DNA of 64,000 nucleotides, taken from assembly GCA_963921795.1 (NCBI GenBank), contig OY997657.1, positions 2,060,080 to 2,124,079 of the forward strand, read 5' to 3'. Positions 1-64,000 of this stretch are shown one piece after another; the stretch's first letter is position 1, and every line of letters starts with the position of its first letter. Below the pieces are notes generated by a model. That model saw only the letters and a list, made by a program, of their open reading frames with translations, was not told where the DNA came from and ran no database searches. A program made the position numbers and the translations under genes. Origin of the DNA: Nannobrachium achirus. Taxonomy: Eukaryota > Chordata > Actinopteri > Myctophiformes > Myctophidae.

Positions 1-571
1 AAACTCAGCACAAAAAGAATGGAAACTTGACTTCAGTCCATTATATCTCCCCTTTAATAATACCATATTGTATTGTATTTGATATCATTGTTATCGTTGA
101 TTTGTCACCTTTACAACGAGGTCCAGCTTGTAAGGATCTGGTATTCGTGGAATGAGCAACACAGCCAAACGTGTGGGTAGCGCCCCTCCAAAAATGGTCA
201 AAATGGCCTGGCAGCCTTTAATACTGTTCTGTTGGTGTTCACCTTTGTTGCTTGGAGCAGTGAATGATTGCACTCTCCCACAGTAATAAGGTAAAGAAAA
301 AAACAACACATATTGGCCATTTTTACACTTTGTTAATGTTAAGCTCAGTGTCAGGGAAGCCCAAAACCATGAGTACTGTAAATGCCAGCAGAACAGTATT
401 GTAAGCCATTTTGGCAAACCTTTGGTCGGTGCTACCCACACGTTTGGCTGTGTAGCTCATGCCTCGAATGCCCGATGCTTACAAGCTGTACCTCGTTGTA
501 AAGGTGACAAATCAACGATACAAATTGGTATTATTAAAGGGGAGATATAATGTACTTTTTGTGCTGAGTTT
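1..571. mobile_element. Inverted-repeat (MITE-like) element
   Basis: The first bases (AAACTCAGCAC...) are the reverse complement of the bases ending at 571 (...GTGCTGAGTTT). The arms continue inward through matching blocks such as CCCCTTTAATAATACC against GGTATTATTAAAGGGG and the ACACGTTTGGCTGTG block at about 165-180 and 437-455. The arms are roughly 200 bases with a central spacer near 230-395. There is no transposase, so this is a non-autonomous element. The window edge hides any left target duplication. Open frames read across it are shadows. Confidence 0.75.
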
Positions 572-599
572 AGATGTGACTGTAGAGTAAACTGTGTTT

Positions 600-1203
600 C
601 AACATGTCTTCTAGTGGTTCTTTTCAGGCCACAACCCACAAAATCATAGTTGAACTGGGGACCCCCCACCCTGACAAGCACTGGGGACCCCCCACCCTGA
701 CGAGCACTGGGGACCCCCACCCTGACGAGCACTGAGTTGTAAGAGTTGAGGCATTACACATTTGTATAACATCTTTCCATTGTGAACAGAGAACAATTTC
801 TGCTTCTAATATTTGAGAATTTGGCCAATGTTTAATTTGTCATTTTAGAGGTATTAAAAAGTCATTAAATTGTCACTTTAGAAATGTGCAGATGCCCTCT
901 ATACACTTAAACTTTATGTTGGTTTGTTTACTGTTGAGAGAGAAAACAATGTTGCACATTAAAGGGCCAGTTCACCTGACTCATCATGCTGCATCATATG
1001 ATGCAAAATACATCATCATTCATACTGAAATACTAAAATATCTCAAAACACAGATCGAACACAAAACATAACTCAGGATTGTGTTGATCTTGTCCCGAAC
1101 AACAATAAAATAAGATCTGGTTGTCCCAGAGGTGAACTGGCCCTTTAAGTTAATCATCTGGGGACCCTCCTGCGGGTCCCGACCCACAGGTTGAGAACCA
1201 ATG
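600..1203. mobile_element. hAT-like repeat fragment with 26-bp tandem
   Basis: The right end reads GGTCCCGACCCACAGGTTGAGAACCAATG, which is a decayed copy of the CAGTGGTTCTCAACCTGTGG end seen intact at 54,171. At about 655-732 a 26-bp unit (CTGGGGACCCCCCACCCTGA plus a short tail) is repeated three times. No coding capacity is seen. Confidence 0.5.
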
Positions 1204-1564
1204 TTGTAGTGGATTTAGTGGTGTTTCTCTTCTATAGTGGAGGTAGAAGAAACTCTGTTTCTCTACCTGACTGTGGAGGAGGTTTGTTTGTTTGTTTTGG
1301 CTCTGAGCCTAAAGAAGAGTTCTAATGAGTTGACCATCCTGTCCTGGTGTCTGGAAGAGATGCGTGTATCATTACTACTGTGGTGTTTACACTGTAACAT
1401 AATGCTATATAGTTAGGCCTATAGTTAACTATTGTGGTGTAAGAAACAATGATAGAACAATACTGTGGTTTATAATGGAACATAATCATAACTTATACCA
1501 CCAAATGGTGTCCCCCACAATCTATTTGGACCCCAGGCGTTTAAAAGAAGAAGTGTGGGGCGTT

Positions 1565-1760
<196 letters not shown>

Positions 1761-1807
1761 TGTAGAAGCATTGCAGGCAACACTTTAAAACCTTTAAGAA
1801 GTAATAA

Positions 1808-1867
1808 AACAGCAGATCTACAAGCTCATAAGATGTGACGTGTCGCAGGCTTGTAGATCTGTTATTT
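1808..1867. repeat. Dispersed hairpin repeat, copy 1 (imperfect)
   Basis: The left arm AACAGCAGATCTACAAGCTC faces a right arm GCTTGTAGATCTGTTATTTT. This is one of about 15 copies in the window of a roughly 65-bp hairpin family; this copy has a degenerate loop. Confidence 0.8.
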
Positions 1868-2059
1868 TCACCAGTTTGGGTCCAGGGAAGATGTCATATG
1901 ACATTAGTATGACATTAGTATGACATTAGTATGACATTAGAATGACATTAACATGACACTAGAAAAGAACATTTCTAAGAAATGTTAAGTGTGCCTGCAG
2001 CTCGCTAAGTCTGTGCAACCTTGTGTAGCGGTTGGTGTTAGCATTAGCGTTACATTTTT

Positions 2060-3640
2060 TAACATTAGCATTTTTTGCATAAGCTTTAACATTATGGTTC
2101 TTCATATGACACCACCCACATGTCTGTACGACAAACAGATCACAAGATAAAGGGTCACTTCCTGTTTGGTGAGGGGCACTTCCTGTTTGGCGAAATAGGC
2201 CCCAATTAAGGTTAAGGACTCTTAATCAAGTCATTTGATGCCATCTACGCGTCTGTACGACAAACGGTTCACGAGGTAAAGGGTCACTTCCTGTTTGGTG
2301 AGGGGCACTTCCTGTTTGGCGAAATAGGCCCCAATTAAGGTCATGGACGATTAATGAATTAAAGCTGCAAGCAGCGATGACCGGGCCCTCGCAGCTCTAC
2401 CCACGTCACAAGGCCAGCAGCCAATCAGAAACCAAACAGGAAGTCAGCCATTTCGACTAATTAGTGGCGTTACATTTTTGGCCGTTATCACGGGTCGCAC
2501 TTTAACAACAGTTTTTTGAGAAAAAATTGTTTTGTGAGAAAAAAAAAGTTTTGTGAGAAAAAAAAAATTTTGAGAAAAAAAAACATTTTTGAGAAAAAAC
2601 AATTTTTGAGGAAAAAAAAAGTTTTTTGAGAAAAAAAAATTTTGAGAAAAAAAAATTTTTGAGAGAAAAAAAATGTTTTTTGAGAAAAAAAACATTTTTG
2701 AGAAAAAAAAAATTTGAGAAAAAAAAATTTGAGAGAAAAAAAAATTGAGAAAAAAAAACATTTTTGAGAAAAAAAAATTTGAGAAAAAAAATTTTTTTGA
2801 GAAAAAAAAAACATTTGAGAAAAAAACATTTTGAGAAAAAAAAATTGAGAAAAAAAAAAGTATGACACCAGCCGTGAGTCTGTACGACAAACGGTTCATG
2901 AGTTATAGAGGCACTTCCTGTTTGGTGAAGGGCACTTCCTGTTTGGCGAAGGAAGCGTCAATTAAGGTTAAGGACTCTTAATCAAGTCATATGATACCAG
3001 CCACAACTCTGTACGATAAACGGTTCATGAGATGTAGAGGCACTTCCTGTTTGGCAAAGGGCACTTCCTGTTATAGAGGGGGCTTAATCAATTACAGCTC
3101 ATCCCTATTGGCTGGAAAAAGACCAAAGTTGTGTGTGCATTTTAAAGTTTAAATCACGTTGCTAGGCAAAAGTATGGCAGAGTTATGTGGCGCCAAAGTT
3201 TCTAGTTTTTTTTCGGAGTCCCCCATTCAAAGTCAATGGGGGTTTTTGAGGGTAGTTTTTTGCGAATTACGTTGCCATGGTAACGCGGATCGGAAAGAAA
3301 AGTAATAGCACACCATTCCCGGCCGAGCCGCACATTTTGATGTATATATTGCGGGGGTGGTGTAAATCATGCGGCAGTTATTACGTGCCGAAATTTTCCC
3401 CATTCTAAGTGAATGGGGTTTTTGGGCGTCGTTTTTTGCGAATTACGTCGCCATGGTAACGCGGATCGGAAAGAAAAGTAATAGCAACCTATTCCCGGCC
3501 GAGCCGCACGTTTTGATGTATATATTGCGTGGGTGCCGTAAATTGTGCGGCAGTTATTACGTGCAGAAATTTGCAAGAACATTACCGACCGACAGACAGA
3601 CCGACCGACTTAAGTATGGCGGAATACAATAAGTGTTTTG
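2060..3640. mobile_element. Composite interspersed repeat with internal duplications
   Basis: A block of about 130 bp containing CTGTACGACAAACGGTTCA and two CACTTCCTGTTTGG motifs occurs four times (near 2104, 2238, 2866 and 2991). A second block of about 170 bp beginning GCGAATTACGT is repeated at about 3268 and 3438. The region ends in a short CAGA/CCGA run and a TTAAGTATGGCGGAA tail. It looks like a non-autonomous transposon with tandem internal segments. No transposase frame is visible. Confidence 0.6.
2510..2862. repeat. Degenerate TTTTGAGAAAAAA tandem array
   Basis: About 350 bases of short units made of TTT(T)GAGAAAAAA with variable run lengths, inserted between copies 2 and 3 of the 130-bp block. 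The minus-strand Phe-rich open frames of 126 and 151 residues come entirely from this array and are not genes. Confidence 0.9.
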
Positions 3641-4341
3641 CCATTGCATTGCATGGCAGGCACACTTAATTAACATCCAGTATGCTGACCGGCTGCTATT
3701 CAAATGTAATCACCTTGAAAGTTGTATGAATAAAAATAAGAGTAAATGTATCAATATGTAACAAACAAACAGACAATAACAGTAATTAAACGAGGTCTTC
3801 TATCAGATCTTAGTTGATAAGCAAACCCATCTTTATTCAACAGGGCTGAGGTCATCCTGTTGACAAGAACATGTTCATCTATTAAATTATGATGATTTAA
3901 TTACAGTTATTCGTCCTCAAACCTTCATTGTATGTGAACTGCTGTGATAAAAGAAGACTAGAGACTGGAACACAACCACTGAAGACTACAAACCACCAGA
4001 TCTAACAGACCTACTGCTCATATAAACACTATCTACTGGGTAGATCTCTAGACCTACACTGCACATACTGTAGAAACAGAGCTGCTACTTTTAAACACAT
4101 TTTAAATTACAATCGTATCGAGAAAAGATATGCTGCTTTTTGTTCCAAAGCAACTGCAAATACTGTACTGTATATACAGTAGGCTATGCAACATGTATAT
4201 AATGAGTCCGACACAATGTGACATAGCTCTGTTTACACAATGCTGTACTGTACTCCCTCCAACTGTATTTATGTTCCTCATTTCCAACTGTTTTTATCAC
4301 TTTATTACTCCTTTTTTAAAGATTTGTCTTTGGGCTTTATG
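3641..4341. other. Non-coding, no recognised feature
   Basis: AT-rich single-copy-looking sequence. I see no exon with splice signals, no RNA gene and no clear repeat structure. Confidence 0.5.
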
Positions 4342-4703
4342 CCTTTATTGATAGGACAGTAGACTGACAGGTCTTTATTGATAGGACAGTAGACTGACAG
4401 GTCTTTATTGATAGGACAGTAGACTGACAGGTCTTTATTGATAGGACAGTAGACTGACAGCTCTTTATTGATAGGATAGTAGACTGACAGCTCTTTATTG
4501 ACAGGACAGTAGACTGACAGGTCTTTATTGATAGGACAGTAGACTGACAGCTCTTTATTGATAGGACAGTAGACTGACAGGTCTTTATTGATAGGACAGT
4601 AGACTGACAGGTCTTTATTGATAGGACTGTAGACTGACAGCTCTTTATTGATAGGACAGTAGACTGACAGCTCTTTATTGATAGGACAGTAGACTGACAG
4701 CTC
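4342..4703. repeat. 30-bp minisatellite, about 12 copies
   Basis: The unit CTTTATTGATAGGACAGTAG plus ACTGACAG(G/C)T repeats in phase for about 360 bases. Copies differ mainly at one G/C position and at single substitutions (GATAGTAG, GACTGTAG). Confidence 0.97.
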
Positions 4704-5648
4704 TTAACATGACTTCATACTTTGATGGCAAAGGATCGTGATGTAGAAATCTCTACTACTGGATGTTAATCAGTCGTTACCTCGTATTTTACACGCCCGC
4801 TGCCTCGGTGTGATCCGGTTATTTGAAGATTTAATCCACTATTTTGAGGTGAGACCATGGAGGCTTAATCATAAGTTGGAGTTGGCTGAGAATGCCATAC
4901 CTTGCCGTATTGTTAGCCTTATAGTTTGAGAAAAGTAACCAATTATAATGGCCCGGTGCTGGCCGGTGCCAAAATAAAAGCCTGTTACCATCACCAAGCC
5001 CCTGGTCTCTTTTAAACGCCCGGGGTCCACATCGATTTTGCATAATAAACGCCCGGGCTTCTAATTGGTAATATAAGGTATTGTACTTTTGATTCCAAGG
5101 TTGCCGAGTTACTTGAGAATTTGATATGTAACCAGATATGGTGTAACACAGCATCATGTCTGCCTGTATGGTGCATCATGGCCTCTGTTAAATGGACACC
5201 AAATATAGTGTAACAGCACCATGTCTGTTAGATGTAAATGACCATCATGGTGTCATGCGACACCATCACGCATTGAACTGAACATCACTTCTCTGCTTCA
5301 TTTAGTCTACTCTCCAAACAGAGGATTTTTTAGTTTGCTTGATGTAAATGTTTGAGTCGTTATAAAGACGTCGTCACAGAGAGTTCCCAACAAAACAGTT
5401 TGGTTTATGACTGTAGGACAGTTTGGATACACAACGATATGATTGATGATAAACACTGTGGATATACAACGATACAATTATATCTATTTTGGTGCCAACC
5501 CCCCCCAAATCTCAAAATATGTTGTTCCAGGGACCCCCAGAAGTAAAGATTTCCAGTTAAAAAAATGTTTGCTTTAAAAATAGATGTATTTATTCAAAGA
5601 CATTTCCAAGACATTTCCAAGACATTTTCCAAAATAGAAGATCTACAG
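4704..5648. other. Non-coding, no recognised gene
   Basis: No supported exon. Short near-duplicated phrases occur (GTGTAACA..CACCATGTCTG around 5130-5240 and ACAACGATA around 5431-5474), but nothing with coding or element-end character. Confidence 0.45.
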
Positions 5649-6178
5649 CAGGGGTTTTCAAAGTGGGTGACGGGGCACCCTGGGGTGCCGCGAGATCATT
5701 TGATAATATTTGGAATTTAATTGAAAACTATTTAGTATCATTTTAAACTTGAAGTACAAAGTTATTTTCAGTCAGTTCTAACCAAAATGGCTGTTATCTC
5801 AACGTTTTCCTCACAACATAATCACTAAAATATCGTCACTGTCGGGCAGAAACCTTGTATCTCCAAGTTTCAAATGTGTACGTCTTTTGCCCTGCTTCAT
5901 CATACAAGACTGTCGCACAAAACTAGTGAAAACAGCAGATCTACAAGCACACAACGCCTCGCGTTGCGAGGCGTTGTGTGCTTGTAGATCTGCTGTTTTC
6001 TAGTTCATTTTAGATAAATACAAAACGAACGGTTTTGGACATACAAGGTTTCCACCCAACAACGACGATATGCTATAAATATAAGGTGCTGGGAGTGAAA
6101 ATTATAATGTAGGGGTGCCTCGGATTAAAACAATATTCATGGGGTGCCCTGAGACAAAAAAAGGTTTGGGAACCCCTG
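5649..6178. mobile_element. hAT-like non-autonomous element
   Basis: Ends are CAGGGGTTTTCAAAG on the left and GGGAACCCCTG on the right. They are flanked by ATCTACAG and GTCTCCAG, a 6/8 match consistent with a decayed 8-bp target duplication. It contains a hairpin repeat with 35-base arms. No transposase is present. Confidence 0.7.
5928..6000. repeat. Near-perfect 73-bp hairpin (family type copy)
   Basis: Two 35-base arms (GAAAACAGCAGATCTACAAG and on to CGCCTCGC) are exact reverse complements separated by a 3-base loop. The arm base pair that differs from other family copies (AGCAC instead of AGCTC) is changed in both arms, so pairing is kept. Confidence 0.95.
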
Positions 6179-6496
6179 GTCTCCAGAGTGTGTGTAAAGC
6201 GGACCTGTAGCCTCCGGCTGGTCGCTAGCTGCAGATAGCATCTGGTTTCACTATGACGGATCGGGAGCAGATTTACGGCCTCGCGGATCCTGAAGAAACC
6301 ATTTGAAAACAAGCCCGGGGCTGTAAATATGACACTGTGTGATGTTTATGTATAATATATATGATGTGTTACTTTCCTGTACTCACAGGAGGAGGTTGAA
6401 GATGTTACCAAAATGTGCATCCCATCGCAGCGAGCATGGAGTTCACCCAGCAATTAGGAAACTATTTGAACCCGTTGTCCCTAAGCTGTGGGTGTG

Positions 6497-6497
6497 T

Positions 6498-6586
<89 letters not shown>
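6497..6586. repeat. (TG)n microsatellite
   Basis: About 90 bases of TG dinucleotides. Overlapping Cys/Val and His/Thr open frames are artefacts. Confidence 0.98.
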
Positions 6587-6590
<4 letters not shown>

Positions 6591-6825
6591 CAAAATAAAT
6601 ATAAATAATGAATAATTGAAAACAGTAATTGAAAAAATGCACATTAGAAGGACGACATCAGTCATCAAAATCAAGAACGTGTTTTCAATTAGTTTAACAT
6701 GGTTAAAATGGCAAATCAAATATCAAATATCTGAACAATACTGAATCCAGCAACTGTAAGAACTGTCTGGGGTGAAATGCCAAAGCCTGATTAGACGTTA
6801 AAATGACCGCAAATATGTTTGAACG

Positions 6826-7180
6826 TGAAATATTCCTTTAAGGACACTAAGCACAGGTTGAAACAGTGAAATATCCCTTTAAGGACATTAAGCACAGGTT
6901 GAAACAGTGAAATATCCCTTTAAGGACATTAAGCACAGGTTGAAACAGTGAAATATCCCTTTAAGGACACTAAGCACAGGTTGAAACAGTGAAATATCCC
7001 TTTAAGGACACTAAGCACAGGTTGAAACAGTGAAATATCCCTTTAAGGACACTAAGCACAGGTTGAAACAGTGAAATATCCCTTTAAGGACACAAAGCAC
7101 AGGTTGAAACAGTGAAATATCCCTTTAAGGAGACTAAGCACAGGTTGAAACAGTGAAATGTCCCTTTAAGGACAAACCCG
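6826..7180. repeat. 41-bp minisatellite, about 8-9 copies
   Basis: The unit AGGTTGAAACAGTGAAATAT plus CCCTTTAAGGACACTAAGCAC repeats with few changes. The GTGAAATATCCCTTTAA part equals the end of the TTAA-flanked inverted-repeat elements at 23.66-24.30 kb and 56.88-57.48 kb, so the array probably grew from the end of such an element. Confidence 0.95.
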
Positions 7181-7324
7181 CCTGTTTTCTTCTTAAAGAT
7201 CCTCTGAGGTTCTTCTCTAGGGGTGAGAACCAGTAACACTCTTATTAGTGTGTTTTGTAAGGCCTGAAGTTTAATCTTTAGTGACATTGAGATGCTATGT
7301 ACCATGATGTATTAATTAAAGGGT

Positions 7325-7412
7325 TCCACCAGTGCACTCCTAGTGTAATACCCGGAATTCAAACCCGGGTCTCCCGCGTGTAAGTCTAACCACTGGACCA
7401 AAGAGATATCCC
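7325..7412 (-). pseudogene. tRNA-derived sequence (tRNA pseudogene or SINE head)
   Basis: Read on the minus strand it contains an A-box-like TGGTCCAGTGGTTAG and a B-box-like GGTTTGAATTCC at tRNA spacing, plus a plausible T-arm (CCGGG..CCGGG). The outer acceptor stem does not pair, so a working tRNA is unlikely. A tRNA-Glu-like ancestor is a guess from the D-arm wording. Confidence 0.5.
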
Positions 7413-8008
7413 TATGGACTGAGGGAGATACCAGACAATGGAGGCCATCAGGCTGAGGCAGTGAGACACTCTGCTACTACAGACTGTTGATGAACCAGGA
7501 GATCCTGCACAGAATTCATGTTCTTTCATTGACTTTCAGGATCACTTTGGTTTTAGTTTTACCTTTGCCAAGAACTGATATTGTCAAGCTTGAAACCATA
7601 TATCCATATTCTAACCTACCTGACCTTAATGTGCGCCTGGGGGGAATGGGCTGTTTACTGACTACTGTACTTACGTACGACACACACCGAAAAAGATTTT
7701 CGAATGAGAGAAATGCAAGGATTAACAATATAACCAATCGCTCCAGTTTGGTGCCGTGGTCGGCTAGGGCAAACAAACAAGATTGCCTGTTAGGAAAAAA
7801 GAAAAAGAAAAGAAACTCCTGGACCACTTTTTGGGGAGTTAATAACTTCTAAAGTTAAGATGACCTTCTAGACCAGAATGCTGCTTTAATATTCTCTGCT
7901 CCGTTGATGAATTGAACGCACAGCGCCACAATGGAAAGTTGGAAACTAGCCTATAGGCTACATTATGCCTTCCTGTACCTCTGTGCTGTTTACATCTGTT
8001 TGACTAGA
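7413..8008. other. Non-coding, no recognised gene
   Basis: A 121-residue plus-strand frame and a 103-residue minus-strand frame overlap here. They lack splice context, start context or family resemblance, and the Lys/Phe tails come from a purine run near 7797-7815. I see nothing else. Confidence 0.5.
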
Positions 8009-8064
8009 ATAACAATGTATTCAACGGCTCAATCATCGATCATACATCAGACTGTAATAACCAG
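8009..8064. repeat. Diverged single monomer related to the 8.9-19.6 kb satellite
   Basis: AATAACAATGTATTCAACGG followed by CTCAATCATCGATCATACATCAGACTGTAATAAC matches the satellite monomer over its full 50 bases with several substitutions. It lies about 0.8 kb outside the array and is followed by CCAGTAAGACTCCC, a phrase also seen reversed near 47,036. It looks like the founder or an outlying relic. Confidence 0.85.
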
Positions 8065-8882
8065 TAAGACTCCCAAATAGGGCAAAAATGTGTTTTTCCA
8101 AAATCTTCCTGATCCATGTTGATGACATGAGTGTAGACATGCTGTGTAGTGATATTCGTGATTTTTGGGCAAAAACTGTAGGAGCAGTGTCCAAAAATGT
8201 GTTTTAAAAATCGGCCTGAAGGTGGCGCTACAATAGGGCCATGTGAGAAATGAGGGGTGGGGTCTCCGCGTTGCCTTGGCGGACGAATAGGTACCGGCCC
8301 TGGCTCTCCCGGACGCTCCTAGCCCGAGTTACAGCATTTTATGTGCGCTGCAGTGGCAGGGGGTCCTCCACTGGGGGCGCTCTGGAGCACCAGGAGTCGG
8401 TGGTCCCCGGGAATTCCCCGTGAGCAGCCCCATTGGGGTGGTCATTTGGTCATTTTTGCACATGTGGTCATTTTTTACATCTGGGGGTCCCCCAGGGACC
8501 TGGGGGTCCCTGGGGCTCCGGGGGTCCTTGGAGGTTGTAGTTTGGCAGGCAAGGAGTGTGTGTGTAAAATCTGGCATGGATCGGGTCAACGGGTGCGGAG
8601 ATATAAGCAGGGAAAAAGTGTGACGTGTGACGTGTGAGCACATTTGGTCATTTTTTACATCTGGGGGTCCCCCAGGGACCTGGGGGTCCCTGGGGCTCCG
8701 GGGGTCCTTGGAGGTTGTAGTTTGGCAGTCAAGGAGTGTGTGTGCAAAATTTGGCATGGATGGGGGCAACGGTTGTGGAGATATGAGCAGGGCAATAGTG
8801 TGACTGACTGACTCACTGACTGACTGACTCAGCCACGGACAGCCGGTGGAGGTTTCTACAGTAAGTAGCTCCCTACGGTCGC
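8065..8882. mobile_element. Interspersed element adjoining the satellite, with 180-bp internal duplication
   Basis: The CATTTTTTACATCTGGGGGT segment and its downstream GGTCCTTGGAGGTTGTAG...GGCATGGAT block occur twice, 180 bases apart (near 8468 and 8648). Related sequence occurs reversed at 46.77-47.06 kb (CCTCCACCGGCTGTC...GCCAAACTTTGCA). The element runs up to CTACGGTCGC, immediately before the first satellite monomer. Pro-rich frames here are shadows. Confidence 0.6.
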
Positions 8883-11800
8883 AACAACGTATTGAATGGA
8901 TCAATCAGACCGACCATACATCAGACTGTAATAACAACGTATTGAATGGATCAATCAGACCGACCATACATCAGACTGTAATAACAACGTATTGAATGGA
9001 TCAATCAGACCGATCATACATCAGACTGTAATAACAACGTATTGAATGGATCAATCAGACCGACCATACATCAGACTGTAATAACAACGTATTGAATGGA
9101 TCAATCAGACCGACCATACATCAGACTGTAATAACAACGTATTGAATGGATCAATCAAACCGACCATACATCAGACTGTAATAACAACGTATTGAATGGA
9201 TCAATCAGACCGACCATACATCAGACTGTAATAACAACGTATTGAATGGATCAATCAAACCGACCAGACATCAGACTGTAATAACAACGTATTGAATGGA
9301 TCAATCAGACCGACCATACATCAGACTGTAATAACAACGTATTGAATGGATCAATCAGACCGACCATACATCAGACTGTAATAACAACGTATTGAATGGA
9401 TCAATCAGACCGACCATACATCAGACTGTAATAACAACGTATTGAATGGATCAATCAGACTGATCATACATCAGACTGTAATAACAACGTATTGAATGGA
9501 TCAATCAAACCGATCATACATCAGACTGTAATAACAACGTATTGAATGGATCAATCAAACCGACCATACATCAGACTGTAATAACAACGTATTGAATGGA
9601 TCAATCAGACCGATCATACATCAGACTGTAATAACAACGTATTGAATGGATCAATCAGACCGATCATACATCAGACTGTAATAACAACGTATTGAATGGA
9701 TCAATCAAACCGACCATACATCAGACTGTAATAACAACGTATTGAATGGATCAATCAGACCGACCAGACATCAGACTGTAATAACAACGTATTGAATGGA
9801 TCAATCAGACCGACCATACATCAGACTGTAATAACAACGTATTGAATGGATCAATCAGACCGACCAGACATCAGACTGTAATAACAACGTATTGAATGGA
9901 TCAATCAGACCGACCATACATCAGACTGTAATAACAACGTATTGAATGGATCAATCAGACCGACCATACATCAGACTGTAATAACAACGTATTGAATGGA
10001 TCAATCAGACCGATCATACATCAGACTGTAATAACAACGTATTGAATGGATCAATCAGACCGACCATACATCAGACTGTAATAACAACGTATTGAATGGA
10101 TCAATCAGACCGATCATACATCAGACTGTAATAACAACGTATTGAATGGATCAATCAGACCGACCAGACATCAGACTGTAATAACAACGTATTGAATGGA
10201 TCAATCAGACCGACCAGACATCAGACTGTAATAACAACGTATTGAATGGATCAATCAAACCGATCATACATCAGACTGTAATAACAACGTATTGAATGGA
10301 TCAATCAGACCGACCATACATCAGACTGTAATAACAACGTATTGAATGGATCAATCAGACCGACCATACATCAGACTGTAATAACAACGTATTGAATGGA
10401 TCAATCAGACCGACCAGACATCAGACTGTAATAACAACGTATTGAATGGATCAATCAGACCGACCATACATCAGATAACAACGTATTGAATGGATCAATC
10501 AAACCGACCATACATCAGACTGTAATAACAACGTATTGAATGGATCAATCAGACTGATCATACATCAGACTGTAATAACAACGTATTGAATGGATCAATC
10601 AGACCGACCATACATCAGACTGTAATAACAACGTATTGAATGGATCAATCAGACCGATCATACATCAGACTGTAATAACAACGTATTGAATGGATCAATC
10701 AGACCGACCATACATCAGACTGTAATAACAACGTATTGAATGGATCAATCAGACCGACCATACATCAGACTGTAATAACAACGTATTGAATGGATCAATC
10801 AGACCGATCATACATCAGACTGTAATAACAACGTATTGAATGGATCAATCAGACCGATCATACATCAGACTGTAATAACAACGTATTGAATGGATCAATC
10901 AGACCGATCATACATCAGACTGTAATAACAACGTATTGAATGGATCAATCAGACCGATCATACATCAGACTGTAATAACAACGTATTGAATGGATCAATC
11001 AAACCGACCATACATCAGACTGTAATAACAACGTATTGAATGGATCAATCAAACCGACCATACATCAGACTGTAATAACAACGTATTGAATGGATCAATC
11101 AGACCGATCATACATCAGACTGTAATAACAACGTATTGAATGGATCAATCAGACCGATCATACATCAGACTGTAATAACAACGTATTGAATGGATCAATC
11201 AGACCGACCATACATCAGACTGTAATAACAACGTATTGAATGGATCAATCAGACCGACCATACATCAGACTGTAATAACAACGTATTGAATGGATCAATC
11301 AGACCGATCATACATCAGACTGTAATAACAACGTATTGAATGGATCAATCAGACCGATCATACATCAGACTGTAATAACAACGTATTGAATGGATCAATC
11401 AGACCGATCATACATCAGACTGTAATAACAACGTATTGAATGGATCAATCAGACCGATCATACATCAGACTGTAATAACAACGTATTGAATGGATCAATC
11501 AGACCGACCATACATCAGACTGTAATAACAACGTATTGAATGGATCAATCAGACCGATCATACATCAGACTGTAATAACAACGTATTGAATGGATCAATC
11601 AGACTGATCATACATCAGACTGTAATAACAACGTATTGAATGGATCAATCAGACTGATCATACATCAGACTGTAATAACAACGTATTGAATGGATCAATC
11701 AGACCGACCATACATCAGACTGTAATAACAACGTATTGAATGGATCAATCAAACCGATCATACATCAGACTGTAATAACAACGTATTGAATGGATCAATC

Positions 11801-14800
11801 AGACCGACCAGACATCAGACTGTAATAACAACGTATTGAATGGATCAATCAAACCGATCATACATCAGACTGTAATAACAACGTATTGAATGGATCAATC
11901 AAACCGATCATACATCAGACTGTAATAACAACGTATTGAATGGATCAATCAGACTGATCATACATCAGACTGTAATAACAACGTATTGAATGGATCAATC
12001 AGACCGACCATACATCAGACTGTAATAACAACGTATTGAATGGATCAATCAGACCGATCATACATCAGACTGTAATAACAACGTATTGAATGGATCAATC
12101 AGACTGATCATACATCAGACTGTAATAACAACGTATTGAATGGATCAATCAGACCGATCATACATCAGACTGTAATAACAACGTATTGAATGGATCAATC
12201 AGACCGATCATACATCAGACTGTAATAACAACGTATTGAATGGATCAATCAGACCGACCATACATCAGACTGTAATAACAACGTATTGAATGGATCAATC
12301 AAACCGACCATACATCAGACTGTAATAACAACGTATTGAATGGATCAATCAGACTGATCATACATCAGACTGTAATAACAACGTATTGAATGGATCAATC
12401 AAACCGACCATACATCAGACTGTAATAACAACGTATTGAATGGATCAATCAGACCGACCATACATCAGACTGTAATAACAACGTATTGAATGGATCAATC
12501 AGACCGACCAGACATCAGACTGTAATAACAACGTATTGAATGGATCAATCAGACTGATCATACATCAGACTGTAATAACAACGTATTGAATGGATCAATC
12601 AGACCGACCATACATCAGACTGTAATAACAACGTATTGAATGGATCAATCAGACCGACCATACATCAGACTGTAATAACAACGTATTGAATGGATCAATC
12701 AGACTGATCATACATCAGACTGTAATAACAACGTATTGAATGGATCAATCAGACTGATCATACATCAGACTGTAATAACAACGTATTGAATGGATCAATC
12801 AGACCGATCATACATCAGACTGTAATAACAACGTATTGAATGGATCAATCAGACCGACCATACATCAGACTGTAATAACAACGTATTGAATGGATCAATC
12901 AGACTGATCATACATCAGACTGTAATAACAACGTATTGAATGGATCAATCAGACTGACCAGACATCAGACTGTAATAACAACGTATTGAATGGATCAATC
13001 AGACTGATCATACATCAGACTGTAATAACAACGTATTGAATGGATCAATCAGACCGACCAGACATCAGACTGTAATAACAACGTATTGAATGGATCAATC
13101 AAACCGATCATACATCAGACTGTAATAACAACGTATTGAATGGATCAATCAGACCGACCATACATCAGACTGTAATAACAACGTATTGAATGGATCAATC
13201 AGACCGACCATACATCAGACTGTAATAACAACGTATTGAATGGATCAATCAGACCGACCATACATCAGACTGTAATAACAACGTATTGAATGGATCAATC
13301 AGACCGATCATACATCAGACTGTAATAACAACGTATTGAATGGATCAATCAGACCGACCAGACATCAGACTGTAATAACAACGTATTGAATGGATCAATC
13401 AAACCGACCATACATCAGACTGTAATAACAACGTATTGAATGGATCAATCAGACCGACCATACATCAGACTGTAATAACAACGTATTGAATGGATCAATC
13501 AAACCGACCATACATCAGACTGTAATAACAACGTATTGAATGGATCAATCAGACCGACCATACATCAGATAACAACGTATTGAATGGATCAATCAAACCG
13601 ACCATACATCAGACTGTAATAACAACGTATTGAATGGATCAATCAGACTGATCATACATCAGACTGTAATAACAACGTATTGAATGGATCAATCAGACCG
13701 ACCATACATCAGACTGTAATAACAACGTATTGAATGGATCAATCAGACTGATCATACATCAGACTGTAATAACAACGTATTGAATGGATCAATCAGACCG
13801 ATCATACATCAGACTGTAATAACAACGTATTGAATGGATCAATCAAACCGATCATACATCAGACTGTAATAACAACGTATTGAATGGATCAATCAGACCG
13901 ACCATACATCAGACTGTAATAACAACGTATTGAATGGATCAATCAGACCGATCATACATCAGACTGTAATAACAACGTATTGAATGGATCAATCAGACCG
14001 ATCATACATCAGACTGTAATAACAACGTATTGAATGGATCAATCAGACCGACCAGACATCAGACTGTAATAACAACGTATTGAATGGATCAATCAGACCG
14101 ATCATACATCAGACTGTAATAACAACGTATTGAATGGATCAATCAGACCGATCATACATCAGACTGTAATAACAACGTATTGAATGGATCAATCAGACCG
14201 ATCATACATCAGACTGTAATAACAACGTATTGAATGGATCAATCAGACCGATCATACATCAGACTGTAATAACAACGTATTGAATGGATCAATCAGACCG
14301 ATCATACATCAGACTGTAATAACAACGTATTGAATGGATCAATCAAACCGACCATACATCAGACTGTAATAACAACGTATTGAATGGATCAATCAAACCG
14401 ACCATACATCAGACTGTAATAACAACGTATTGAATGGATCAATCAGACCGACCAGACATCAGACTGTAATAACAACGTATTGAATGGATCAATCAGACCG
14501 ACCAGACATCAGACTGTAATAACAACGTATTGAATGGATCAATCAGACCGACCATACATCAGACTGTAATAACAACGTATTGAATGGATCAATCAGACCG
14601 ATCATACATCAGACTGTAATAACAACGTATTGAATGGATCAATCAGACCGATCATACATCAGACTGTAATAACAACGTATTGAATGGATCAATCAGACCG
14701 ATCATACATCAGACTGTAATAACAACGTATTGAATGGATCAATCAGACCGACCATACATCAGACTGTAATAACAACGTATTGAATGGATCAATCAGACCG

Positions 14801-17800
14801 ACCATACATCAGACTGTAATAACAACGTATTGAATGGATCAATCAGACCGATCATACATCAGACTGTAATAACAACGTATTGAATGGATCAATCAGACCG
14901 ATCATACATCAGACTGTAATAACAACGTATTGAATGGATCAATCAGACCGATCATACATCAGACTGTAATAACAACGTATTGAATGGATCAATCAGACCG
15001 ATCATACATCAGACTGTAATAACAACGTATTGAATGGATCAATCAGACCGACCATACATCAGACTGTAATAACAACGTATTGAATGGATCAATCAGACCG
15101 ATCATACATCAGACTGTAATAACAACGTATTGAATGGATCAATCAGACTGATCATACATCAGACTGTAATAACAACGTATTGAATGGATCAATCAGACTG
15201 ATCATACATCAGACTGTAATAACAACGTATTGAATGGATCAATCAGACCGACCATACATCAGACTGTAATAACAACGTATTGAATGGATCAATCAAACCG
15301 ATCATACATCAGACTGTAATAACAACGTATTGAATGGATCAATCAGACCGACCAGACATCAGACTGTAATAACAACGTATTGAATGGATCAATCAAACCG
15401 ATCATACATCAGACTGTAATAACAACGTATTGAATGGATCAATCAAACCGATCATACATCAGACTGTAATAACAACGTATTGAATGGATCAATCAGACTG
15501 ATCATACATCAGACTGTAATAACAACGTATTGAATGGATCAATCAGACCGACCATACATCAGACTGTAATAACAACGTATTGAATGGATCAATCAGACTG
15601 ATCATACATCAGACTGTAATAACAACGTATTGAATGGATCAATCAGACTGATCATACATCAGACTGTAATAACAACGTATTGAATGGATCAATCAGACCG
15701 ATCATACATCAGACTGTAATAACAACGTATTGAATGGATCAATCAGACCGATCATACATCAGACTGTAATAACAACGTATTGAATGGATCAATCAGACCG
15801 ACCATACATCAGACTGTAATAACAACGTATTGAATGGATCAATCAAACCGACCATACATCAGACTGTAATAACAACGTATTGAATGGATCAATCAGACTG
15901 ATCATACATCAGACTGTAATAACAACGTATTGAATGGATCAATCAAACCGACCATACATCAGACTGTAATAACAACGTATTGAATGGATCAATCAGACCG
16001 ACCAGACATCAGACTGTAATAACAACGTATTGAATGGATCAATCAGACTGATCATACATCAGACTGTAATAACAACGTATTGAATGGATCAATCAGACCG
16101 ACCATACATCAGACTGTAATAACAACGTATTGAATGGATCAATCAGACTGATCATACATCAGACTGTAATAACAACGTATTGAATGGATCAATCAGACCG
16201 ATCATACATCAGACTGTAATAACAACGTATTGAATGGATCAATCAGACTGATCATACATCAGACTGTAATAACAACGTATTGAATGGATCAATCAGACTG
16301 ATCATACATCAGACTGTAATAACAACGTATTGAATGGATCAATCAGACCGATCATACATCAGACTGTAATAACAACGTATTGAATGGATCAATCAGACCG
16401 ACCATACATCAGACTGTAATAACAACGTATTGAATGGATCAATCAGACCGACCATACATCAGACTGTAATAACAACGTATTGAATGGATCAATCAAACCG
16501 ATCATACATCAGACTGTAATAACAACGTATTGAATGGATCAATCAGACTGATCATACATCAGACTGTAATAACAACGTATTGAATGGATCAATCAAACCG
16601 ACCATACATCAGACTGTAATAACAACGTATTGAATGGATCAATCAGACCGACCATACATCAGACTGTAATAACAACGTATTGAATGGATCAATCAGACCG
16701 ATCATACATCAGACTGTAATAACAACGTATTGAATGGATCAATCAGACCGATCATACATCAGACTGTAATAACAACGTATTGAATGGATCAATCAGACCG
16801 ATCATACATCAGACTGTAATAACAACGTATTGAATGGATCAATCAGACCGATCATACATCAGACTGTAATAACAACGTATTGAATGGATCAATCAGACCG
16901 ATCATACATCAGACTGTAATAACAACGTATTGAATGGATCAATCAAACCGATCATACATCAGACTGTAATAACAACGTATTGAATGGATCAATCAGACCG
17001 ACCATACATCAGACTGTAATAACAACGTATTGAATGGATCAATCAGACCGACCATACATAGGACTGTAATAACAACGTATTGAATGGATCAATCAAACCG
17101 ATCATACATCAGACTGTAATAACAACGTATTGAATGGATCAATCAGACCGACCATACATCAGACTGTAATAACAACGTATTGAATGGATCAATCAGACCG
17201 ACCATACATCAGACTGTAATAACAACGTATTGAATGGATCAATCAGACCGATCATACATCAGACTGTAATAACAACGTATTGAATGGATCAATCAAACCG
17301 ATCATACATCAGACTGTAATAACAACGTATTGAATGGATCAATCAGACCGACCATACATCAGACTGTAATAACAACGTATTGAATGGATCAATCAGACCG
17401 ACCATACATCAGACTGTAATAACAACGTATTGAATGGATCAATCAGACTGATCATACATCAGACTGTAATAACAACGTATTGAATGGATCAATCAGACCG
17501 ACCATACATCAGACTGTAATAACAACGTATTGAATGGATCAATCAGACCGACCATACATCAGACTGTAATAACAACGTATTGAATGGATCAATCAGACTG
17601 ATCATACATCAGACTGTAATAACAACGTATTGAATGGATCAATCAGACCGACCATACATCAGACTGTAATAACAACGTATTGAATGGATCAATCAGACTG
17701 ATCATACATCAGACTGTAATAACAACGTATTGAATGGATCAATCAGACTGATCATACATCAGACTGTAATAACAACGTATTGAATGGATCAATCAGACTG

Positions 17801-19620
17801 ATCATACATCAGACTGTAATAACAACGTATTGAATGGATCAATCAGACCGATCATACATCAGACTGTAATAACAACGTATTGAATGGATCAATCAGACCG
17901 ACCATACATCAGACTGTAATAACAACGTATTGAATGGATCAATCAGACCGACCATACATCAGACTGTAATAACAACGTATTGAATGGATCAATCAGACCG
18001 ACCATACATCAGACTGTAATAACAACGTATTGAATGGATCAATCAGACCGATCATACATCAGACTGTAATAACAACGTATTGAATGGATCAATCAGACCG
18101 ACCATACATCAGACTGTAATAACAACGTATTGAATGGATCAATCAGACCGATCATACATCAGACTGTAATAACAACGTATTGAATGGATCAATCAGACCG
18201 ACCATACATCAGACTGTAATAACAACGTATTGAATGGATCAATCAGACCGATCATACATCAGACTGTAATAACAACGTATTGAATGGATCAATCAGACCG
18301 ATCATACATCAGACTGTAATAACAACGTATTGAATGGATCAATCAGACCGATCATACATCAGACTGTAATAACAACGTATTGAATGGATCAATCAGACCG
18401 ATCATACATCAGACTGTAATAACAACGTATTGAATGGATCAATCAGACCGATCATACATCAGACTGTAATAACAACGTATTGAATGGATCAATCAGACCG
18501 ACCATACATCAGACTGTAATAACAACGTATTGAATGGATCAATCAGACCGACCATACATCAGACTGTAATAACAACGTATTGAATGGATCAATCAGACCG
18601 ACCATACATCAGACTGTAATAACAACGTATTGAATGGATCAATCAGACCGATCATACATCAGACTGTAATAACAACGTATTGAATGGATCAATCAGACCG
18701 ACCATACATCAGACTGTAATAACAACGTATTGAATGGATCAATCAATCAATCAGACCGATCATACATCAGACTGTAATAACAACGTATTGAATGGATCAA
18801 TCAGACCGACCATACATCAGACTGTAATAACAACGTATTGAATGGATCAATCAAACCGATCATACATCAGACTGTAATAACAACGTATTGAATGGATCAA
18901 TCAGACCGACCATACATCAGACTGTAATAACAACGTATTGAATGGATCAATCAGACCGACCATACATCAGACTGTAATAACAACGTATTGAATGGATCAA
19001 TCAGACCGACCATACATCAGACTGTAATAACAACGTATTGAATGGATCAATCAAACCGATCATACATCAGACTGTAATAACAACGTATTGAATGGATCAA
19101 TCAAACCGATCATACATCAGACTGTAATAACAACGTATTGAATGGATCAATCAAACCGATCATACATCAGACTGTAATAACAACCTATTGAATGGATCAA
19201 TCAAACCGATCATACATCAGACTGTAATAACAACGTATTGAATGGATCAATCAAACCGATCATACATCAGACTGTAATAACAACGTATTGAATGGATCAA
19301 TCAAACCGACCATACATCAGACTGTAATAACAACGTATTGAATGGATCAATCAGACCGATCATACATCAGACTGTAATAACAACGTATTGAATGGATCAA
19401 TCAGACCGATCATACATCAGACTGTAATAACAACGTATTGAATGGATCAATCAGACCGACCATACATCAGACTGTAATAACAACGTATTGAATGGATCAA
19501 TCAGACCGACCATACATCAGACTGTAATAACAACGTATTGAATGGATCAATCAGACCGACCATACATCAGACTGTAATAACAACGTATTGAATGGATCAA
19601 TCAGACCGACCATACATCAG
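8883..19620. repeat. 10.7-kb satellite array of a 50-bp monomer (~215 copies)
   Basis: The monomer is AACAACGTATTGAATGGATC plus AATCAGACCGACCATACATCAGACTGTAAT. Variation is confined to a few sites: AGACC/AAACC, CCGACC/CCGATC/CTGATC, and TACATC/GACATC. Length variants are two 44-bp monomers lacking six bases (near 10,475 and 13,569) and one with an extra 8 bases (near 18,745). All frames are closed. The order of variant monomers around 11.3-12.0 kb recurs around 14.85-15.55 kb at an offset of 3,544 bp, which shows higher-order duplication. Confidence 0.99.
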
Positions 19621-19703
19621 CTTTTAGAAGCCCGGTCTTCTGAAAATCCTTTAAGTCAAAACAGCCTGACGACCCTGAAGCTGTAGCATGAGTCAGCAGA
19701 AAG

Positions 19704-19783
<80 letters not shown>

Positions 19784-19808
19784 TGGTGGGGGGGGGGGGG
19801 GGGGCGGG
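19704..19808. repeat. (TG)n followed by a G-run
   Basis: About 80 bases of TG repeats, then GGTGGTGG and a run of guanines to about 19,808. G-quadruplex-prone. Cys/Val/Gly frames are artefacts. Confidence 0.95.
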
Positions 19809-20024
19809 GTGGCTCATGGGACACATTTGGACCAAATGTTAGGATTTTCTTCTCTTTTTTCCCTCTCATGTCACAGAGTTCCTCTCGTCCAAGCCGTTGC
19901 TAAAAGGCTGTGCGTGTTTTGCCAGAACCCACAACTCACAAAGAGCCGTCCCCGTTGCATAAGCATGAAGTTTACCTTCAGTGAAGGAAAGTAACTAAGT
20001 AGTTGTACTCAAGTAACTGTACAG

Positions 20025-20445
20025 CAGTGTTTCTCAACCTTTTTTCTGCATGGGCACACTTTTCATGTCCCAAGAATCCATGGGCACACCAACATAATAC
20101 GGGAGTGTAAATATCATCACTGTCGGGAAGAAACCTTGTATCTCCAAGTTTCAAATGTGTAAGTTTATTCGCTAAGTAAAGCCCTGCTTCATCATACAAG
20201 GCTGTTGCACAACAGTAGTGAAAACAGCAGATCTACAAGCACACAACGCCTCGCACTGCGTGGCATTGTGTGCTTGTAGATCGGCTACAAGTTTAAATCA
20301 TTTTTAAAATGATGATCGGCTACAAGTTTAAATCATTTTTAAAATGATGAATACAATACTGGCTTTCAAGCAGTTTCAAGGGGCACACATGACCCTTCTC
20401 AGGGGCACACCAAAGGTCCCCAGGCACAGTGGTTGAGAAACACTG
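20025..20445. mobile_element. hAT-like non-autonomous element
   Basis: Ends CAGTGTTTCTCAACC and GGTTGAGAAACACTG are exact inverted repeats. The flanks CTGTACAG and CTGTGCTG match 6 of 8. A hairpin repeat lies inside at 20,219-20,288. A direct 43-bp duplication (GATCGGCTACAAGTTTAAAT...) follows the hairpin. Confidence 0.8.
20219..20288. repeat. Dispersed hairpin repeat copy
   Basis: Arms GTGAAAACAGCAGATCTACA.. and ..TGTAGATCGGC, with the same AGCAC/GTGCT paired variant as the 5,928 copy. Confidence 0.9.
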
Positions 20446-21040
20446 CTGTGCTGTACTTATAGCTACAATGTGGAGGTTTCTTTTTTTAATCGCTGCTTCA
20501 GTAGTTCCAGTTTTCAGTACTTTTACTTCTACTCCACTACATCTCGGAGGCAAATACTGTACTTTTCCTCCACTACAATTATATGACAACTTTAGTTACT
20601 TTATAGATTTGTATTTATTATTATTACAAAACACATTCAGTCCTATACTGACTGTATACAGTATTTTGGCCAATTGAAAATAGCTTTTTATACAGTTTGA
20701 ACTTGTGAAATGGGACTTTCTGCTCAGCGTCGTCAGCGAGTATTTTTTTTACTTTATTTTAAGTAACTGCCATTTGAAAATAGCCCATCTACAGTCCTAT
20801 AAGCTAGCAGTAATCATTTTAGCTTTTTGTTACTTTTTTGATGCCAGTACTTTAGTATTTTTACTCAAAGTCACACACTGTAATACCAGGTGTTTTACGT
20901 ATTTCCACATTGTGTTTTTTTCTACTCAAGTAAAAACAGTCTCAGCATGTGTTGGAGACCTGCCTGAGAAGCTGCTGTCTGAACCAACCTGCCAGATCCA
21001 CACATCATCCAACAGGTTGTGTAATGGACGGCTCAGTGGA
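20446..21040. other. Non-coding AT-rich sequence
   Basis: Contains repeated phrases TACTTTTACT(T/C)..., typical of decayed repeats. The 128-residue frame that starts near 20,705 runs into the minisatellite and has no family resemblance. Confidence 0.45.
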
Positions 21041-21044
21041 GACA

Positions 21045-21815
21045 CAGAGGCTCAGAGATATTTAGGCTCAGAGGAGGTTCAGAAACATTAGGCTCAGTGG
21101 AGACAGATGGACAGAGACATTTAGGCTCAGAGGAGAAGGTTATAGACATTTAGGCTCAGAGGAGGAGGAGGTTCAGAGACATTTAGGCTCAGAGGAGGAG
21201 GTTCAGAGACATTTAGGCTCAGAGGAGGAGGCTCAGAGACATTTAGGCTCAGGGGAGTAGGTTCAGAGACATTAGGCTCAGAGGAGTAGGTTCAGAGACA
21301 TTTAGGCTCAGAGGAGGAGGAGGTTCAGAGACATTTAGGCTCAGAGGAGTAGGTTCAGAGACATTTAGGCTCAGAGGAGGAGGAGGTTCAGAGACATTTA
21401 GGCTCAGAGGAGGAGGAGGTTCAGAGACATTTAGGCTCAGAGGAGGAGGAGGTTCAGAAACATTTAGGCTCAGTGGAGGAGGAGGTTCAGAGACATTAGG
21501 CTCAGAGGAGGAGGAGGTTCAGAGACATTAGGCTCAGAGGAGGAGGAGGAGGAGGAGGTTCAGAGACATTTAGGCTCAGGGGAGGAGGTTCAGAGACATT
21601 TAGGCTCAGAGGAGGAGGTTCAGCGACATTTAGGCTCAGAGGAGGAGGTTCAGAGACATTTAGGCTCAGAAGAAGAGGTTCAGAGACATTAGGCTCAGAG
21701 GAGGAGGTTCAGAGACATTAGGCTCAGAGGAGGAGGTTCAGAGACATTTAGGCTCAGAGACATTTAGGCTCAGAGGAGGAGGTTCAGCGACATTTAGGCT
21801 CAGGGGAGGTTTTTC
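21045..21815. repeat. GA-rich minisatellite, about 26 copies
   Basis: The unit TTAGGCTCAGAGGAGGAGGT plus TCAGAGACAT(T) repeats, with length variation mainly in the number of GAG triplets and of T in CATT(T)AGG. Confidence 0.97.
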
Positions 21816-21990
21816 ACAGACATTTCACACTGAAACTAAACACTAAACATCACTGTTTCCCACATATGGGTCGAGACCCATAATGTGGGACGCTGGAAGT
21901 GTTGAGTGGAGAACTTCTACTGCACCACATGTCACAGAGAGATTGTTATGATGAAACATGTATTAACAACTCATTTTATATACTGTAGAT

Positions 21991-22523
21991 CAGGGGTTTT
22001 CAACCTTTTCAGGCCAAGGACCCCTTAGTTGAGAGAGAGATGAAGCAGGGACCCCTTAGTTGAGAGAGATGAAGCAGGGACCCCTTAGTTGAGAGAGAGA
22101 TGAAGCAGGGACCCCCACAATCTGTTCATAGATTCCATATAGTTTCATTGTTTGACAGCACAATCTGTGTATTTTGGATTCGTGTCAATTTGTGTTTTCA
22201 GATATTTAACCACTTGAACTGTCAATACTTAATAAACTTGACCTTTCACTCTGTACTTAGTCTGCTCTTTTTCCCCTCTACACCAAAACTCTTTGCTGAA
22301 AATAGCCGATCTACAAGCTCACAGCGCCTCGAGCTGCGAGGCGTTGTGAGCTTGCAGATCTGCTATTTTTGGCTAAAGTTATCAGAATATGGACACTTGG
22401 GTTCAAGGGGTTAATATAAAAAAGGAGAAAAAACGTTTTTTTTTCACTCAAGGATTTGGAGGACCCCCTGTAGTAACTCTGAGGACCCCCTAGGGGTCCC
22501 GGACCCCCTGTTGAAGACCCATG
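21991..22523. mobile_element. hAT-like non-autonomous element with perfect target duplication
   Basis: Left end CAGGGGTTTTCAACCTTTTC, right end CTGTTGAAGACCCATG. Both are flanked by CTGTAGAT (21,983-21,990 and 22,524-22,531), an exact 8-bp duplication. Inside are three tandem copies of a 30-bp ACCCCTTAGTTGAGAGAGA unit and a hairpin repeat at about 22,299-22,372. Confidence 0.9.
22299..22372. repeat. Dispersed hairpin repeat copy
   Basis: Arms GAAAATAGCCGATCTACAAG and CTTGCAGATCTGCTATTTTT around CGCCTCGAGCTGCGAGGCG. Arms differ by a few unpaired changes. Confidence 0.9.
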
Positions 22524-23065
22524 CTGTAGATTGACTGATCGGACACATCCCACCTATAAGCTCACAAAGTTTATTGGCAGTTAAAAAAGAGGAAAATCAC
22601 AACAATGGTTGATGGTAAAGAAGGCACTCATGCAATACCTGGAGCTGTTCTGAGTGACACCACATGGTCTCATACGACCTCTAGTGGTGGCACGGACACG
22701 TTGCACCAGAGGAGCTTTTTAAAGATACTTTTAAAGGATCTTGTTAAAGATAGGCTACCATATAATTATAGTTTGTAAAAAGCAGAATTATTGATGTAGT
22801 GGAGTAGAATACAGTAGTTGTAGAGCATATACAAAAGGAACCAAATGGACATTTACAGGTCTGTAACTCTGAGAGTGTACACATGGAACCAAATGTACCC
22901 TTATAGTCTGTAACTCTGAGAGTGTATTTCACTGAAGTATGGCCAAGTGAGGATTCTACTATCAAGATGTCGAAGGAGTTCAACTATGTTTTGTGGTGAG
23001 AAGAGAATATCTGTACAATACTGTATACATGTCACATATTCACAATGCGAGTCCAAGTCCCTGAA
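22524..23065. other. Non-coding; short internal duplication
   Basis: A phrase of about 60 bp (GGAACCAAATGnAC..CTGTAACTCTGAGAGTGTA) occurs twice, near 22,837 and 22,884. No gene is supported. Confidence 0.5.
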
Positions 23066-23656
23066 AAAGATAGATACCTTTATTATCCCAAGGGGGAAAT
23101 TCAGTTGTCCAGTTGTAGCACAGCAGTATACAGTTATTTACAAAGTTACAGAGAAGCAAGAAACAAGATGGATAAGAGGAAAAAACAAGAGCAGTACAGT
23201 ACCAATAAAGAGAAGGTGCATCAAATAGAGGGGGCGAATAATAATATAAGTATACAAAGTGTCTTACAAAAAGAGACCATAGCAGTCAATGCTAGTTAGT
23301 GCAACAAGTATCTCACTGTCATTGTTAAACAAAGCAAATACTCAGAAACTACCAACACAACCTAATAGTGCAAAGTCAAAAATCAGTGCGAAAAAAACAG
23401 CTCAGAGAAGAAGAAACTAGGAAGCATGTCACCGCAAGACGCACATGAGCACTCTCCCTGGAAGGTCCTTAGAGTTCAAAGTCAATACAGCAATAGTTCC
23501 AACCTAATAGTGCAAATGTCAAAAATCAGTGCGAAGAAAACAGCTCAGAGAAGAAGAAACTAGGAAGCATGTCACCGCAAGACGCACATGAGCACTCTCC
23601 CTGGAAGGTCCTTAGAGGTCAAAGTCAATACAGCAATAGTTCCGTCAGTCTAAGTT
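23066..23656 (-). mobile_element. LINE 3' UTR/tail (minus strand)
   Basis: The plus strand begins with GATAGATACCTTTATTATCC, CAAGGGGGAAATTC. Reversed, this is the common fish LINE 3' end (GAATTTCCCCC...AATAAAGGTATCTATC). A segment of about 142 bp (CAGCTCAGAGAAGAAGAAAC...) is tandemly duplicated at about 23,364-23,645. It is the distal part of the reverse-transcriptase element at 24,298-25,040, separated by an inserted MITE. Confidence 0.75.
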
Positions 23657-24300
23657 AAAGGGATATTCCACTTTCAAAAAACTTTTTGTCATTGTATGGT
23701 CTAATCAGGCTTGTGTGAACACCCTGAACAGTTTTTAATTTTCTTCATTCAGTATTTAGATATTTGATGAAAATGTTTTCTGGCCCGACACGCCCAGTCC
23801 CTCTCCCCACACACACTCATTGTAACTTCAAACTCCATTTTAACCATGATAGATTCATTAAAAACACCCATTATTTTTTCTGGTGACTCATAATACCCTC
23901 CTAATACGTGAGCAGGCCGTGTTTTTTCCATAACAGTTTTCATTATTTTTTTATATATTGTTATTGTATTTAGTTTTTTCCATTTTCCCAAAGAATTATT
24001 AAAAATACATGAAAAACGTTATGGAAAAAACACGGCCTGCTCACGTATTAGGAGGGTATTATGAGTCACCAGAAAAAATAATGGGTGTTTTTAAATAATC
24101 TATCATGGTTTAAATGGAGTTTGAAGTTACAATGAGTGTGTGTGGGGAGAGGGCCTGGGCGTGTTGGGCCAGAAAACATTTACATCAAATATCTAAATAC
24201 TGAATGAAGAAAATTAAAAACTGTTCAGGGTGTTCATACAAGCCTGATTAGACCATACAATGACAAAAAGTTTTTTGAAAGTGGAATATCCCTTTAAGAA
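23657..24300. mobile_element. TTAA-flanked inverted-repeat element inserted in the LINE
   Basis: TTAAAGGGATATTCCACTTT at the left is mirrored by AAAGTGGAATATCCCTTTAA at the right. The arms extend for about 300 bases (for example GTATGGTCTAATCAGGCTTG against CAAGCCTGATTAGACCATAC). TTAA sits at both ends, as for piggyBac-type target duplication, but no transposase is present. The same family is at 56.88-57.48 kb. Confidence 0.9.
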
Positions 24301-25040
24301 GGAAGTCCTTTTCAATCATCCGTTATGTATCTCGTTGTACAGCTTAAGGGCAGCCGGTACAAAAGATTTTCCTAATCTCTCGCATCTCCGTCCTGGGTAG
24401 GCAAAGCGGTCGTTTCCTCTCTTACTCCAGTAACTGGTGATCTCCAGATGGAGGGGGTGAGAGGAGTTCTCCAAGATGGAATCCAGCTTCCTCGCTGTTC
24501 GCACCCTGGTTACTTCCTCCACCCCTGCAGAGAGGACCCAACGACAGAGCCTGCTTTCCTCACCAGTCTGTTTAGGTTAAACGTGTCACCTGCTCTGTTG
24601 TTGCCACCCCAGCATGTTATACCAAAAAAGAGGACACTTGCCATGACAGACTGGTAGAACATCTGTAGCATCCTATTGCACACACCAAACGATCTCAGTC
24701 TTCTCAGGAGGAACAGCCTCCTTTTCCCCTTGCTGTGAATCGCCTGCGCGTTGTCCGACCAGTCCAGTGAACTATTCAGGTGTACTCCGAGGAATTTGTA
24801 GTTATCCACAAGCTCAACCACCTCTCTGTTAATGGTGCTTGGCACCGGGGGGACTCTCTTGGAAGTACGGAAGTCCACCACTATCTCCTTGGTCTTGCTT
24901 GCGTTGAGCCTGAGATGGTTAGCCTCTCTCCACTGCACAAAGTCCCTAACCACACCATCGTGCTCAGCCGTGTTGTCACCCGAGATCTTGCTGACCACCA
25001 CGGTATCATCTGAGAACTTCTGCAGATGACAGGTCTTGGA
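24298..25040 (-). pseudogene. LINE reverse transcriptase C-terminal fragment
   Basis: The minus-strand frame encodes the end of a non-LTR reverse transcriptase. It shows an FSDDT box (the catalytic x-x-D-D motif) near 25,010, then the conserved block NYKFLGVHLNSSLDWSDN, then SFGVCNRMLQMFYQSVMAS and CWGGN. The frame shifts near 24,515 and continues as a second frame (HPLHLEI) to 24,316. The 5' part (endonuclease and most of the RT palm) is missing, so it is a truncated, frameshifted relic. Order of parts, reading right to left: RT end, inserted MITE, 3' UTR at 23,066-23,656. Assignment to a Rex1/Nimb-like clade is from general recall of these motifs. Confidence 0.85.
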
Positions 25041-25254
25041 ATTGAAAAATAATACATTTTACTCATGTTTGAGCAGCAGATTGAGTGATGCTGTACACTA
25101 AGAGATAATCAGAGATAGTGAGGGTAGAGATTGGTGGAGAAACCAAACATGCAGCCCTGAGTTCATTCTGAACGTCATGAGAAACAGCCAGTGTTCGTCC
25201 CATGCAACACCCTGTTGAAGCATCCTTGAGCAAGGCACTGCACTGTCACTGCTC

Positions 25255-25400
25255 GTTGCTCTGGCTGCCTGTCTTCATCATACAGGAGTGTTGCTCTGGC
25301 TGCCTGTCTTCATCATACAGGAGTGTTGCTCTGGCTGCCTGTCTTCATCATACAGGAGTGTTGCTCTGGCTGCCTGTCTTCATCATACAGGAGTGTTGCA
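25255..25400. repeat. 35-bp minisatellite, 4 copies
   Basis: TTGCTCTGGCTGCCTGTCTT plus CATCATACAGGAGTG is repeated exactly four times. The open frames (CSGCLSSSYRSVA) simply translate it. Confidence 0.97.
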
Positions 25401-25748
25401 CAAATGTAGTGAACATGGCAAGCTTACATGCAACGCCATCTCCTACATATTTTCACAATTTAAAATATTTTCAATAATAAAAGAAATTAAAATATTACAA
25501 TAGGCCTATACAATATAATGACTTCAATGTGTCCGACTTGGGGAAATCGCGCTCTTTAGAACGACCATCATTTCGACCGGAAGGTTAGCGACTCACTCCA
25601 CGAAGGTGAGGGTTAGAGTCAGGTGTCGAAAAGATGACATGTAATAACAGTGACACGCTCCCGTCCAACTTGTCTTTTCATCTTATGGAAGAAAAGAAGC
25701 AGGAAGTTTCCTGGATACTGGAGGTGTTTTCAGAACATCAGTACAGTT

Positions 25749-27026
25749 TCACATGAACCCAAGATCTTCAGAGAGGAATGGGTCGGTTTCACAGAGAAAC
25801 GATATCATGAGTGAACTTGCAGGAGTTCCTTTGTGCATCACTGTATCAATGACAAAACGAGCCTTCTCATGTTTCACTATCTCCACATGGGCCTTATCAT
25901 ACTCTTCTTTGGTCAGAACCTTCTTCTGGACAAGTTGATCCAGGAGACTGTTGAGATTGGGAAGTGAAACTCTGTTGATGAAGCTGCTCCGCACCTCAAA
26001 CAGTCTCTCCTCGGCTGGACGGCACATGCGCTGAACGTGTTGTCTCAAGGCAGGAGCCGAAAGGTTTACGTAGCCTTCCCATGAACAGGCAGTGGTGTCG
26101 TCTCTTAGAAGCATCTTAATATTCTTAAACCTTTGCTCTAAATTCATGACAAACGTTGCATTATAATTGTGGTAGGACGATTTGTCAACCTGAAATCTTG
26201 CCTTCTTTGGTAGAATTATGATGGATTCATTCTGAGTGGAGGTGGAGAGGGTGTATTCTCGCTTGACATTGAGTTCACACGGAGGCATTTCAATGTACAT
26301 CTGTTCCCCGTGGTTGCTTCTTCTTTCCTGTAGCACTTCACGCAGCACAACATTCCGAGGCAGGAGCAATACGTGCATGATTGAACTGGGATCATCATCA
26401 ATCGGTGGTGTATAAAACAGTAGCACCTGTGCATGGATATGATTGTTGAAAAATGCTTTGACCCACTCATGTACGCCTGTAATGAGACCAAAGAGCGAAC
26501 ATCCAGTTATATTTATGATGACATGGCTTTCTGTGATTATATCAGGCTTGATAAGCTCTATGCCATCATCCATCACATGGATTACAAACAAGGACTTTCC
26601 TCCGCCCATGGAGAGGATCTGACAGTGTGGGAAGCGTAACTGACACACAGAGCCCTGAGTGCATTTGATGTCAAACAGTGGTCCTGCAGGCCTCTTGTCA
26701 AGCTGGGCTAGAAGCCTTTGGTTCCAAGGAACTGTCCTGTAAGTCACGTCTCCCTCTGTCTCCATCTTAAACACCAGGCCGGTCACGCTGCATTGGAACA
26801 GTCCTGTTTGGGTGCACTGGAACCTGTAGCTTTCCTTGTTTTCTACGACAACTATATCAGGTGTAATTTTCTGTGTTTTGTCCAGTAGTGTAACATCATT
26901 TAAGCTGTGGGACCGCTTTGCTCTGAAACGTGCATTGTTCTCTAGAATTTGTCTCAGGGAGGGTTGGCTTCCAGAACGAGGCAGGGAGGTGAACTCTCCC
27001 ATCCTACCATGGGAGGTGGTGGTTTC
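25749..27026 (-). CDS. FIIND (ZU5-UPA) + CARD exon, NLRP1/CARD8-like
   Basis: This uninterrupted minus-strand exon ends at TGA and encodes a FIIND followed by a CARD. Numbering from the Met at 27,002: a Ser/Arg-rich linker (1-55); the ZU5 half (about 58-169) with the family phrases GLFQCSVTGLVF, RPAGPLFDIKC and GSVCQLRFPHC; the UPA half (about 170-318); and a CARD (about 335-417, LNSLLDQLVQKKVLTKEEYD). His142 and Ser169 are 27 residues apart, the spacing of the self-cleaving His/Ser pair of NLRP1. The residue before Ser is Cys rather than Phe. A splice acceptor (TTTTCTTTTTAG) precedes 27,026, and the frame stays open to it, phase 0. In the NLRP1/CARD8 family the FIIND cuts itself and the freed UPA-CARD triggers caspase-1-type inflammasomes. 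No NACHT or LRR exon lies in the window. The next same-strand coding exons belong to the TNFR gene, in compatible phase. The Met at 27,002 has a good Kozak context (AGGATGG), so a separate CARD8-like start is also possible. Confidence 0.92.
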   Translation of the reverse strand, partial: ETTTSHGRMGEFTSLPRSGSQPSLRQILENNARFRAKRSHSLNDVTLLDKTQKITPDIVVVENKESYRFQCTQTGLFQCSVTGLVFKMETEGDVTYRTVPWNQRLLAQLDKRPAGPLFDIKCTQGSVCQLRFPHCQILSMGGGKSLFVIHVMDDGIELIKPDIITESHVIINITGCSLFGLITGVHEWVKAFFNNHIHAQVLLFYTPPIDDDPSSIMHVLLLPRNVVLREVLQERRSNHGEQMYIEMPPCELNVKREYTLSTSTQNESIIILPKKARFQVDKSSYHNYNATFVMNLEQRFKNIKMLLRDDTTACSWEGYVNLSAPALRQHVQRMCRPAEERLFEVRSSFINRVSLPNLNSLLDQLVQKKVLTKEEYDKAHVEIVKHEKARFVIDTVMHKGTPASSLMISFLCETDPFLSEDLGFM

Positions 27027-28303
27027 CTAAAAAGAAAACATCATATTAAAAACCTCCACATTGTCTGTTACTGTTGTGAGACGAAATCACAATTAAAACT
27101 TAACTTAATAATCTAAAACATCAAAAAGACCTGATATACAAGCCACAATGCAATGCATCACAACATATTTAGTACTACATGCATGGTGCAGGAAAAATCT
27201 ATTCGAATTCGAATCGTGTTTCTAACATTCAGAATCGATTCTCATCATCCAAAAAAATGATTTTAATTAGTTTTTATTAGATATTATTTATTTGATGTGA
27301 TTTTTATTTTATGATTTTTTTTTATTACGATAATTTATTAGATATTATGTTGTGTTTGTACAAGTTAAAAAGAATGTGTGCAAGCATGAATAAATCAGAC
27401 ATGTTGTCTTGGATTTACCTTTGTGTGTTTACATTATTGCAATAAGTTTATAAAAACTTTACTGTAAAAGCCACTGCACTGCTTTTCTTTGTTAGTTTAT
27501 TGTTATTATTTGCATTATTATATTTGTGATTATTTGTGATTATTTGGCATATTAGTCGTATTAGTTTATGGGTTAATTGTTAATTGGATTATTGGTTTGG
27601 GCACCAGGGGCATTCCACTCCCAGGCCTAATTGATTGAAAGGCCTGGGTGATTGGGGAAGGGCATGCACCTCCTGGTGGGCAAATGTTTTTTTTTTACCA
27701 GTGTGAGAGCACAGCAAAGAGCTAGAGAACTATGCCTGAAGAACCTGTTTGTCAATTGTATGCACTTTAATTGGTAAAAGTAAACTTGCAAATCAAACTC
27801 AAAGTTTCTGTCTGGACAATGTGTGCTTAAAGGGATAAGAAACCACGCCTCTAATTTGTTTTATGGGAATTCAGAACATGAAAAGATTTCTAAAATGTAG
27901 GCGTGGTTATCTGCCGTTGTGGGGGGAGGGGGCGGAGTAATGCGTGTTCTATCAGAGAGATAGAGCGAAGCTGTCAGCAGTGGGCACTGGGCAGTTGCTG
28001 TTTCCATTTCGGAAACATTTTTTAAAACCAGCCATTGGAGGTGTAAAAAGTATAAAGATTCGGCAACTCCATGTTATATAACCAATTATAATGTGCAAGT
28101 ATTTTACAAACAAGCCGTCTGAGCTTTTATCCATGGACATAACTTTCTCCAGCTCTGGACTGTTTTACACGAAACCGGAGAGGGACGGACGCTAGGCTAA
28201 CGCTGATAGCTATTTTCTGTATGTGTGTAGTGTAGCCTGTGTGTGTGTGTGTGTGTATGTGTGTGTGTCGTGACAGTGCGCGCGCACACACAACGTCCAC
28301 ACG

Positions 28304-28375
28304 AAAAGTAGCAGATCTACAAGCTCACAACGCGTCGCTTTCGAGACGCGTTGTGAGCTTGTAGATCGGTTATGT
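28304..28375. repeat. Dispersed hairpin repeat copy
   Basis: AGTAGCAGATCTACAAGCTC and GAGCTTGTAGATCGGTTATG around CACAACGCGTCG/CGAGACGCGTTGTG. Stem well conserved. Confidence 0.93.
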
Positions 28376-28601
28376 AGACGAGCTGCCGTAGTAGCAGCAG
28401 CTTCTCATGTAAACACGTTTGTTTCGGCTATTTTGTGACAGTGTAGTGTGTGTGCGTGTGACACGTGTTTGTGTGTGGTGACAGTGCGCGCACGCACGCA
28501 CGCGCACACGCACGCGCACACACACACACAAACACACACACACACACACACTACAGTCACAAAATAGCCGAAACCAACGTGTTTACGAGAAGCTGCGGCT
28601 A

Positions 28602-28652
28602 CATAGCCGATCTACAAGCTCACGCATTGTGAGCTTGTAGATCTGCTATTTT
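28602..28652. repeat. Dispersed hairpin repeat, short copy
   Basis: ATAGCCGATCTACAAGCTCA..TGAGCTTGTAGATCTGCTAT with the CGCCTCG inner stem lost, leaving a 51-bp version. Confidence 0.9.
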
Positions 28653-28653
28653 T

Positions 28654-28654
<1 letters not shown>

Positions 28655-28722
<68 letters not shown>
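28655..28722. repeat. (CA)n microsatellite
   Basis: About 68 bases of CA dinucleotides. Confidence 0.97.
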
Positions 28723-28727
<5 letters not shown>

Positions 28728-29602
28728 ATAGCTATCGGCGATAGCTTAGCGTCCCTTCTTCTTCTGTTCCGTGGTAAACAGTCCAAAGCTGGAGAAAGTG
28801 TGTCCATGTATAAAAGCTCAGACAACTTGTTTGTAAAATACTTGCCCATTTTAACTGGTTATAGAACATGGAGTTGCCGAATCTAATCAACAAGTGCCCC
28901 ACTGTCTGCGACAGCCCTGAGCCCTACAGTCTATGCTCTGAACAACACGACACGAGACGCCACAACAAGGGCAGAATGAAACCACGCCCCCCTTGATACA
29001 ACTGTATTAAACAAACGTTAATATTAATTAGATATGCCTACGTCACATTGCACTCTAGAACAATGATAGCTAATATTTAATGAGTGGCGCCAAAGTTTTC
29101 TTTTCTTCTAGAAACTGGAAGTATTCAGAAATAGCTGCAGAGACCAGCAGAAAGCTCTGAATCCACAAGGCTATAGGCAAACTGAACCATATCACTGCTC
29201 CCTATCACAAGTGACTCATTGATATAATATATATTTACAGAAAAAGTGATTTTGTGTTTCATGCTCCTTTAAGCCTGCGTACAGCCTAAATCCGGGTGCC
29301 TCAGTGTGTTTGTTAGGAGGTTTGTTTGGAACCAACAAACTGCACTTTTTGCACATTTACAATTATAAAAGCTACGTAAATGTACTCTGCTTTCATGCCA
29401 GCAGACTTGAGTAGATCCTGATCCTATGAATTTAATAGAGAATCGTTTTGAATAGAGATTCGTTTTTAAATCGAAAAATTATCGTTTATGAATTCGAATC
29501 GTTTGGATTTGAAATAATTGAAAAAAAAAAAATGTGAATCTTGACCCCAAGAATCGATTCTGAATCGAATCGTGGGATACCCAAAGATTCGCAGCCCTAA
29601 TA

Positions 29603-30547
29603 TTTAGTCTAGTTTTTATTTATAGTGTAGCCCTGGCTAAAACTCATTCCCTAACTAATTTAGACTACTGGCTTTAATTCATGCAATAAATAAATGGGTT
29701 TAACCCATTATGGACGTGTACAGATTTTTGTGCTTTTACCCCTCAGCCTGGGAATACATGTACAGTATGCAGTACAGTAATTTTTTTTAAAGATTTTTCA
29801 GAAAATGTTTTATGAAAGCCAAAGGTGTAAGCTATCAAATAGATACACATTAAACAACGTTAAACTCAACAACATTGTAGCTCTATGGAAAGCTTGAATT
29901 ATCCTCTATCTGCAAAGTGTTTGTTTAATAAAAATCCAATGTAGACATGTTCTGACTGAGTTACTTTCTGTCAAGAAATTCAGTTCAGGTGATTATTTTT
30001 TCTAAGTGCTGGAGTTTGGAAGCGCTCGAGGGAAATCGCTCAGCGGTCCTGTGTACCAGCTGGTTCTAAATGTCACTTCTAAAACGGCTAGTTCCATTCC
30101 TTGATTCTGATTGGCTGGTTTCCCTTAATTGCTGTGGTATATGAGGCTATAACCCTCACCTTGAATCAGTTTATATCAAACCCCAGGTGCGTTATTTCTT
30201 TCCACAGTGTTCCACAGTGCACCAATAATCTACACCTGTGGCAAAAGGCTGGGAACTAGTTTCTTGTAGCTGGGGACTACTTTCTTGCAGAGCAGACCTT
30301 ATAGTGAATTATTAGTGAAATAGTAGAACAGTTTTAATTGTTACATGTCTCTGATTTTTCATGTTGCCATATTGTAACGTTTTAGAAAAGCAATAAGCCA
30401 CGAGGCTTGTGGTTACCTGTATTTCTACCTGTATTTCTGCCCTGTGAATTACCTGTGAATCTGCTCTTCAAGGAAGGCGGTCGCTCTTTTCCTTCTCTCC
30501 CTACCTCGTGTGTCTGCTACTGTTTGATCGCCCTGAATTGTTGCGCA
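29603..30547. other. Non-coding, no recognised gene
   Basis: AT-rich. I see no exon-like segment with both splice signals and a recognisable protein. Confidence 0.45.
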
Positions 30548-30906
30548 GGTTCTCCAAGATAGCGCCGCCCATGGCTGCTGTGGTGACTACGTGTTGCGTT
30601 CTGTCGGTTTTTGTTTATGTTATGTGTGAAAAAATTGATTTGAATGCAAAAATGTAGTATGCCAAAGCAAATTCCTATGTGTATTACACAATGGTTAATA
30701 AAGAAATCTGAATCTGAATCCGGAATTTTACACCGGCTGAGAGGGTAAAATACGCCTCTCTACTTAATTGTGTCCTTCCCTTTTTCTTTTTCCCTTCTTT
30801 ATTTGTTTTGTTGTATTTGTGAGGGAACCTGGGAGGGCGGGGTATATGTGGGGTTGTATGTCTTTACACTTGAAAAGTCCTATAAATAAAGTTATACAAA
30901 AAAAAG
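30548..30906 (+). mobile_element. Two retroposon 3' ends in tandem
   Basis: The first ends at about 30,720 in GGTTAATAAAGAAATCTGAATCTGAATC, with a polyadenylation-like AATAAA and a short terminal repeat. The second ends near 30,906 in CCTATAAATAAAGTTATACA followed by eight or more A. Both look like truncated LINE tails, with no reverse transcriptase left. Confidence 0.55.
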
Positions 30907-31136
30907 GATTGCAGATGTACAAGCTTGTATGCGAATGGATCGACGCAATTGGACAGATTATTTTCCAACTAGAGGAATATTTTTTTATATTTTTTCAAAG
31001 GTTAGTGAAAATCTCTAGAGGTAGTCACGCTATTTTATAAAAACAAACTCAGGCCTCGCCCAGTGTACAAGAACCCTCATAGCTACTGGGACAGGTGTTA
31101 CACACTAAGCTAGACTAATACTGTATTCGCCCAGGC

Positions 31137-31186
31137 TCGGCCCTAGGAAATAATAAGCAGGGGGGCCTTAATTTTTCCAGGGTGGG

Positions 31187-31234
<48 letters not shown>

Positions 31235-31240
31235 GCTCAC
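31137..31240. repeat. (TA)n tract inside a repeat end
   Basis: About 40 bases of TA (31,192-31,231) follow GGAAATAATAAGCAGGGGGG, CCTTAATTTTTCCAGGGTGGGCAC. A relative of that phrase occurs at 47,225-47,275 (GGGAATAATCAGCAAGGGGGCC...). Confidence 0.85.
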
Positions 31241-32182
31241 CTATACTACAATAAACAGCAACACAGTTGCCAACAACATCTCTGGCAGGAGAGGAATCAT
31301 TACAATAATTGTCATAGATATTTGTATGCATTCATTAACCCAGCAAATAGCCAAATCTGAGCATATTTCAATCCATAAGGCCAAATCTCATAAGAATATG
31401 CCTTTAAAAGCCATTTAAGATGTTTATACAACTAGAATCTTTACACACATGCTTCCAGATAATTCATGATATAATTCCACTGCGCATTTCAATAATTCAA
31501 TTAAGCTCTCACTCAGTCTGCGCTGGACTGGTCTGAAAAGAGCTGATCAGCTCCCACAGTAGCGTCAGTTCAGAAAAAGCTAAGGTATGGCAACATGACT
31601 GATTTTTTCCCTGTTTCTATGGTTTCTTGGGCTGGATATGGCAGCCTGGAACGGTTTTTCAAGTGCAGCTAAACTTGGCATGTTAGTAGCCTAAATGTGC
31701 CACAATACCTTGTTAAAGTTTTTGTAGAATGTAGTAGTTATTTTACTGTAATTTAACAACATCCTAATACAGATAGACAAAGAGACATTCATGGATTTAT
31801 ATTTAAAGGTAACTTTTATTGTCCCCCCTGCCTGGACCCAGGGTATGGCAGCTGCATACCCCTGCCATACCCAATTGATGCCCCTGAGCTCCCAGTTTAA
31901 ACTATATGCTATAACATGACATACATGACATACAGTATAGGCTATGTCCTCACCAAGCCTACTGCACTCATCCACATTCCTGCTACTTGGCGATTTCCAC
32001 ACCTTAATCCCATAGAAATGCAAATGTAGGCACCCCATTGAATAGAGAAAAATCAACGCCCATGAGTCATTGTTTTAATAATGTAAAACATCTCCATGGC
32101 GGGAGGGGGAAAGCACTGCACTCTGCATTAGACATCATTCACTCAGACATCATCACAAGAGTGTGTCCATAATCGGCTAGTT
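31241..32182. other. Non-coding
   Basis: Contains only small frames without family resemblance. A short self-complementary stretch (GGGTATGGCAGCTGCATACC..GCCATACCC) lies near 31,841. Confidence 0.45.
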
Positions 32183-32380
32183 TGATTGATTGATTGAAGA
32201 ATTTATTAGAAGTTTGCAATAGAAAAAAGTACAGTTTCATGACAGTACAAATCACTGGTACAAGGTCAACTAAAAGGAGATCCTAGAAAGCCGAGGCTTA
32301 TTTCCACAGGAACCACACTTTAAGTATCTCATATAACATTGAAAGACAGACGGATAGAACATAGTACTTTATCTAGGATA
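32183..32380 (-). mobile_element. LINE 3' UTR fragment (same family as 55.53-56.06 kb)
   Basis: TTATTAGAAGTTTGCAATAG, CAGTTTCATGACAGTACAAATCACTGGTACAAGG and TATAACATTGAAAGACAGACGGATAGAACA align with 55,545-55,710. The coding part is absent. Confidence 0.8.
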
Positions 32381-32529
32381 ATATCAGTTTCAATAGCATA
32401 ACATCAAATACACACCGGCTACTATTAGGTTAACATTCCTAATACTGTAGTATTAAGTCACCATCTCCAGGGCGGGAGGAAAGTTGAAAAACAAGGCAAA
32501 AAGTAATCACCAACGACAACAACCTATTG

Positions 32530-32691
32530 AGCATTAATGAATAGGCTCGCCATCTCCACGGAAGGGAAAGGGAGAAGAGAAGGGGAAAAAGGTCTACCTG
32601 CGCTGGAACAGAACAACCGGCATAGTTTCACAACTAGGGCTGGGTCAGCTGTAGACTTTTGTGGCTTTTTGAGCCAGTTTCTTATGTCCAT
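32530..32691 (-). pseudogene. Possible N-terminal scrap of a ZMYM/hAT-type transposase
   Basis: The minus-strand frame from ATG at 32,691 begins MDIRNWLKKP. This resembles the MDIR-x-(F/L)-x-KK opening of hAT-derived and ZMYM1-like proteins, but similarity ends within about 25 residues. No catalytic domain. Could be coincidence. Confidence 0.25.
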
Positions 32692-33200
32692 GATTCTCTG
32701 TTCTCACTTCTCTGCTCTCACTGAAAATAGTTGAATCCCCCTCCACAACAAACAACACAGGTAATGACGCATGCGTCGCGCGTCAGGTGCAACAGCAAAA
32801 CAAATCCGACTCGGTGCGGTGCGCACCGTGCAGGGGCGGTTCTATGAATCTTTTATTATTGCATTTTCAATATTTTCTATTAATTAATTTGAAGATGTAT
32901 ATATTTTATAATAATCACAAAGAACATAAAAATAACCTATATTTAAAACCTGTAAAACATATTAAAATAATGGTGTTGTGGGGTACTACTGCCCAATCTG
33001 AACTGGGGGGGCAAAGGGCAATTTTGGGGGGCTTGGCCCTGTATTCGCCATGTCCATGTTTTCAGTAATTCGCTGAAAACAAACTCTCCTACAATCCGCA
33101 AGCCATCCAGGACCAGTACAGACGGAAATTACATCACCATTTTTCAGGTGAAAATGAGGTAAAAACCCTGGCAGTCCCGGATGAAAGTGGGAAAACAAAC

Positions 33201-33268
33201 CTGTACTGAGTTGATGTCGTCTAGGTCACAATCTTGCATCACATTGCATGGTGTAACATGTTTTCTTT
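33201..33268 (-). CDS. TNFR-like gene, exon 7 (cytoplasmic segment)
   Basis: A 68-bp exon preceded by CATTCTACAG and followed by GTTTGT. Joined to the phase-1 end of exon 6 it reads in frame as ERKHVTPCNVMQDCDLDDI and ends SVQ at phase 0. Basic residues directly after the membrane region and acidic residues later fit a cytoplasmic juxtamembrane segment. The exon is supported by splice signals and phase rather than by a distinctive motif. The FIIND-CARD exon about 6.2 kb downstream also begins at phase 0. Confidence 0.55.
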
Positions 33269-33378
33269 CTGTAGAATGATAATTGGAACAACCAGTTTAT
33301 CCAGTGGCAACTTTAGTTTTACAGTTAGTAAAGTTAGTGGGAATGCATAATATAAAATATTTAGAAGTGTAAACTTAC

Positions 33379-34277
33379 CACCATTTCTATCATGTTCAAA
33401 CAGTTGACGAAAATCATCTAGGAAGGATCTTTTGATCCACCGCAGAATCACCATGCCAACACGAAAACCAAGACCAATAAAACCAGCAATAACACGATAA
33501 GCAAAAGAAACATCATAAAAATAATATATCCAATTCATCAAACAAAAAACTAGTTGACCATAAGGACCAAAACCACGGTCAATAGTACCACTAGGGTTAG
33601 GGTTAAGTACAATGAGATAGACACTACTTAAAACAACTAAAATGTATCTACTACAAACCAAAAAATCAAAAGCACAACTAGCAGTACAAAAGAAAATCAT
33701 AGTAACGCAAACGTTAGTCTTATCAAAACCAGATTGATGAAAACTAGCAACAATAAAACCACCAACAAAACCAGCATGAATAATATCCTTATGACCATGA
33801 AGACCAGCAACACCGGCACCAACCAAAGCATTAGCAACAGCATCATCAAACATATTAGTAGCTATAACATTATAAAAGAGAGCAAAACTTACAACAAGAA
33901 CAGTGCGACAACCACAATAAAAAACATGAACAATAACAGAAGCAACAGAAACAATACCAACACCAACAACATAAACAACCTCATCACCACCAACGAAACC
34001 AGGAACACCACCACCAAAGAAACCAGAACCACTGAGCAACATCATGAAATACATAGTGAGCTCAAAAAAACGTCCACCAATATCATAACTATAACCATTA
34101 CTTCTAACAGTAACATCAACGCCGCCAAAAACAACAACAAAAATAACACCAGCAACAACAACACCAACAACACCAGCAACAAAGCCCACAGTGAGTATTA
34201 TTGAATTCAATCCTTCACATCTAGAATCATGTGAAGGACTTCCTGGTTTCATCAGATGGAGTCCAATAGATTCACAG
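33379..34277 (-). CDS. TNFR-like gene, exon 6: CRD end, membrane region, long T3-biased hydrophobic frame
   Basis: The exon opens after CTTGTCATTCCAG and completes a TNFR cysteine-rich domain (CESIGLHLMKPG..CEG), as in TNFRSF14/CD40 relatives. A membrane span (SIILTVGFVAGVVGVVVAGV) follows. Instead of stopping there the frame continues, without a stop, to a donor GTG|GTAAGT at 33,379, giving an exon of 899 bp. From about 34,186 to 33,460 nearly all codons end in T. In a 60-codon stretch I counted by hand, 52 do. The last 80 bases return to ordinary codon use (LRWIKRSFLDDFRQLFEHDRNG). The inserted part is Val/Gly/Phe/Ile/Ala-rich with several potential membrane spans. Its origin is unknown. 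Motif order and spacing loosely recall the ammonium transporter/Rh family, but identity is low. Because TAA, TAG and TGA cannot end in T, the open frame itself is weak evidence for coding. Confidence 0.6.
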
Positions 34278-34367
34278 CTGGAATGACAAGAGGAGACACA
34301 GCTTTGTTGTTTTTTTGTTCATTAAATTAATTTGTGTGAGGAAAGTTGGACTGTTAATGGTACTCAC

Positions 34368-34455
34368 TGTGTGTGAGGCTGACAGGTTGTAAAAGTACCA
34401 TCAGAATAGGTGTCACCAGTACAGTCAGCACACACTGTATCTGTGGAGGATGATC
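34368..34455 (-). CDS. TNFR-like gene, exon 5 (cysteine-rich domain)
   Basis: An 88-bp exon between TCTTCCTACAG and GTGAGT. It enters at phase 1 and leaves at phase 2, encoding SSSTDTVCADCTGDTYSDGT followed by FTTCQPHT. The (S)SSTDTVC..C..GTYS...C pattern is the classical third cysteine-rich domain of TNFRSF14/CD40-like receptors, which bind TNF-family ligands outside the cell. The preceding exon ends in ...QYVVQK plus G, and the following one starts with the codon completing His-Cys-Glu-Ser. Confidence 0.85.
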
Positions 34456-34555
34456 CTGTAGGAAGACAAACAATCATAACCACACAAAGAGAACATTTCC
34501 AGCAGGCTTCATAATCTGTGTCATGAGGTTCAGTTAAGGTTAAGAATCCTTCACC

Positions 34556-34792
34556 ATGGTAAACACTGTAGCTGAGCGAGGCTACTTCCTGAAGACCATG
34601 GCAGATAAGCTGCGATTGGCCGGTAGTGTATCATGTGTGTATGATCCGCGATGTGATTGGCCAACGTATACAGATGATGCACATGACGCTATTTTTCCGC
34701 GAAAACCGGACCCCGGCGAGGATGAAGAGAAGGCTTTAGAAGCTGAAAATAACAGAGTGGGTGTTCTAAAACTTAAGCGATTTAACAGTTAG
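34556..34792 (+). other. Unassigned small open frame in TNFR intron 4
   Basis: A 78-codon plus-strand frame (MVNTVAERGYFLKTMADKLR...) with mixed charged composition and a Glu-rich tail, ending at TAG. I do not recognise it, and no splice partner or repeat copy is visible. It may be chance or a relic of a transposon protein. Confidence 0.2.
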
Positions 34793-34839
34793 GACAATTT
34801 TAAGATTTGTTTTATAAAAAAAGTTACATGGTATAACTT

Positions 34840-35025
34840 TAAGATTAAAGGCCTGTCCATAGTATCTTCGAAATGTTTGGTGAGTTGCGATTTCTGACGT
34901 GCAAATTTCCAAACTCTCATTTGGTGTAATGCTTTTTAGAAGTCGAGAGTGATGTCATTTTGTAGTTGAACTGGACCTTTTGACCGAAAGGTTCGGTTTT
35001 GGTCAAAGTATGGACAGCCCTTAAC
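34840..35025. mobile_element. Small inverted-repeat element
   Basis: TTAAAGGCCTGTCCATAGTA on the left is mirrored by AAAGTATGGACAGCCCTTAA on the right, about 185 bp, with no coding capacity. Confidence 0.75.
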
Positions 35026-35601
35026 ACATGGGCTGCTCAAGTTTATAACATTTCTAGCTGTTGCTGCTGCCGCCGTTCACTCACGCTTTATTTTGAAGAG
35101 CCTCGGAAGCAAGTGGGTGTCCACTGACGATTGAGGAAGATAATCCCTTTGTTTACAAAAGCTCGCAAAACTAAAATCCAAACGGGAGCCGACCATCGCG
35201 TCATAGTGTCGCCGTGAAAACAATCAGATCTCTGCTTCCCTGGCGTTCTTTTCACCTCATTCAGAGATAAAGCCCTTTTTATGTTTCAGAGTAGAATGGA
35301 AATCAATGTAACCAGCCTCCGCTATTTTCTCTCTCTCCCTCTCTCTCTCTCTGCTACGGGGTGACGTATGGACTCGGGTCATTCAGAGGGCAGGCAGCGG
35401 CACGTACAGTTAACCCTTCGTTGTCTCGTTCAGGGACGAGTTTGGCGTGGTGACACCTAGTGGCCTTAACTCGTTACTGAACGAGTTTGGCCTCCCAAGT
35501 GTTAAGAATGGTTAAAATTGGCATCAAATATCTCTTGAAAACATTCTGTTAACTTACTACTTACTGTATATTAGACCAGACAAAGACCAGAGGAATAACC
35601 T

Positions 35602-35887
35602 AAAGGAGTAGTTTACCCCCAAAATTACTTTTTTCTACTCACACCATGGAGACTTGAGTTCAATAATATTTTTTGTTTTTTGTCACTTTCCTAAGACGAA
35701 ATATGTTTAACAATACATTTACCCCCATCGATTCCGGATGGGGACTCATCCGGAATCAATGGGGGTAAATTTACTATAATAACATTTTTGTCTTAGGAAT
35801 GCGAAGAATACAAAAAGATATTATTGAACTCCATGGCGTGAGTAATCAATAGAAACATTTTCATTTTGGGGGTAAATGTTCCTTTAA
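35602..35887. mobile_element. Palindromic element (TAAAGGAGTAGTTTACCCCC ends)
   Basis: Left TAAAGGAGTAGTTTACCCCC AAAAT and right ATTTTGGGGGTAAATGTTCCTTTA are inverted. Inner blocks GAGTTCAATAATATTTTTTG / AAAGATATTATTGAACTC and GATTCCGGATGGGGACTCATCCGGAATC are also mirrored. It lies in the TNFR intron upstream of exon 5. Confidence 0.85.
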
Positions 35888-35963
35888 GGAGGAGGATTCA
35901 AATGTGGGGCTAGAGTGAACCGTTGGCTCCCATTGGTCCATCTCTGTGTCCTCTCCCACTAAC

Positions 35964-36119
35964 CTTTTTGAACAACATATTGACCAGGCTTGCAGCTGCT
36001 GTGTTTCTTTATTTTCAAACATCTTTTGTTTCTTGGGCGAACACAGTAGAATCCCTCTGATGGTTCACACACTGCATCAGATGTTGCTGTACAAGGACTC
36101 TTCTCTGTCAGACCATAAC
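35964..36119 (-). CDS. TNFR-like gene, exon 4 (CRD2-CRD3)
   Basis: A 156-bp exon flanked by AATGTAATCCACAG and GTTAGT, entering and leaving at phase 1. It encodes GYGLTEKSPCTATSDAVCEP, then SEGFYC, RCLKIKKHSSCKPGQYVVQK. The C-T-x-x-S-D-A-V-C-E-P-x-x-G-F-Y-C run and the CxPGQY phrase are diagnostic of TNFRSF14/CD40-like cysteine-rich domains. The exon reads straight into SSSTDTVC of exon 5. Pieces of its upstream splice-acceptor region recur near 36,818 and 36,865. Confidence 0.88.
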
Positions 36120-36420
36120 CTGTGGATTACATTGAGTTCATTAGACTAGCCCTTGCCCAAAGATATGAGCTCCGAAATGATGTGCAGTGTGTGGGTTATG
36201 GGATGTGCACTGTGCACACAGTATGTGAGGGATGGAAAGTAACTTTAACTGGTGCTTGCATGATAATATGTAGGAGCATCAATGTAAGAAATACCCGTTT
36301 CGTTTAATGGCTATAGAGATACTGTGTACCGATCTGCATGATTTTTGGACAAAATCTGTAACAGGGCCAGACAACCGACCCCCACCGCCCGCCCGCCCAC
36401 CCACCCACCCACCCGCCTGC

Positions 36421-36421
<1 letters not shown>

Positions 36422-36505
<84 letters not shown>
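36422..36505. repeat. (CA)n microsatellite
   Basis: About 84 bases of CA repeats in TNFR intron 3, preceded by a CCCGCC/CCACC-rich stretch. Confidence 0.98.
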
Positions 36506-36508
<3 letters not shown>

Positions 36509-36885
36509 CTGGTTAAACATGTTGCCTCATGCTAGATGCAGAATAGATATGCCTCAAGCTAGATGCAGAATAGATACTAGATACACCATAAAAATGCTAA
36601 TATACAGCATATGATTTGTGAAAGTGACAAACGGGCTTCACAGTTATGTCAGGTGTGTTCATATGCTAAAGGTGATGCGATTTCAGATCAATTGCTCCAG
36701 CCACTGAGGAGAAACGCTGTGACAGACACTCACTCACTCAGACAGACAGACACTCACTCAGACAGACAGACATTTGGAAAATTATATGTTTGATGTTAGT
36801 GTACATGTTACTGTTCTCTGTGGATTACATTGAGTTCATTAGATGTTAGTGTACATGACTCTTCTCTGTGGATTACATTGAGTTC

Positions 36886-36929
36886 AAAACGCTGCGATGC
36901 GTTTTGACCTTGTAGATCGGCTATTTTTG
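36886..36929. repeat. Dispersed hairpin repeat, half copy
   Basis: Only the right arm (CTTGTAGATCGGCTATTTTT) and part of the loop (ACGCTGCGATGCGTTTT) remain. Confidence 0.7.
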
Positions 36930-37104
36930 CTTCTTTTGAATTGGAATCCTGAATTATTTGTTGTTATTTTTTAATTGGAATCGTGAATTATTTGTTGTTA
37001 TTTTTTAATTGGAATCCTGAAATGTAACATTTTGAATTAATTTCAAACACCTTTAATTATATACTCATATTAACTTTACATTGGACATAAAAAACACATT
37101 TTAA

Positions 37105-37262
37105 TACTAGTCATTAAGCTACTAATATAGACTGAAGGAATTAAAGCAGGTCATGTTTGGAATTGTAACAGCTGAAATCAATAATATATCAGTATTCCAG
37201 TATTAACCTGCGGGCCGCATTAAGTGAAGGTGGGGGCAGCATGTGGCCCCCGGGCCGCATGC
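37105..37262. repeat. Interspersed repeat shared with 57.5 kb
   Basis: TACTAGTCATTAAGCTACTA, ATATAGACTGAAGG...GGAATTGTAACAGCTGAAATCAATAATAT..TATTAACCTGCGGG also occurs at about 57,517-57,680. Function unknown. Confidence 0.8.
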
Positions 37263-37287
37263 TGCCCATGTATGCACTAGAGGTACA

Positions 37288-37352
37288 AGGGTTAGGGTTA
37301 GGGTTAGGGTTAACCTAACCCTAACCCTAACCCTAACCCGAACCCTAACCCT
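37288..37352. repeat. Interstitial telomeric repeat, head-to-head
   Basis: About four TTAGGG units run into TTAACC and then into about six CCCTAA units, so the two orientations face each other at about 37,311. Degenerate CCCTAA copies continue at 37,402-37,440. Flanking DNA on both sides is ordinary, so this is not a chromosome end. Confidence 0.93.
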
Positions 37353-38149
37353 TCACCCAAAATATCCCCAGTGGTCTGGCCGTGGGCCGGTATTCCGACA
37401 CTAAAACTAACCCTAACTCTAACCCTAACCCTAAACTTAACCTCAGTAACCGTGACGAGTAACTAAGCTGCCGACGCTAGTCGGAACAGCGGCCCGTGGG
37501 GATAGTGAGTGGACCCCCATTGTAATAGGCTTCCTTCCCCACCTTGAATGGACTTACAGTACATGATGTATAATGTAACTTATTGCATCTTTATTAGTGA
37601 GGTTGTCTAGGGAAACAATATTGTTCTATTCCAACTTTATGGAGAACCCTTAGCCAATGAGGAAGCCACATTCTCTGCGACGTCACCTATGCAGCTTCTT
37701 CATTGGCTAAAGGTTACTCTATAAAGGTTTTAATGCATCCCCATTGGCTAAAAGTTACTCTATAAAGTAATGCCATTGACTTGAATGGGAAAATGCTAAA
37801 ACTTCAACCACACTCGCAATTTCCCAGAATTGCATCTTTTTTATTTCTAGCTTTCAAGTTACATTAAACATCATGTAATTCTATTGAAGGTGGGAAGATA
37901 GCCTGTACCGTGGCCATAACACTGGGGAATATTATGGGCGAAAACCCTGTTGAATTTGAGTGTTCCTGTTCTGGTCATCCCTTGACAACGAACTACAGCA
38001 GTAAGATAATAATACATTACTTTTAATTGAATATAATTTAATGCTTTCCCCTTTATGACATTTTAATTTTACTTTTTTATTCAGAAGTTTCACAGGGAAA
38101 CATCACCTGTCAGGTCTACAGGGAAAGTAAAGTCTGCAGAACTGCAGGA
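37353..38149. other. Non-coding; short duplicated phrases
   Basis: CATTGGCTAA(A)AGTTACTCTATAAAG occurs twice near 37,700 and 37,743. No exon is supported. Confidence 0.45.
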
Positions 38150-38204
38150 ACACTTCCTGATAGTCGGGGTCCCACAGGCCCAAAAGCTCCAGGAATAGGG
38201 TTGA

Positions 38205-38640
38205 ACCTGTGATGTTCTGCCGCACTTTTTATTTCAGTTTTATCTATTAGTTTGGTCATTAAGGTCCACAGAATGAGAGGCTTGCTCTGCCGGAAACATC
38301 GCGAAAAAAGGTTATGGCCATTTGTATATTCACTGTCCCATTGACTCCACTACACAGGAAAGGAAATATATAAAAAAAAAAAGAAAGAAATCTGCTTTAA
38401 GTAGCATGTGAGGGGTCAAACTGGACGGTTTTCATGATTCTGAATCCATTGCAAGCATTTGTTTTGCACAAAAAACATTCCTTGGGCTACAAAACGGACC
38501 AACAAAAGTGTGATGCTTTTCACACTTTTATTGGTCCGTTTTCTATGGCCATATACAAATGACCAAACTAATAGATAAAACAGAAATAAAAAGTGCGGCA
38601 GAACATCACAGGTCCTCTCCCATTTTGAGGGACTGGATCC
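38205..38640. mobile_element. Long palindromic element, copy A
   Basis: ACCTGTGATGTTCTGCCGCAC TTTTTATTTC on the left is mirrored by AAATAAAAAGTGCGGCAGAA CATCACAGGT on the right. Inner mirrored parts include TTATCTATTAGTTTGGTCAT / ATGACCAAACTAATAGATAA. The same family forms the nested insertion at 58.09-58.72 kb. Confidence 0.85.
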
Positions 38641-38762
38641 CCGGCTATGAGGAAACAATCTGTTCCAGTTGCCAGAGCAGTGTAGTGATCTGGCTGGGAG
38701 GGTGGAAGCTGGTGCTCTGGTCCCCTGGCCTGGGCCTCGTTGCCTGGCCCAGGCTGTTGTAA

Positions 38763-39240
38763 TGCAGGGGTTCTCAAACGTTTTAATACCACAACCTCAT
38801 ATTATGAGGGAAGTTATTTGCCGACCCCTCACTCACTGCGTGGGTGGGTCATGATTGTACAGGGAGAAGAGGAGGGGGCTCTGCACACATCTCTGGGCTG
38901 CTGAAGGTCAGGGGGTCAGATGTGATGCTGCCCATTCCCACCACCTCAATGTGATTTAACAGGAGGTCTCGTATCTAGTCGCACATGCTTGTGGCTTCGG
39001 CTGTCTGTCTAAGGAAAGGTTTGTGGTTGGCTGGCCTTAGCTGTACTGTATATTTAGGGCAAGCGTAGCCTCTCAAAGCATCACATCATTTAGAATCATG
39101 TTGTAGAGCAGCTCTGGTCCATGTTCAACTTACATGTATAGCCTGTTTCTACACTTCAGTAAAAATAAACAATCCAAAACAGAGATGGAAACAATTTAAG
39201 ACAAAAACAGCAACATTATAAATCAGTTTACAGTTTACAG
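38763..39240. other. hAT-like end fragment and unassigned sequence
   Basis: GCAGGGGTTCTCAAACGTTTTAATACC at 38,763 resembles the CAGGGGTTCTCAA end of the hAT-like elements, but no right end is found. The rest is unremarkable. Confidence 0.4.
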
Positions 39241-39968
39241 TTTAGGCATTTAGCATTTGATGGTCATAGAGGGAAGGTGAGTGTTACAGTAGTGCAATGG
39301 GTTTAGGTGGAGTCTGAAGAGGTGAGTCTTCAGTCCATGGTGGAAGCTAGGGAGTGAGTCTGTAGTTCTAATGGAAGCTAGGGAGTGAGTCTGTAGTTCT
39401 AATGGAAGCTAGGGAGTGAGTCTGTAGTTCTAATGGAAGCTAGGGAGTGAGTCTGTAGTTCTAATGGAAGCTAGGGAGTGAGTCTGTAGTTCTAATGGAA
39501 GCTAGGGAGTGAGTCTGTAGTTCTAATGGAAGCTAGGGAGTGAGTCTGTAGTTCTAATGGAAGCTAGGGAGTGAGTCTGTAGTTCTAATGGAAGCTAGGG
39601 AGTGAGTCTGTAGTTCTAATGGAAGCTAGGGAGTGAGTCTGTAGTTCTAATGGAAGCTAGGGAGTGAGTCTGTAGTTCTAATGGAAGCTAGGGAGTGAAT
39701 CTGTAGTTCTAATGGAAGCTAGGGAGTGAGTCTGTAGTTCTAATGGAAGCTAGGGAGTGAGTCTGTAGTTCTAATGGAAGCTAGGGAGTGAGTCTGTAGT
39801 TCTAATGGAAGCTAGGGAGTGAGTCTGTAGTTCTAATGGAAGCTAGGGAGTGAATCTGTAGTTCTAAGTGCGACAGGGAGTTTATTCCACCGTTTGGGGG
39901 CCAGGAGGGCAAACTGTCTAGGACGAGTGGATTTTTGTCCTGGGGTTTTTAGCGAGGGTTCTGTCAGC
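39241..39968 (-). mobile_element. LINE ORF2 3' end, expanded by a 31-bp array
   Basis: On the minus strand the frame reads STRPRQFALLAPKRWNKLPV, ALRTTDSLPSFH and, after the array, HGLKTHLFRLHLNPLHYC. This is the typical C-terminus of fish L2-like LINE ORF2 (LAPKRWN.LP..LR...SL..F...LKTHLF). The short stretch that encodes TTDSLPSF has been amplified to about 17 tandem copies. The unit is 31 bp, not a multiple of three, so the frame is destroyed. Confidence 0.85.
39341..39866. repeat. 31-bp minisatellite inside a LINE, about 17 copies
   Basis: The unit is GGAAGCTAGGGAGTGAGTCT plus GTAGTTCTAAT. Two copies have GTGAATC instead of GTGAGTC. Confidence 0.98.
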
Positions 39969-40576
39969 ATAAATGTACCTCCATGACAGCGGTTGCATGT
40001 TTCACACTGTAGTTCTAAATGTACCTGTATGACAGTGGTTGCATGTTTCACACTGTAGTTCTAAATGTACCTCCATGACAGTGGTTGCATGTTTCACACT
40101 GTAGTTCTAAATGTACCTGCATGACAGTGGTTGCATGTTTCACACTGTAGTTCTAAATGTACCTCCATGACAGTGGTTGCATGTTTCACACTGTAGTTCT
40201 AAATGTACCTCCATGACAGTGGTTGCATGTTTCACACTGTAGTTCTAAATGTACCTCCATGACAGTGGTTGCATGTTTCACACTGTAGTTCTAAATGTAC
40301 CTCCATGACAGTGGTTGCATGTTTCACACTGTAGTTCTAAATGTACCTCCATGACAGTGGTTGCATGTTTCACACTGAAGTTCTAAATGTACCTCCATGA
40401 CAGTGGTTGCATGTTTCACACTGTAGTTCTAAATGTACCTCCATGACAGTGGTTGCATGTTTCACACTGAAGTTCTAAATGTACCTCCATGACAGTGGTT
40501 GCATGTTTCACACTGTAGTTCTAAATGTACCTCCATGACAGTGGTTGCATGTTTCACACTGAAGTTCTCCATTCTG
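39969..40576. repeat. 46-bp minisatellite made from a TNFR exon end plus its splice donor, 13 copies
   Basis: The unit (plus strand) is TGTAGTTCTAAATGTACCTC plus CATGACAGTGGTTGCATGTTTCACAC. On the minus strand each copy is the last 29 bases of TNFR exon 3 followed by AG|GTACATTTAGAACTACA, so every copy carries a potential donor. The copy nearest 40,560 is the exon itself. Copies 2 and 4 from the left vary (CCTGTATGAC, CCTGCATGAC) but keep AG|GT. Confidence 0.95.
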
Positions 40577-40656
40577 CAGAGGCTGGAAGGTTCCTTCAGG
40601 ACATGGTCCACATGAAGTTGTTGTGAACTCTGTGCAGTGCTCAGTCACATGACTTC
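40531..40656 (-). CDS. TNFR-like gene, exon 3 (CRD1-CRD2)
   Basis: A 126-bp exon preceded by GTGTCCAACAG and ending at CATGGAG|GTACAT, phase 1 in and out. With the G from exon 2 it reads GSHVTEHCTEFTTTSCGPCP, EGTFQPLQNGELQCETCNHC. The HCTEFTTTSC..CPEGTF...NG...C..C..C pattern is characteristic of TNFRSF14-like cysteine-rich domains. Its final 29 bases and donor are tandemly repeated 12 more times downstream. Reading past the first donor meets a TGA in the first repeat, so only the first donor preserves the receptor. Confidence 0.88.
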
Positions 40657-40908
40657 CTGTTGGACACAAAAACACATGGTTTGCTTTTCAGAAACACCTG
40701 GTAGGACTAAACTAGTAAGACGCCTCAGGGCGACAGCATCTGGCCAGTGATGTAGATTGGACCAGTTACCCATATATGGAGACCCCTGGTACCCATATGT
40801 GGAGATCCATGTACTGTATATGGAGATATGCTGTGAGAGCCCAGACATGCTTACTCAGTTATTCGTTACGTGAAAGTCCTATGATGTCTATGACATCTGA
40901 CATAACCC

Positions 40909-41463
40909 TTTTATGCCCATACATAGAGATCCCTGAAGAACCAGACACACAGATATGGGCTGTCTTGGCCATATATGGATTCTGTTAGTGTGGTATGTGG
41001 CCGATATGGCCTCCATATATGGGTGACTTCAGGGATCTCCATATATGGGCAAAGGGATATCTGTTTGTGAAGCTCCCTTGACATCGCAGTGATGTTATGC
41101 CCATACATAGAGATCCCTGAAGAACCAGACACACAGATATGGGCTGTCTTGGCCATATATGGATTCTGTTAGTGTGGTATGTGGCCGATATGGCCTCCAT
41201 ATATGGGTGACTTCAGGGATCTCCATATATGGGCAAAGGGATATCTGTTTGTGAAGCTCCCTTGACATCGCAGTGATGTTATGCCCATACATAGAGATCC
41301 CTGAAGAACCAGACACACAGATATGGGCTGTCTTGGCCATATATGGATTCTGTTAGTGTGGTATGTGGCCGATATGGCCTCCATATATGGGTGACTTCAG
41401 GGATCTCCATATATGGGCAAAGGGATATCTGTTTGTGAAGCTCCCTTGACATCGCAGTGATGT
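40909..41463. repeat. 184-bp tandem repeat, 3 near-identical copies
   Basis: Copies start near 40,912, 41,096 and 41,280. Each contains three CCATATATGG palindromes (CArG-box form) and CCATACATAGAGATCCCTGAAGAACC. Related single copies occur at about 44.40, 49.03, 49.13 and 49.57-49.89 kb. The array lies in TNFR intron 2. Minus-strand frames here repeat the same peptide and are not genes. Confidence 0.97.
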
Positions 41464-41716
41464 CAGAGCACTTCTTTCAATAATTGTGAGAAAAGTTTAT
41501 GTAAATGCAAATGTCCATGCAAAATGGACAGGACAAATACGTAACCGTATGTCACATTTCTGATTGGTCTGATATATTGATGAGACGTCATGTAGGTCTA
41601 TCATCGTTGTCGTCATCATCAGCACCGCTCACTTCACACTTGGTGTGATTTTTTACAGTTCTGTGGACTAAACACAATAAAAGGACACCCAGACAGTTAA
41701 AAGATGCAGTTCTTAC

Positions 41717-41810
41717 CAGGGCCACACAGGGAGCAGCATCTCCCTTCCACAGCATACTCTGAACTGGAACATGTGACCTCACATCCAACATCCTTGTGCA
41801 TCATGAACAT
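41717..41810 (-). CDS. TNFR-like gene, exon 2 (first cysteine-rich domain)
   Basis: A 94-bp exon after TTGTTGAACAG and before GTAAGA, phase 0 in and phase 1 out. It reads MFMMHKDVGCEVTCSSSEYA, VEGRCCSLCGP. The C...EY...GRCC..C.PG motif is the usual start of TNFRSF14/CD40-like ectodomains. It joins exon 3 through a split Gly codon (CCTG|GAAGT). An overlapping 67-residue frame in another phase is a shadow. Confidence 0.87.
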
Positions 41811-41867
41811 CTGTTCAACAATGAAACATGATTATCCTCATTACTGATTCACTTTGCTTTATTTTAA

Positions 41868-41873
<6 letters not shown>

Positions 41874-41956
<83 letters not shown>

Positions 41957-41962
41957 CGTGCG
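41874..41962. repeat. (TG)n microsatellite with TGCG tail
   Basis: About 78 bases of TG and then CGTGCGTGCG, directly beside the donor side of TNFR exon 1. Confidence 0.97.
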
Positions 41963-41981
41963 TGGCAGCTAATAGTTTTAC

Positions 41982-42053
41982 CAAATGAAAGACAAATAAA
42001 CTTGTGGTCACATCCATCTTGAAGAGGTCTCTGTCCACAACAAAGCTGGATGT
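41982..42053 (-). CDS. TNFR-like gene, exon 1 (5' UTR end, start codon, signal peptide start)
   Basis: The exon begins after TTTTCTTCCAG at 42,053 and carries 36 untranslated bases, then an ATG at 42,017 in strong Kozak context (CAAGATGG). It encodes MDVTTSLFVFHL up to a GTAAAA donor, phase 0. Joined to exon 2 the hydrophobic stretch continues as MFMMH, giving a short but plausible signal peptide before the first Cys. An acceptor upstream implies an earlier non-coding exon, not found. Support rests on phase, Kozak context and hydrophobicity. Confidence 0.5.
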
Positions 42054-42607
42054 CTGGAAGAAAATAATCAATAATAAGACAATACATGTGGCAGGGTAAT
42101 TAATTATTTCACTATCAAACGTGTCCATGGCAAGACTTGTCCATGTCCGTGGCCCATTTTATTTCATTTCTTAAAAAAAAAAATACTAAAGAAACGTGGG
42201 AAAAAAAAGGAAATCAGGTGAGGACGAGACAGCTCGGTAACCTTACCTCGGTAACCTCTGTAATGTTTGATTATAGCTACCTTAATTCCTTGAAAATAGG
42301 AAAATGTGTGTTAAATCCTTTGTTGGAGAAAGACAATGGATTAATGTGGTGTGGTCAGACAATTAAACAATTAGTCCTTTCCTGAATGCCCGTTCAAAGA
42401 TATGTGCTCTGAATCATGTGCCGTTTGGGTTATGGGGTGTGCACACCGGTATATGAGGGATTGAATGTACTGTAATCTCATCTCCACATGTGGGCACTGT
42501 TTCAGCATGCGACTGTTACCATGGTGGCAACGCATGCACGGTACAGGCGGCGGTATCAGTGGTGTCAGCCAAATTTGGGCACTGTTTAGTATCAGTGATG
42601 TCAGTTA

Positions 42608-43099
42608 CTAGCCTCGCAAGCCATCCCGAGCTACGTCATCACCAATGTGCTTCTTCCCTCGGTCTGGTGTCCCTCCCATCGAGCCTCTTTATTAGAATTT
42701 GGGTTTCTAATTTCCAATCAAAAGGCTGCATTTCGAGCGAACCCGCCTCACACCGCTCCTGATTGGTCGAGCCACTGCTACAGCTCTTGCATTTTGTAAA
42801 CAAACATGGCGGACCCCATGTCCGACGCGAGTTCACAAATCGCAAATAAAAGCTGCATTATGCGAAGTTTCATCTGAAATCAACGGCATCTCATAGCTTA
42901 AAAACGAACAACAGCTTGCACCTTTGGAATTTCTGTCTGGAAAAGACGTATTTGATGTTCTCCCGACGATGTTTTGATGCGCTGATGACTACTGACTGGA
43001 CCTGTCAGTCAAAGTGAGTAACTACGTCATCGCGTAATGCGTTGTCTATGGAGAACTCCCAGACTCTCCCCTGGGAGAGTCTGGCTGTTGCGAGGCTAG
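42608..43099. mobile_element. MITE with CTAGCCTCGCAA inverted ends
   Basis: CTAGCCTCGCAA at the left and TTGCGAGGCTAG at the right, flanked on both sides by TCAGTTA. About 490 bp; the flanking repeat suggests a 7-8 bp target duplication. No transposase. Confidence 0.85.
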
Positions 43100-43384
43100 T
43101 CAGTTACTGCTCCAAAGGGACGCTTTTTGGATCCATACACTCAATACTGAGTTTCCTAAGGGATTGAATGAAGAATTATTACTGAACTGTTTTTTGTAAA
43201 TTGTTTCTTTTCTTTTTTTTTTTTTAAATGTATTGGATTCTTTGTGGAAACTGCATGATGTAATGTTTTCTATTTTCTACTCACTGTTTAAAAACTTAAA
43301 AAAAAAAAGAGAATGTAAACACATGATGTAATGTATTTCCTGATGAGACTCAGCTGCACATGATTGTAGCTCATCTTTATATGT

Positions 43385-43560
43385 CACTTCCGCCCAGGGA
43401 AGTTTAGTTTTGAGACGCTGAGGAAGGCCACACGGCCGAAACCGGTCCGTCTATTCGGTGAGATGCTGTGAATTAATGATTTAATAAATCTACAAGAAAC
43501 TACTCCAGAGAGTGCGGATATTCCCTTTTTTCCTGTTACTTACTCGAATCCTGCACCCAG
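43385..43560. mobile_element. Penelope-like element end with hammerhead-like core
   Basis: CTGAGGA (43,418-43,424) is followed by an AGGCC-ACAC-GGCC stem-loop and GAAA (43,438-43,441), which is the conserved core order of hammerhead ribozymes. GAGGAAGGCC...GGCCGAAAC is typical of Penelope-like retroelement ends. The expected cleavage-site nucleotide and stem I are not convincing. No reverse transcriptase is nearby. Confidence 0.45.
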
Positions 43561-44399
43561 TAAACAAAAAGACTTTATTACTCTCGCTGAGAGCGCGTCA
43601 TCTCCAGACGGTTTTGTACCGGCTAGGAGATTTGTCCTTAGTATCAGTGATGTCAGCATGCGTGTATATTAGACAGACAGGCAGACAGACCGACATACAG
43701 ATATTTGGTCTTTTATTAGTAGGATAATATAATAACACTCCATAATAATAATAATCCATGGAAACCCTTGATCCACAATCACCGTCACTCCCCCATCTTT
43801 GCTCTCAGCTCTGATCAAAGTTAGGAGCATCAAACTGGTGACGCTGCATTCCTTTAAATCCTGTCATGCCTTTTATCAGTATCTCATCACTCCTGTACAG
43901 TACATGACCTTTCTATTGCCATTGTTACATTGTCTTACATCACAGCTATGCAGGGACTCAGGGCCGCCCATTGGGAGAGGCGGAACAGGTGCTTGCCTGG
44001 GGCGCCAGGTCTTGGGGGCGCTCTGGTAGCCCTTGCTACAAATATAATAAAAATACATAAAATAAAATAAAAATGCTTTTGGTGTCGCAGGCTCAAAGCA
44101 GCCTCTCCCAATTGAACAAATAAACAAGAATAAATACACTTTGCACCCTGTTCTGTTCCTCATCCACTGAATTTAATGCACCTAAATGGGGGATGCGCAC
44201 TTAGAGGCAACCCCAAAACCGTAGCAAAACATAGTTTTGGATTGGTACGGTAGAACTGGTAGAACTTGATCTGCTCCTGACCTCAAGTAACCCTGTCCTG
44301 TGAAAAGACAGAAATCTCTACAGTAACAATACCAGTAAGACACCCTAAGGGCGCGAAGCGACCTTGCCCTAAAGGGCGAGTTCACGCTGAAACAACAGA
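43561..44399. other. Non-coding; small CAGA run and repeat phrases
   Basis: A short AGACAGACAGGCAGACAGAC run lies near 43,670. CAGTAAGACACCCTAAGGGCG near 44,334 recurs at about 48,531 as AAGTAACACACCCTAAGGGC. No gene is supported. Confidence 0.45.
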
Positions 44400-44409
44400 G
44401 ACTGACACA

Positions 44410-44482
44410 ATATGTCCATACATGGGCATTCCCAGATATGGGCTTAATATTCAGGTATCAGGTATCTCCATATATGGGCATA
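44410..44482. repeat. Dispersed CArG-palindrome repeat copy
   Basis: CCATACATGGGCATTCCCAG..GTATCTCCATATATGGGCATAAAAGGGA, the same family as the 184-bp array. Confidence 0.8.
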
Positions 44483-45049
44483 AAAGGGACAAGGACAGAA
44501 TTCATTTTCAAGTTTGGCTCACATCAAGGTTGTTTAAGTTGGCCAACATGTGGCCATATTTTCATAGACCACATGAGACTGACGCAATATGTCCATTTAT
44601 GGCACGCACCTTTTCACCTCTGCACCTAAACAGTGCTTTGTCATGTAACGTGCATTGGAACAGACACTTATTGAAAATCCCAAATACGGAACAGACTTTC
44701 ACCATGCCACATTGAATACCCGTCTTTGTGTAAAATCTGAAATCATTGTAAAATGTGTAGCACATTACCATACAGACCCTATGGCACATAACATAAGAGT
44801 TCATTATGTATTTGTGGTGAAATTATGTTACATAATAAATAAAGTATCTTACCTCATAAACGGCTTGCAGCTGAAACAACAGGTGTCATTAAAACATGTC
44901 CTCTTGTGTTCTAGTGCTGAGTGGGTGTGTTGCTTCCTGTTTGGTTGAACAACACCTGGACTGGAGGAACCGCGACCGTATTTCCCGGTGAACCTAAGCG
45001 CAAAGGTGGGGGCCGATGGGCAAGGAGGGTTGCGAGCTTATGAGAAACA

Positions 45050-45290
45050 ACTAAAATAAGACCTTAAAACCTGGCGAAAACAGTTGCGTGCATTAGCACA
45101 AGATGACGATAAAGGAAATCATTAAATGGAAAACATTAAATGAACTTCTGAAAAGCCTACACAGCCTTAAAACATGGCAAAAACAGTTGCGTGCATTAGC
45201 GCAAGATTAGATGAGAATAAATGAAATCATTAAATGGAAAACATTAAATTAACTTCTGAAAAGGCTTCTAAGCCTACACTATAGCCTACT
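45050..45290. repeat. Tandem duplication of about 115-120 bp
   Basis: CCTTAAAACnTGGC(G/A)AAAACAGTTGCGTGCATTAGC...CATTAAATGGAAAACATTAAAT...AACTTCTGAAAAG occurs twice in succession. Confidence 0.9.
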
Positions 45291-45365
45291 AAAAACTAGT
45301 GAACCGCGATCTTGCCACACGTGAATAATTGTGGTTGTAAACAATAACACAGACAATATACATCC

Positions 45366-45638
45366 TTAGTCTAGTTGTGGGAAGAAAAGGATATCATCAT
45401 GGCTCCAAATAACTTTTAAATATCTTGCAATTGGCGACGAGTCTCTTACTAAATCGGCAAGAGTGCCTCTCATTCTCAATACATAAAGGCTAAGCAATAT
45501 AACCTCTCCATCATCTGCAATAGTCAGTGGTGCGTGTACCCCACACTCCCAAGCCCCCACCGTTGCGTTCAGGTTCACCAGGAAATACTCGGTCGCGGAG
45601 GAACCGGTCTGCGCAGCTTCAGTCATGCTTGGTACGTT
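45366..45638 (-). other. Unassigned open frame, downstream of a hairpin repeat
   Basis: The minus-strand frame from about 45,625 (MTEAAQTGSSATEYFLVNLN...) to a stop at 45,366 encodes about 86 residues with a balanced composition and DILFFPQLD at the end. Its longer 153-codon reading upstream is translated hairpin repeat and is not credible. I do not recognise the family, and it could be a transposon protein scrap or an exon. Confidence 0.3.
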
Positions 45639-45661
45639 GCATGATGTCACTATGGCACGCA

Positions 45662-45744
45662 GAGGCATACAATAGCTGATCTGTATGGTCAGATCGTGCG
45701 GCATTGTGATGCATTCTGAGCTTGTAGATCTGCTATTTTCAGTG
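45662..45744. repeat. Dispersed hairpin repeat, decayed copy
   Basis: Right arm GAGCTTGTAGATCTGCTATT is intact. The left arm (ATAGCTGATCTGTATGGTCA) is altered. Confidence 0.75.
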
Positions 45745-45787
45745 CGCAACACTTGACGCGCAACTAAGCATAAACCAGCCTTTAGAT

Positions 45788-46332
45788 ACTGGGTGCGTTG
45801 GGAAATGCTCACCGGGTGTGTGTTCACTTCAGTGTAGTGAGTGCAGTGGGCGGTGACGTTGAGAGTGCATTCAGTGTGGCTTATTTTCGAACGACCAGTT
45901 AAGGGGCAGCGGTGAGCTTTATCAGAAGGAAAACCTTCTGAAAAGCAGCAGTTGCTAACGCAATGTTGCTATTATTGAAAGGTAATTTAATTCATAACAT
46001 TGGCCTACCTGCTGCTAGTTCACATGTTGATGCTTGTGTAACAATTAACCCCAAAAGAACCTTTTCGAGCCGCAAATGGTGCATTTTGTTATCAATTCCT
46101 CCATTGTTCACAGCTGAGAAACTCTCGAGACACTGCAACCAATCAAAACACCACACTGACGCACCACACCGTCAAACCCCATGTTCTGAGTAGGGTCGGT
46201 CAGTGCGTGCACTCAACACACCCGGTGCGCCACGCACTGGATTTCCGAACGACAACGCACCAAGTGCACCGAATAAACGAACGACAACATGGCACATCAG
46301 TGCGTTGAGTGCGCATTTCCGAACGCACCCAC
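45788..46332. mobile_element. Inverted-repeat element with GGGTGCGTT ends
   Basis: CTGGGTGCGTTGGGAAATGC on the left is mirrored by GCGCATTTCCGAACGCACCCA on the right. Inner GAACGACCAG and CGAACGAC phrases recur. No transposase. Confidence 0.7.
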
Positions 46333-46339
46333 TGTGTCA

Positions 46340-46740
46340 TGTCATACTGCATGACACAACACTGTAATTATATGTGACCGTATATTTTATATCTGCTGCT
46401 ACATGATGTCACTGTAATTATATGTGACTGTATATTTTATATCTGCTGCTACATGATGTCATTGTAATTATATGTGACTGTATATTTTATATCTGCTGCT
46501 ACATGATGTCATTGTAATTATATGTGACTGTATATTTTATATCTGCTGCTACATTATGTCATTGTAATTATATGTGACTGTATATTTTATATCTGCTGCT
46601 ACATGATGTCATTGTAATTATATGTGACTGTATATTTTATATCTGCTGCTACATTATGTCATTGTAATTATATGTGACTGTATATTTTATATCTGCTGCT
46701 ACATGATGTCATTGTAATTATATGTGACTGTATATTGTGC
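46340..46740. repeat. 50-bp minisatellite, about 7-8 copies
   Basis: CATGATGTCATTGTAATTAT plus ATGTGACTGTATATTTTATATCTGCTGCTA repeats. Copies alternate CATGATG/CATTATG. Confidence 0.97.
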
Positions 46741-46769
46741 TGCTACATGATGTCATTATGAACGTCAGG

Positions 46770-47060
46770 CCCACTGTTACTATGAAAACCTCCACCGGCT
46801 GTCTGTCAGTCCCTCTGTATGTCCGTCACGTCACACTTTTGGCGCTACTTTTATCTCCGCCTCCGTTGCCCCTATCCATGCCAAACTTTGCAACACACTC
46901 CTTGGCTGGCAAACCACAACCTCTGCCCCTGATTTTTCACATGCCCCTCTTCTAGCGCCACCATGAGGTTGCTTTTTGCAGACACCATTAATGTGTATAC
47001 ATGGGACCTGACCTGACGGTCGCTTATCTCCCGATTAGGGAGTCTTACTGGTATTATATA
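46770..47060. mobile_element. Reverse-orientation relative of the 8.07-8.88 kb element
   Basis: CCTCCACCGGCTGTCTGTCAG, CCATGCCAAACTTTGCA.ACACACTCCTTG and GGGAGTCTTACTGGT are reverse complements of phrases near 8840, 8750 and 8060. Here the satellite monomer is absent. Confidence 0.7.
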
Positions 47061-47290
47061 TGACACTATACTTTATATCTGCTACTGTATGATGTAATTA
47101 TTTGCGACCGTAGGTCGCAGTTTAGTATGTGAACCGTCACAGCTTGACCGTATCTCTGTCTGTCACACCTGACACTGTGGTTCCCCTGACACATCACTGT
47201 GACATCACAGGTGGCGGCTCCAGGGAATAATCAGCAAGGGGGCCTTCAATTTTTTCCAAAGGGGGCACTTTATTTTCCAACACAACCCTA

Positions 47291-47797
47291 TATATAGCAA
47301 GACAATTGTTGCGGTGTTTTGAACCAAACTAGTAATGTCCATTACAAGTTTTGTTGTATGGCACTTTTTTTCCCTCTATTCTCAACAAAAGTTATGCAAA
47401 TACAATGTGTGGGTAGCTTGTACAAAAGAACTCTTGTACACCTGTAAACTTGTGTTATGCCCAGCTTGAAGCTGTTACCCTCAACTGTTGAGCTGGAGGC
47501 AATGACTAGATATATTTATAATGACTTTGTTCTGTCTTTAAGGTGCTGGAGACGGCAGCAGAAGTTGAAACAACAATTTAGCTTCCCGACTCGCCACGTC
47601 TAATTGTCTTAGGTACAGTAGTAGGCAGATTCTCTTTGAGTTATTTTGTTATGCAAGTTTCATTATTTACTTAATGTGAGTTTCATTATTTACTTGTGAT
47701 TTTGCTCATTACTTTTGTTGCATGTTGGGTTATTTGAGTGTGTTTGTATTGTTATTCTCATTCTACCACTGATAGACACAGATGATTGTCTCTAATG
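47291..47797. other. Non-coding
   Basis: No gene, RNA or structured repeat seen. Confidence 0.4.
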
Positions 47798-48325
47798 CAG
47801 GGGTCTTCAACAGGGGGTCCGGGACCCCTAGGGGGTCCTCAGAGTTACTACAAGGGGTCCTCCAAATCATTGAGTGATAGAACCTTTTTTTCTCCTTTTT
47901 TATATTAACCAATTGAAACCTAGCGTCCATATTCTGAAAACTTTAGCCAAAAATAGCAGATCTATAAGCTCACAACGCCTCGCAGTGCGAGGCGTTGTGA
48001 GCTTATAGATCGGCTATTTTTGGCAAAGAGGTTTGTTGTAGAGGGGAAAAAGAGCCGACTAAGTAGAGTGAAAGGTCAAGTTTATCAAGTATTGACTGTT
48101 CAAGTGGTTAAATATCTGAAAACACAAATTGACATGAATCCAAAATACACTGATGATTGTGCTGTCAAACGATGAAACTATATGGAATCTATGAACAGGT
48201 TGTGGGGGTCCCTGCTTCATCTCTCTCAACTAAGGGGTCCCTGCTTCATCTCTCTCAACTAAGGGGTCCCTGCTTCATCTCTCTCAACTAAGGGGTCCTT
48301 GGTCTGAAAACGTTGAAGACCCCTG
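47798..48325. mobile_element. hAT-like non-autonomous element
   Basis: Ends CAGGGGTCTTCAAC and GTTGAAGACCCCTG are exact inverted repeats, flanked by CTCTAATG and ATCTAATG (7/8, target duplication). It contains a hairpin copy and three tandem AAGGGGTCCCTGCTTCATCT units. Confidence 0.93.
47947..48022. repeat. Dispersed hairpin repeat with a compensated base change
   Basis: AGCAGATCTATAAGCTCACA and TGTGAGCTTATAGATCGGCT. The CTATAAG form in the left arm is matched by CTTATAG in the right arm, whereas most copies have CTACAAG and CTTGTAG. Confidence 0.95.
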
Positions 48326-48421
48326 ATCTAATGAATGAACAGCTGGACATGGTAGCCAGCGACACAGGAGAGACAAGTCAACATTATTGATGTTTGGTGT
48401 CGCTCGGTTGTTGCGCTCTGA

Positions 48422-48490
48422 AAATGGCAGACCTACAAGCTCACAACACGTTGCAGCGCTACACGTTGTGAGCTTGTAGATCGGCTAACC
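48422..48490. repeat. Dispersed hairpin repeat copy outside a hAT element
   Basis: GGCAGACCTACAAGCTCACA and TGTGAGCTTGTAGATCGGCT. The inner stem is CACGT/ACGTG rather than GCCTCG/CGAGGC, changed on both sides. Confidence 0.9.
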
Positions 48491-49019
48491 CTTCAGCGAG
48501 CAGCCAAATATAGATCAGGCATTACAAGTAACACACCCTAAGGGCAAGAAGCGACTGTCGGCTGGCCCAGACAAAACCAAACAAAGTACACGAATGGTTA
48601 GTCAGGACACGAGTCACGTTGGTGTTGTGTTGCTGCCCTCAGGTGGTGGAGTAAGGTACTGGGCGTGACTCACTGATATGACATTTTCATACTGTGACCT
48701 GAAGGTGGCGATGACGCCATCAAGGCCTGCACTTTACTCCACAAAATCAACTGTAGATTTCGGTCAGGGGTTCCCAATCATGACCATACAAATATATTTT
48801 CAAATGTCATTGTTTGATATATTACGTGTAATAAATACCCTTTTTGTTTAGCTATTTTCTAAATGTCCTTTTCATAGAAACAAAGGTTTTATGGTCATGA
48901 TTGCCATCCTGGATGGCTTGGTTCCAGGCTTAACATAATTGTTATAAATATTTTTGCAAAAGTCGATGGGGAAAATGAACGGATGTTCTTAGACTGTCAG
49001 TCTAACCAGTGGGGATGGT

Positions 49020-49250
49020 TCTACAGACAGGGATCTCCATATATGGGCATAAAAGAGATTGTGTGTTCCCATATGAAGTCCTGTTAGGGGAAGTTGGGGA
49101 ACCACACTAACATAATCTCCCTTTTATGTCCATATATGGAGATCCCTGTCAGTAGAACCAGACTGACTGACATGTATATATTGGCATTCACAGGTGTGGG
49201 CTTAATATTGATGACATCAGGGATCTCCATATTGGGCATAAAAGGGTAAA
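49020..49250. repeat. Dispersed CArG-palindrome repeat cluster
   Basis: GGGATCTCCATATATGGGCATAAAAG at 49,028 and the inverted CTTTTATGTCCATATATGGAGATCCC at 49,121 form a spaced palindrome. A third partial copy lies at 49,220. Confidence 0.85.
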
Positions 49251-49540
49251 TGGTAAATGGTAAATGGTGCATTTATATAGCGCTTTTAATCCAAAGTGCT
49301 TTACATAGATTGTGCATTACATTCACCCATTCACACACACATTCATACACCGGTGGCGGAGGAAGCCATGCAAGGCACCAACCTACTCACCGGAGGCAAT
49401 TAGGGGTTCAGAGTCTTGCCCAAGGACCCTTCGACATTAACTCAGGGGGAGCCCGGATTCGAACTGGGAACCCTTCGGGATTTATACCCTTCGTGCTCTA
49501 ATACCAGTTTCTCTACCCCTAAGCTATGCCGGATTATGTT
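49240..49540 (-). mobile_element. tRNA-derived SINE, minus strand
   Basis: Read on the minus strand the head has an A-box-like TAGCTTAGGGGTAGAG and a B-box AGTTCGAATCC at tRNA spacing. The body follows, then the 3' end with AAAGCGCTATATAAATGCACC and a short (ATTTACC)n tail, as in fish SINEs with LINE-like tails. It inserted beside the CArG-type repeat. Confidence 0.8.
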
Positions 49541-49564
49541 AGAGTGGTTCCCATGACATCACAA

Positions 49565-49900
49565 CATACAATATATGTTATGCCCATACATGGAGATCCC
49601 TATCTGAACCAGCCACACAGATATGGGCCATGCCTTGGTCATCTGGCCAGTGATATATATCGATGACATAGGGATCTCCATATATGGGCATAAAAGGGAT
49701 GGTATGTGGCCAATGTGGCCTCCATATATGGCCAAACCATATGGAACCACACTAACGTAATCCCTTTTATGCCCATATATGGAGATCCCTGTCTGTAGAA
49801 GCAGCCACACTGGTTAGACTGACATATATTTGCATTCACAGATAGTGGCTTAATATTGATGACATCAGGGATCTCCATATATGGGCATAAAAGGGATTAT
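49565..49900. repeat. Dispersed CArG-palindrome repeat cluster
   Basis: Alternating direct and inverted copies of CTCCATATATGGGCATAAAAGGGAT and CCCTTTTATGCCCATATATGGAG; four CCATATATGG-type cores. Confidence 0.88.
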
Positions 49901-50118
49901 GTTAGTGTGGTTACTCACTTTGTTTTTCTAAAATATATAATACCCATAGAGGTTATTTTATGTTTTGTTTTTCTACTTAAAATCGTTTTGAGAACTTCTG
50001 TAAACTAGGATTGTTACTGAAAAACACTAGATTATCCACAATGTAAAAACAAAAAATCCTTTGAGAAAAATGTAATTAGTTATGATGTCAGTGGTTCCCC
50101 TGACATCATAGTGATGTC

Positions 50119-50122
<4 letters not shown>

Positions 50123-50162
<40 letters not shown>
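50123..50162. repeat. (CAGA)n microsatellite
   Basis: About ten CAGA units. Confidence 0.95.
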
Positions 50163-50163
<1 letters not shown>

Positions 50164-50274
50164 AGGCATGGTGTTGCATTTGTTTTTGTTTTCTGCACAG
50201 AATCAGAATGTAAACAATAATAATAGACTTACTGTTTTTTGTTTATTCTTTCTTTTTTTACTGACTATATCTAC

Positions 50275-51370
50275 TGCATAGTACTGTGTTCTATCCGTCT
50301 GTCATTCAATGTTATATGAGTTAAATATCTATCATAGTACTGTGTTCTGTCTGTCTGTCATTCAATGTTATATGAGTTAAATATCTATCATAGTACTGTG
50401 TTCTGTCTGTCTGTCATTCAATGTTATATGAGTTAAATATCTATCATAGTACTGTGTTCTGTCTGTCTGGCATTCAATGTTATATGAGTTAAATATCTAT
50501 CATAGTACTGTGTTCTGTCTGTCTGTCATTCAATGGTATATGAGTTAAATATCTATCATAGTACTGTGTTCTGTCTGTCATTCAATGTTATATGAGTTAA
50601 ATATCTATCATAGTACTGTGTTCTGTCTGTCTGTCATTCAATGTTATATGAGTTAAATATCTATCATAGTACTGTGTTCTGTCTGTCTGTCATTCAATGT
50701 TATATGAGTTAAATATCTATCATAGTACTGTGTTCTGTCTGTCTGTCATTCAATGTTATATGAGTTAAATATCTATCATAGTGCTGTGTTCTGTCTGTCT
50801 GTCATTCAATGTTATATGAGTTAAATATCTATCATAGTACTGTGTTCTGTCTGTCTGGCATTCAATGTTATATGAGTTAAATATCTATCATAGTACTGTG
50901 TTCTGTCTGTCATTCAATGTTATATGAGTTAAATATCTATCATAGTACTGTGTTCTGTCTGTCTGTCATTCAATGTTATATGAGTTAAATATCTATCATA
51001 GTACTGTGTTCTGTCTGTCTGTCATTCAATGTTATATGAGTTAAATATCTATCATAGTACTGTGTTCTGTCTGTCTGTCATTCAATGTTATACGAGTTAA
51101 ATATCTATCATAGTACTGTGTTTTGTCTGTCTGTCATTCAATGTTATATGAGTTAAATATCTATCATAGTACTGTGTTCTGTCTGTCTGTCATTCAATGT
51201 TATATGAGTTAAATATCTATCATAGTACTGTGTTCTGTCTGTATGTCATTCAATGTTATATGAGTTAAATATCTATCATAGTACTGTGTTCTATCTGTCT
51301 GTCATTCAATGTTATGTGAGTTAAATATCTATCATAGTACTGTGTTCTGTCTGTCTGTCTGTCATTCAAT
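50275..51370. repeat. 56-bp minisatellite inside a LINE 3' UTR, about 20 copies
   Basis: Unit TACTGTGTTCTGTCTGTCTG plus TCATTCAATGTTATATGAGTTAAATATCTATCATAG. Two copies lack one CTGT. The unit is the reverse complement of LINE 3' UTR sequence at about 55,680-55,720, so the array grew inside such a LINE. Confidence 0.97.
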
Positions 51371-51560
51371 GTTATATGAGATACTTCAATGGTTCCCCGT
51401 GGAAATAAGCTTAGTCTTTTCTAGGATCTCCTTTTTAGTTGACCTTGTACCAGTGAACTGTACCGTCATGAAACTGTACCTTTTAGTTGACCTTGTACCA
51501 GTGAACTGTACCGTCATGAAACTGTACCTTTTCCTATGCAAACTTCTAATAAAGTCTTCA
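51371..51560 (+). mobile_element. LINE 3' UTR end (plus strand)
   Basis: GTTCCCCGTGGAAATAAGCTTAG..AGGATCTCCTTTTAGTTGACCTTGTACC..GAACTGTACCGTCATGAAACTG..ACTTCTAATAAAGTCTTCAAT. The ACTTTTAGTTGACC..AAACTGTACC section is duplicated once. Same family, reversed, as 32.18 and 55.53 kb. Confidence 0.85.
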
Positions 51561-51693
51561 ATAGAGCCGCTATTCTACTTTTACCGACCGAACTGTCTGA
51601 CAAGTCTGTAAGACTATCCTGCTTACTGTAAGGCTTACTGTAAGGCTTACTGTAAGGTTAGTGTTTACATGGCTTACTGTAAGGCACGTTTCA

Positions 51694-51990
51694 GGGACGC
51701 GTTATTGGAAATGACACCCGAGCTCCAGGGAAACCCCACCCACCGAAGCTTTTGATTGGCTGAAGCGGAGCTAGGGAGCGCTCGATTGTTGTCGCTTGGA
51801 CAGGGCGTTTATCGTGGGCTTGCCCAGGCCTTACGGCCTGGGCATAAATATAACGATTGCATTCACCACGGCTTCGTAACTCGCGCGGCCGGCCCTGGCT
51901 GGCCTTCGCGCCGCTTGCAGTGTCGTGGACAATCGAGCGGCTCCGCCTGGAGCTCGGGTGTCATTTCCAATAACGCTTCAGGGACGTGCT
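51694..51990. repeat. GC-rich palindromic element
   Basis: GGACGCGTTATTGGAAATGACACCCGAGCTCCAGG at the left is mirrored by CCTGGAGCTCGGGTGTCATTTCCAATAACGCTTC at the right. The 163-residue frame through it is a by-product of high GC. Confidence 0.8.
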
Positions 51991-52109
51991 GGCCGTTAGG
52001 AAAATCGGGACAACTCCCGAACGGCCGGTTCATTCCCCGCCGGTCCAGGCCGGTCATTAGGAAAAAAATAAAAATAAAATGTCGGCCTTCGTTCCATTTT
52101 GGGGGCTGG

Positions 52110-52413
52110 GCGGCCAACAAAGTAAATCATCACTGTCGGGCAGATTTGTACATTTTTTCGCAAAGCAAAGCCCTGCTTCATCATACAAGGCCGTCGCACA
52201 AAAGTAGTGAAAACAGCAGATCTAGCTCACAATGCCTCGCAGCATGAGGCGTTGTGAGCTTGTAGATCTGCTATTTTTGGCTACAGTTCTCAGAATAATG
52301 GTAACTAGGGTTCAAGTTGTTAATATAAAAAAAGGAGTGGAAGATTTGGAGGACCCCCTGTAGTAACTCTGAGGACCCCCTAGGGGTCCCGGACCCCCTG
52401 TTGAAGACCCCTG
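52110..52413. mobile_element. hAT-like fragment with hairpin repeat
   Basis: TCACTGTCGGGCAGATTTGT..CATCATACAAGGCCGTCGCAC matches the interior of the 5.65 and 20.0 kb elements. Hairpin at 52,213-52,282. The right end CTGTTGAAGACCCCTG is intact at 52,413. Left end not found. Confidence 0.75.
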
Positions 52414-52621
52414 CTATAGTCTGTTAAATCAGTTATGTGGAGTATAGACCCAACCTATAGTCTGTTAAATCAGTGATATGGAGTATGGACAGCCTACAGT
52501 ATGGTCTGTTAAATCAGTGATGTGGAGTATGGACAGCCTACAGTATGGTCTGTTAAATCAGTGATATGGACCTATAGCTGCTGCCTGAGGCTTTTCATGT
52601 TGTTTATGCTGACATGTAAAC

Positions 52622-52681
52622 ATATTATATTATATTATATTATATTATATTATATTATATTATATTATATTATATTATATA
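52622..52681. repeat. (ATATT)n microsatellite
   Basis: About twelve 5-bp units. Confidence 0.95.
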
Positions 52682-53450
52682 TAGTGTAACTGCAGCAAGA
52701 AGACAACAGAGCACAAACATCACAGTAAAACATTATGTTTTGTCCGTTGCTGGCCCACAATAACCTACCTGACCTGGCGGAGACCTTTCTCTTTTTTACT
52801 TTAAATTAAAACGTATCAATACCACAATGTAGAAACAGACTGTCATTGATGCACACATACATTAAAAGTCACAAATTGCAACTCTAGATTATTTTACAAA
52901 TGTTGAATCTAGAGTTGCAACAGCCTATGCATCTGTATTCTGTAGCGCTGGCCCTTTAAGGCATGGCCAGGTGGGCGGCCTAGTGGTTTGCCCAGAAGCC
53001 TCTCATTTGGGTGTTTGTAGCAGACATGGAAGCATGAGCTGTACCAGGAATCCAGAGGGATCCTGGAATATACTGTATTTGACTGGGTAGGTTTTGCTGT
53101 TTTGTTGTATTTTAGTCATGTTGCTATGTTTTGTATAATGTAATGCATCTGTATTGAGGGCTAACCAGATGCATTATGTGAGCTATTGGACTAGCTAACC
53201 AAGCTTGGCCAGGGGGGATTTTCACACTCAAACCAGAGCCAACATGCATTTACTATCAAACAGGCTGGTTAGACATCTCTATTCAGAAACATGGACTTCC
53301 ATTATTCTAAATGGAGGTGTCACCTAAACCTAACCTAAACCCTAAACCTAACCTCAGTGGGGGTATTTCTGAATAGGGATGTTTCTAAGTAGGGGTGTTT
53401 CTGAATAGAGTTCTGCCCCCACACTGGTTTATTGCTGTTGCTCTAAAGCA
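52682..53450. other. Non-coding, no confident feature
   Basis: A possible exon-like stretch (ATGAGCTGTACCAGGAATCC..ACTGG before GTAGGT, 53,034-53,088) has no recognisable product. Telomere-like CCTAACC phrases near 53,328-53,356 are degenerate. Confidence 0.35.
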
Positions 53451-53900
53451 GTGGTTCTCAACTTGTTCAGTCCACGACCCTGAAAATAATCACATTTCAA
53501 CTGGGGACCCCCCAAAATAATCATATTTCAACTGGGGACCCCCCACCCTGATGAGCACTTTGAACTGTAGGAGTTGGCATTACATTAGTTTGACTTGATC
53601 TGTTTTATTGTGAAAATAGCAGATCTACATAATCACAACGCCTCGTGTTTTGAGCATGTAGATCTGCTATTGCCTTTAATATTTTTTGACAATTTGGCCA
53701 ATGTTTGACCAGAGGTACTAAAAAGATCTTAAAAGTCCTTAAATGATCACTTTAGAAATGTGCAGATACCCTGTATACACTTATAGGCTACTGTATGTTG
53801 GTCTGTTTACTGCTGAGTGAGAAAATAAATGTTAACCAATATATAAGCGAAACATCTGGAGACCCCCCAAAATAATATGGAGACCCCCCAAATATCTCCA
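53451..53900. mobile_element. hAT-like fragment with hairpin repeat
   Basis: GCAGTGGTTCTCAACTTGTTC at the left, an internal hairpin at 53,613-53,672 and several GGGGACCCCC-type segments. The right terminus is not clear. Confidence 0.65.
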
Positions 53901-54170
53901 TTCATTCAACTTTATGTCAGTCTAGGTGGGAGGTACCTTTATGCCTTGACTAGAGTCTGTAAGGCAAGCTCGTTGTGTCCTGATTATAAAGCTTCAAGCT
54001 ATTATTTATAAATGTTGTTCTGTTTAACAAAACACAGAAAACCTTACATTTTAGGCAGATCATTCACAATTCTTGCGTTCAGACTATATTAGTGGTTGTA
54101 AGCTGTGAGCTTACAGAAACCGAGCAGAGGTAAATAACTACCCCATGTCACATCACTGTGTGCCTAACAG

Positions 54171-54726
54171 CAGTGGTTCTCAACCTGTGGGTCGGGACCC
54201 CCAGGGGGGTCCCCACATTATTTTGGGGGGTCCCCAGATGATTAACTTAATGTTGCAACATTGTTTTCTCTCTTCAACTGTAAACAAACCAACATAAAGT
54301 TTAAGTGTATAGAAGGTATAGAAGTTGACAATTTAAGGATTTTTTAATACCTCTAAAATGACAAATTAAACATTGGCCAAATTGTCAAATATTAGAGGCA
54401 GAAATTTTGAAAATAGCAGATCTACATGCTCACACATCTCATCTACATTCCTCGCAACGCAATGCGTTGTGAGCATGTAGATCTGCTATTTTCAGAATAG
54501 AACTGTTACACAAAAATAACACAGTTGAGTCAACTGTAAGTGCTTGTCAGGGTGGGGGGGGGGGAGGGGGGGGTCCCCAGTTAAAATACGATTATTGTGG
54601 GGGGTCCCCGGTTAAAATATTATTATTGTGGGGGGTCCCCAGTTAAAATACGATTATTGTGGGGGGTCCCCAGTTAAAATATTATTATTTGGGGGGTCCC
54701 CGGCCTGAAAAGGTTGAGAACCACTG
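54171..54726. mobile_element. hAT-like non-autonomous element with target duplication
   Basis: CAGTGGTTCTCAACCTG and GGTTGAGAACCACTG ends with flanks CCTAACAG and CCTTACAG (7/8). It contains a hairpin copy at 54,410-54,496, and four tandem units of GGGGGGTCCCC(A/G)GTTAAAATA. Confidence 0.93.
54410..54496. repeat. Dispersed hairpin repeat with a compensated base change
   Basis: AATAGCAGATCTACATGCTC and GAGCATGTAGATCTGCTATT. ACATGC on the left is matched by GCATGT on the right, where most copies have ACAAGC and GCTTGT. The loop is longer. Confidence 0.93.
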
Positions 54727-54779
54727 CCTTACAGAAACCCTGCAGAGGTAAAAGAACTACCCCAGGTCTATAAATGCTG

Positions 54780-55010
54780 TTCTATAGTTCGGCCGTACAG
54801 CCGTGTGGCGCAGCTGACTGTTTGGTGTGTCTGAATGTGTTGGACCTGCTGCTTTCATACCGTGAGTGAAATCACTTTAAGTTGTTGTTATGAGATGCGT
54901 GGATTTCTCTGTCTCTGCTGCTTTCTGTTTGATGTTTTGGTTCTGCTGCTTTGATACCGTGAGTTTAATTCACTTATCATTAATTAATTAGTCCCTGTTG
55001 TTAATTTAAA
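54780..55010 (+). other. Duplicated exon-end-like phrase with GTGAGT
   Basis: CTGCTGCTTTCATACC|GTGAGTGAAATCAC and, about 110 bases later, CTGCTGCTTTGATACC|GTGAGTTTAATTCAC. Both look like splice donors after the same short exon end. This could be a duplicated non-coding first exon on the plus strand. No coding sequence is recognisable. Confidence 0.3.
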
Positions 55011-55530
55011 GGCTTTGCTGTCATTATAAACAGTGTTTAAAGGTGTGGAAATGTTTGTTCAGTGTTTATTTACTGTTCTGTCTCTCTTTCTGTCTCAGCT
55101 TGGGTTAGTTGTGTTGAAACGAGCCTCGACTTGCATTGATTTATTCTCTGCTTGGTTTAAATGACTATGATTTCATTTAGACCATTTTCTTTTGATCATT
55201 ATATAATCAGTATAATTTTTGATGGGTCGATTATCTCTTGTCAAAGTTCCTAAATGAGAACATCAGAGCCGACAGTTTCTTTATTCCTTTATTGTCTTGT
55301 TGGTTTAACTGAGATTCATTTGCTTTTTAAAATAATTGTTTATTTGATCGAGGACTCCTGCCATATAATGTGTTGTAGGCTCGCCTATATTGTAGAAGGA
55401 CTACTTTATTTATGGTGGATTTATTATGCCTGCAAATTGTAGAGAGCTAAAGAGAAGCTAAATTAGTTTATTTAACGAGTATTTGTGTTTGAAGCTTTGT
55501 GAAGTTTAAAGAGATTTAAATCTGATCTGA

Positions 55531-56060
55531 AAGTCATTGATTGATTGAAGACTTTATTAGAAGTTTGCATAGGAAAAGGTACAGTTTCATGACGGTACAG
55601 TTCACTGGTACAAGGTCTACTAAAAGGAGATCCATGAAAAGACTAAGCTTATTTCCACAGGAAACCATTTAAGTATCTCATATAACATTGAATGACAGAC
55701 GAATAGAACACGGTACTATGCAGTAGATATGTAAAGAAAAAGAAAATGAGAACAAAAAAAATAAAAGAGTAAACAAACAGTAAGTAAGTATATACAAAGA
55801 AGGGGCAGGGGAGGGGAGGGTTGGGCTAGGTTATTTTTTTTTACCAGTTGCGAATGGCTGCTGCCTGTAAGTGGTTTTTCAGGGCAATTTTAAAGGATGC
55901 TAGTGATCCACACTCCTTTATGGCCTTCGGTAAGGCTTTCCACATTTTGGTGGTATAGCAGAAAAAAGAGTTTGACCCTTTGTTGGTTTTGACTCTGGGT
56001 TGAAAGTGATCTGTGGCGCTGCCTCTGGTGTTGTAAATAATTATGGACATCCTTAATGTT
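55531..56060 (-). pseudogene. LINE ORF2 C-terminus and 3' UTR
   Basis: The minus-strand frame 55,841-56,050 reads FQPRVKTNKGSNSFFCYTTK, MWKALPKAIKECGSLASFKIALKNHL. This is the usual end of fish LINE reverse-transcriptase proteins. The 3' UTR follows to 55,531 and ends in a TTGATTGATT-type tail. 5' truncated. Confidence 0.85.
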
Positions 56061-56752
56061 TATAAAGTATTTTGTTAGGATGAGTTGTTAGGATGGAATG
56101 AGCTGTTGGGCCACACATACCAGGCTTTCTGCAGCCACACATACAGTAGGTTGTCTATGATCTAGCCAGAGGTCTTCAACAGTCCGCGTAGGTACTGCAA
56201 AAATGGTCATTCTAACATTTTCCACATTTACTGTATGTTAAATATGATGACAATGAATTTGCCCATTTTGAATAGCTTTTATACATGATTAGATTACTGT
56301 GCAACTGTCAGATTGTTGATAGTATTGGTCCTCAGTTAATCTGAGTTCCCAGAAGTTCTTTTTAGTTCTCAGTTAATAAGTAGTATGTTTAGAAATGGCA
56401 GTGGTACGGCCACCCTGCTCACTGTACCTTGTACATGTATGTTTAAAATAAAACATATGTTGTAGCCTGACCCTACGTGGTGGTAGGGGGTCCCTGCTCA
56501 ATCTCCCCATCAGTTTGGGGGGGTCCCTGGCGTGAAAACATTGAAGACCCCTGATCTAGCCTGTAGGCTATATTTATATAAACCAGTCAGTGCTTGACTG
56601 CATTCACACAATTAATGTCCAACTGTAATGAGTTTAAATATGATGAGTTTTGGCAGTTAATAAGTGAAGGGTCCTACTCAGAGTGCAAGAGTTTTTAGGA
56701 GTTTTTATTCGTATTTTATTTCTCCATAGCGATGGTTGTTCTTTAGGCCAGA
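56061..56752. other. Non-coding with a hAT-like end fragment
   Basis: GGGGGGGTCCCTGGCGTGAAAACATTGAAGACCCCTGATC at 56,517-56,556 is the right end of the CAGGGGTCTTCAA family; its left part is not intact. The rest is unassigned. Confidence 0.5.
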
Positions 56753-57760
56753 GGTTCTCAACCTGTTGGTCGGGACCCCCAGGAGGGTCTCCAAATGATT
56801 TTGGGGGGTCCCCAGATGATTAACTTAATGTGTTTTTTTCCCTGAAAAGTACATTTCTATTAGTTATACTTATGTTAAAGGGATGTTTCACTTTCAAAAA
56901 ACGTTTTGTCATTTTGGGAACACTCAGGACAGTTTTTTAATTTCTTCATTCAGTATTTAGATATTTGTTAATTCATTTCGTGTTCATTTCCCCCTTCCAG
57001 GACCTTCCTATACAAACCCATTATAACCTCAAACTCCATTTTAACCATGGTAGATTCAATTAAAAACAACTGTTCTTTTTTCTGGTGACTCCTGACACCC
57101 TCTGAATACGTGAGCAGGCCGTGTTTTCTTTTGATAACTTTAATTTTTTTATAATCTTTTATTGTATTTAATCATTTTCATTTCCTCAAAAGATTAATAG
57201 GAATCAAGGAAAAATGTTATCGAAAAAACATGGCCTGCTCACGTATTCAGAGGGTGTCAGGAGTCACCAGAAAAAAGGACAGTTGTTTTCATTGAATCTA
57301 TCATGGTTAAAATGGAGTTTGAAGTTATAATGGGTTTGTATAGGAAGGTCGTGGAAGGGGGAAATGAATATCAAATATCTAAATACTGAATGAAGAAATT
57401 CAAAAGCTGTCCTGGGTGTTCCCAAGAGCCTGCTTAGACGATGAAATGACAAAAAAGTTGTTTTGAAAGTGAAATATCCCTTTAACTGTATGAACTTAAA
57501 GGACAATACAAATGTAATACTAGTCATTAAGCTACTAATATAGACTGAAGTACTTGGAGCAGGTGACAGCGTCATGTTTGCATGTTTAGAATTGTAACAG
57601 CTGAAATCAATAATATCACTATTCCCATATTAACCTGCGGGTGGCGCTAGACAGTAAGTGAAGGTGGGGGCCGCCAGTTGCCCATGTATGGTTTATACTG
57701 ATGGTGATAAGTTGAGAGGACCCCTGGGGGTCCTCAGACCACACTGTGAGAACCACTGGT
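56753..57760. mobile_element. hAT-like element with nested TTAA element
   Basis: CAGAGGTTCTCAACCTGTTG opens and CTGTGAGAACCACTGG closes. Nested at 56,878-57,484 is the TTAAAGGGAT...ATATCCCTTTAA inverted-repeat element, a relative of 23.66-24.30 kb. The repeat shared with 37.1 kb lies at about 57,517-57,680. Confidence 0.75.
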
Positions 57761-57809
57761 CTAAAGGCTGACAGGTGAACCACACACTTTGAGAACCACT
57801 GGTCTAAAG

Positions 57810-58948
57810 CAGGGGTCTTCAACAGGGGGTCCGGGACCCATAGGGGGTCCTCAGAGTTACTACAGGGGGGTCCTCCAAATCTTTGAATGATAGAAACTTT
57901 TTTCTCCTCTTTTATATTAACCACTTGAACATAATCTGTGAACTTTAGCCAAAAATAGCAGATCTACAAGCTCACATGCAACGCCTCGTTGTGAGCTTGT
58001 AGATCGGCTATTTCTGGCAAAGAGGTTTAGTGTAGAGGGGGAAAAGAGCAGACCAAGTACAGAGTGAAATAGTCAGGGACCCAGTCCCTGATAATGGGAG
58101 AGGACTTGTGATGTTCTGCCGTACTTTTTATTTATATTTTATCTATTAGTTTGGTCATTAAGGTCCACAGAATGAGAGGCCTGCTCTGCTGGAAACATCG
58201 TGGAAAAAAAGTTATGGCCATTTGTATATTCACTGTCCCATCAACTTCACTATACAGGAAAATAATACAAAAATAAATGTGCTTTAAGTAGCATGTGAGG
58301 GGTCAAACTAGGGGTTCTTCATGATTCTGAATCCATTGCGAGCATTTGTTTTGCATGAAAAACATTCCTTGGGAAAAATTTTGGCCCCCCAAAATTGTAA
58401 AAAGTGATGAGTCATCATAAAATATTAACTTTTCACAGTTTTGGGGGGCTGATAATTTGCCCTAGGAATGTTTTTCATGCAAAACAAATGCTTGCAATGG
58501 ATTAATCATGAAGAACCCCTAGTTTGACCCCTCACATGCTACTTAAAGCACTTTTTTTTTCTTTTCCTGTATAGTGAAGTCGATGGGACAGTGATACAAA
58601 TGGCCATAACTTTTTTTCGCGATGTTTCCGTCAGAGCAGGCCTGTCATTCTGTGGACCTTAATGACCAAACTAATAGATAAAACAGAAATAAAAAGTATG
58701 GAAAGACATCACAGGTATCACCCCTATTCCTTGAGCTTTTGGGCTTGTGGGTCAATGACTAAAAGGTCAAGTTTATTAAGTATTGATGGTCAAGTGGTTA
58801 AATATCTGAAAACACAAACTGACATGAATCCAAAATACACTGATTATTGTGCTGTCAAACAAAACTACTGTATCTGTTGTGGGGGTCCCTGCTTCATCTC
58901 TCTCTCTCGATTAAGGGGTCCTTGGCCTGAAAACGCTGAAGAGCCCTG
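57810..58948. mobile_element. hAT-like element with perfect target duplication and nested palindrome
   Basis: Left end CAGGGGTCTTCAAC, right end GCTGAAGAGCCCTG, both flanked by GTCTAAAG (57,802-57,809 and 58,949-58,956), an exact 8-bp duplication. Hairpin copy at 57,950-58,014. A second palindromic element (about 58,090-58,720, copy B of the 38.2 kb family) is nested inside and explains the extra length. Confidence 0.93.
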
Positions 58949-59239
58949 GTCTAAAGACTTCTGTGGTTCTTTTCAAGACAAATTCCAAGCCTCATATTTC
59001 TGCCTAGCTCCTCCTCCGGTGTTATGGGGAAACTGGTGACCTGACAAAATGTGTGTCCATCTTGTGGACTTCACATATGTCAAACATCCAAAGCAAATCA
59101 CTGCTGTCTTATTAAGAGTTAAAGCTAGAAGGCCTATGCAGTGGCTTTAAGTAACTAGTAAGTACATTTACTTATTTAAGAGAGATTATAGAATTGGGTC
59201 AAATATTCAAAGACTTGCACAAATTGATACAAATTCAAT

Positions 59240-59280
59240 AATGGCAGATCTACAAGCTTGCATCTGCTATTCTTTTTAAC
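59240..59280. repeat. Dispersed hairpin repeat, minimal copy
   Basis: ATGGCAGATCTACAAGCTTG CATCTGCTATT: left arm and outer right arm only. Confidence 0.7.
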
Positions 59281-59357
59281 AGTTAAAGCATGAAAAAAAT
59301 GGTTAAAGTAATGATGCGTTCCCGGTCTTAATGGGTTAATTCCTGTGTCTATTCTAG

Positions 59358-59526
59358 GTGCAGCTCCTCAACCAGCCCAACATCCTCCTTCAGGACAACT
59401 ACATTACCCAGAAGGCCACTGTGTTTCCTGTCCGCTCCAGTGAGTTCGGATACGCGCCAGCAGGGGGCAGCAGCTACCACATCTGTGTGGACGGACAGTG
59501 GACCAAACTCACTCTCACATGTCAAT
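59358..59526 (+). CDS. Single exon of a CCP/sushi-like extracellular protein
   Basis: A 169-bp exon following TGTCTATTCTAG and ending at CAAT|GTAAAC, phase 0 in and phase 1 out. It encodes VQLLNQPNILLQDNYITQKA, then TVFPVRSSEFGYAPAGG, SSYHICVDGQWTKLTLTCQ. The closing Y-x-x-C-x-x-G-x-W-x-x-x-x-L-x-C pattern is that of the second half of complement control (sushi) modules. The first half is less typical, so the family call is tentative. No other exon of this gene is identified. The donor side is immediately invaded by (CA)n. The last about 40 bases including the donor are copied at about 60,446 and 60,683. Confidence 0.6.
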
Positions 59527-59528
59527 GT

Positions 59529-59602
<74 letters not shown>
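59529..59602. repeat. (CA)n microsatellite
   Basis: About 74 bases of CA repeats directly at the exon donor. Confidence 0.98.
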
Positions 59603-59604
<2 letters not shown>

Positions 59605-60390
59605 CTCCACTGGCCCACAACCTCAAGTTTCGATGCCCTCCCTGACGCGGAGTCAGCAGGGGTCGGTAGGAGGGACACGGGCGCGAAGCCTGTGCCCCTC
59701 CCGGTGTCCTAAGGCGCATTGCAGTGATGCCATGGAGAGAATACTCCGTCCTCCTATCTGCGCGGAGCCGTTCTCCGTCTGGAACGGGTGGGGGTCGGAG
59801 CGTTGGGGAGTGTGGCTGAGGCATGGTTGAGGTGCTCTCGCTTGAAGTGCACATTGAACTAGGGTCTCCTCGTCCCTCCCGGGGCAGGGGATCTCAGGTT
59901 TCGTTTGTGCCGCACCCTTCGTGGGCAGAGCCAAGCATAACGTCCCCAACGACCTACGGGTCAACGGGGAGCCGCATCCCTCTACTCAGCCATACGAGGG
60001 CCCTCGTGGTGTCCCTCTCCCCGATCAAGTCTCTTGATCCTCTTTGGCATCAGTGCAAGCGGAAAGAGCCTGCCGGCTTCCCTATCGCGTGGAGCGGTAT
60101 GCGTGAAGTTGCGTGGGGAGTCGGTTAGGCTGAGGAGTACGGCGGATGGGAGGAACGAGGTGCCAAGCACTCGAAGTGCACATTGAGTTTGGGTCCGCCG
60201 TCCTTGTGACGGGGGATCTCAGACATCGTTTGTGCCGTGCCCCCTCGGGTGGGCAAGAGTGTGGCCTAATGTTCCCCGACGGCCCCCGGGCCGGGGCGAA
60301 GGTTCCGCCCAAACGGGACGGCGCGTTCACACGTCAGCCGTGCGAGGACCCCCTTCGGGGGGCAACCTCTCCTCAAACTGGTGTGACCTT
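59603..60390. repeat. GC-rich block with an old internal duplication
   Basis: GAAGTGCACATTGA...GGATCTCAG..CGTTTGTGCCG occurs near 59,848 and 60,172, about 324 bases apart. The block is clearly more GC-rich than its surroundings. Overlapping frames in all phases are by-products. It loosely resembles rDNA spacer composition, but I cannot align it. Confidence 0.6.
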
Positions 60391-60391
60391 C

Positions 60392-60715
60392 TGACATGTC
60401 AGAAGGTCAACGTAAGCACATAAGCACAACTCCTTACTGTACTGACAGTGGTTCAAACTCACTCTGACATGTCAACGTAAGCACATAAGCATAGCATAAG
60501 CATATGCACACATAAGCATATGCACATAAGCATATTATGCACATAAGCATATGCACACATAAGCATATGCACATAAGCATAGTATGCACATAAGCTATGC
60601 ACACATAAGCATATGCACATAAGCATATTATGCACATAAGCATATGCACATATAAGCATAGGCACATAAGCACAACTGTACTGACAGTGGTTCAAACTCA
60701 GTGACATGCTGAGCT
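60392..60715. repeat. Copies of the CCP-like exon end plus a GCACATAAGCATAT microsatellite
   Basis: GACAGTGGTTCAAACTCACT CTGACATGTCAACGTAAGCAC (60,446) and GACAGTGGTTCAAACTCAGT (60,683) match the 3' end and donor of the 59,358 exon. Between them is a GCACATAAGCATATGCAC array (about 60,480-60,670). Confidence 0.85.
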
Positions 60716-60974
60716 GAAAGCTCTTCGAAGCTGACCGGGTGTATGGAGAGCCGGAACGATTGGAGACTCCGATGGAAGCTCGTCTGAGGACGACCGAGAG
60801 TAGAAAATGTGAGTACTTTCTCCACCTCTGCTAGTATGCTCTGGTTTAATAAACAACATGTATTTGCAGTGCATTTGGACGTTGATGTTTACGTGAAGTC
60901 TGCAAGATGGTCACGTGTTTCTGAATGTCACCAATCACATAGTGCCTCTTTGTTTTATGGCTGTGAGAATGAGA

Positions 60975-61050
60975 AGGTTTTTGGCGTTTAATGAGCTTGG
61001 GAGAGAGAAGGAAGAGATGTTTTTGTTTTAGCAAATGAATAATGAACTGT
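60975..61050 (+). pseudogene. Truncated copy of the 61-64 kb module
   Basis: GTTTTTGGCGTTTAATGAGC TTGGGAGAGAGAAGGAAGAGATG matches the 3' end of the frame at 61,520-61,708 and its copy near 63,740. Confidence 0.8.
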
Positions 61051-61112
61051 GAGAGGGAGGGCAGGTCAGTCTGTCTTGTCTGTGTCTTGGTGTTGTTTTT
61101 TGCTGTCTTGGT

Positions 61113-61316
61113 GTGTTGCGTGATCCATTCATGAAGTCATTCATAGGCCAGTATGCTATGATCCTCACAGCTGGTTATGCACTGTCTGACCGTGCTCTCG
61201 CCCAGGATGGGGAAATGATCCATTCTTATGGAGAGGATGTTGAAGTCACATCATTTGCCAGTTTGCCACCCCCTAATGATTTTGCTGAGTTGCCTTATTT
61301 TGTCCAACCCAATTAG
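61113..61316 (+). CDS. Small conserved open frame, copy A, function unknown
   Basis: Encodes about 67 residues (SFIGQYAMILTAGYALSDRA...) ending ELPYFVQPN before TAG. A near-identical version lies at 63,225-63,412, differing by a handful of substitutions, several of them amino-acid changing, with no stop in either. I recognise no domain. The preserved frame in both copies suggests a gene or transposon protein exon. Confidence 0.4.
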   Translation: MLRDPFMKSFIGQYAMILTAGYALSDRALAQDGEMIHSYGEDVEVTSFASLPPPNDFAELPYFVQPN

Positions 61317-61519
61317 GCCATAGATTAGGATGTTTTCTGTGTCTGCACTCAGTAAAAGCAGTGCAGGCACTTAGATGGGGTATATCTTTCTTATTCTTAG
61401 ATCTTACTTTATGACTGCTAGCTCCTCTCAGACAGGTGTGCTTTCACACAGCCTGTTTGCTTATATAAATCATTTCCTCTGTTTGATGGTGCAGCATCTT
61501 AAACCTGGGAGGGTGTGAT

Positions 61520-61708
61520 GTGTTTGATGTTTTGAGGGAATGTCTCATTATTAACCACTTTTTCCCCAAAGCCCCTGTTGCTTTTTGTCCTATTATTTAC
61601 TCATGTACGCAATGTCATGATTCTAAAGAATTATGGAATTATGGTCTTGCCAGGTTTTTGGCGTTTAATGAGCTTGAGAGAGAGAAGGAAGGGATGTTTT
61701 TGTTTTAG
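61520..61708 (+). CDS. Small conserved open frame or exon, function unknown
   Basis: Reads MFDVLRECLIINHFFPKAPV...CTQCHDSKELWNYGLARFLA ... EREKEGMFLF and stops. The end FLAFNELEREKEGMFLF is kept in three places (60,975, here, and about 63,740). In the second copy the sequence before CCCCTGTTGC is TTTTTCCCCACAG, a good splice acceptor, so this may be an exon rather than a free-standing frame. No known domain recognised. Confidence 0.35.
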   Translation: MFDVLRECLIINHFFPKAPVAFCPIIYSCTQCHDSKELWNYGLARFLAFNELEREKEGMFLF

Positions 61709-61776
61709 AAAATTAATAATGAATGAATAATGATGTTTTATATTTGAACTGTTGGTATTTTGCATTGCTATTTAGT

Positions 61777-62037
61777 ATGGCGTCTGATAAAGGTGTTCAG
61801 GATGAAAATGAATTATGCGTTGAACTACCCGCCACTGGGGCTGAAACGCATAGGCCTACTGATGGTGATGCAATGCACGCTCAAAGGGTTGAACTTGAAC
61901 TTGAATCTGCGCAGGTTGAGCCAGCCACGCTGGCTGTTGTAAAGGGTTCACAGCCCCCAGAGGCTGAAAAACTGTCCGAAATCACTCAAAGTGTTGTCGA
62001 AACGGAGACACCGGTCACAAAACGAAAAAGAATTTGA
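61777..62037 (+). CDS. Acidic small protein, copy A, function unknown
   Basis: ATG at 61,777 (after GCTATTTAG, acceptor-like) opens 86 codons: MASDKGVQDENELCVELPAT, then a Glu/Gln-rich middle and a basic end VTKRKRI that could be a nuclear localisation signal. Copy B at 62,672 has one inserted codon (MV), a substitution and a loss of two bases after EKLSEITQ that frameshifts the end. I do not recognise it. Confidence 0.4.
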   Translation: MASDKGVQDENELCVELPATGAETHRPTDGDAMHAQRVELELESAQVEPATLAVVKGSQPPEAEKLSEITQSVVETETPVTKRKRI

Positions 62038-62039
62038 CA

Positions 62040-62300
62040 CCTAAAGCCCAAACATGAAGTGCAATGTGTGTTTATGAAGTATTTAAACTTAATCAATGTG
62101 TGTTTATGAAGTATTTAAACGGAATCAATGTGTGTTTATGAAGTATTCAACTTAATGTGTGTTTATGAAGTATTCAACTTAATCAATGTGTGTTTATGAA
62201 CTGGATGCAAACTGGATCCAAACATATGAGGTGCAATGTGTGTTTATGAAGTATTTAAACCTAATCGAAGTCTGTTTATGAAGTATTTAAAGGAGGAGGA
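62040..62300. repeat. 32-bp minisatellite in module copy A
   Basis: AATGTGTGTTTATGAAGTAT TTAAACTTAATC repeated about six times with deletions. The same array lies at 62,955-63,110. Confidence 0.9.
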
Positions 62301-62628
62301 GAAGGCAAAACATGAGTTATGGTTCAATGCAAAAAGGATAAATGTCAAGGAATTTGTGGATGAAGTGAATACTTGGACACAAAGTACAAAGGCTGTGTAA
62401 ATGTGGTTGTGGTTCAAGAGAATGAGGATGATGTGGACAATATAATTAAACCAACAGACAGCATTTCTAATGTTTTATGGTTGTAACCTGTTTGAGGGTT
62501 CATGGTTCACTGTTAAAATGTTATGGTTGCAACCGGTTTGTGGGTCTGACTCTGTTCTGAAGGTTTTGAGGTTTTAACTGTGATTTAAGTTTGGGTTTTG
62601 CACATTGTTCTGATTTCACTGAAGGCAC
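62301..62628. other. Module part 3 and unique spacer
   Basis: GGAGGAGGAGAAGGCAAAACATGAGTTATGG...AGTACAAAGG (62,290-62,400) recurs at 63,890-64,000. The rest (GTTTTATGGTTGTAACCTGTTTG / GTTATGGTTGCAACCGGTTTGTG) has a short internal duplication. Confidence 0.7.
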
Positions 62629-62671
62629 GGTTATATATTTTAACTGCTGGTATTTTGCATTGCTATTTATT

Positions 62672-62944
62672 ATGGCGTCTGATAAAGGTGTTCAGGATGA
62701 AAATGAATTATGCGTAATGGTTGAACTACCCGCCAGTGGGGCTGAAACGCATAGGCCTACTGATGGTGACGCAATGCACGCTCAAAGGGTTGAACTTGAA
62801 CTTGAATCTGCGCAGGTTGAGCCAGCCATGCTGGCTGTTGTAAAGGGTTCACAGCCCCCAGAGGCTGAAAAACTGTCCGAAATCACTCAGTGTTGTCGAA
62901 ACGGAGACACCGGTCACGAAACGAAAAAGAATATTGACACCTAA
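62672..62944 (+). pseudogene. Acidic small protein, copy B (frameshifted)
   Basis: The same protein as 61,777-62,037 up to EKLSEITQ, then a shift to CCRNGDTGHETKK and an early stop, so the basic C-terminal tail is lost. The acceptor-like TTTAG of copy A reads TTTATT here. Confidence 0.6.
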
Positions 62945-63138
62945 AGCCCAAACATGAGGTGCAATGTGTGTTTATGAAGTATTTAAACTTAATCAATGTG
63001 TGTTTATGAAGTATTTAAACATAATCAATGCGTGTTTATGAAGTATTTAAACTTAATCAATGTGTGTTTATGAAGTATTCAACTTAATCAATGTGTGTTT
63101 ATGAACTGGATGCAAACTGGATCCAAAGATGAGGTGTC

Positions 63139-64000
63139 AGTCTGTCTTGTCTGTGTCTTGGTGTTGGTTTTTGCTGTCTTGGTGTGTTGCGTGATCCCTT
63201 GTCTTGGTGTTCTTGTTAAGTCATTCATGAAGTCATTCATAGGCCAGTATGCTATGATCCCCATAGCTGATTATGCACTGTCTGACCGTGCTCTCGCCCA
63301 GGATAGGGAAATGATCCACTCTGATGGAGAGGATGTTGAAGTCACATCATTCGCCAGTTTGCCACCCCCTAATGATTTTGCTGAGTTGCCTTATTTTGTC
63401 CAACCCAATTAGGCCATAGATTAGGATGTGTTCTGTGTCTGCACTCAGTAAAAGCAGTGCAGGCACTTAGATGGGGTATATCTTTCTTATTCTTAGATCT
63501 TACTTTATGACTGCTAGCTCCTCTCAGACAGGTGTGCTTTCACACAGCCTGTTTGCTTATATAAATCATTTCCTCTGTGTGATGGTGCAGCATCTTAAAC
63601 CTGGGAGGGTGTGATGTGTTTGATGTTTTGAGGGAATGTCTCATTATTAACCACTTTTTCCCCACAGCCCCTGTTGCTTTGTCACATTATTTACTCATGT
63701 ACGCAATGTCATGATTCTAAAGAATTATGGAATTATGGTCTTGCCAGGTTTCTGGCGTTTAATGAGCTTGAGAGAGAGAAGGAAGGGATGTTTTTGTTTT
63801 AGCAAATTAATAATGAACTGTGATGTGTGATGTGCAATGTGTGTTTATGAAGTATTTAAACTTAATCGAAGTCTGTTTATGAAGTATTTAAAGGAGGAGG
63901 AGAAGGCAAAACATGAGTTATGGTTCAATGCAAAAAGGAATGTCAAGGAATTTGTGGATGAAGTGAATACTTGGACACAAAGTACAAAGGATGTGTAAAT
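63139..64000 (+). repeat. Module copy B (to window end)
   Basis: Nearly collinear with 61,070-61,718 and then 62,225-62,400. It carries the second SFIGQYAMI...FVQPN frame (63,225-63,412) and the FLAFNELEREKEGMFLF end (about 63,740-63,803). It runs off the window, so the true number of copies is unknown. Confidence 0.9.

Follow-up and report, generated by a model that had tools for sequence, protein, structure and literature searches.

Known inflammasomes start from cytosolic sensors, and TNF receptors signal via TRAFs or death domains. Human HVEM (TNFRSF14) and CD40 have short C-terminal tails that bind TRAFs, death receptors such as Fas and TNFR1 have a cytosolic death domain, and UNC5 and UNC5CL are membrane proteins with a cytosolic ZU5-UPA and a death-fold domain. 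According to the accessible parts of the reports, zebrafish Gbp3 and Gbp4 carry a C-terminal FIIND-CARD, with Gbp4 acting through Asc (PMC4932187; PMC6721725); they are otherwise unrelated immune proteins and so set a precedent for a mobile tail. In amphioxus, TNFR-caspase hybrid receptors with cDNA support are described in the portion available of that source (PMC2575513), where a TNFR ectodomain is wired straight to an effector of death or inflammation. FIIND also occurs in a new combination in animals, fused to TRADD-N-type domains, while a TNF receptor ectodomain goes unmentioned in the available part of that paper (PMC8195603). In the open-access literature, no TNF receptor with FIIND-CARD was described among the matches listed and the passages accessible.

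The candidate gene on the minus strand of the window (the whole 64,000-nucleotide stretch of Nannobrachium achirus DNA analysed here) shares with NLRP1 and CARD8 the C-terminal FIIND-UPA-CARD order as well as three residues of the self-cleavage centre, one Ser and two His. However, it comprises a receptor ectodomain and a membrane region in place of a NACHT-sized exon or LRR match, and its cleavage site and one further position differ. HVEM and CD40, whose cysteine-rich ectodomains are among its best PDB matches, possess no FIIND-CARD, while UNC5 and UNC5CL have a death domain where the candidate has a CARD and lack TNFR repeats. As far as the accessible sources go, Gbp3 and Gbp4 are GTPases whereas the candidate would be a membrane receptor, and the amphioxus hybrids, from an invertebrate chordate, resemble it in their direct wiring but carry a caspase domain.

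Seven receptor exons of 36, 94, 126, 156, 88, 899 and 68 nt sum to 1,467 nt when recounted in the window, and an eighth exon of 1,278 nt including the stop extends the frame to 914 codons with no internal stop. All junctions are GT/AG and the phases agree throughout. The exon lengths, the phases and the position of the FIIND-CARD exon given by the initial annotation were thus all reproduced. The start of its range, 42053, is an acceptor-like site; the ATG lies at 42017. Splice sites were scored by matrix, and the percentiles refer to the window's own sites. The candidate exon 1 (41982..42017, 36 nt with the ATG, in frame, donor TTG|GTAAAA at percentile 83) is the least certain. Four exons of cysteine-rich domains follow, for which two further copies in the same genome, C1 and C17, serve as comparison: exon 2 with the first such domain (41717..41810, 94 nt, entered in phase 0; 94 nt in C1, 79% match in C17), exon 3 (40531..40656, 126 nt, phase 1; 126 nt in both copies), exon 4 (35964..36119, 156 nt, phase 1; 156 nt in C1, 159 nt in C17) and exon 5 (34368..34455, 88 nt, phase 1; 88 nt in both). 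Exon 7 (33201..33268, 68 nt, phase 1 in and 0 out; 68 nt in C17, 17 nt in C1) ends in ..DDINSVQ and has a donor at percentile 96.7. Intron 7 (27027..33200) spans 6,174 nt and leads into the terminal exon 8 (25749..27026, phase 0). No AATAAA or ATTAAA follows the exon 8 stop within 24000-25748.

The ectodomain matches TNFR_c6 in Pfam over three stretches (9.4e-19), and its nearest PDB chains are ELR1, HVEM and CD40 (4.2e-26 to 1.6e-22), which bears out the earlier assignment as TNFRSF14/CD40-like cysteine-rich domains. Exon 6 (33379..34277, 899 nt, phase 2) would encode the last part of the ectodomain together with an extended hydrophobic membrane region. A membrane region had been claimed for the receptor exons; at 299 codons, this hydrophobic exon is far longer than one transmembrane helix, and a simple hydropathy count finds several hydrophobic stretches in it. 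GTT-type codons are abundant, 73% of the third codon positions are T, and the open reading frame matches neither Pfam nor PDB. Not one of 2000 first-order or 2000 second-order Markov copies of the exon had an open frame of this length. When the composition at its own codon positions is taken into account, however, a stop-free frame has a probability of 0.014 in the window (0.002 in C17), so that the window value makes exon 6 by itself modest evidence. Across nine loci, more than 250 codons are open in five, while C1 has 136, L047 101, L050 61 and L048 10. Exon 6 could therefore still be a degenerate, non-coding GTT repeat. Neither exon 8 nor the exon 6 frame gave a Death match in Pfam, a difference from Fas and TNFR1.

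Exon 8 encodes, in this order, FIIND (ZU5-like, PF13553, exon residues 62-183, 26478..26843; 1.4e-44), UPA-FIIND (PF23679, residues 197-318, 26073..26438; 1.9e-21) and CARD (PF00619, residues 344-422, 25761..25997; 6.4e-13), and its nearest PDB chains are CARD8 and NLRP1. Within the exon 8 protein, self-cleavage is predicted at C176|S177 (26496..26501), which aligns to F296|S297 of CARD8. The window residues aligned to CARD8 His-252 and His-270, the two essential His, and to Ser-297, the catalytic Ser behind the scissile bond, are kept; their roles are given in the accessible part of PMC3210808. However, the canonical Phe before the scissile bond is missing. Among 28 aligned rows (L002 was omitted, being the same place as L015), the motif is FS in 16, LS in nine, FT in two and CS in one, the window itself, while the C1 copy has F|S. 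In addition, Ile stands at the position of CARD8 Glu-279, where neighbouring paralogues in the alignment also lack Glu. Since C|S is unique in the alignment and Glu-279 is replaced, self-cleavage of the window FIIND may be lost.

In the Nannobrachium achirus genome, FIIND-CARD is an amplified exon with 120 matches. Of 19 paralogous loci examined, nine have a GTIPLHGE-type exon start compatible with a phase-0 acceptor, and in-phase joining to such an exon would thus be open to many upstream genes. The window exon starts with ETTTSHG, alignable to GTIPLHG, GSLLLHV and GPMIGHG, and such alignable starts favour a terminal exon led by an acceptor over a gene with its own ATG. Searches with the FIIND-CARD protein for relatives outside this genome gave none in a viral contig collection and none in a genome contig collection.

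The initial argument for the join was that both of its sides are in phase 0 and that no other partner is visible. The claimed good acceptor before exon 8 is confirmed at percentile 98.7 among the window's AGs, and no NACHT or LRR partner was found upstream on the same strand: upstream of 27026, open reading frames are longest at exon 6 (359 aa), followed by one of 200 aa, which leaves no exon of NACHT size, and regular expressions for LRR and Walker-A gave zero matches on both strands, although short split exons could escape them. As proof, however, this argument is weak on its own, because the same nine of 19 paralogous exons would fit a phase-0 acceptor too. The join is thus not provable from the window alone, but it is supported by other loci of the same genome.

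At C1 (66.63 Mb), exons 2-7 of a TNFRSF14-like gene are followed by FIIND-CARD in one frame of 880 codons including the stop. Its exons measure 94, 126, 156, 88, 392, 17 and 1767 nt with the same phases as in the window, and the window protein matches this copy exon by exon. Intron 7 before FIIND comprises only 156 nt, the exon 8 acceptor is at percentile 99.9, and the tail matches FIIND (4.9e-43), UPA (1.6e-22) and CARD (7.9e-10) in Pfam. Matches to ordinary receptors cover exon 7 and the beginning of intron 7 (best 1.5e-15), whereas exon 8 matches the FIIND-CARD family, which places the breakpoint inside intron 7. The first 400 nt of the window's intron 7 match no ordinary receptor locus. 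At C17 (21.82 Mb), a third copy has the TNFR exons including exon 2 in the same phases and a 198-nt intron 7, while its tail is a CARD alone, without FIIND. The join claimed at the outset gains support from both copies, and on sequence grounds we consider it very probably a real gene structure.

A receptor that ends at or after exon 7, next to a separate CARD8-like FIIND-CARD gene driven from a promoter inside the 6.2-kb interval, is very unlikely by comparison. The interval is long and contains eleven AATAAA signals, an in-frame ATG lies close to the exon 8 start, and intron 7 offers seven further acceptors whose scores equal or exceed that of 27026, although the in-phase frame behind them is never longer than 52 codons. 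Two adjacent genes would, however, sit poorly with tail exons 156 nt (C1) and 198 nt (C17) after exon 7, with the nine paralogous exons whose alignable starts lie upstream of that ATG, and with the lack of any ordinary tail exon match in the interval. For an assumed 25 loci and 100 exons, about 7.5e-4 TNFR and FIIND-CARD neighbours within 1 kb would be expected by chance.

If the fusion is real, the window copy could nevertheless be decaying or inactive and C1 the working gene, which we regard as unlikely, yet less so than two separate genes. Pairwise dN/dS between window and C17 is 0.93 for the ectodomain and 0.82 for the CARD, and for this reason the window copy may be relaxed; the C|S motif, the weak exon 1 and the 6.2-kb intron 7 point the same way. 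Decay is opposed by 914 stop-free codons, by a FIIND-CARD dN/dS of 0.54 relative to C1 (the ectodomain value is also 0.54) and by the retention of both His positions and the Ser. A clade of the window and C1 FIIND-CARD was not rejected (AU p=0.43), while in the FIIND-CARD tree C1 pairs with the C4 tail L019 (SH-aLRT 93) and not clearly with the window. Window and C17 CARD as sisters were rejected (AU p=0.002).

No FIIND or CARD showed up within roughly 5 kb at any of 14 other readable sister loci, eight of which have a short ordinary tail exon; window, C1 and C17 give no match to that exon at E 0.01. This absence is weak support for a fusion, because the exon went undetected in five of the 14 ordinary loci as well and a sixth gave only a 13-nt match.

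We think it fairly probable, all in all, that an HVEM-like receptor with a terminal FIIND-UPA-CARD exon and the signalling proposed below explains the locus best. A TNFRSF14 (HVEM)-like gene would have taken this exon from the large amplified family by exon shuffling inside the phase-0 intron 7. The ectodomain would bind an extracellular ligand; UPA-CARD at the membrane would then be gathered by clustering or freed by loss of the N-terminal portion, the latter as in NLRP1 and CARD8, and CARD filaments would nucleate ASC or a caspase. Ligand would thus start an inflammasome through this receptor. We give this route from ligand via UPA-CARD to ASC or caspase roughly even chances. Alternatively, the fused tail could be a brake, in which an uncleaved FIIND (window) or a bare CARD (C17) at the membrane titrates ASC or caspase away, while the receptor, having lost its TRAF-type tail, becomes a decoy. 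C|S in the window, the C17 CARD without FIIND and the unmatched ordinary tail exon at the fusion loci would all suit such a brake. The C1 copy, however, keeps F|S and an entire FIIND-UPA-CARD, and we judge a brake distinctly improbable, below even a decaying window copy.

If the join is real, receptor and inflammasome would be united in one molecule, and a 'cytokine-gated inflammasome' would become testable. Somewhat short of even odds, we suggest more broadly that in this lineage a branch of the TNF receptor superfamily became membrane-anchored inflammasome sensors, the signalling tails of at least two receptor types, HVEM-like and Fas-like, being replaced or extended by a mobile FIIND-CARD exon, so that an extracellular TNF-family ligand would start a CARD inflammasome without an NLR. 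The Fas-like candidate at C4 keeps an open frame with agreeing phases all the way from a TNFR repeat via a death domain into FIIND-CARD; for its death-domain exon the acceptor matching the C13 relative was chosen, and an alternative acceptor was discarded as out of frame. A TNFR_c6 profile search, which is insensitive to split exons and did not list the window itself, gave no new TNFR-FIIND neighbour. A single genome that contains related receptors with a short tail, with FIIND-CARD, with CARD only and perhaps with a death domain plus FIIND-CARD would represent a natural experiment. The junction peptide SVQ|ETT was considered as an ancestral TRAF motif and dropped: the FIIND-CARD exon begins with this E, C17 reads TPQ|E and C1 has no such motif. 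SVQ|E does fit a TRAF2-type motif, which may be chance.

The initial annotation had proposed a minus-strand gene that joins a TNF receptor to a FIIND-CARD tail, and this gene model could be recovered. All eight exons were found in the window at the lengths proposed (36, 94, 126, 156, 88, 899 and 68 nt for exons 1-7, with exon 8 at 25749..27026), and one frame of 914 codons runs through them. The ectodomain is indeed TNFRSF14/CD40-like, with three TNFR_c6 stretches and PDB resemblance to ELR1, HVEM and CD40, while exon 8 carries FIIND, UPA-FIIND and CARD and matches CARD8 and NLRP1. That no NACHT partner precedes the tail holds as well: the minus-strand ORFs upstream of exon 8 include none of NACHT size, and pattern scans of both window strands for LRR and Walker-A gave nothing. 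The weakest element of the gene model is exon 1.

Furthermore, the arrangement recurs elsewhere in the 1.66 Gb assembly (564 contigs), in which a TNFR query gave 73 exon matches. On contig C1 (66632653-66641352), seven exons of 94, 126, 156, 88, 392, 17 and 1767 nt agree in phase with exons 2-8 of the window, whose protein aligns to this locus exon by exon. Read from the first cysteine-rich domain through the CARD, its frame comprises 880 codons, stop included; intron 7 measures 156 nt, the exon 8 acceptor lies at percentile 99.9, and Pfam finds FIIND, UPA and CARD in exon 8. On contig C17 (21820480-21816775), six exons of 126, 159, 88, 941, 68 and 378 nt correspond in phase to window exons 3-8, with a CARD at the end; intron 7 is 198 nt long, and an exon 2 with 79% identity was found further upstream. 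Since homology to the FIIND-CARD module extends just upstream of the last-exon acceptor, this tail seems to have lost FIIND and most of UPA. Copies similar to a 46-bp tandem array of the window (39970-40568, 13 copies), in which the 3' end of exon 3 recurs together with its splice donor, stand behind the same exon on C17.

As a control, 15 further TNFRSF14-like loci (6 + 9) were read over about 5 kb downstream of exon 5, one of them being mostly masked. FIIND or CARD was detected in none of the 14 readable loci (tblastn, E<=0.01, about 5 kb past exon 5), a reach that would miss a window-like case, as window exon 8 begins 7.3 kb after exon 5. Inspection by eye of the best matches listed revealed no FIIND within 150 kb downstream of the control loci. 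Among the loci read from the TNFR match list, 3 of the 17 readable ones carry a FIIND-CARD or CARD tail. The ordinary receptor L046 closes with a short exon 7, after which a presumed exon 8 in phase 0 reads VKVGPSRPDTNVDATERMSLLRTVEETTV; the VEET of this exon resembles the human HVEM tail. Tail stretches from L046-L049, each used without its own source (E 0.01), matched 8 of 14 ordinary loci, a ninth by 13 nt and five not at all; window, C1 and C17 gave no match at E 0.01. Because the tail was undetected in several ordinary loci too, its absence from the fusion loci is suggestive only.

How the tails were acquired can be partly read from the introns. In C1, the match to ordinary receptors (L049 and L062, 1.5e-15) covers exon 7 and the beginning of intron 7, and exon 8 matches the FIIND-CARD family, which places the breakpoint inside intron 7. 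The start of window exon 8 matches the FIIND-CARD family as well, but no ordinary locus was matched by the first 400 nt of the window's intron 7. Between window and C17, dS is 0.13 for the ectodomain but 0.42 for the CARD, and the two CARDs do not group (AU p=0.002); since the ectodomains are close and the CARDs distant, receptor tails seem to have been swapped. A single origin of the window and C1 FIIND-CARDs is not rejected (AU p=0.43), but the C1 sequence branches with L019, a tail on C4 (SH-aLRT 93).

This C4 tail is part of a candidate Fas-like receptor (L064, C4:70226000-70233899, with L019), in which a death domain is followed in phase by FIIND-CARD. TNFR repeat exons (PF00020, 3.2e-8) are followed by a TM exon, a death-domain exon (PF00531, 1.5e-5; best PDB match FAS, 1.2e-4) and FIIND-CARD, and from the TNFR repeat exons onward one open in-phase frame spans 812 codons. 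The intron before FIIND-CARD is 1.77 kb long; unspliced, the death-domain exon would reach a stop three codons past its donor. A Fas-like relative on C13 has a stop within its death-domain exon, and no FIIND lies within 3 Mb of it among the matches listed.

FIIND is amplified in this genome, with at least 151 matches (best 150 of 410 candidates scored), and the exon 8 protein of the window gave at least 120 (best 99 of 514 candidates scored). A GTIPLHGE-like start was present in 9 of the 19 paralogous loci read besides the window's own (L013, L016, L018, L020-L024 and L030), in five of the nine directly behind a stop; in L030, for which the DNA was printed, ..tttctag precedes it. The exons of window, C1 and C4 begin with ETTTSHGRM, GSLLLHV and GPMIGHG, His being position 6 in all three. 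Judged from shared start and acceptor-type context, the FIIND-CARD exon is made as the terminal exon for some gene upstream. A possible further partner, by proximity only, is an AIG1/GIMAP-type ORF at L053 (C18 10.51 Mb, 2.5e-33); no partner was seen in the ORF lists inspected for the FIIND-CARD loci L052 and L054. Earlier papers describe zebrafish GBPs with FIIND-CARD tails (PMC4932187, PMC6721725), new domain combinations containing FIIND (PMC8195603) and amphioxus TNFR-caspase hybrids (PMC2575513), so that the principle behind such fusions is already known. The TNFR-FIIND-CARD combination was not found in the open-access literature searched.

In NLRP1 and CARD8, FIIND cleaves itself and UPA-CARD assembles filaments (PMC3210808, PMC7794362). 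By alignment, exon 8 of the window keeps His134, His150 and Ser177 at CARD8 His-252, His-270 and Ser-297; the scissile Phe position is Cys, unique among the 28 aligned rows, and Ile occupies the Glu-279 position. Arg replaces His-270 in 2 of the 28 rows, and the cleavage motif of the C1 copy is F|S. The window copy may be inactive or may remain uncleaved. In such receptors, ligand clustering or N-terminal removal would allow the tail to nucleate ASC or a caspase.

Another aspect concerns the membrane exon, which in the TNFRSF14-like receptor family is enlarged by GTT/GGT-type codons (third-position T 0.50-0.78, nine loci). The swollen exon lies at 33379-34277 (minus strand) in the window and occurs also in L031, L045, L046, L049, L050 and L051. 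It is open for more than 250 codons from the exon start in five of nine loci (window, C17, L046, L049, L051), and its frame is broken after 10 codons in L048 and after 61 in L050; L051 contains an internal tandem repeat.

Among the matches listed, seven places in the genome hold the same pair, an intronless TNFR ORF of 328 aa and, at a distance of about 102-105 kb, a partial FIIND ORF of 147 aa: C1 85.3-85.4, C3 9.7-9.8, C5 43.4-43.5, C7 71.0-71.1, C15 46.1-46.2 and C19 52.9-53.0 Mb, and C345. They look like a large element that multiplied recently, perhaps a large DNA virus which captured both host domains. Within the window, about 215 copies of a 50-bp satellite occupy 10.7 kb (8883-19620), and just downstream of exon 8 lies what we take to be a candidate LINE reverse transcriptase fragment ORF (24510-25058, minus strand). 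Two closely similar plus-strand ORFs (61723-62037 and 62570-62944; MASDKGVQDENELC...) are a local duplication of a coding stretch.
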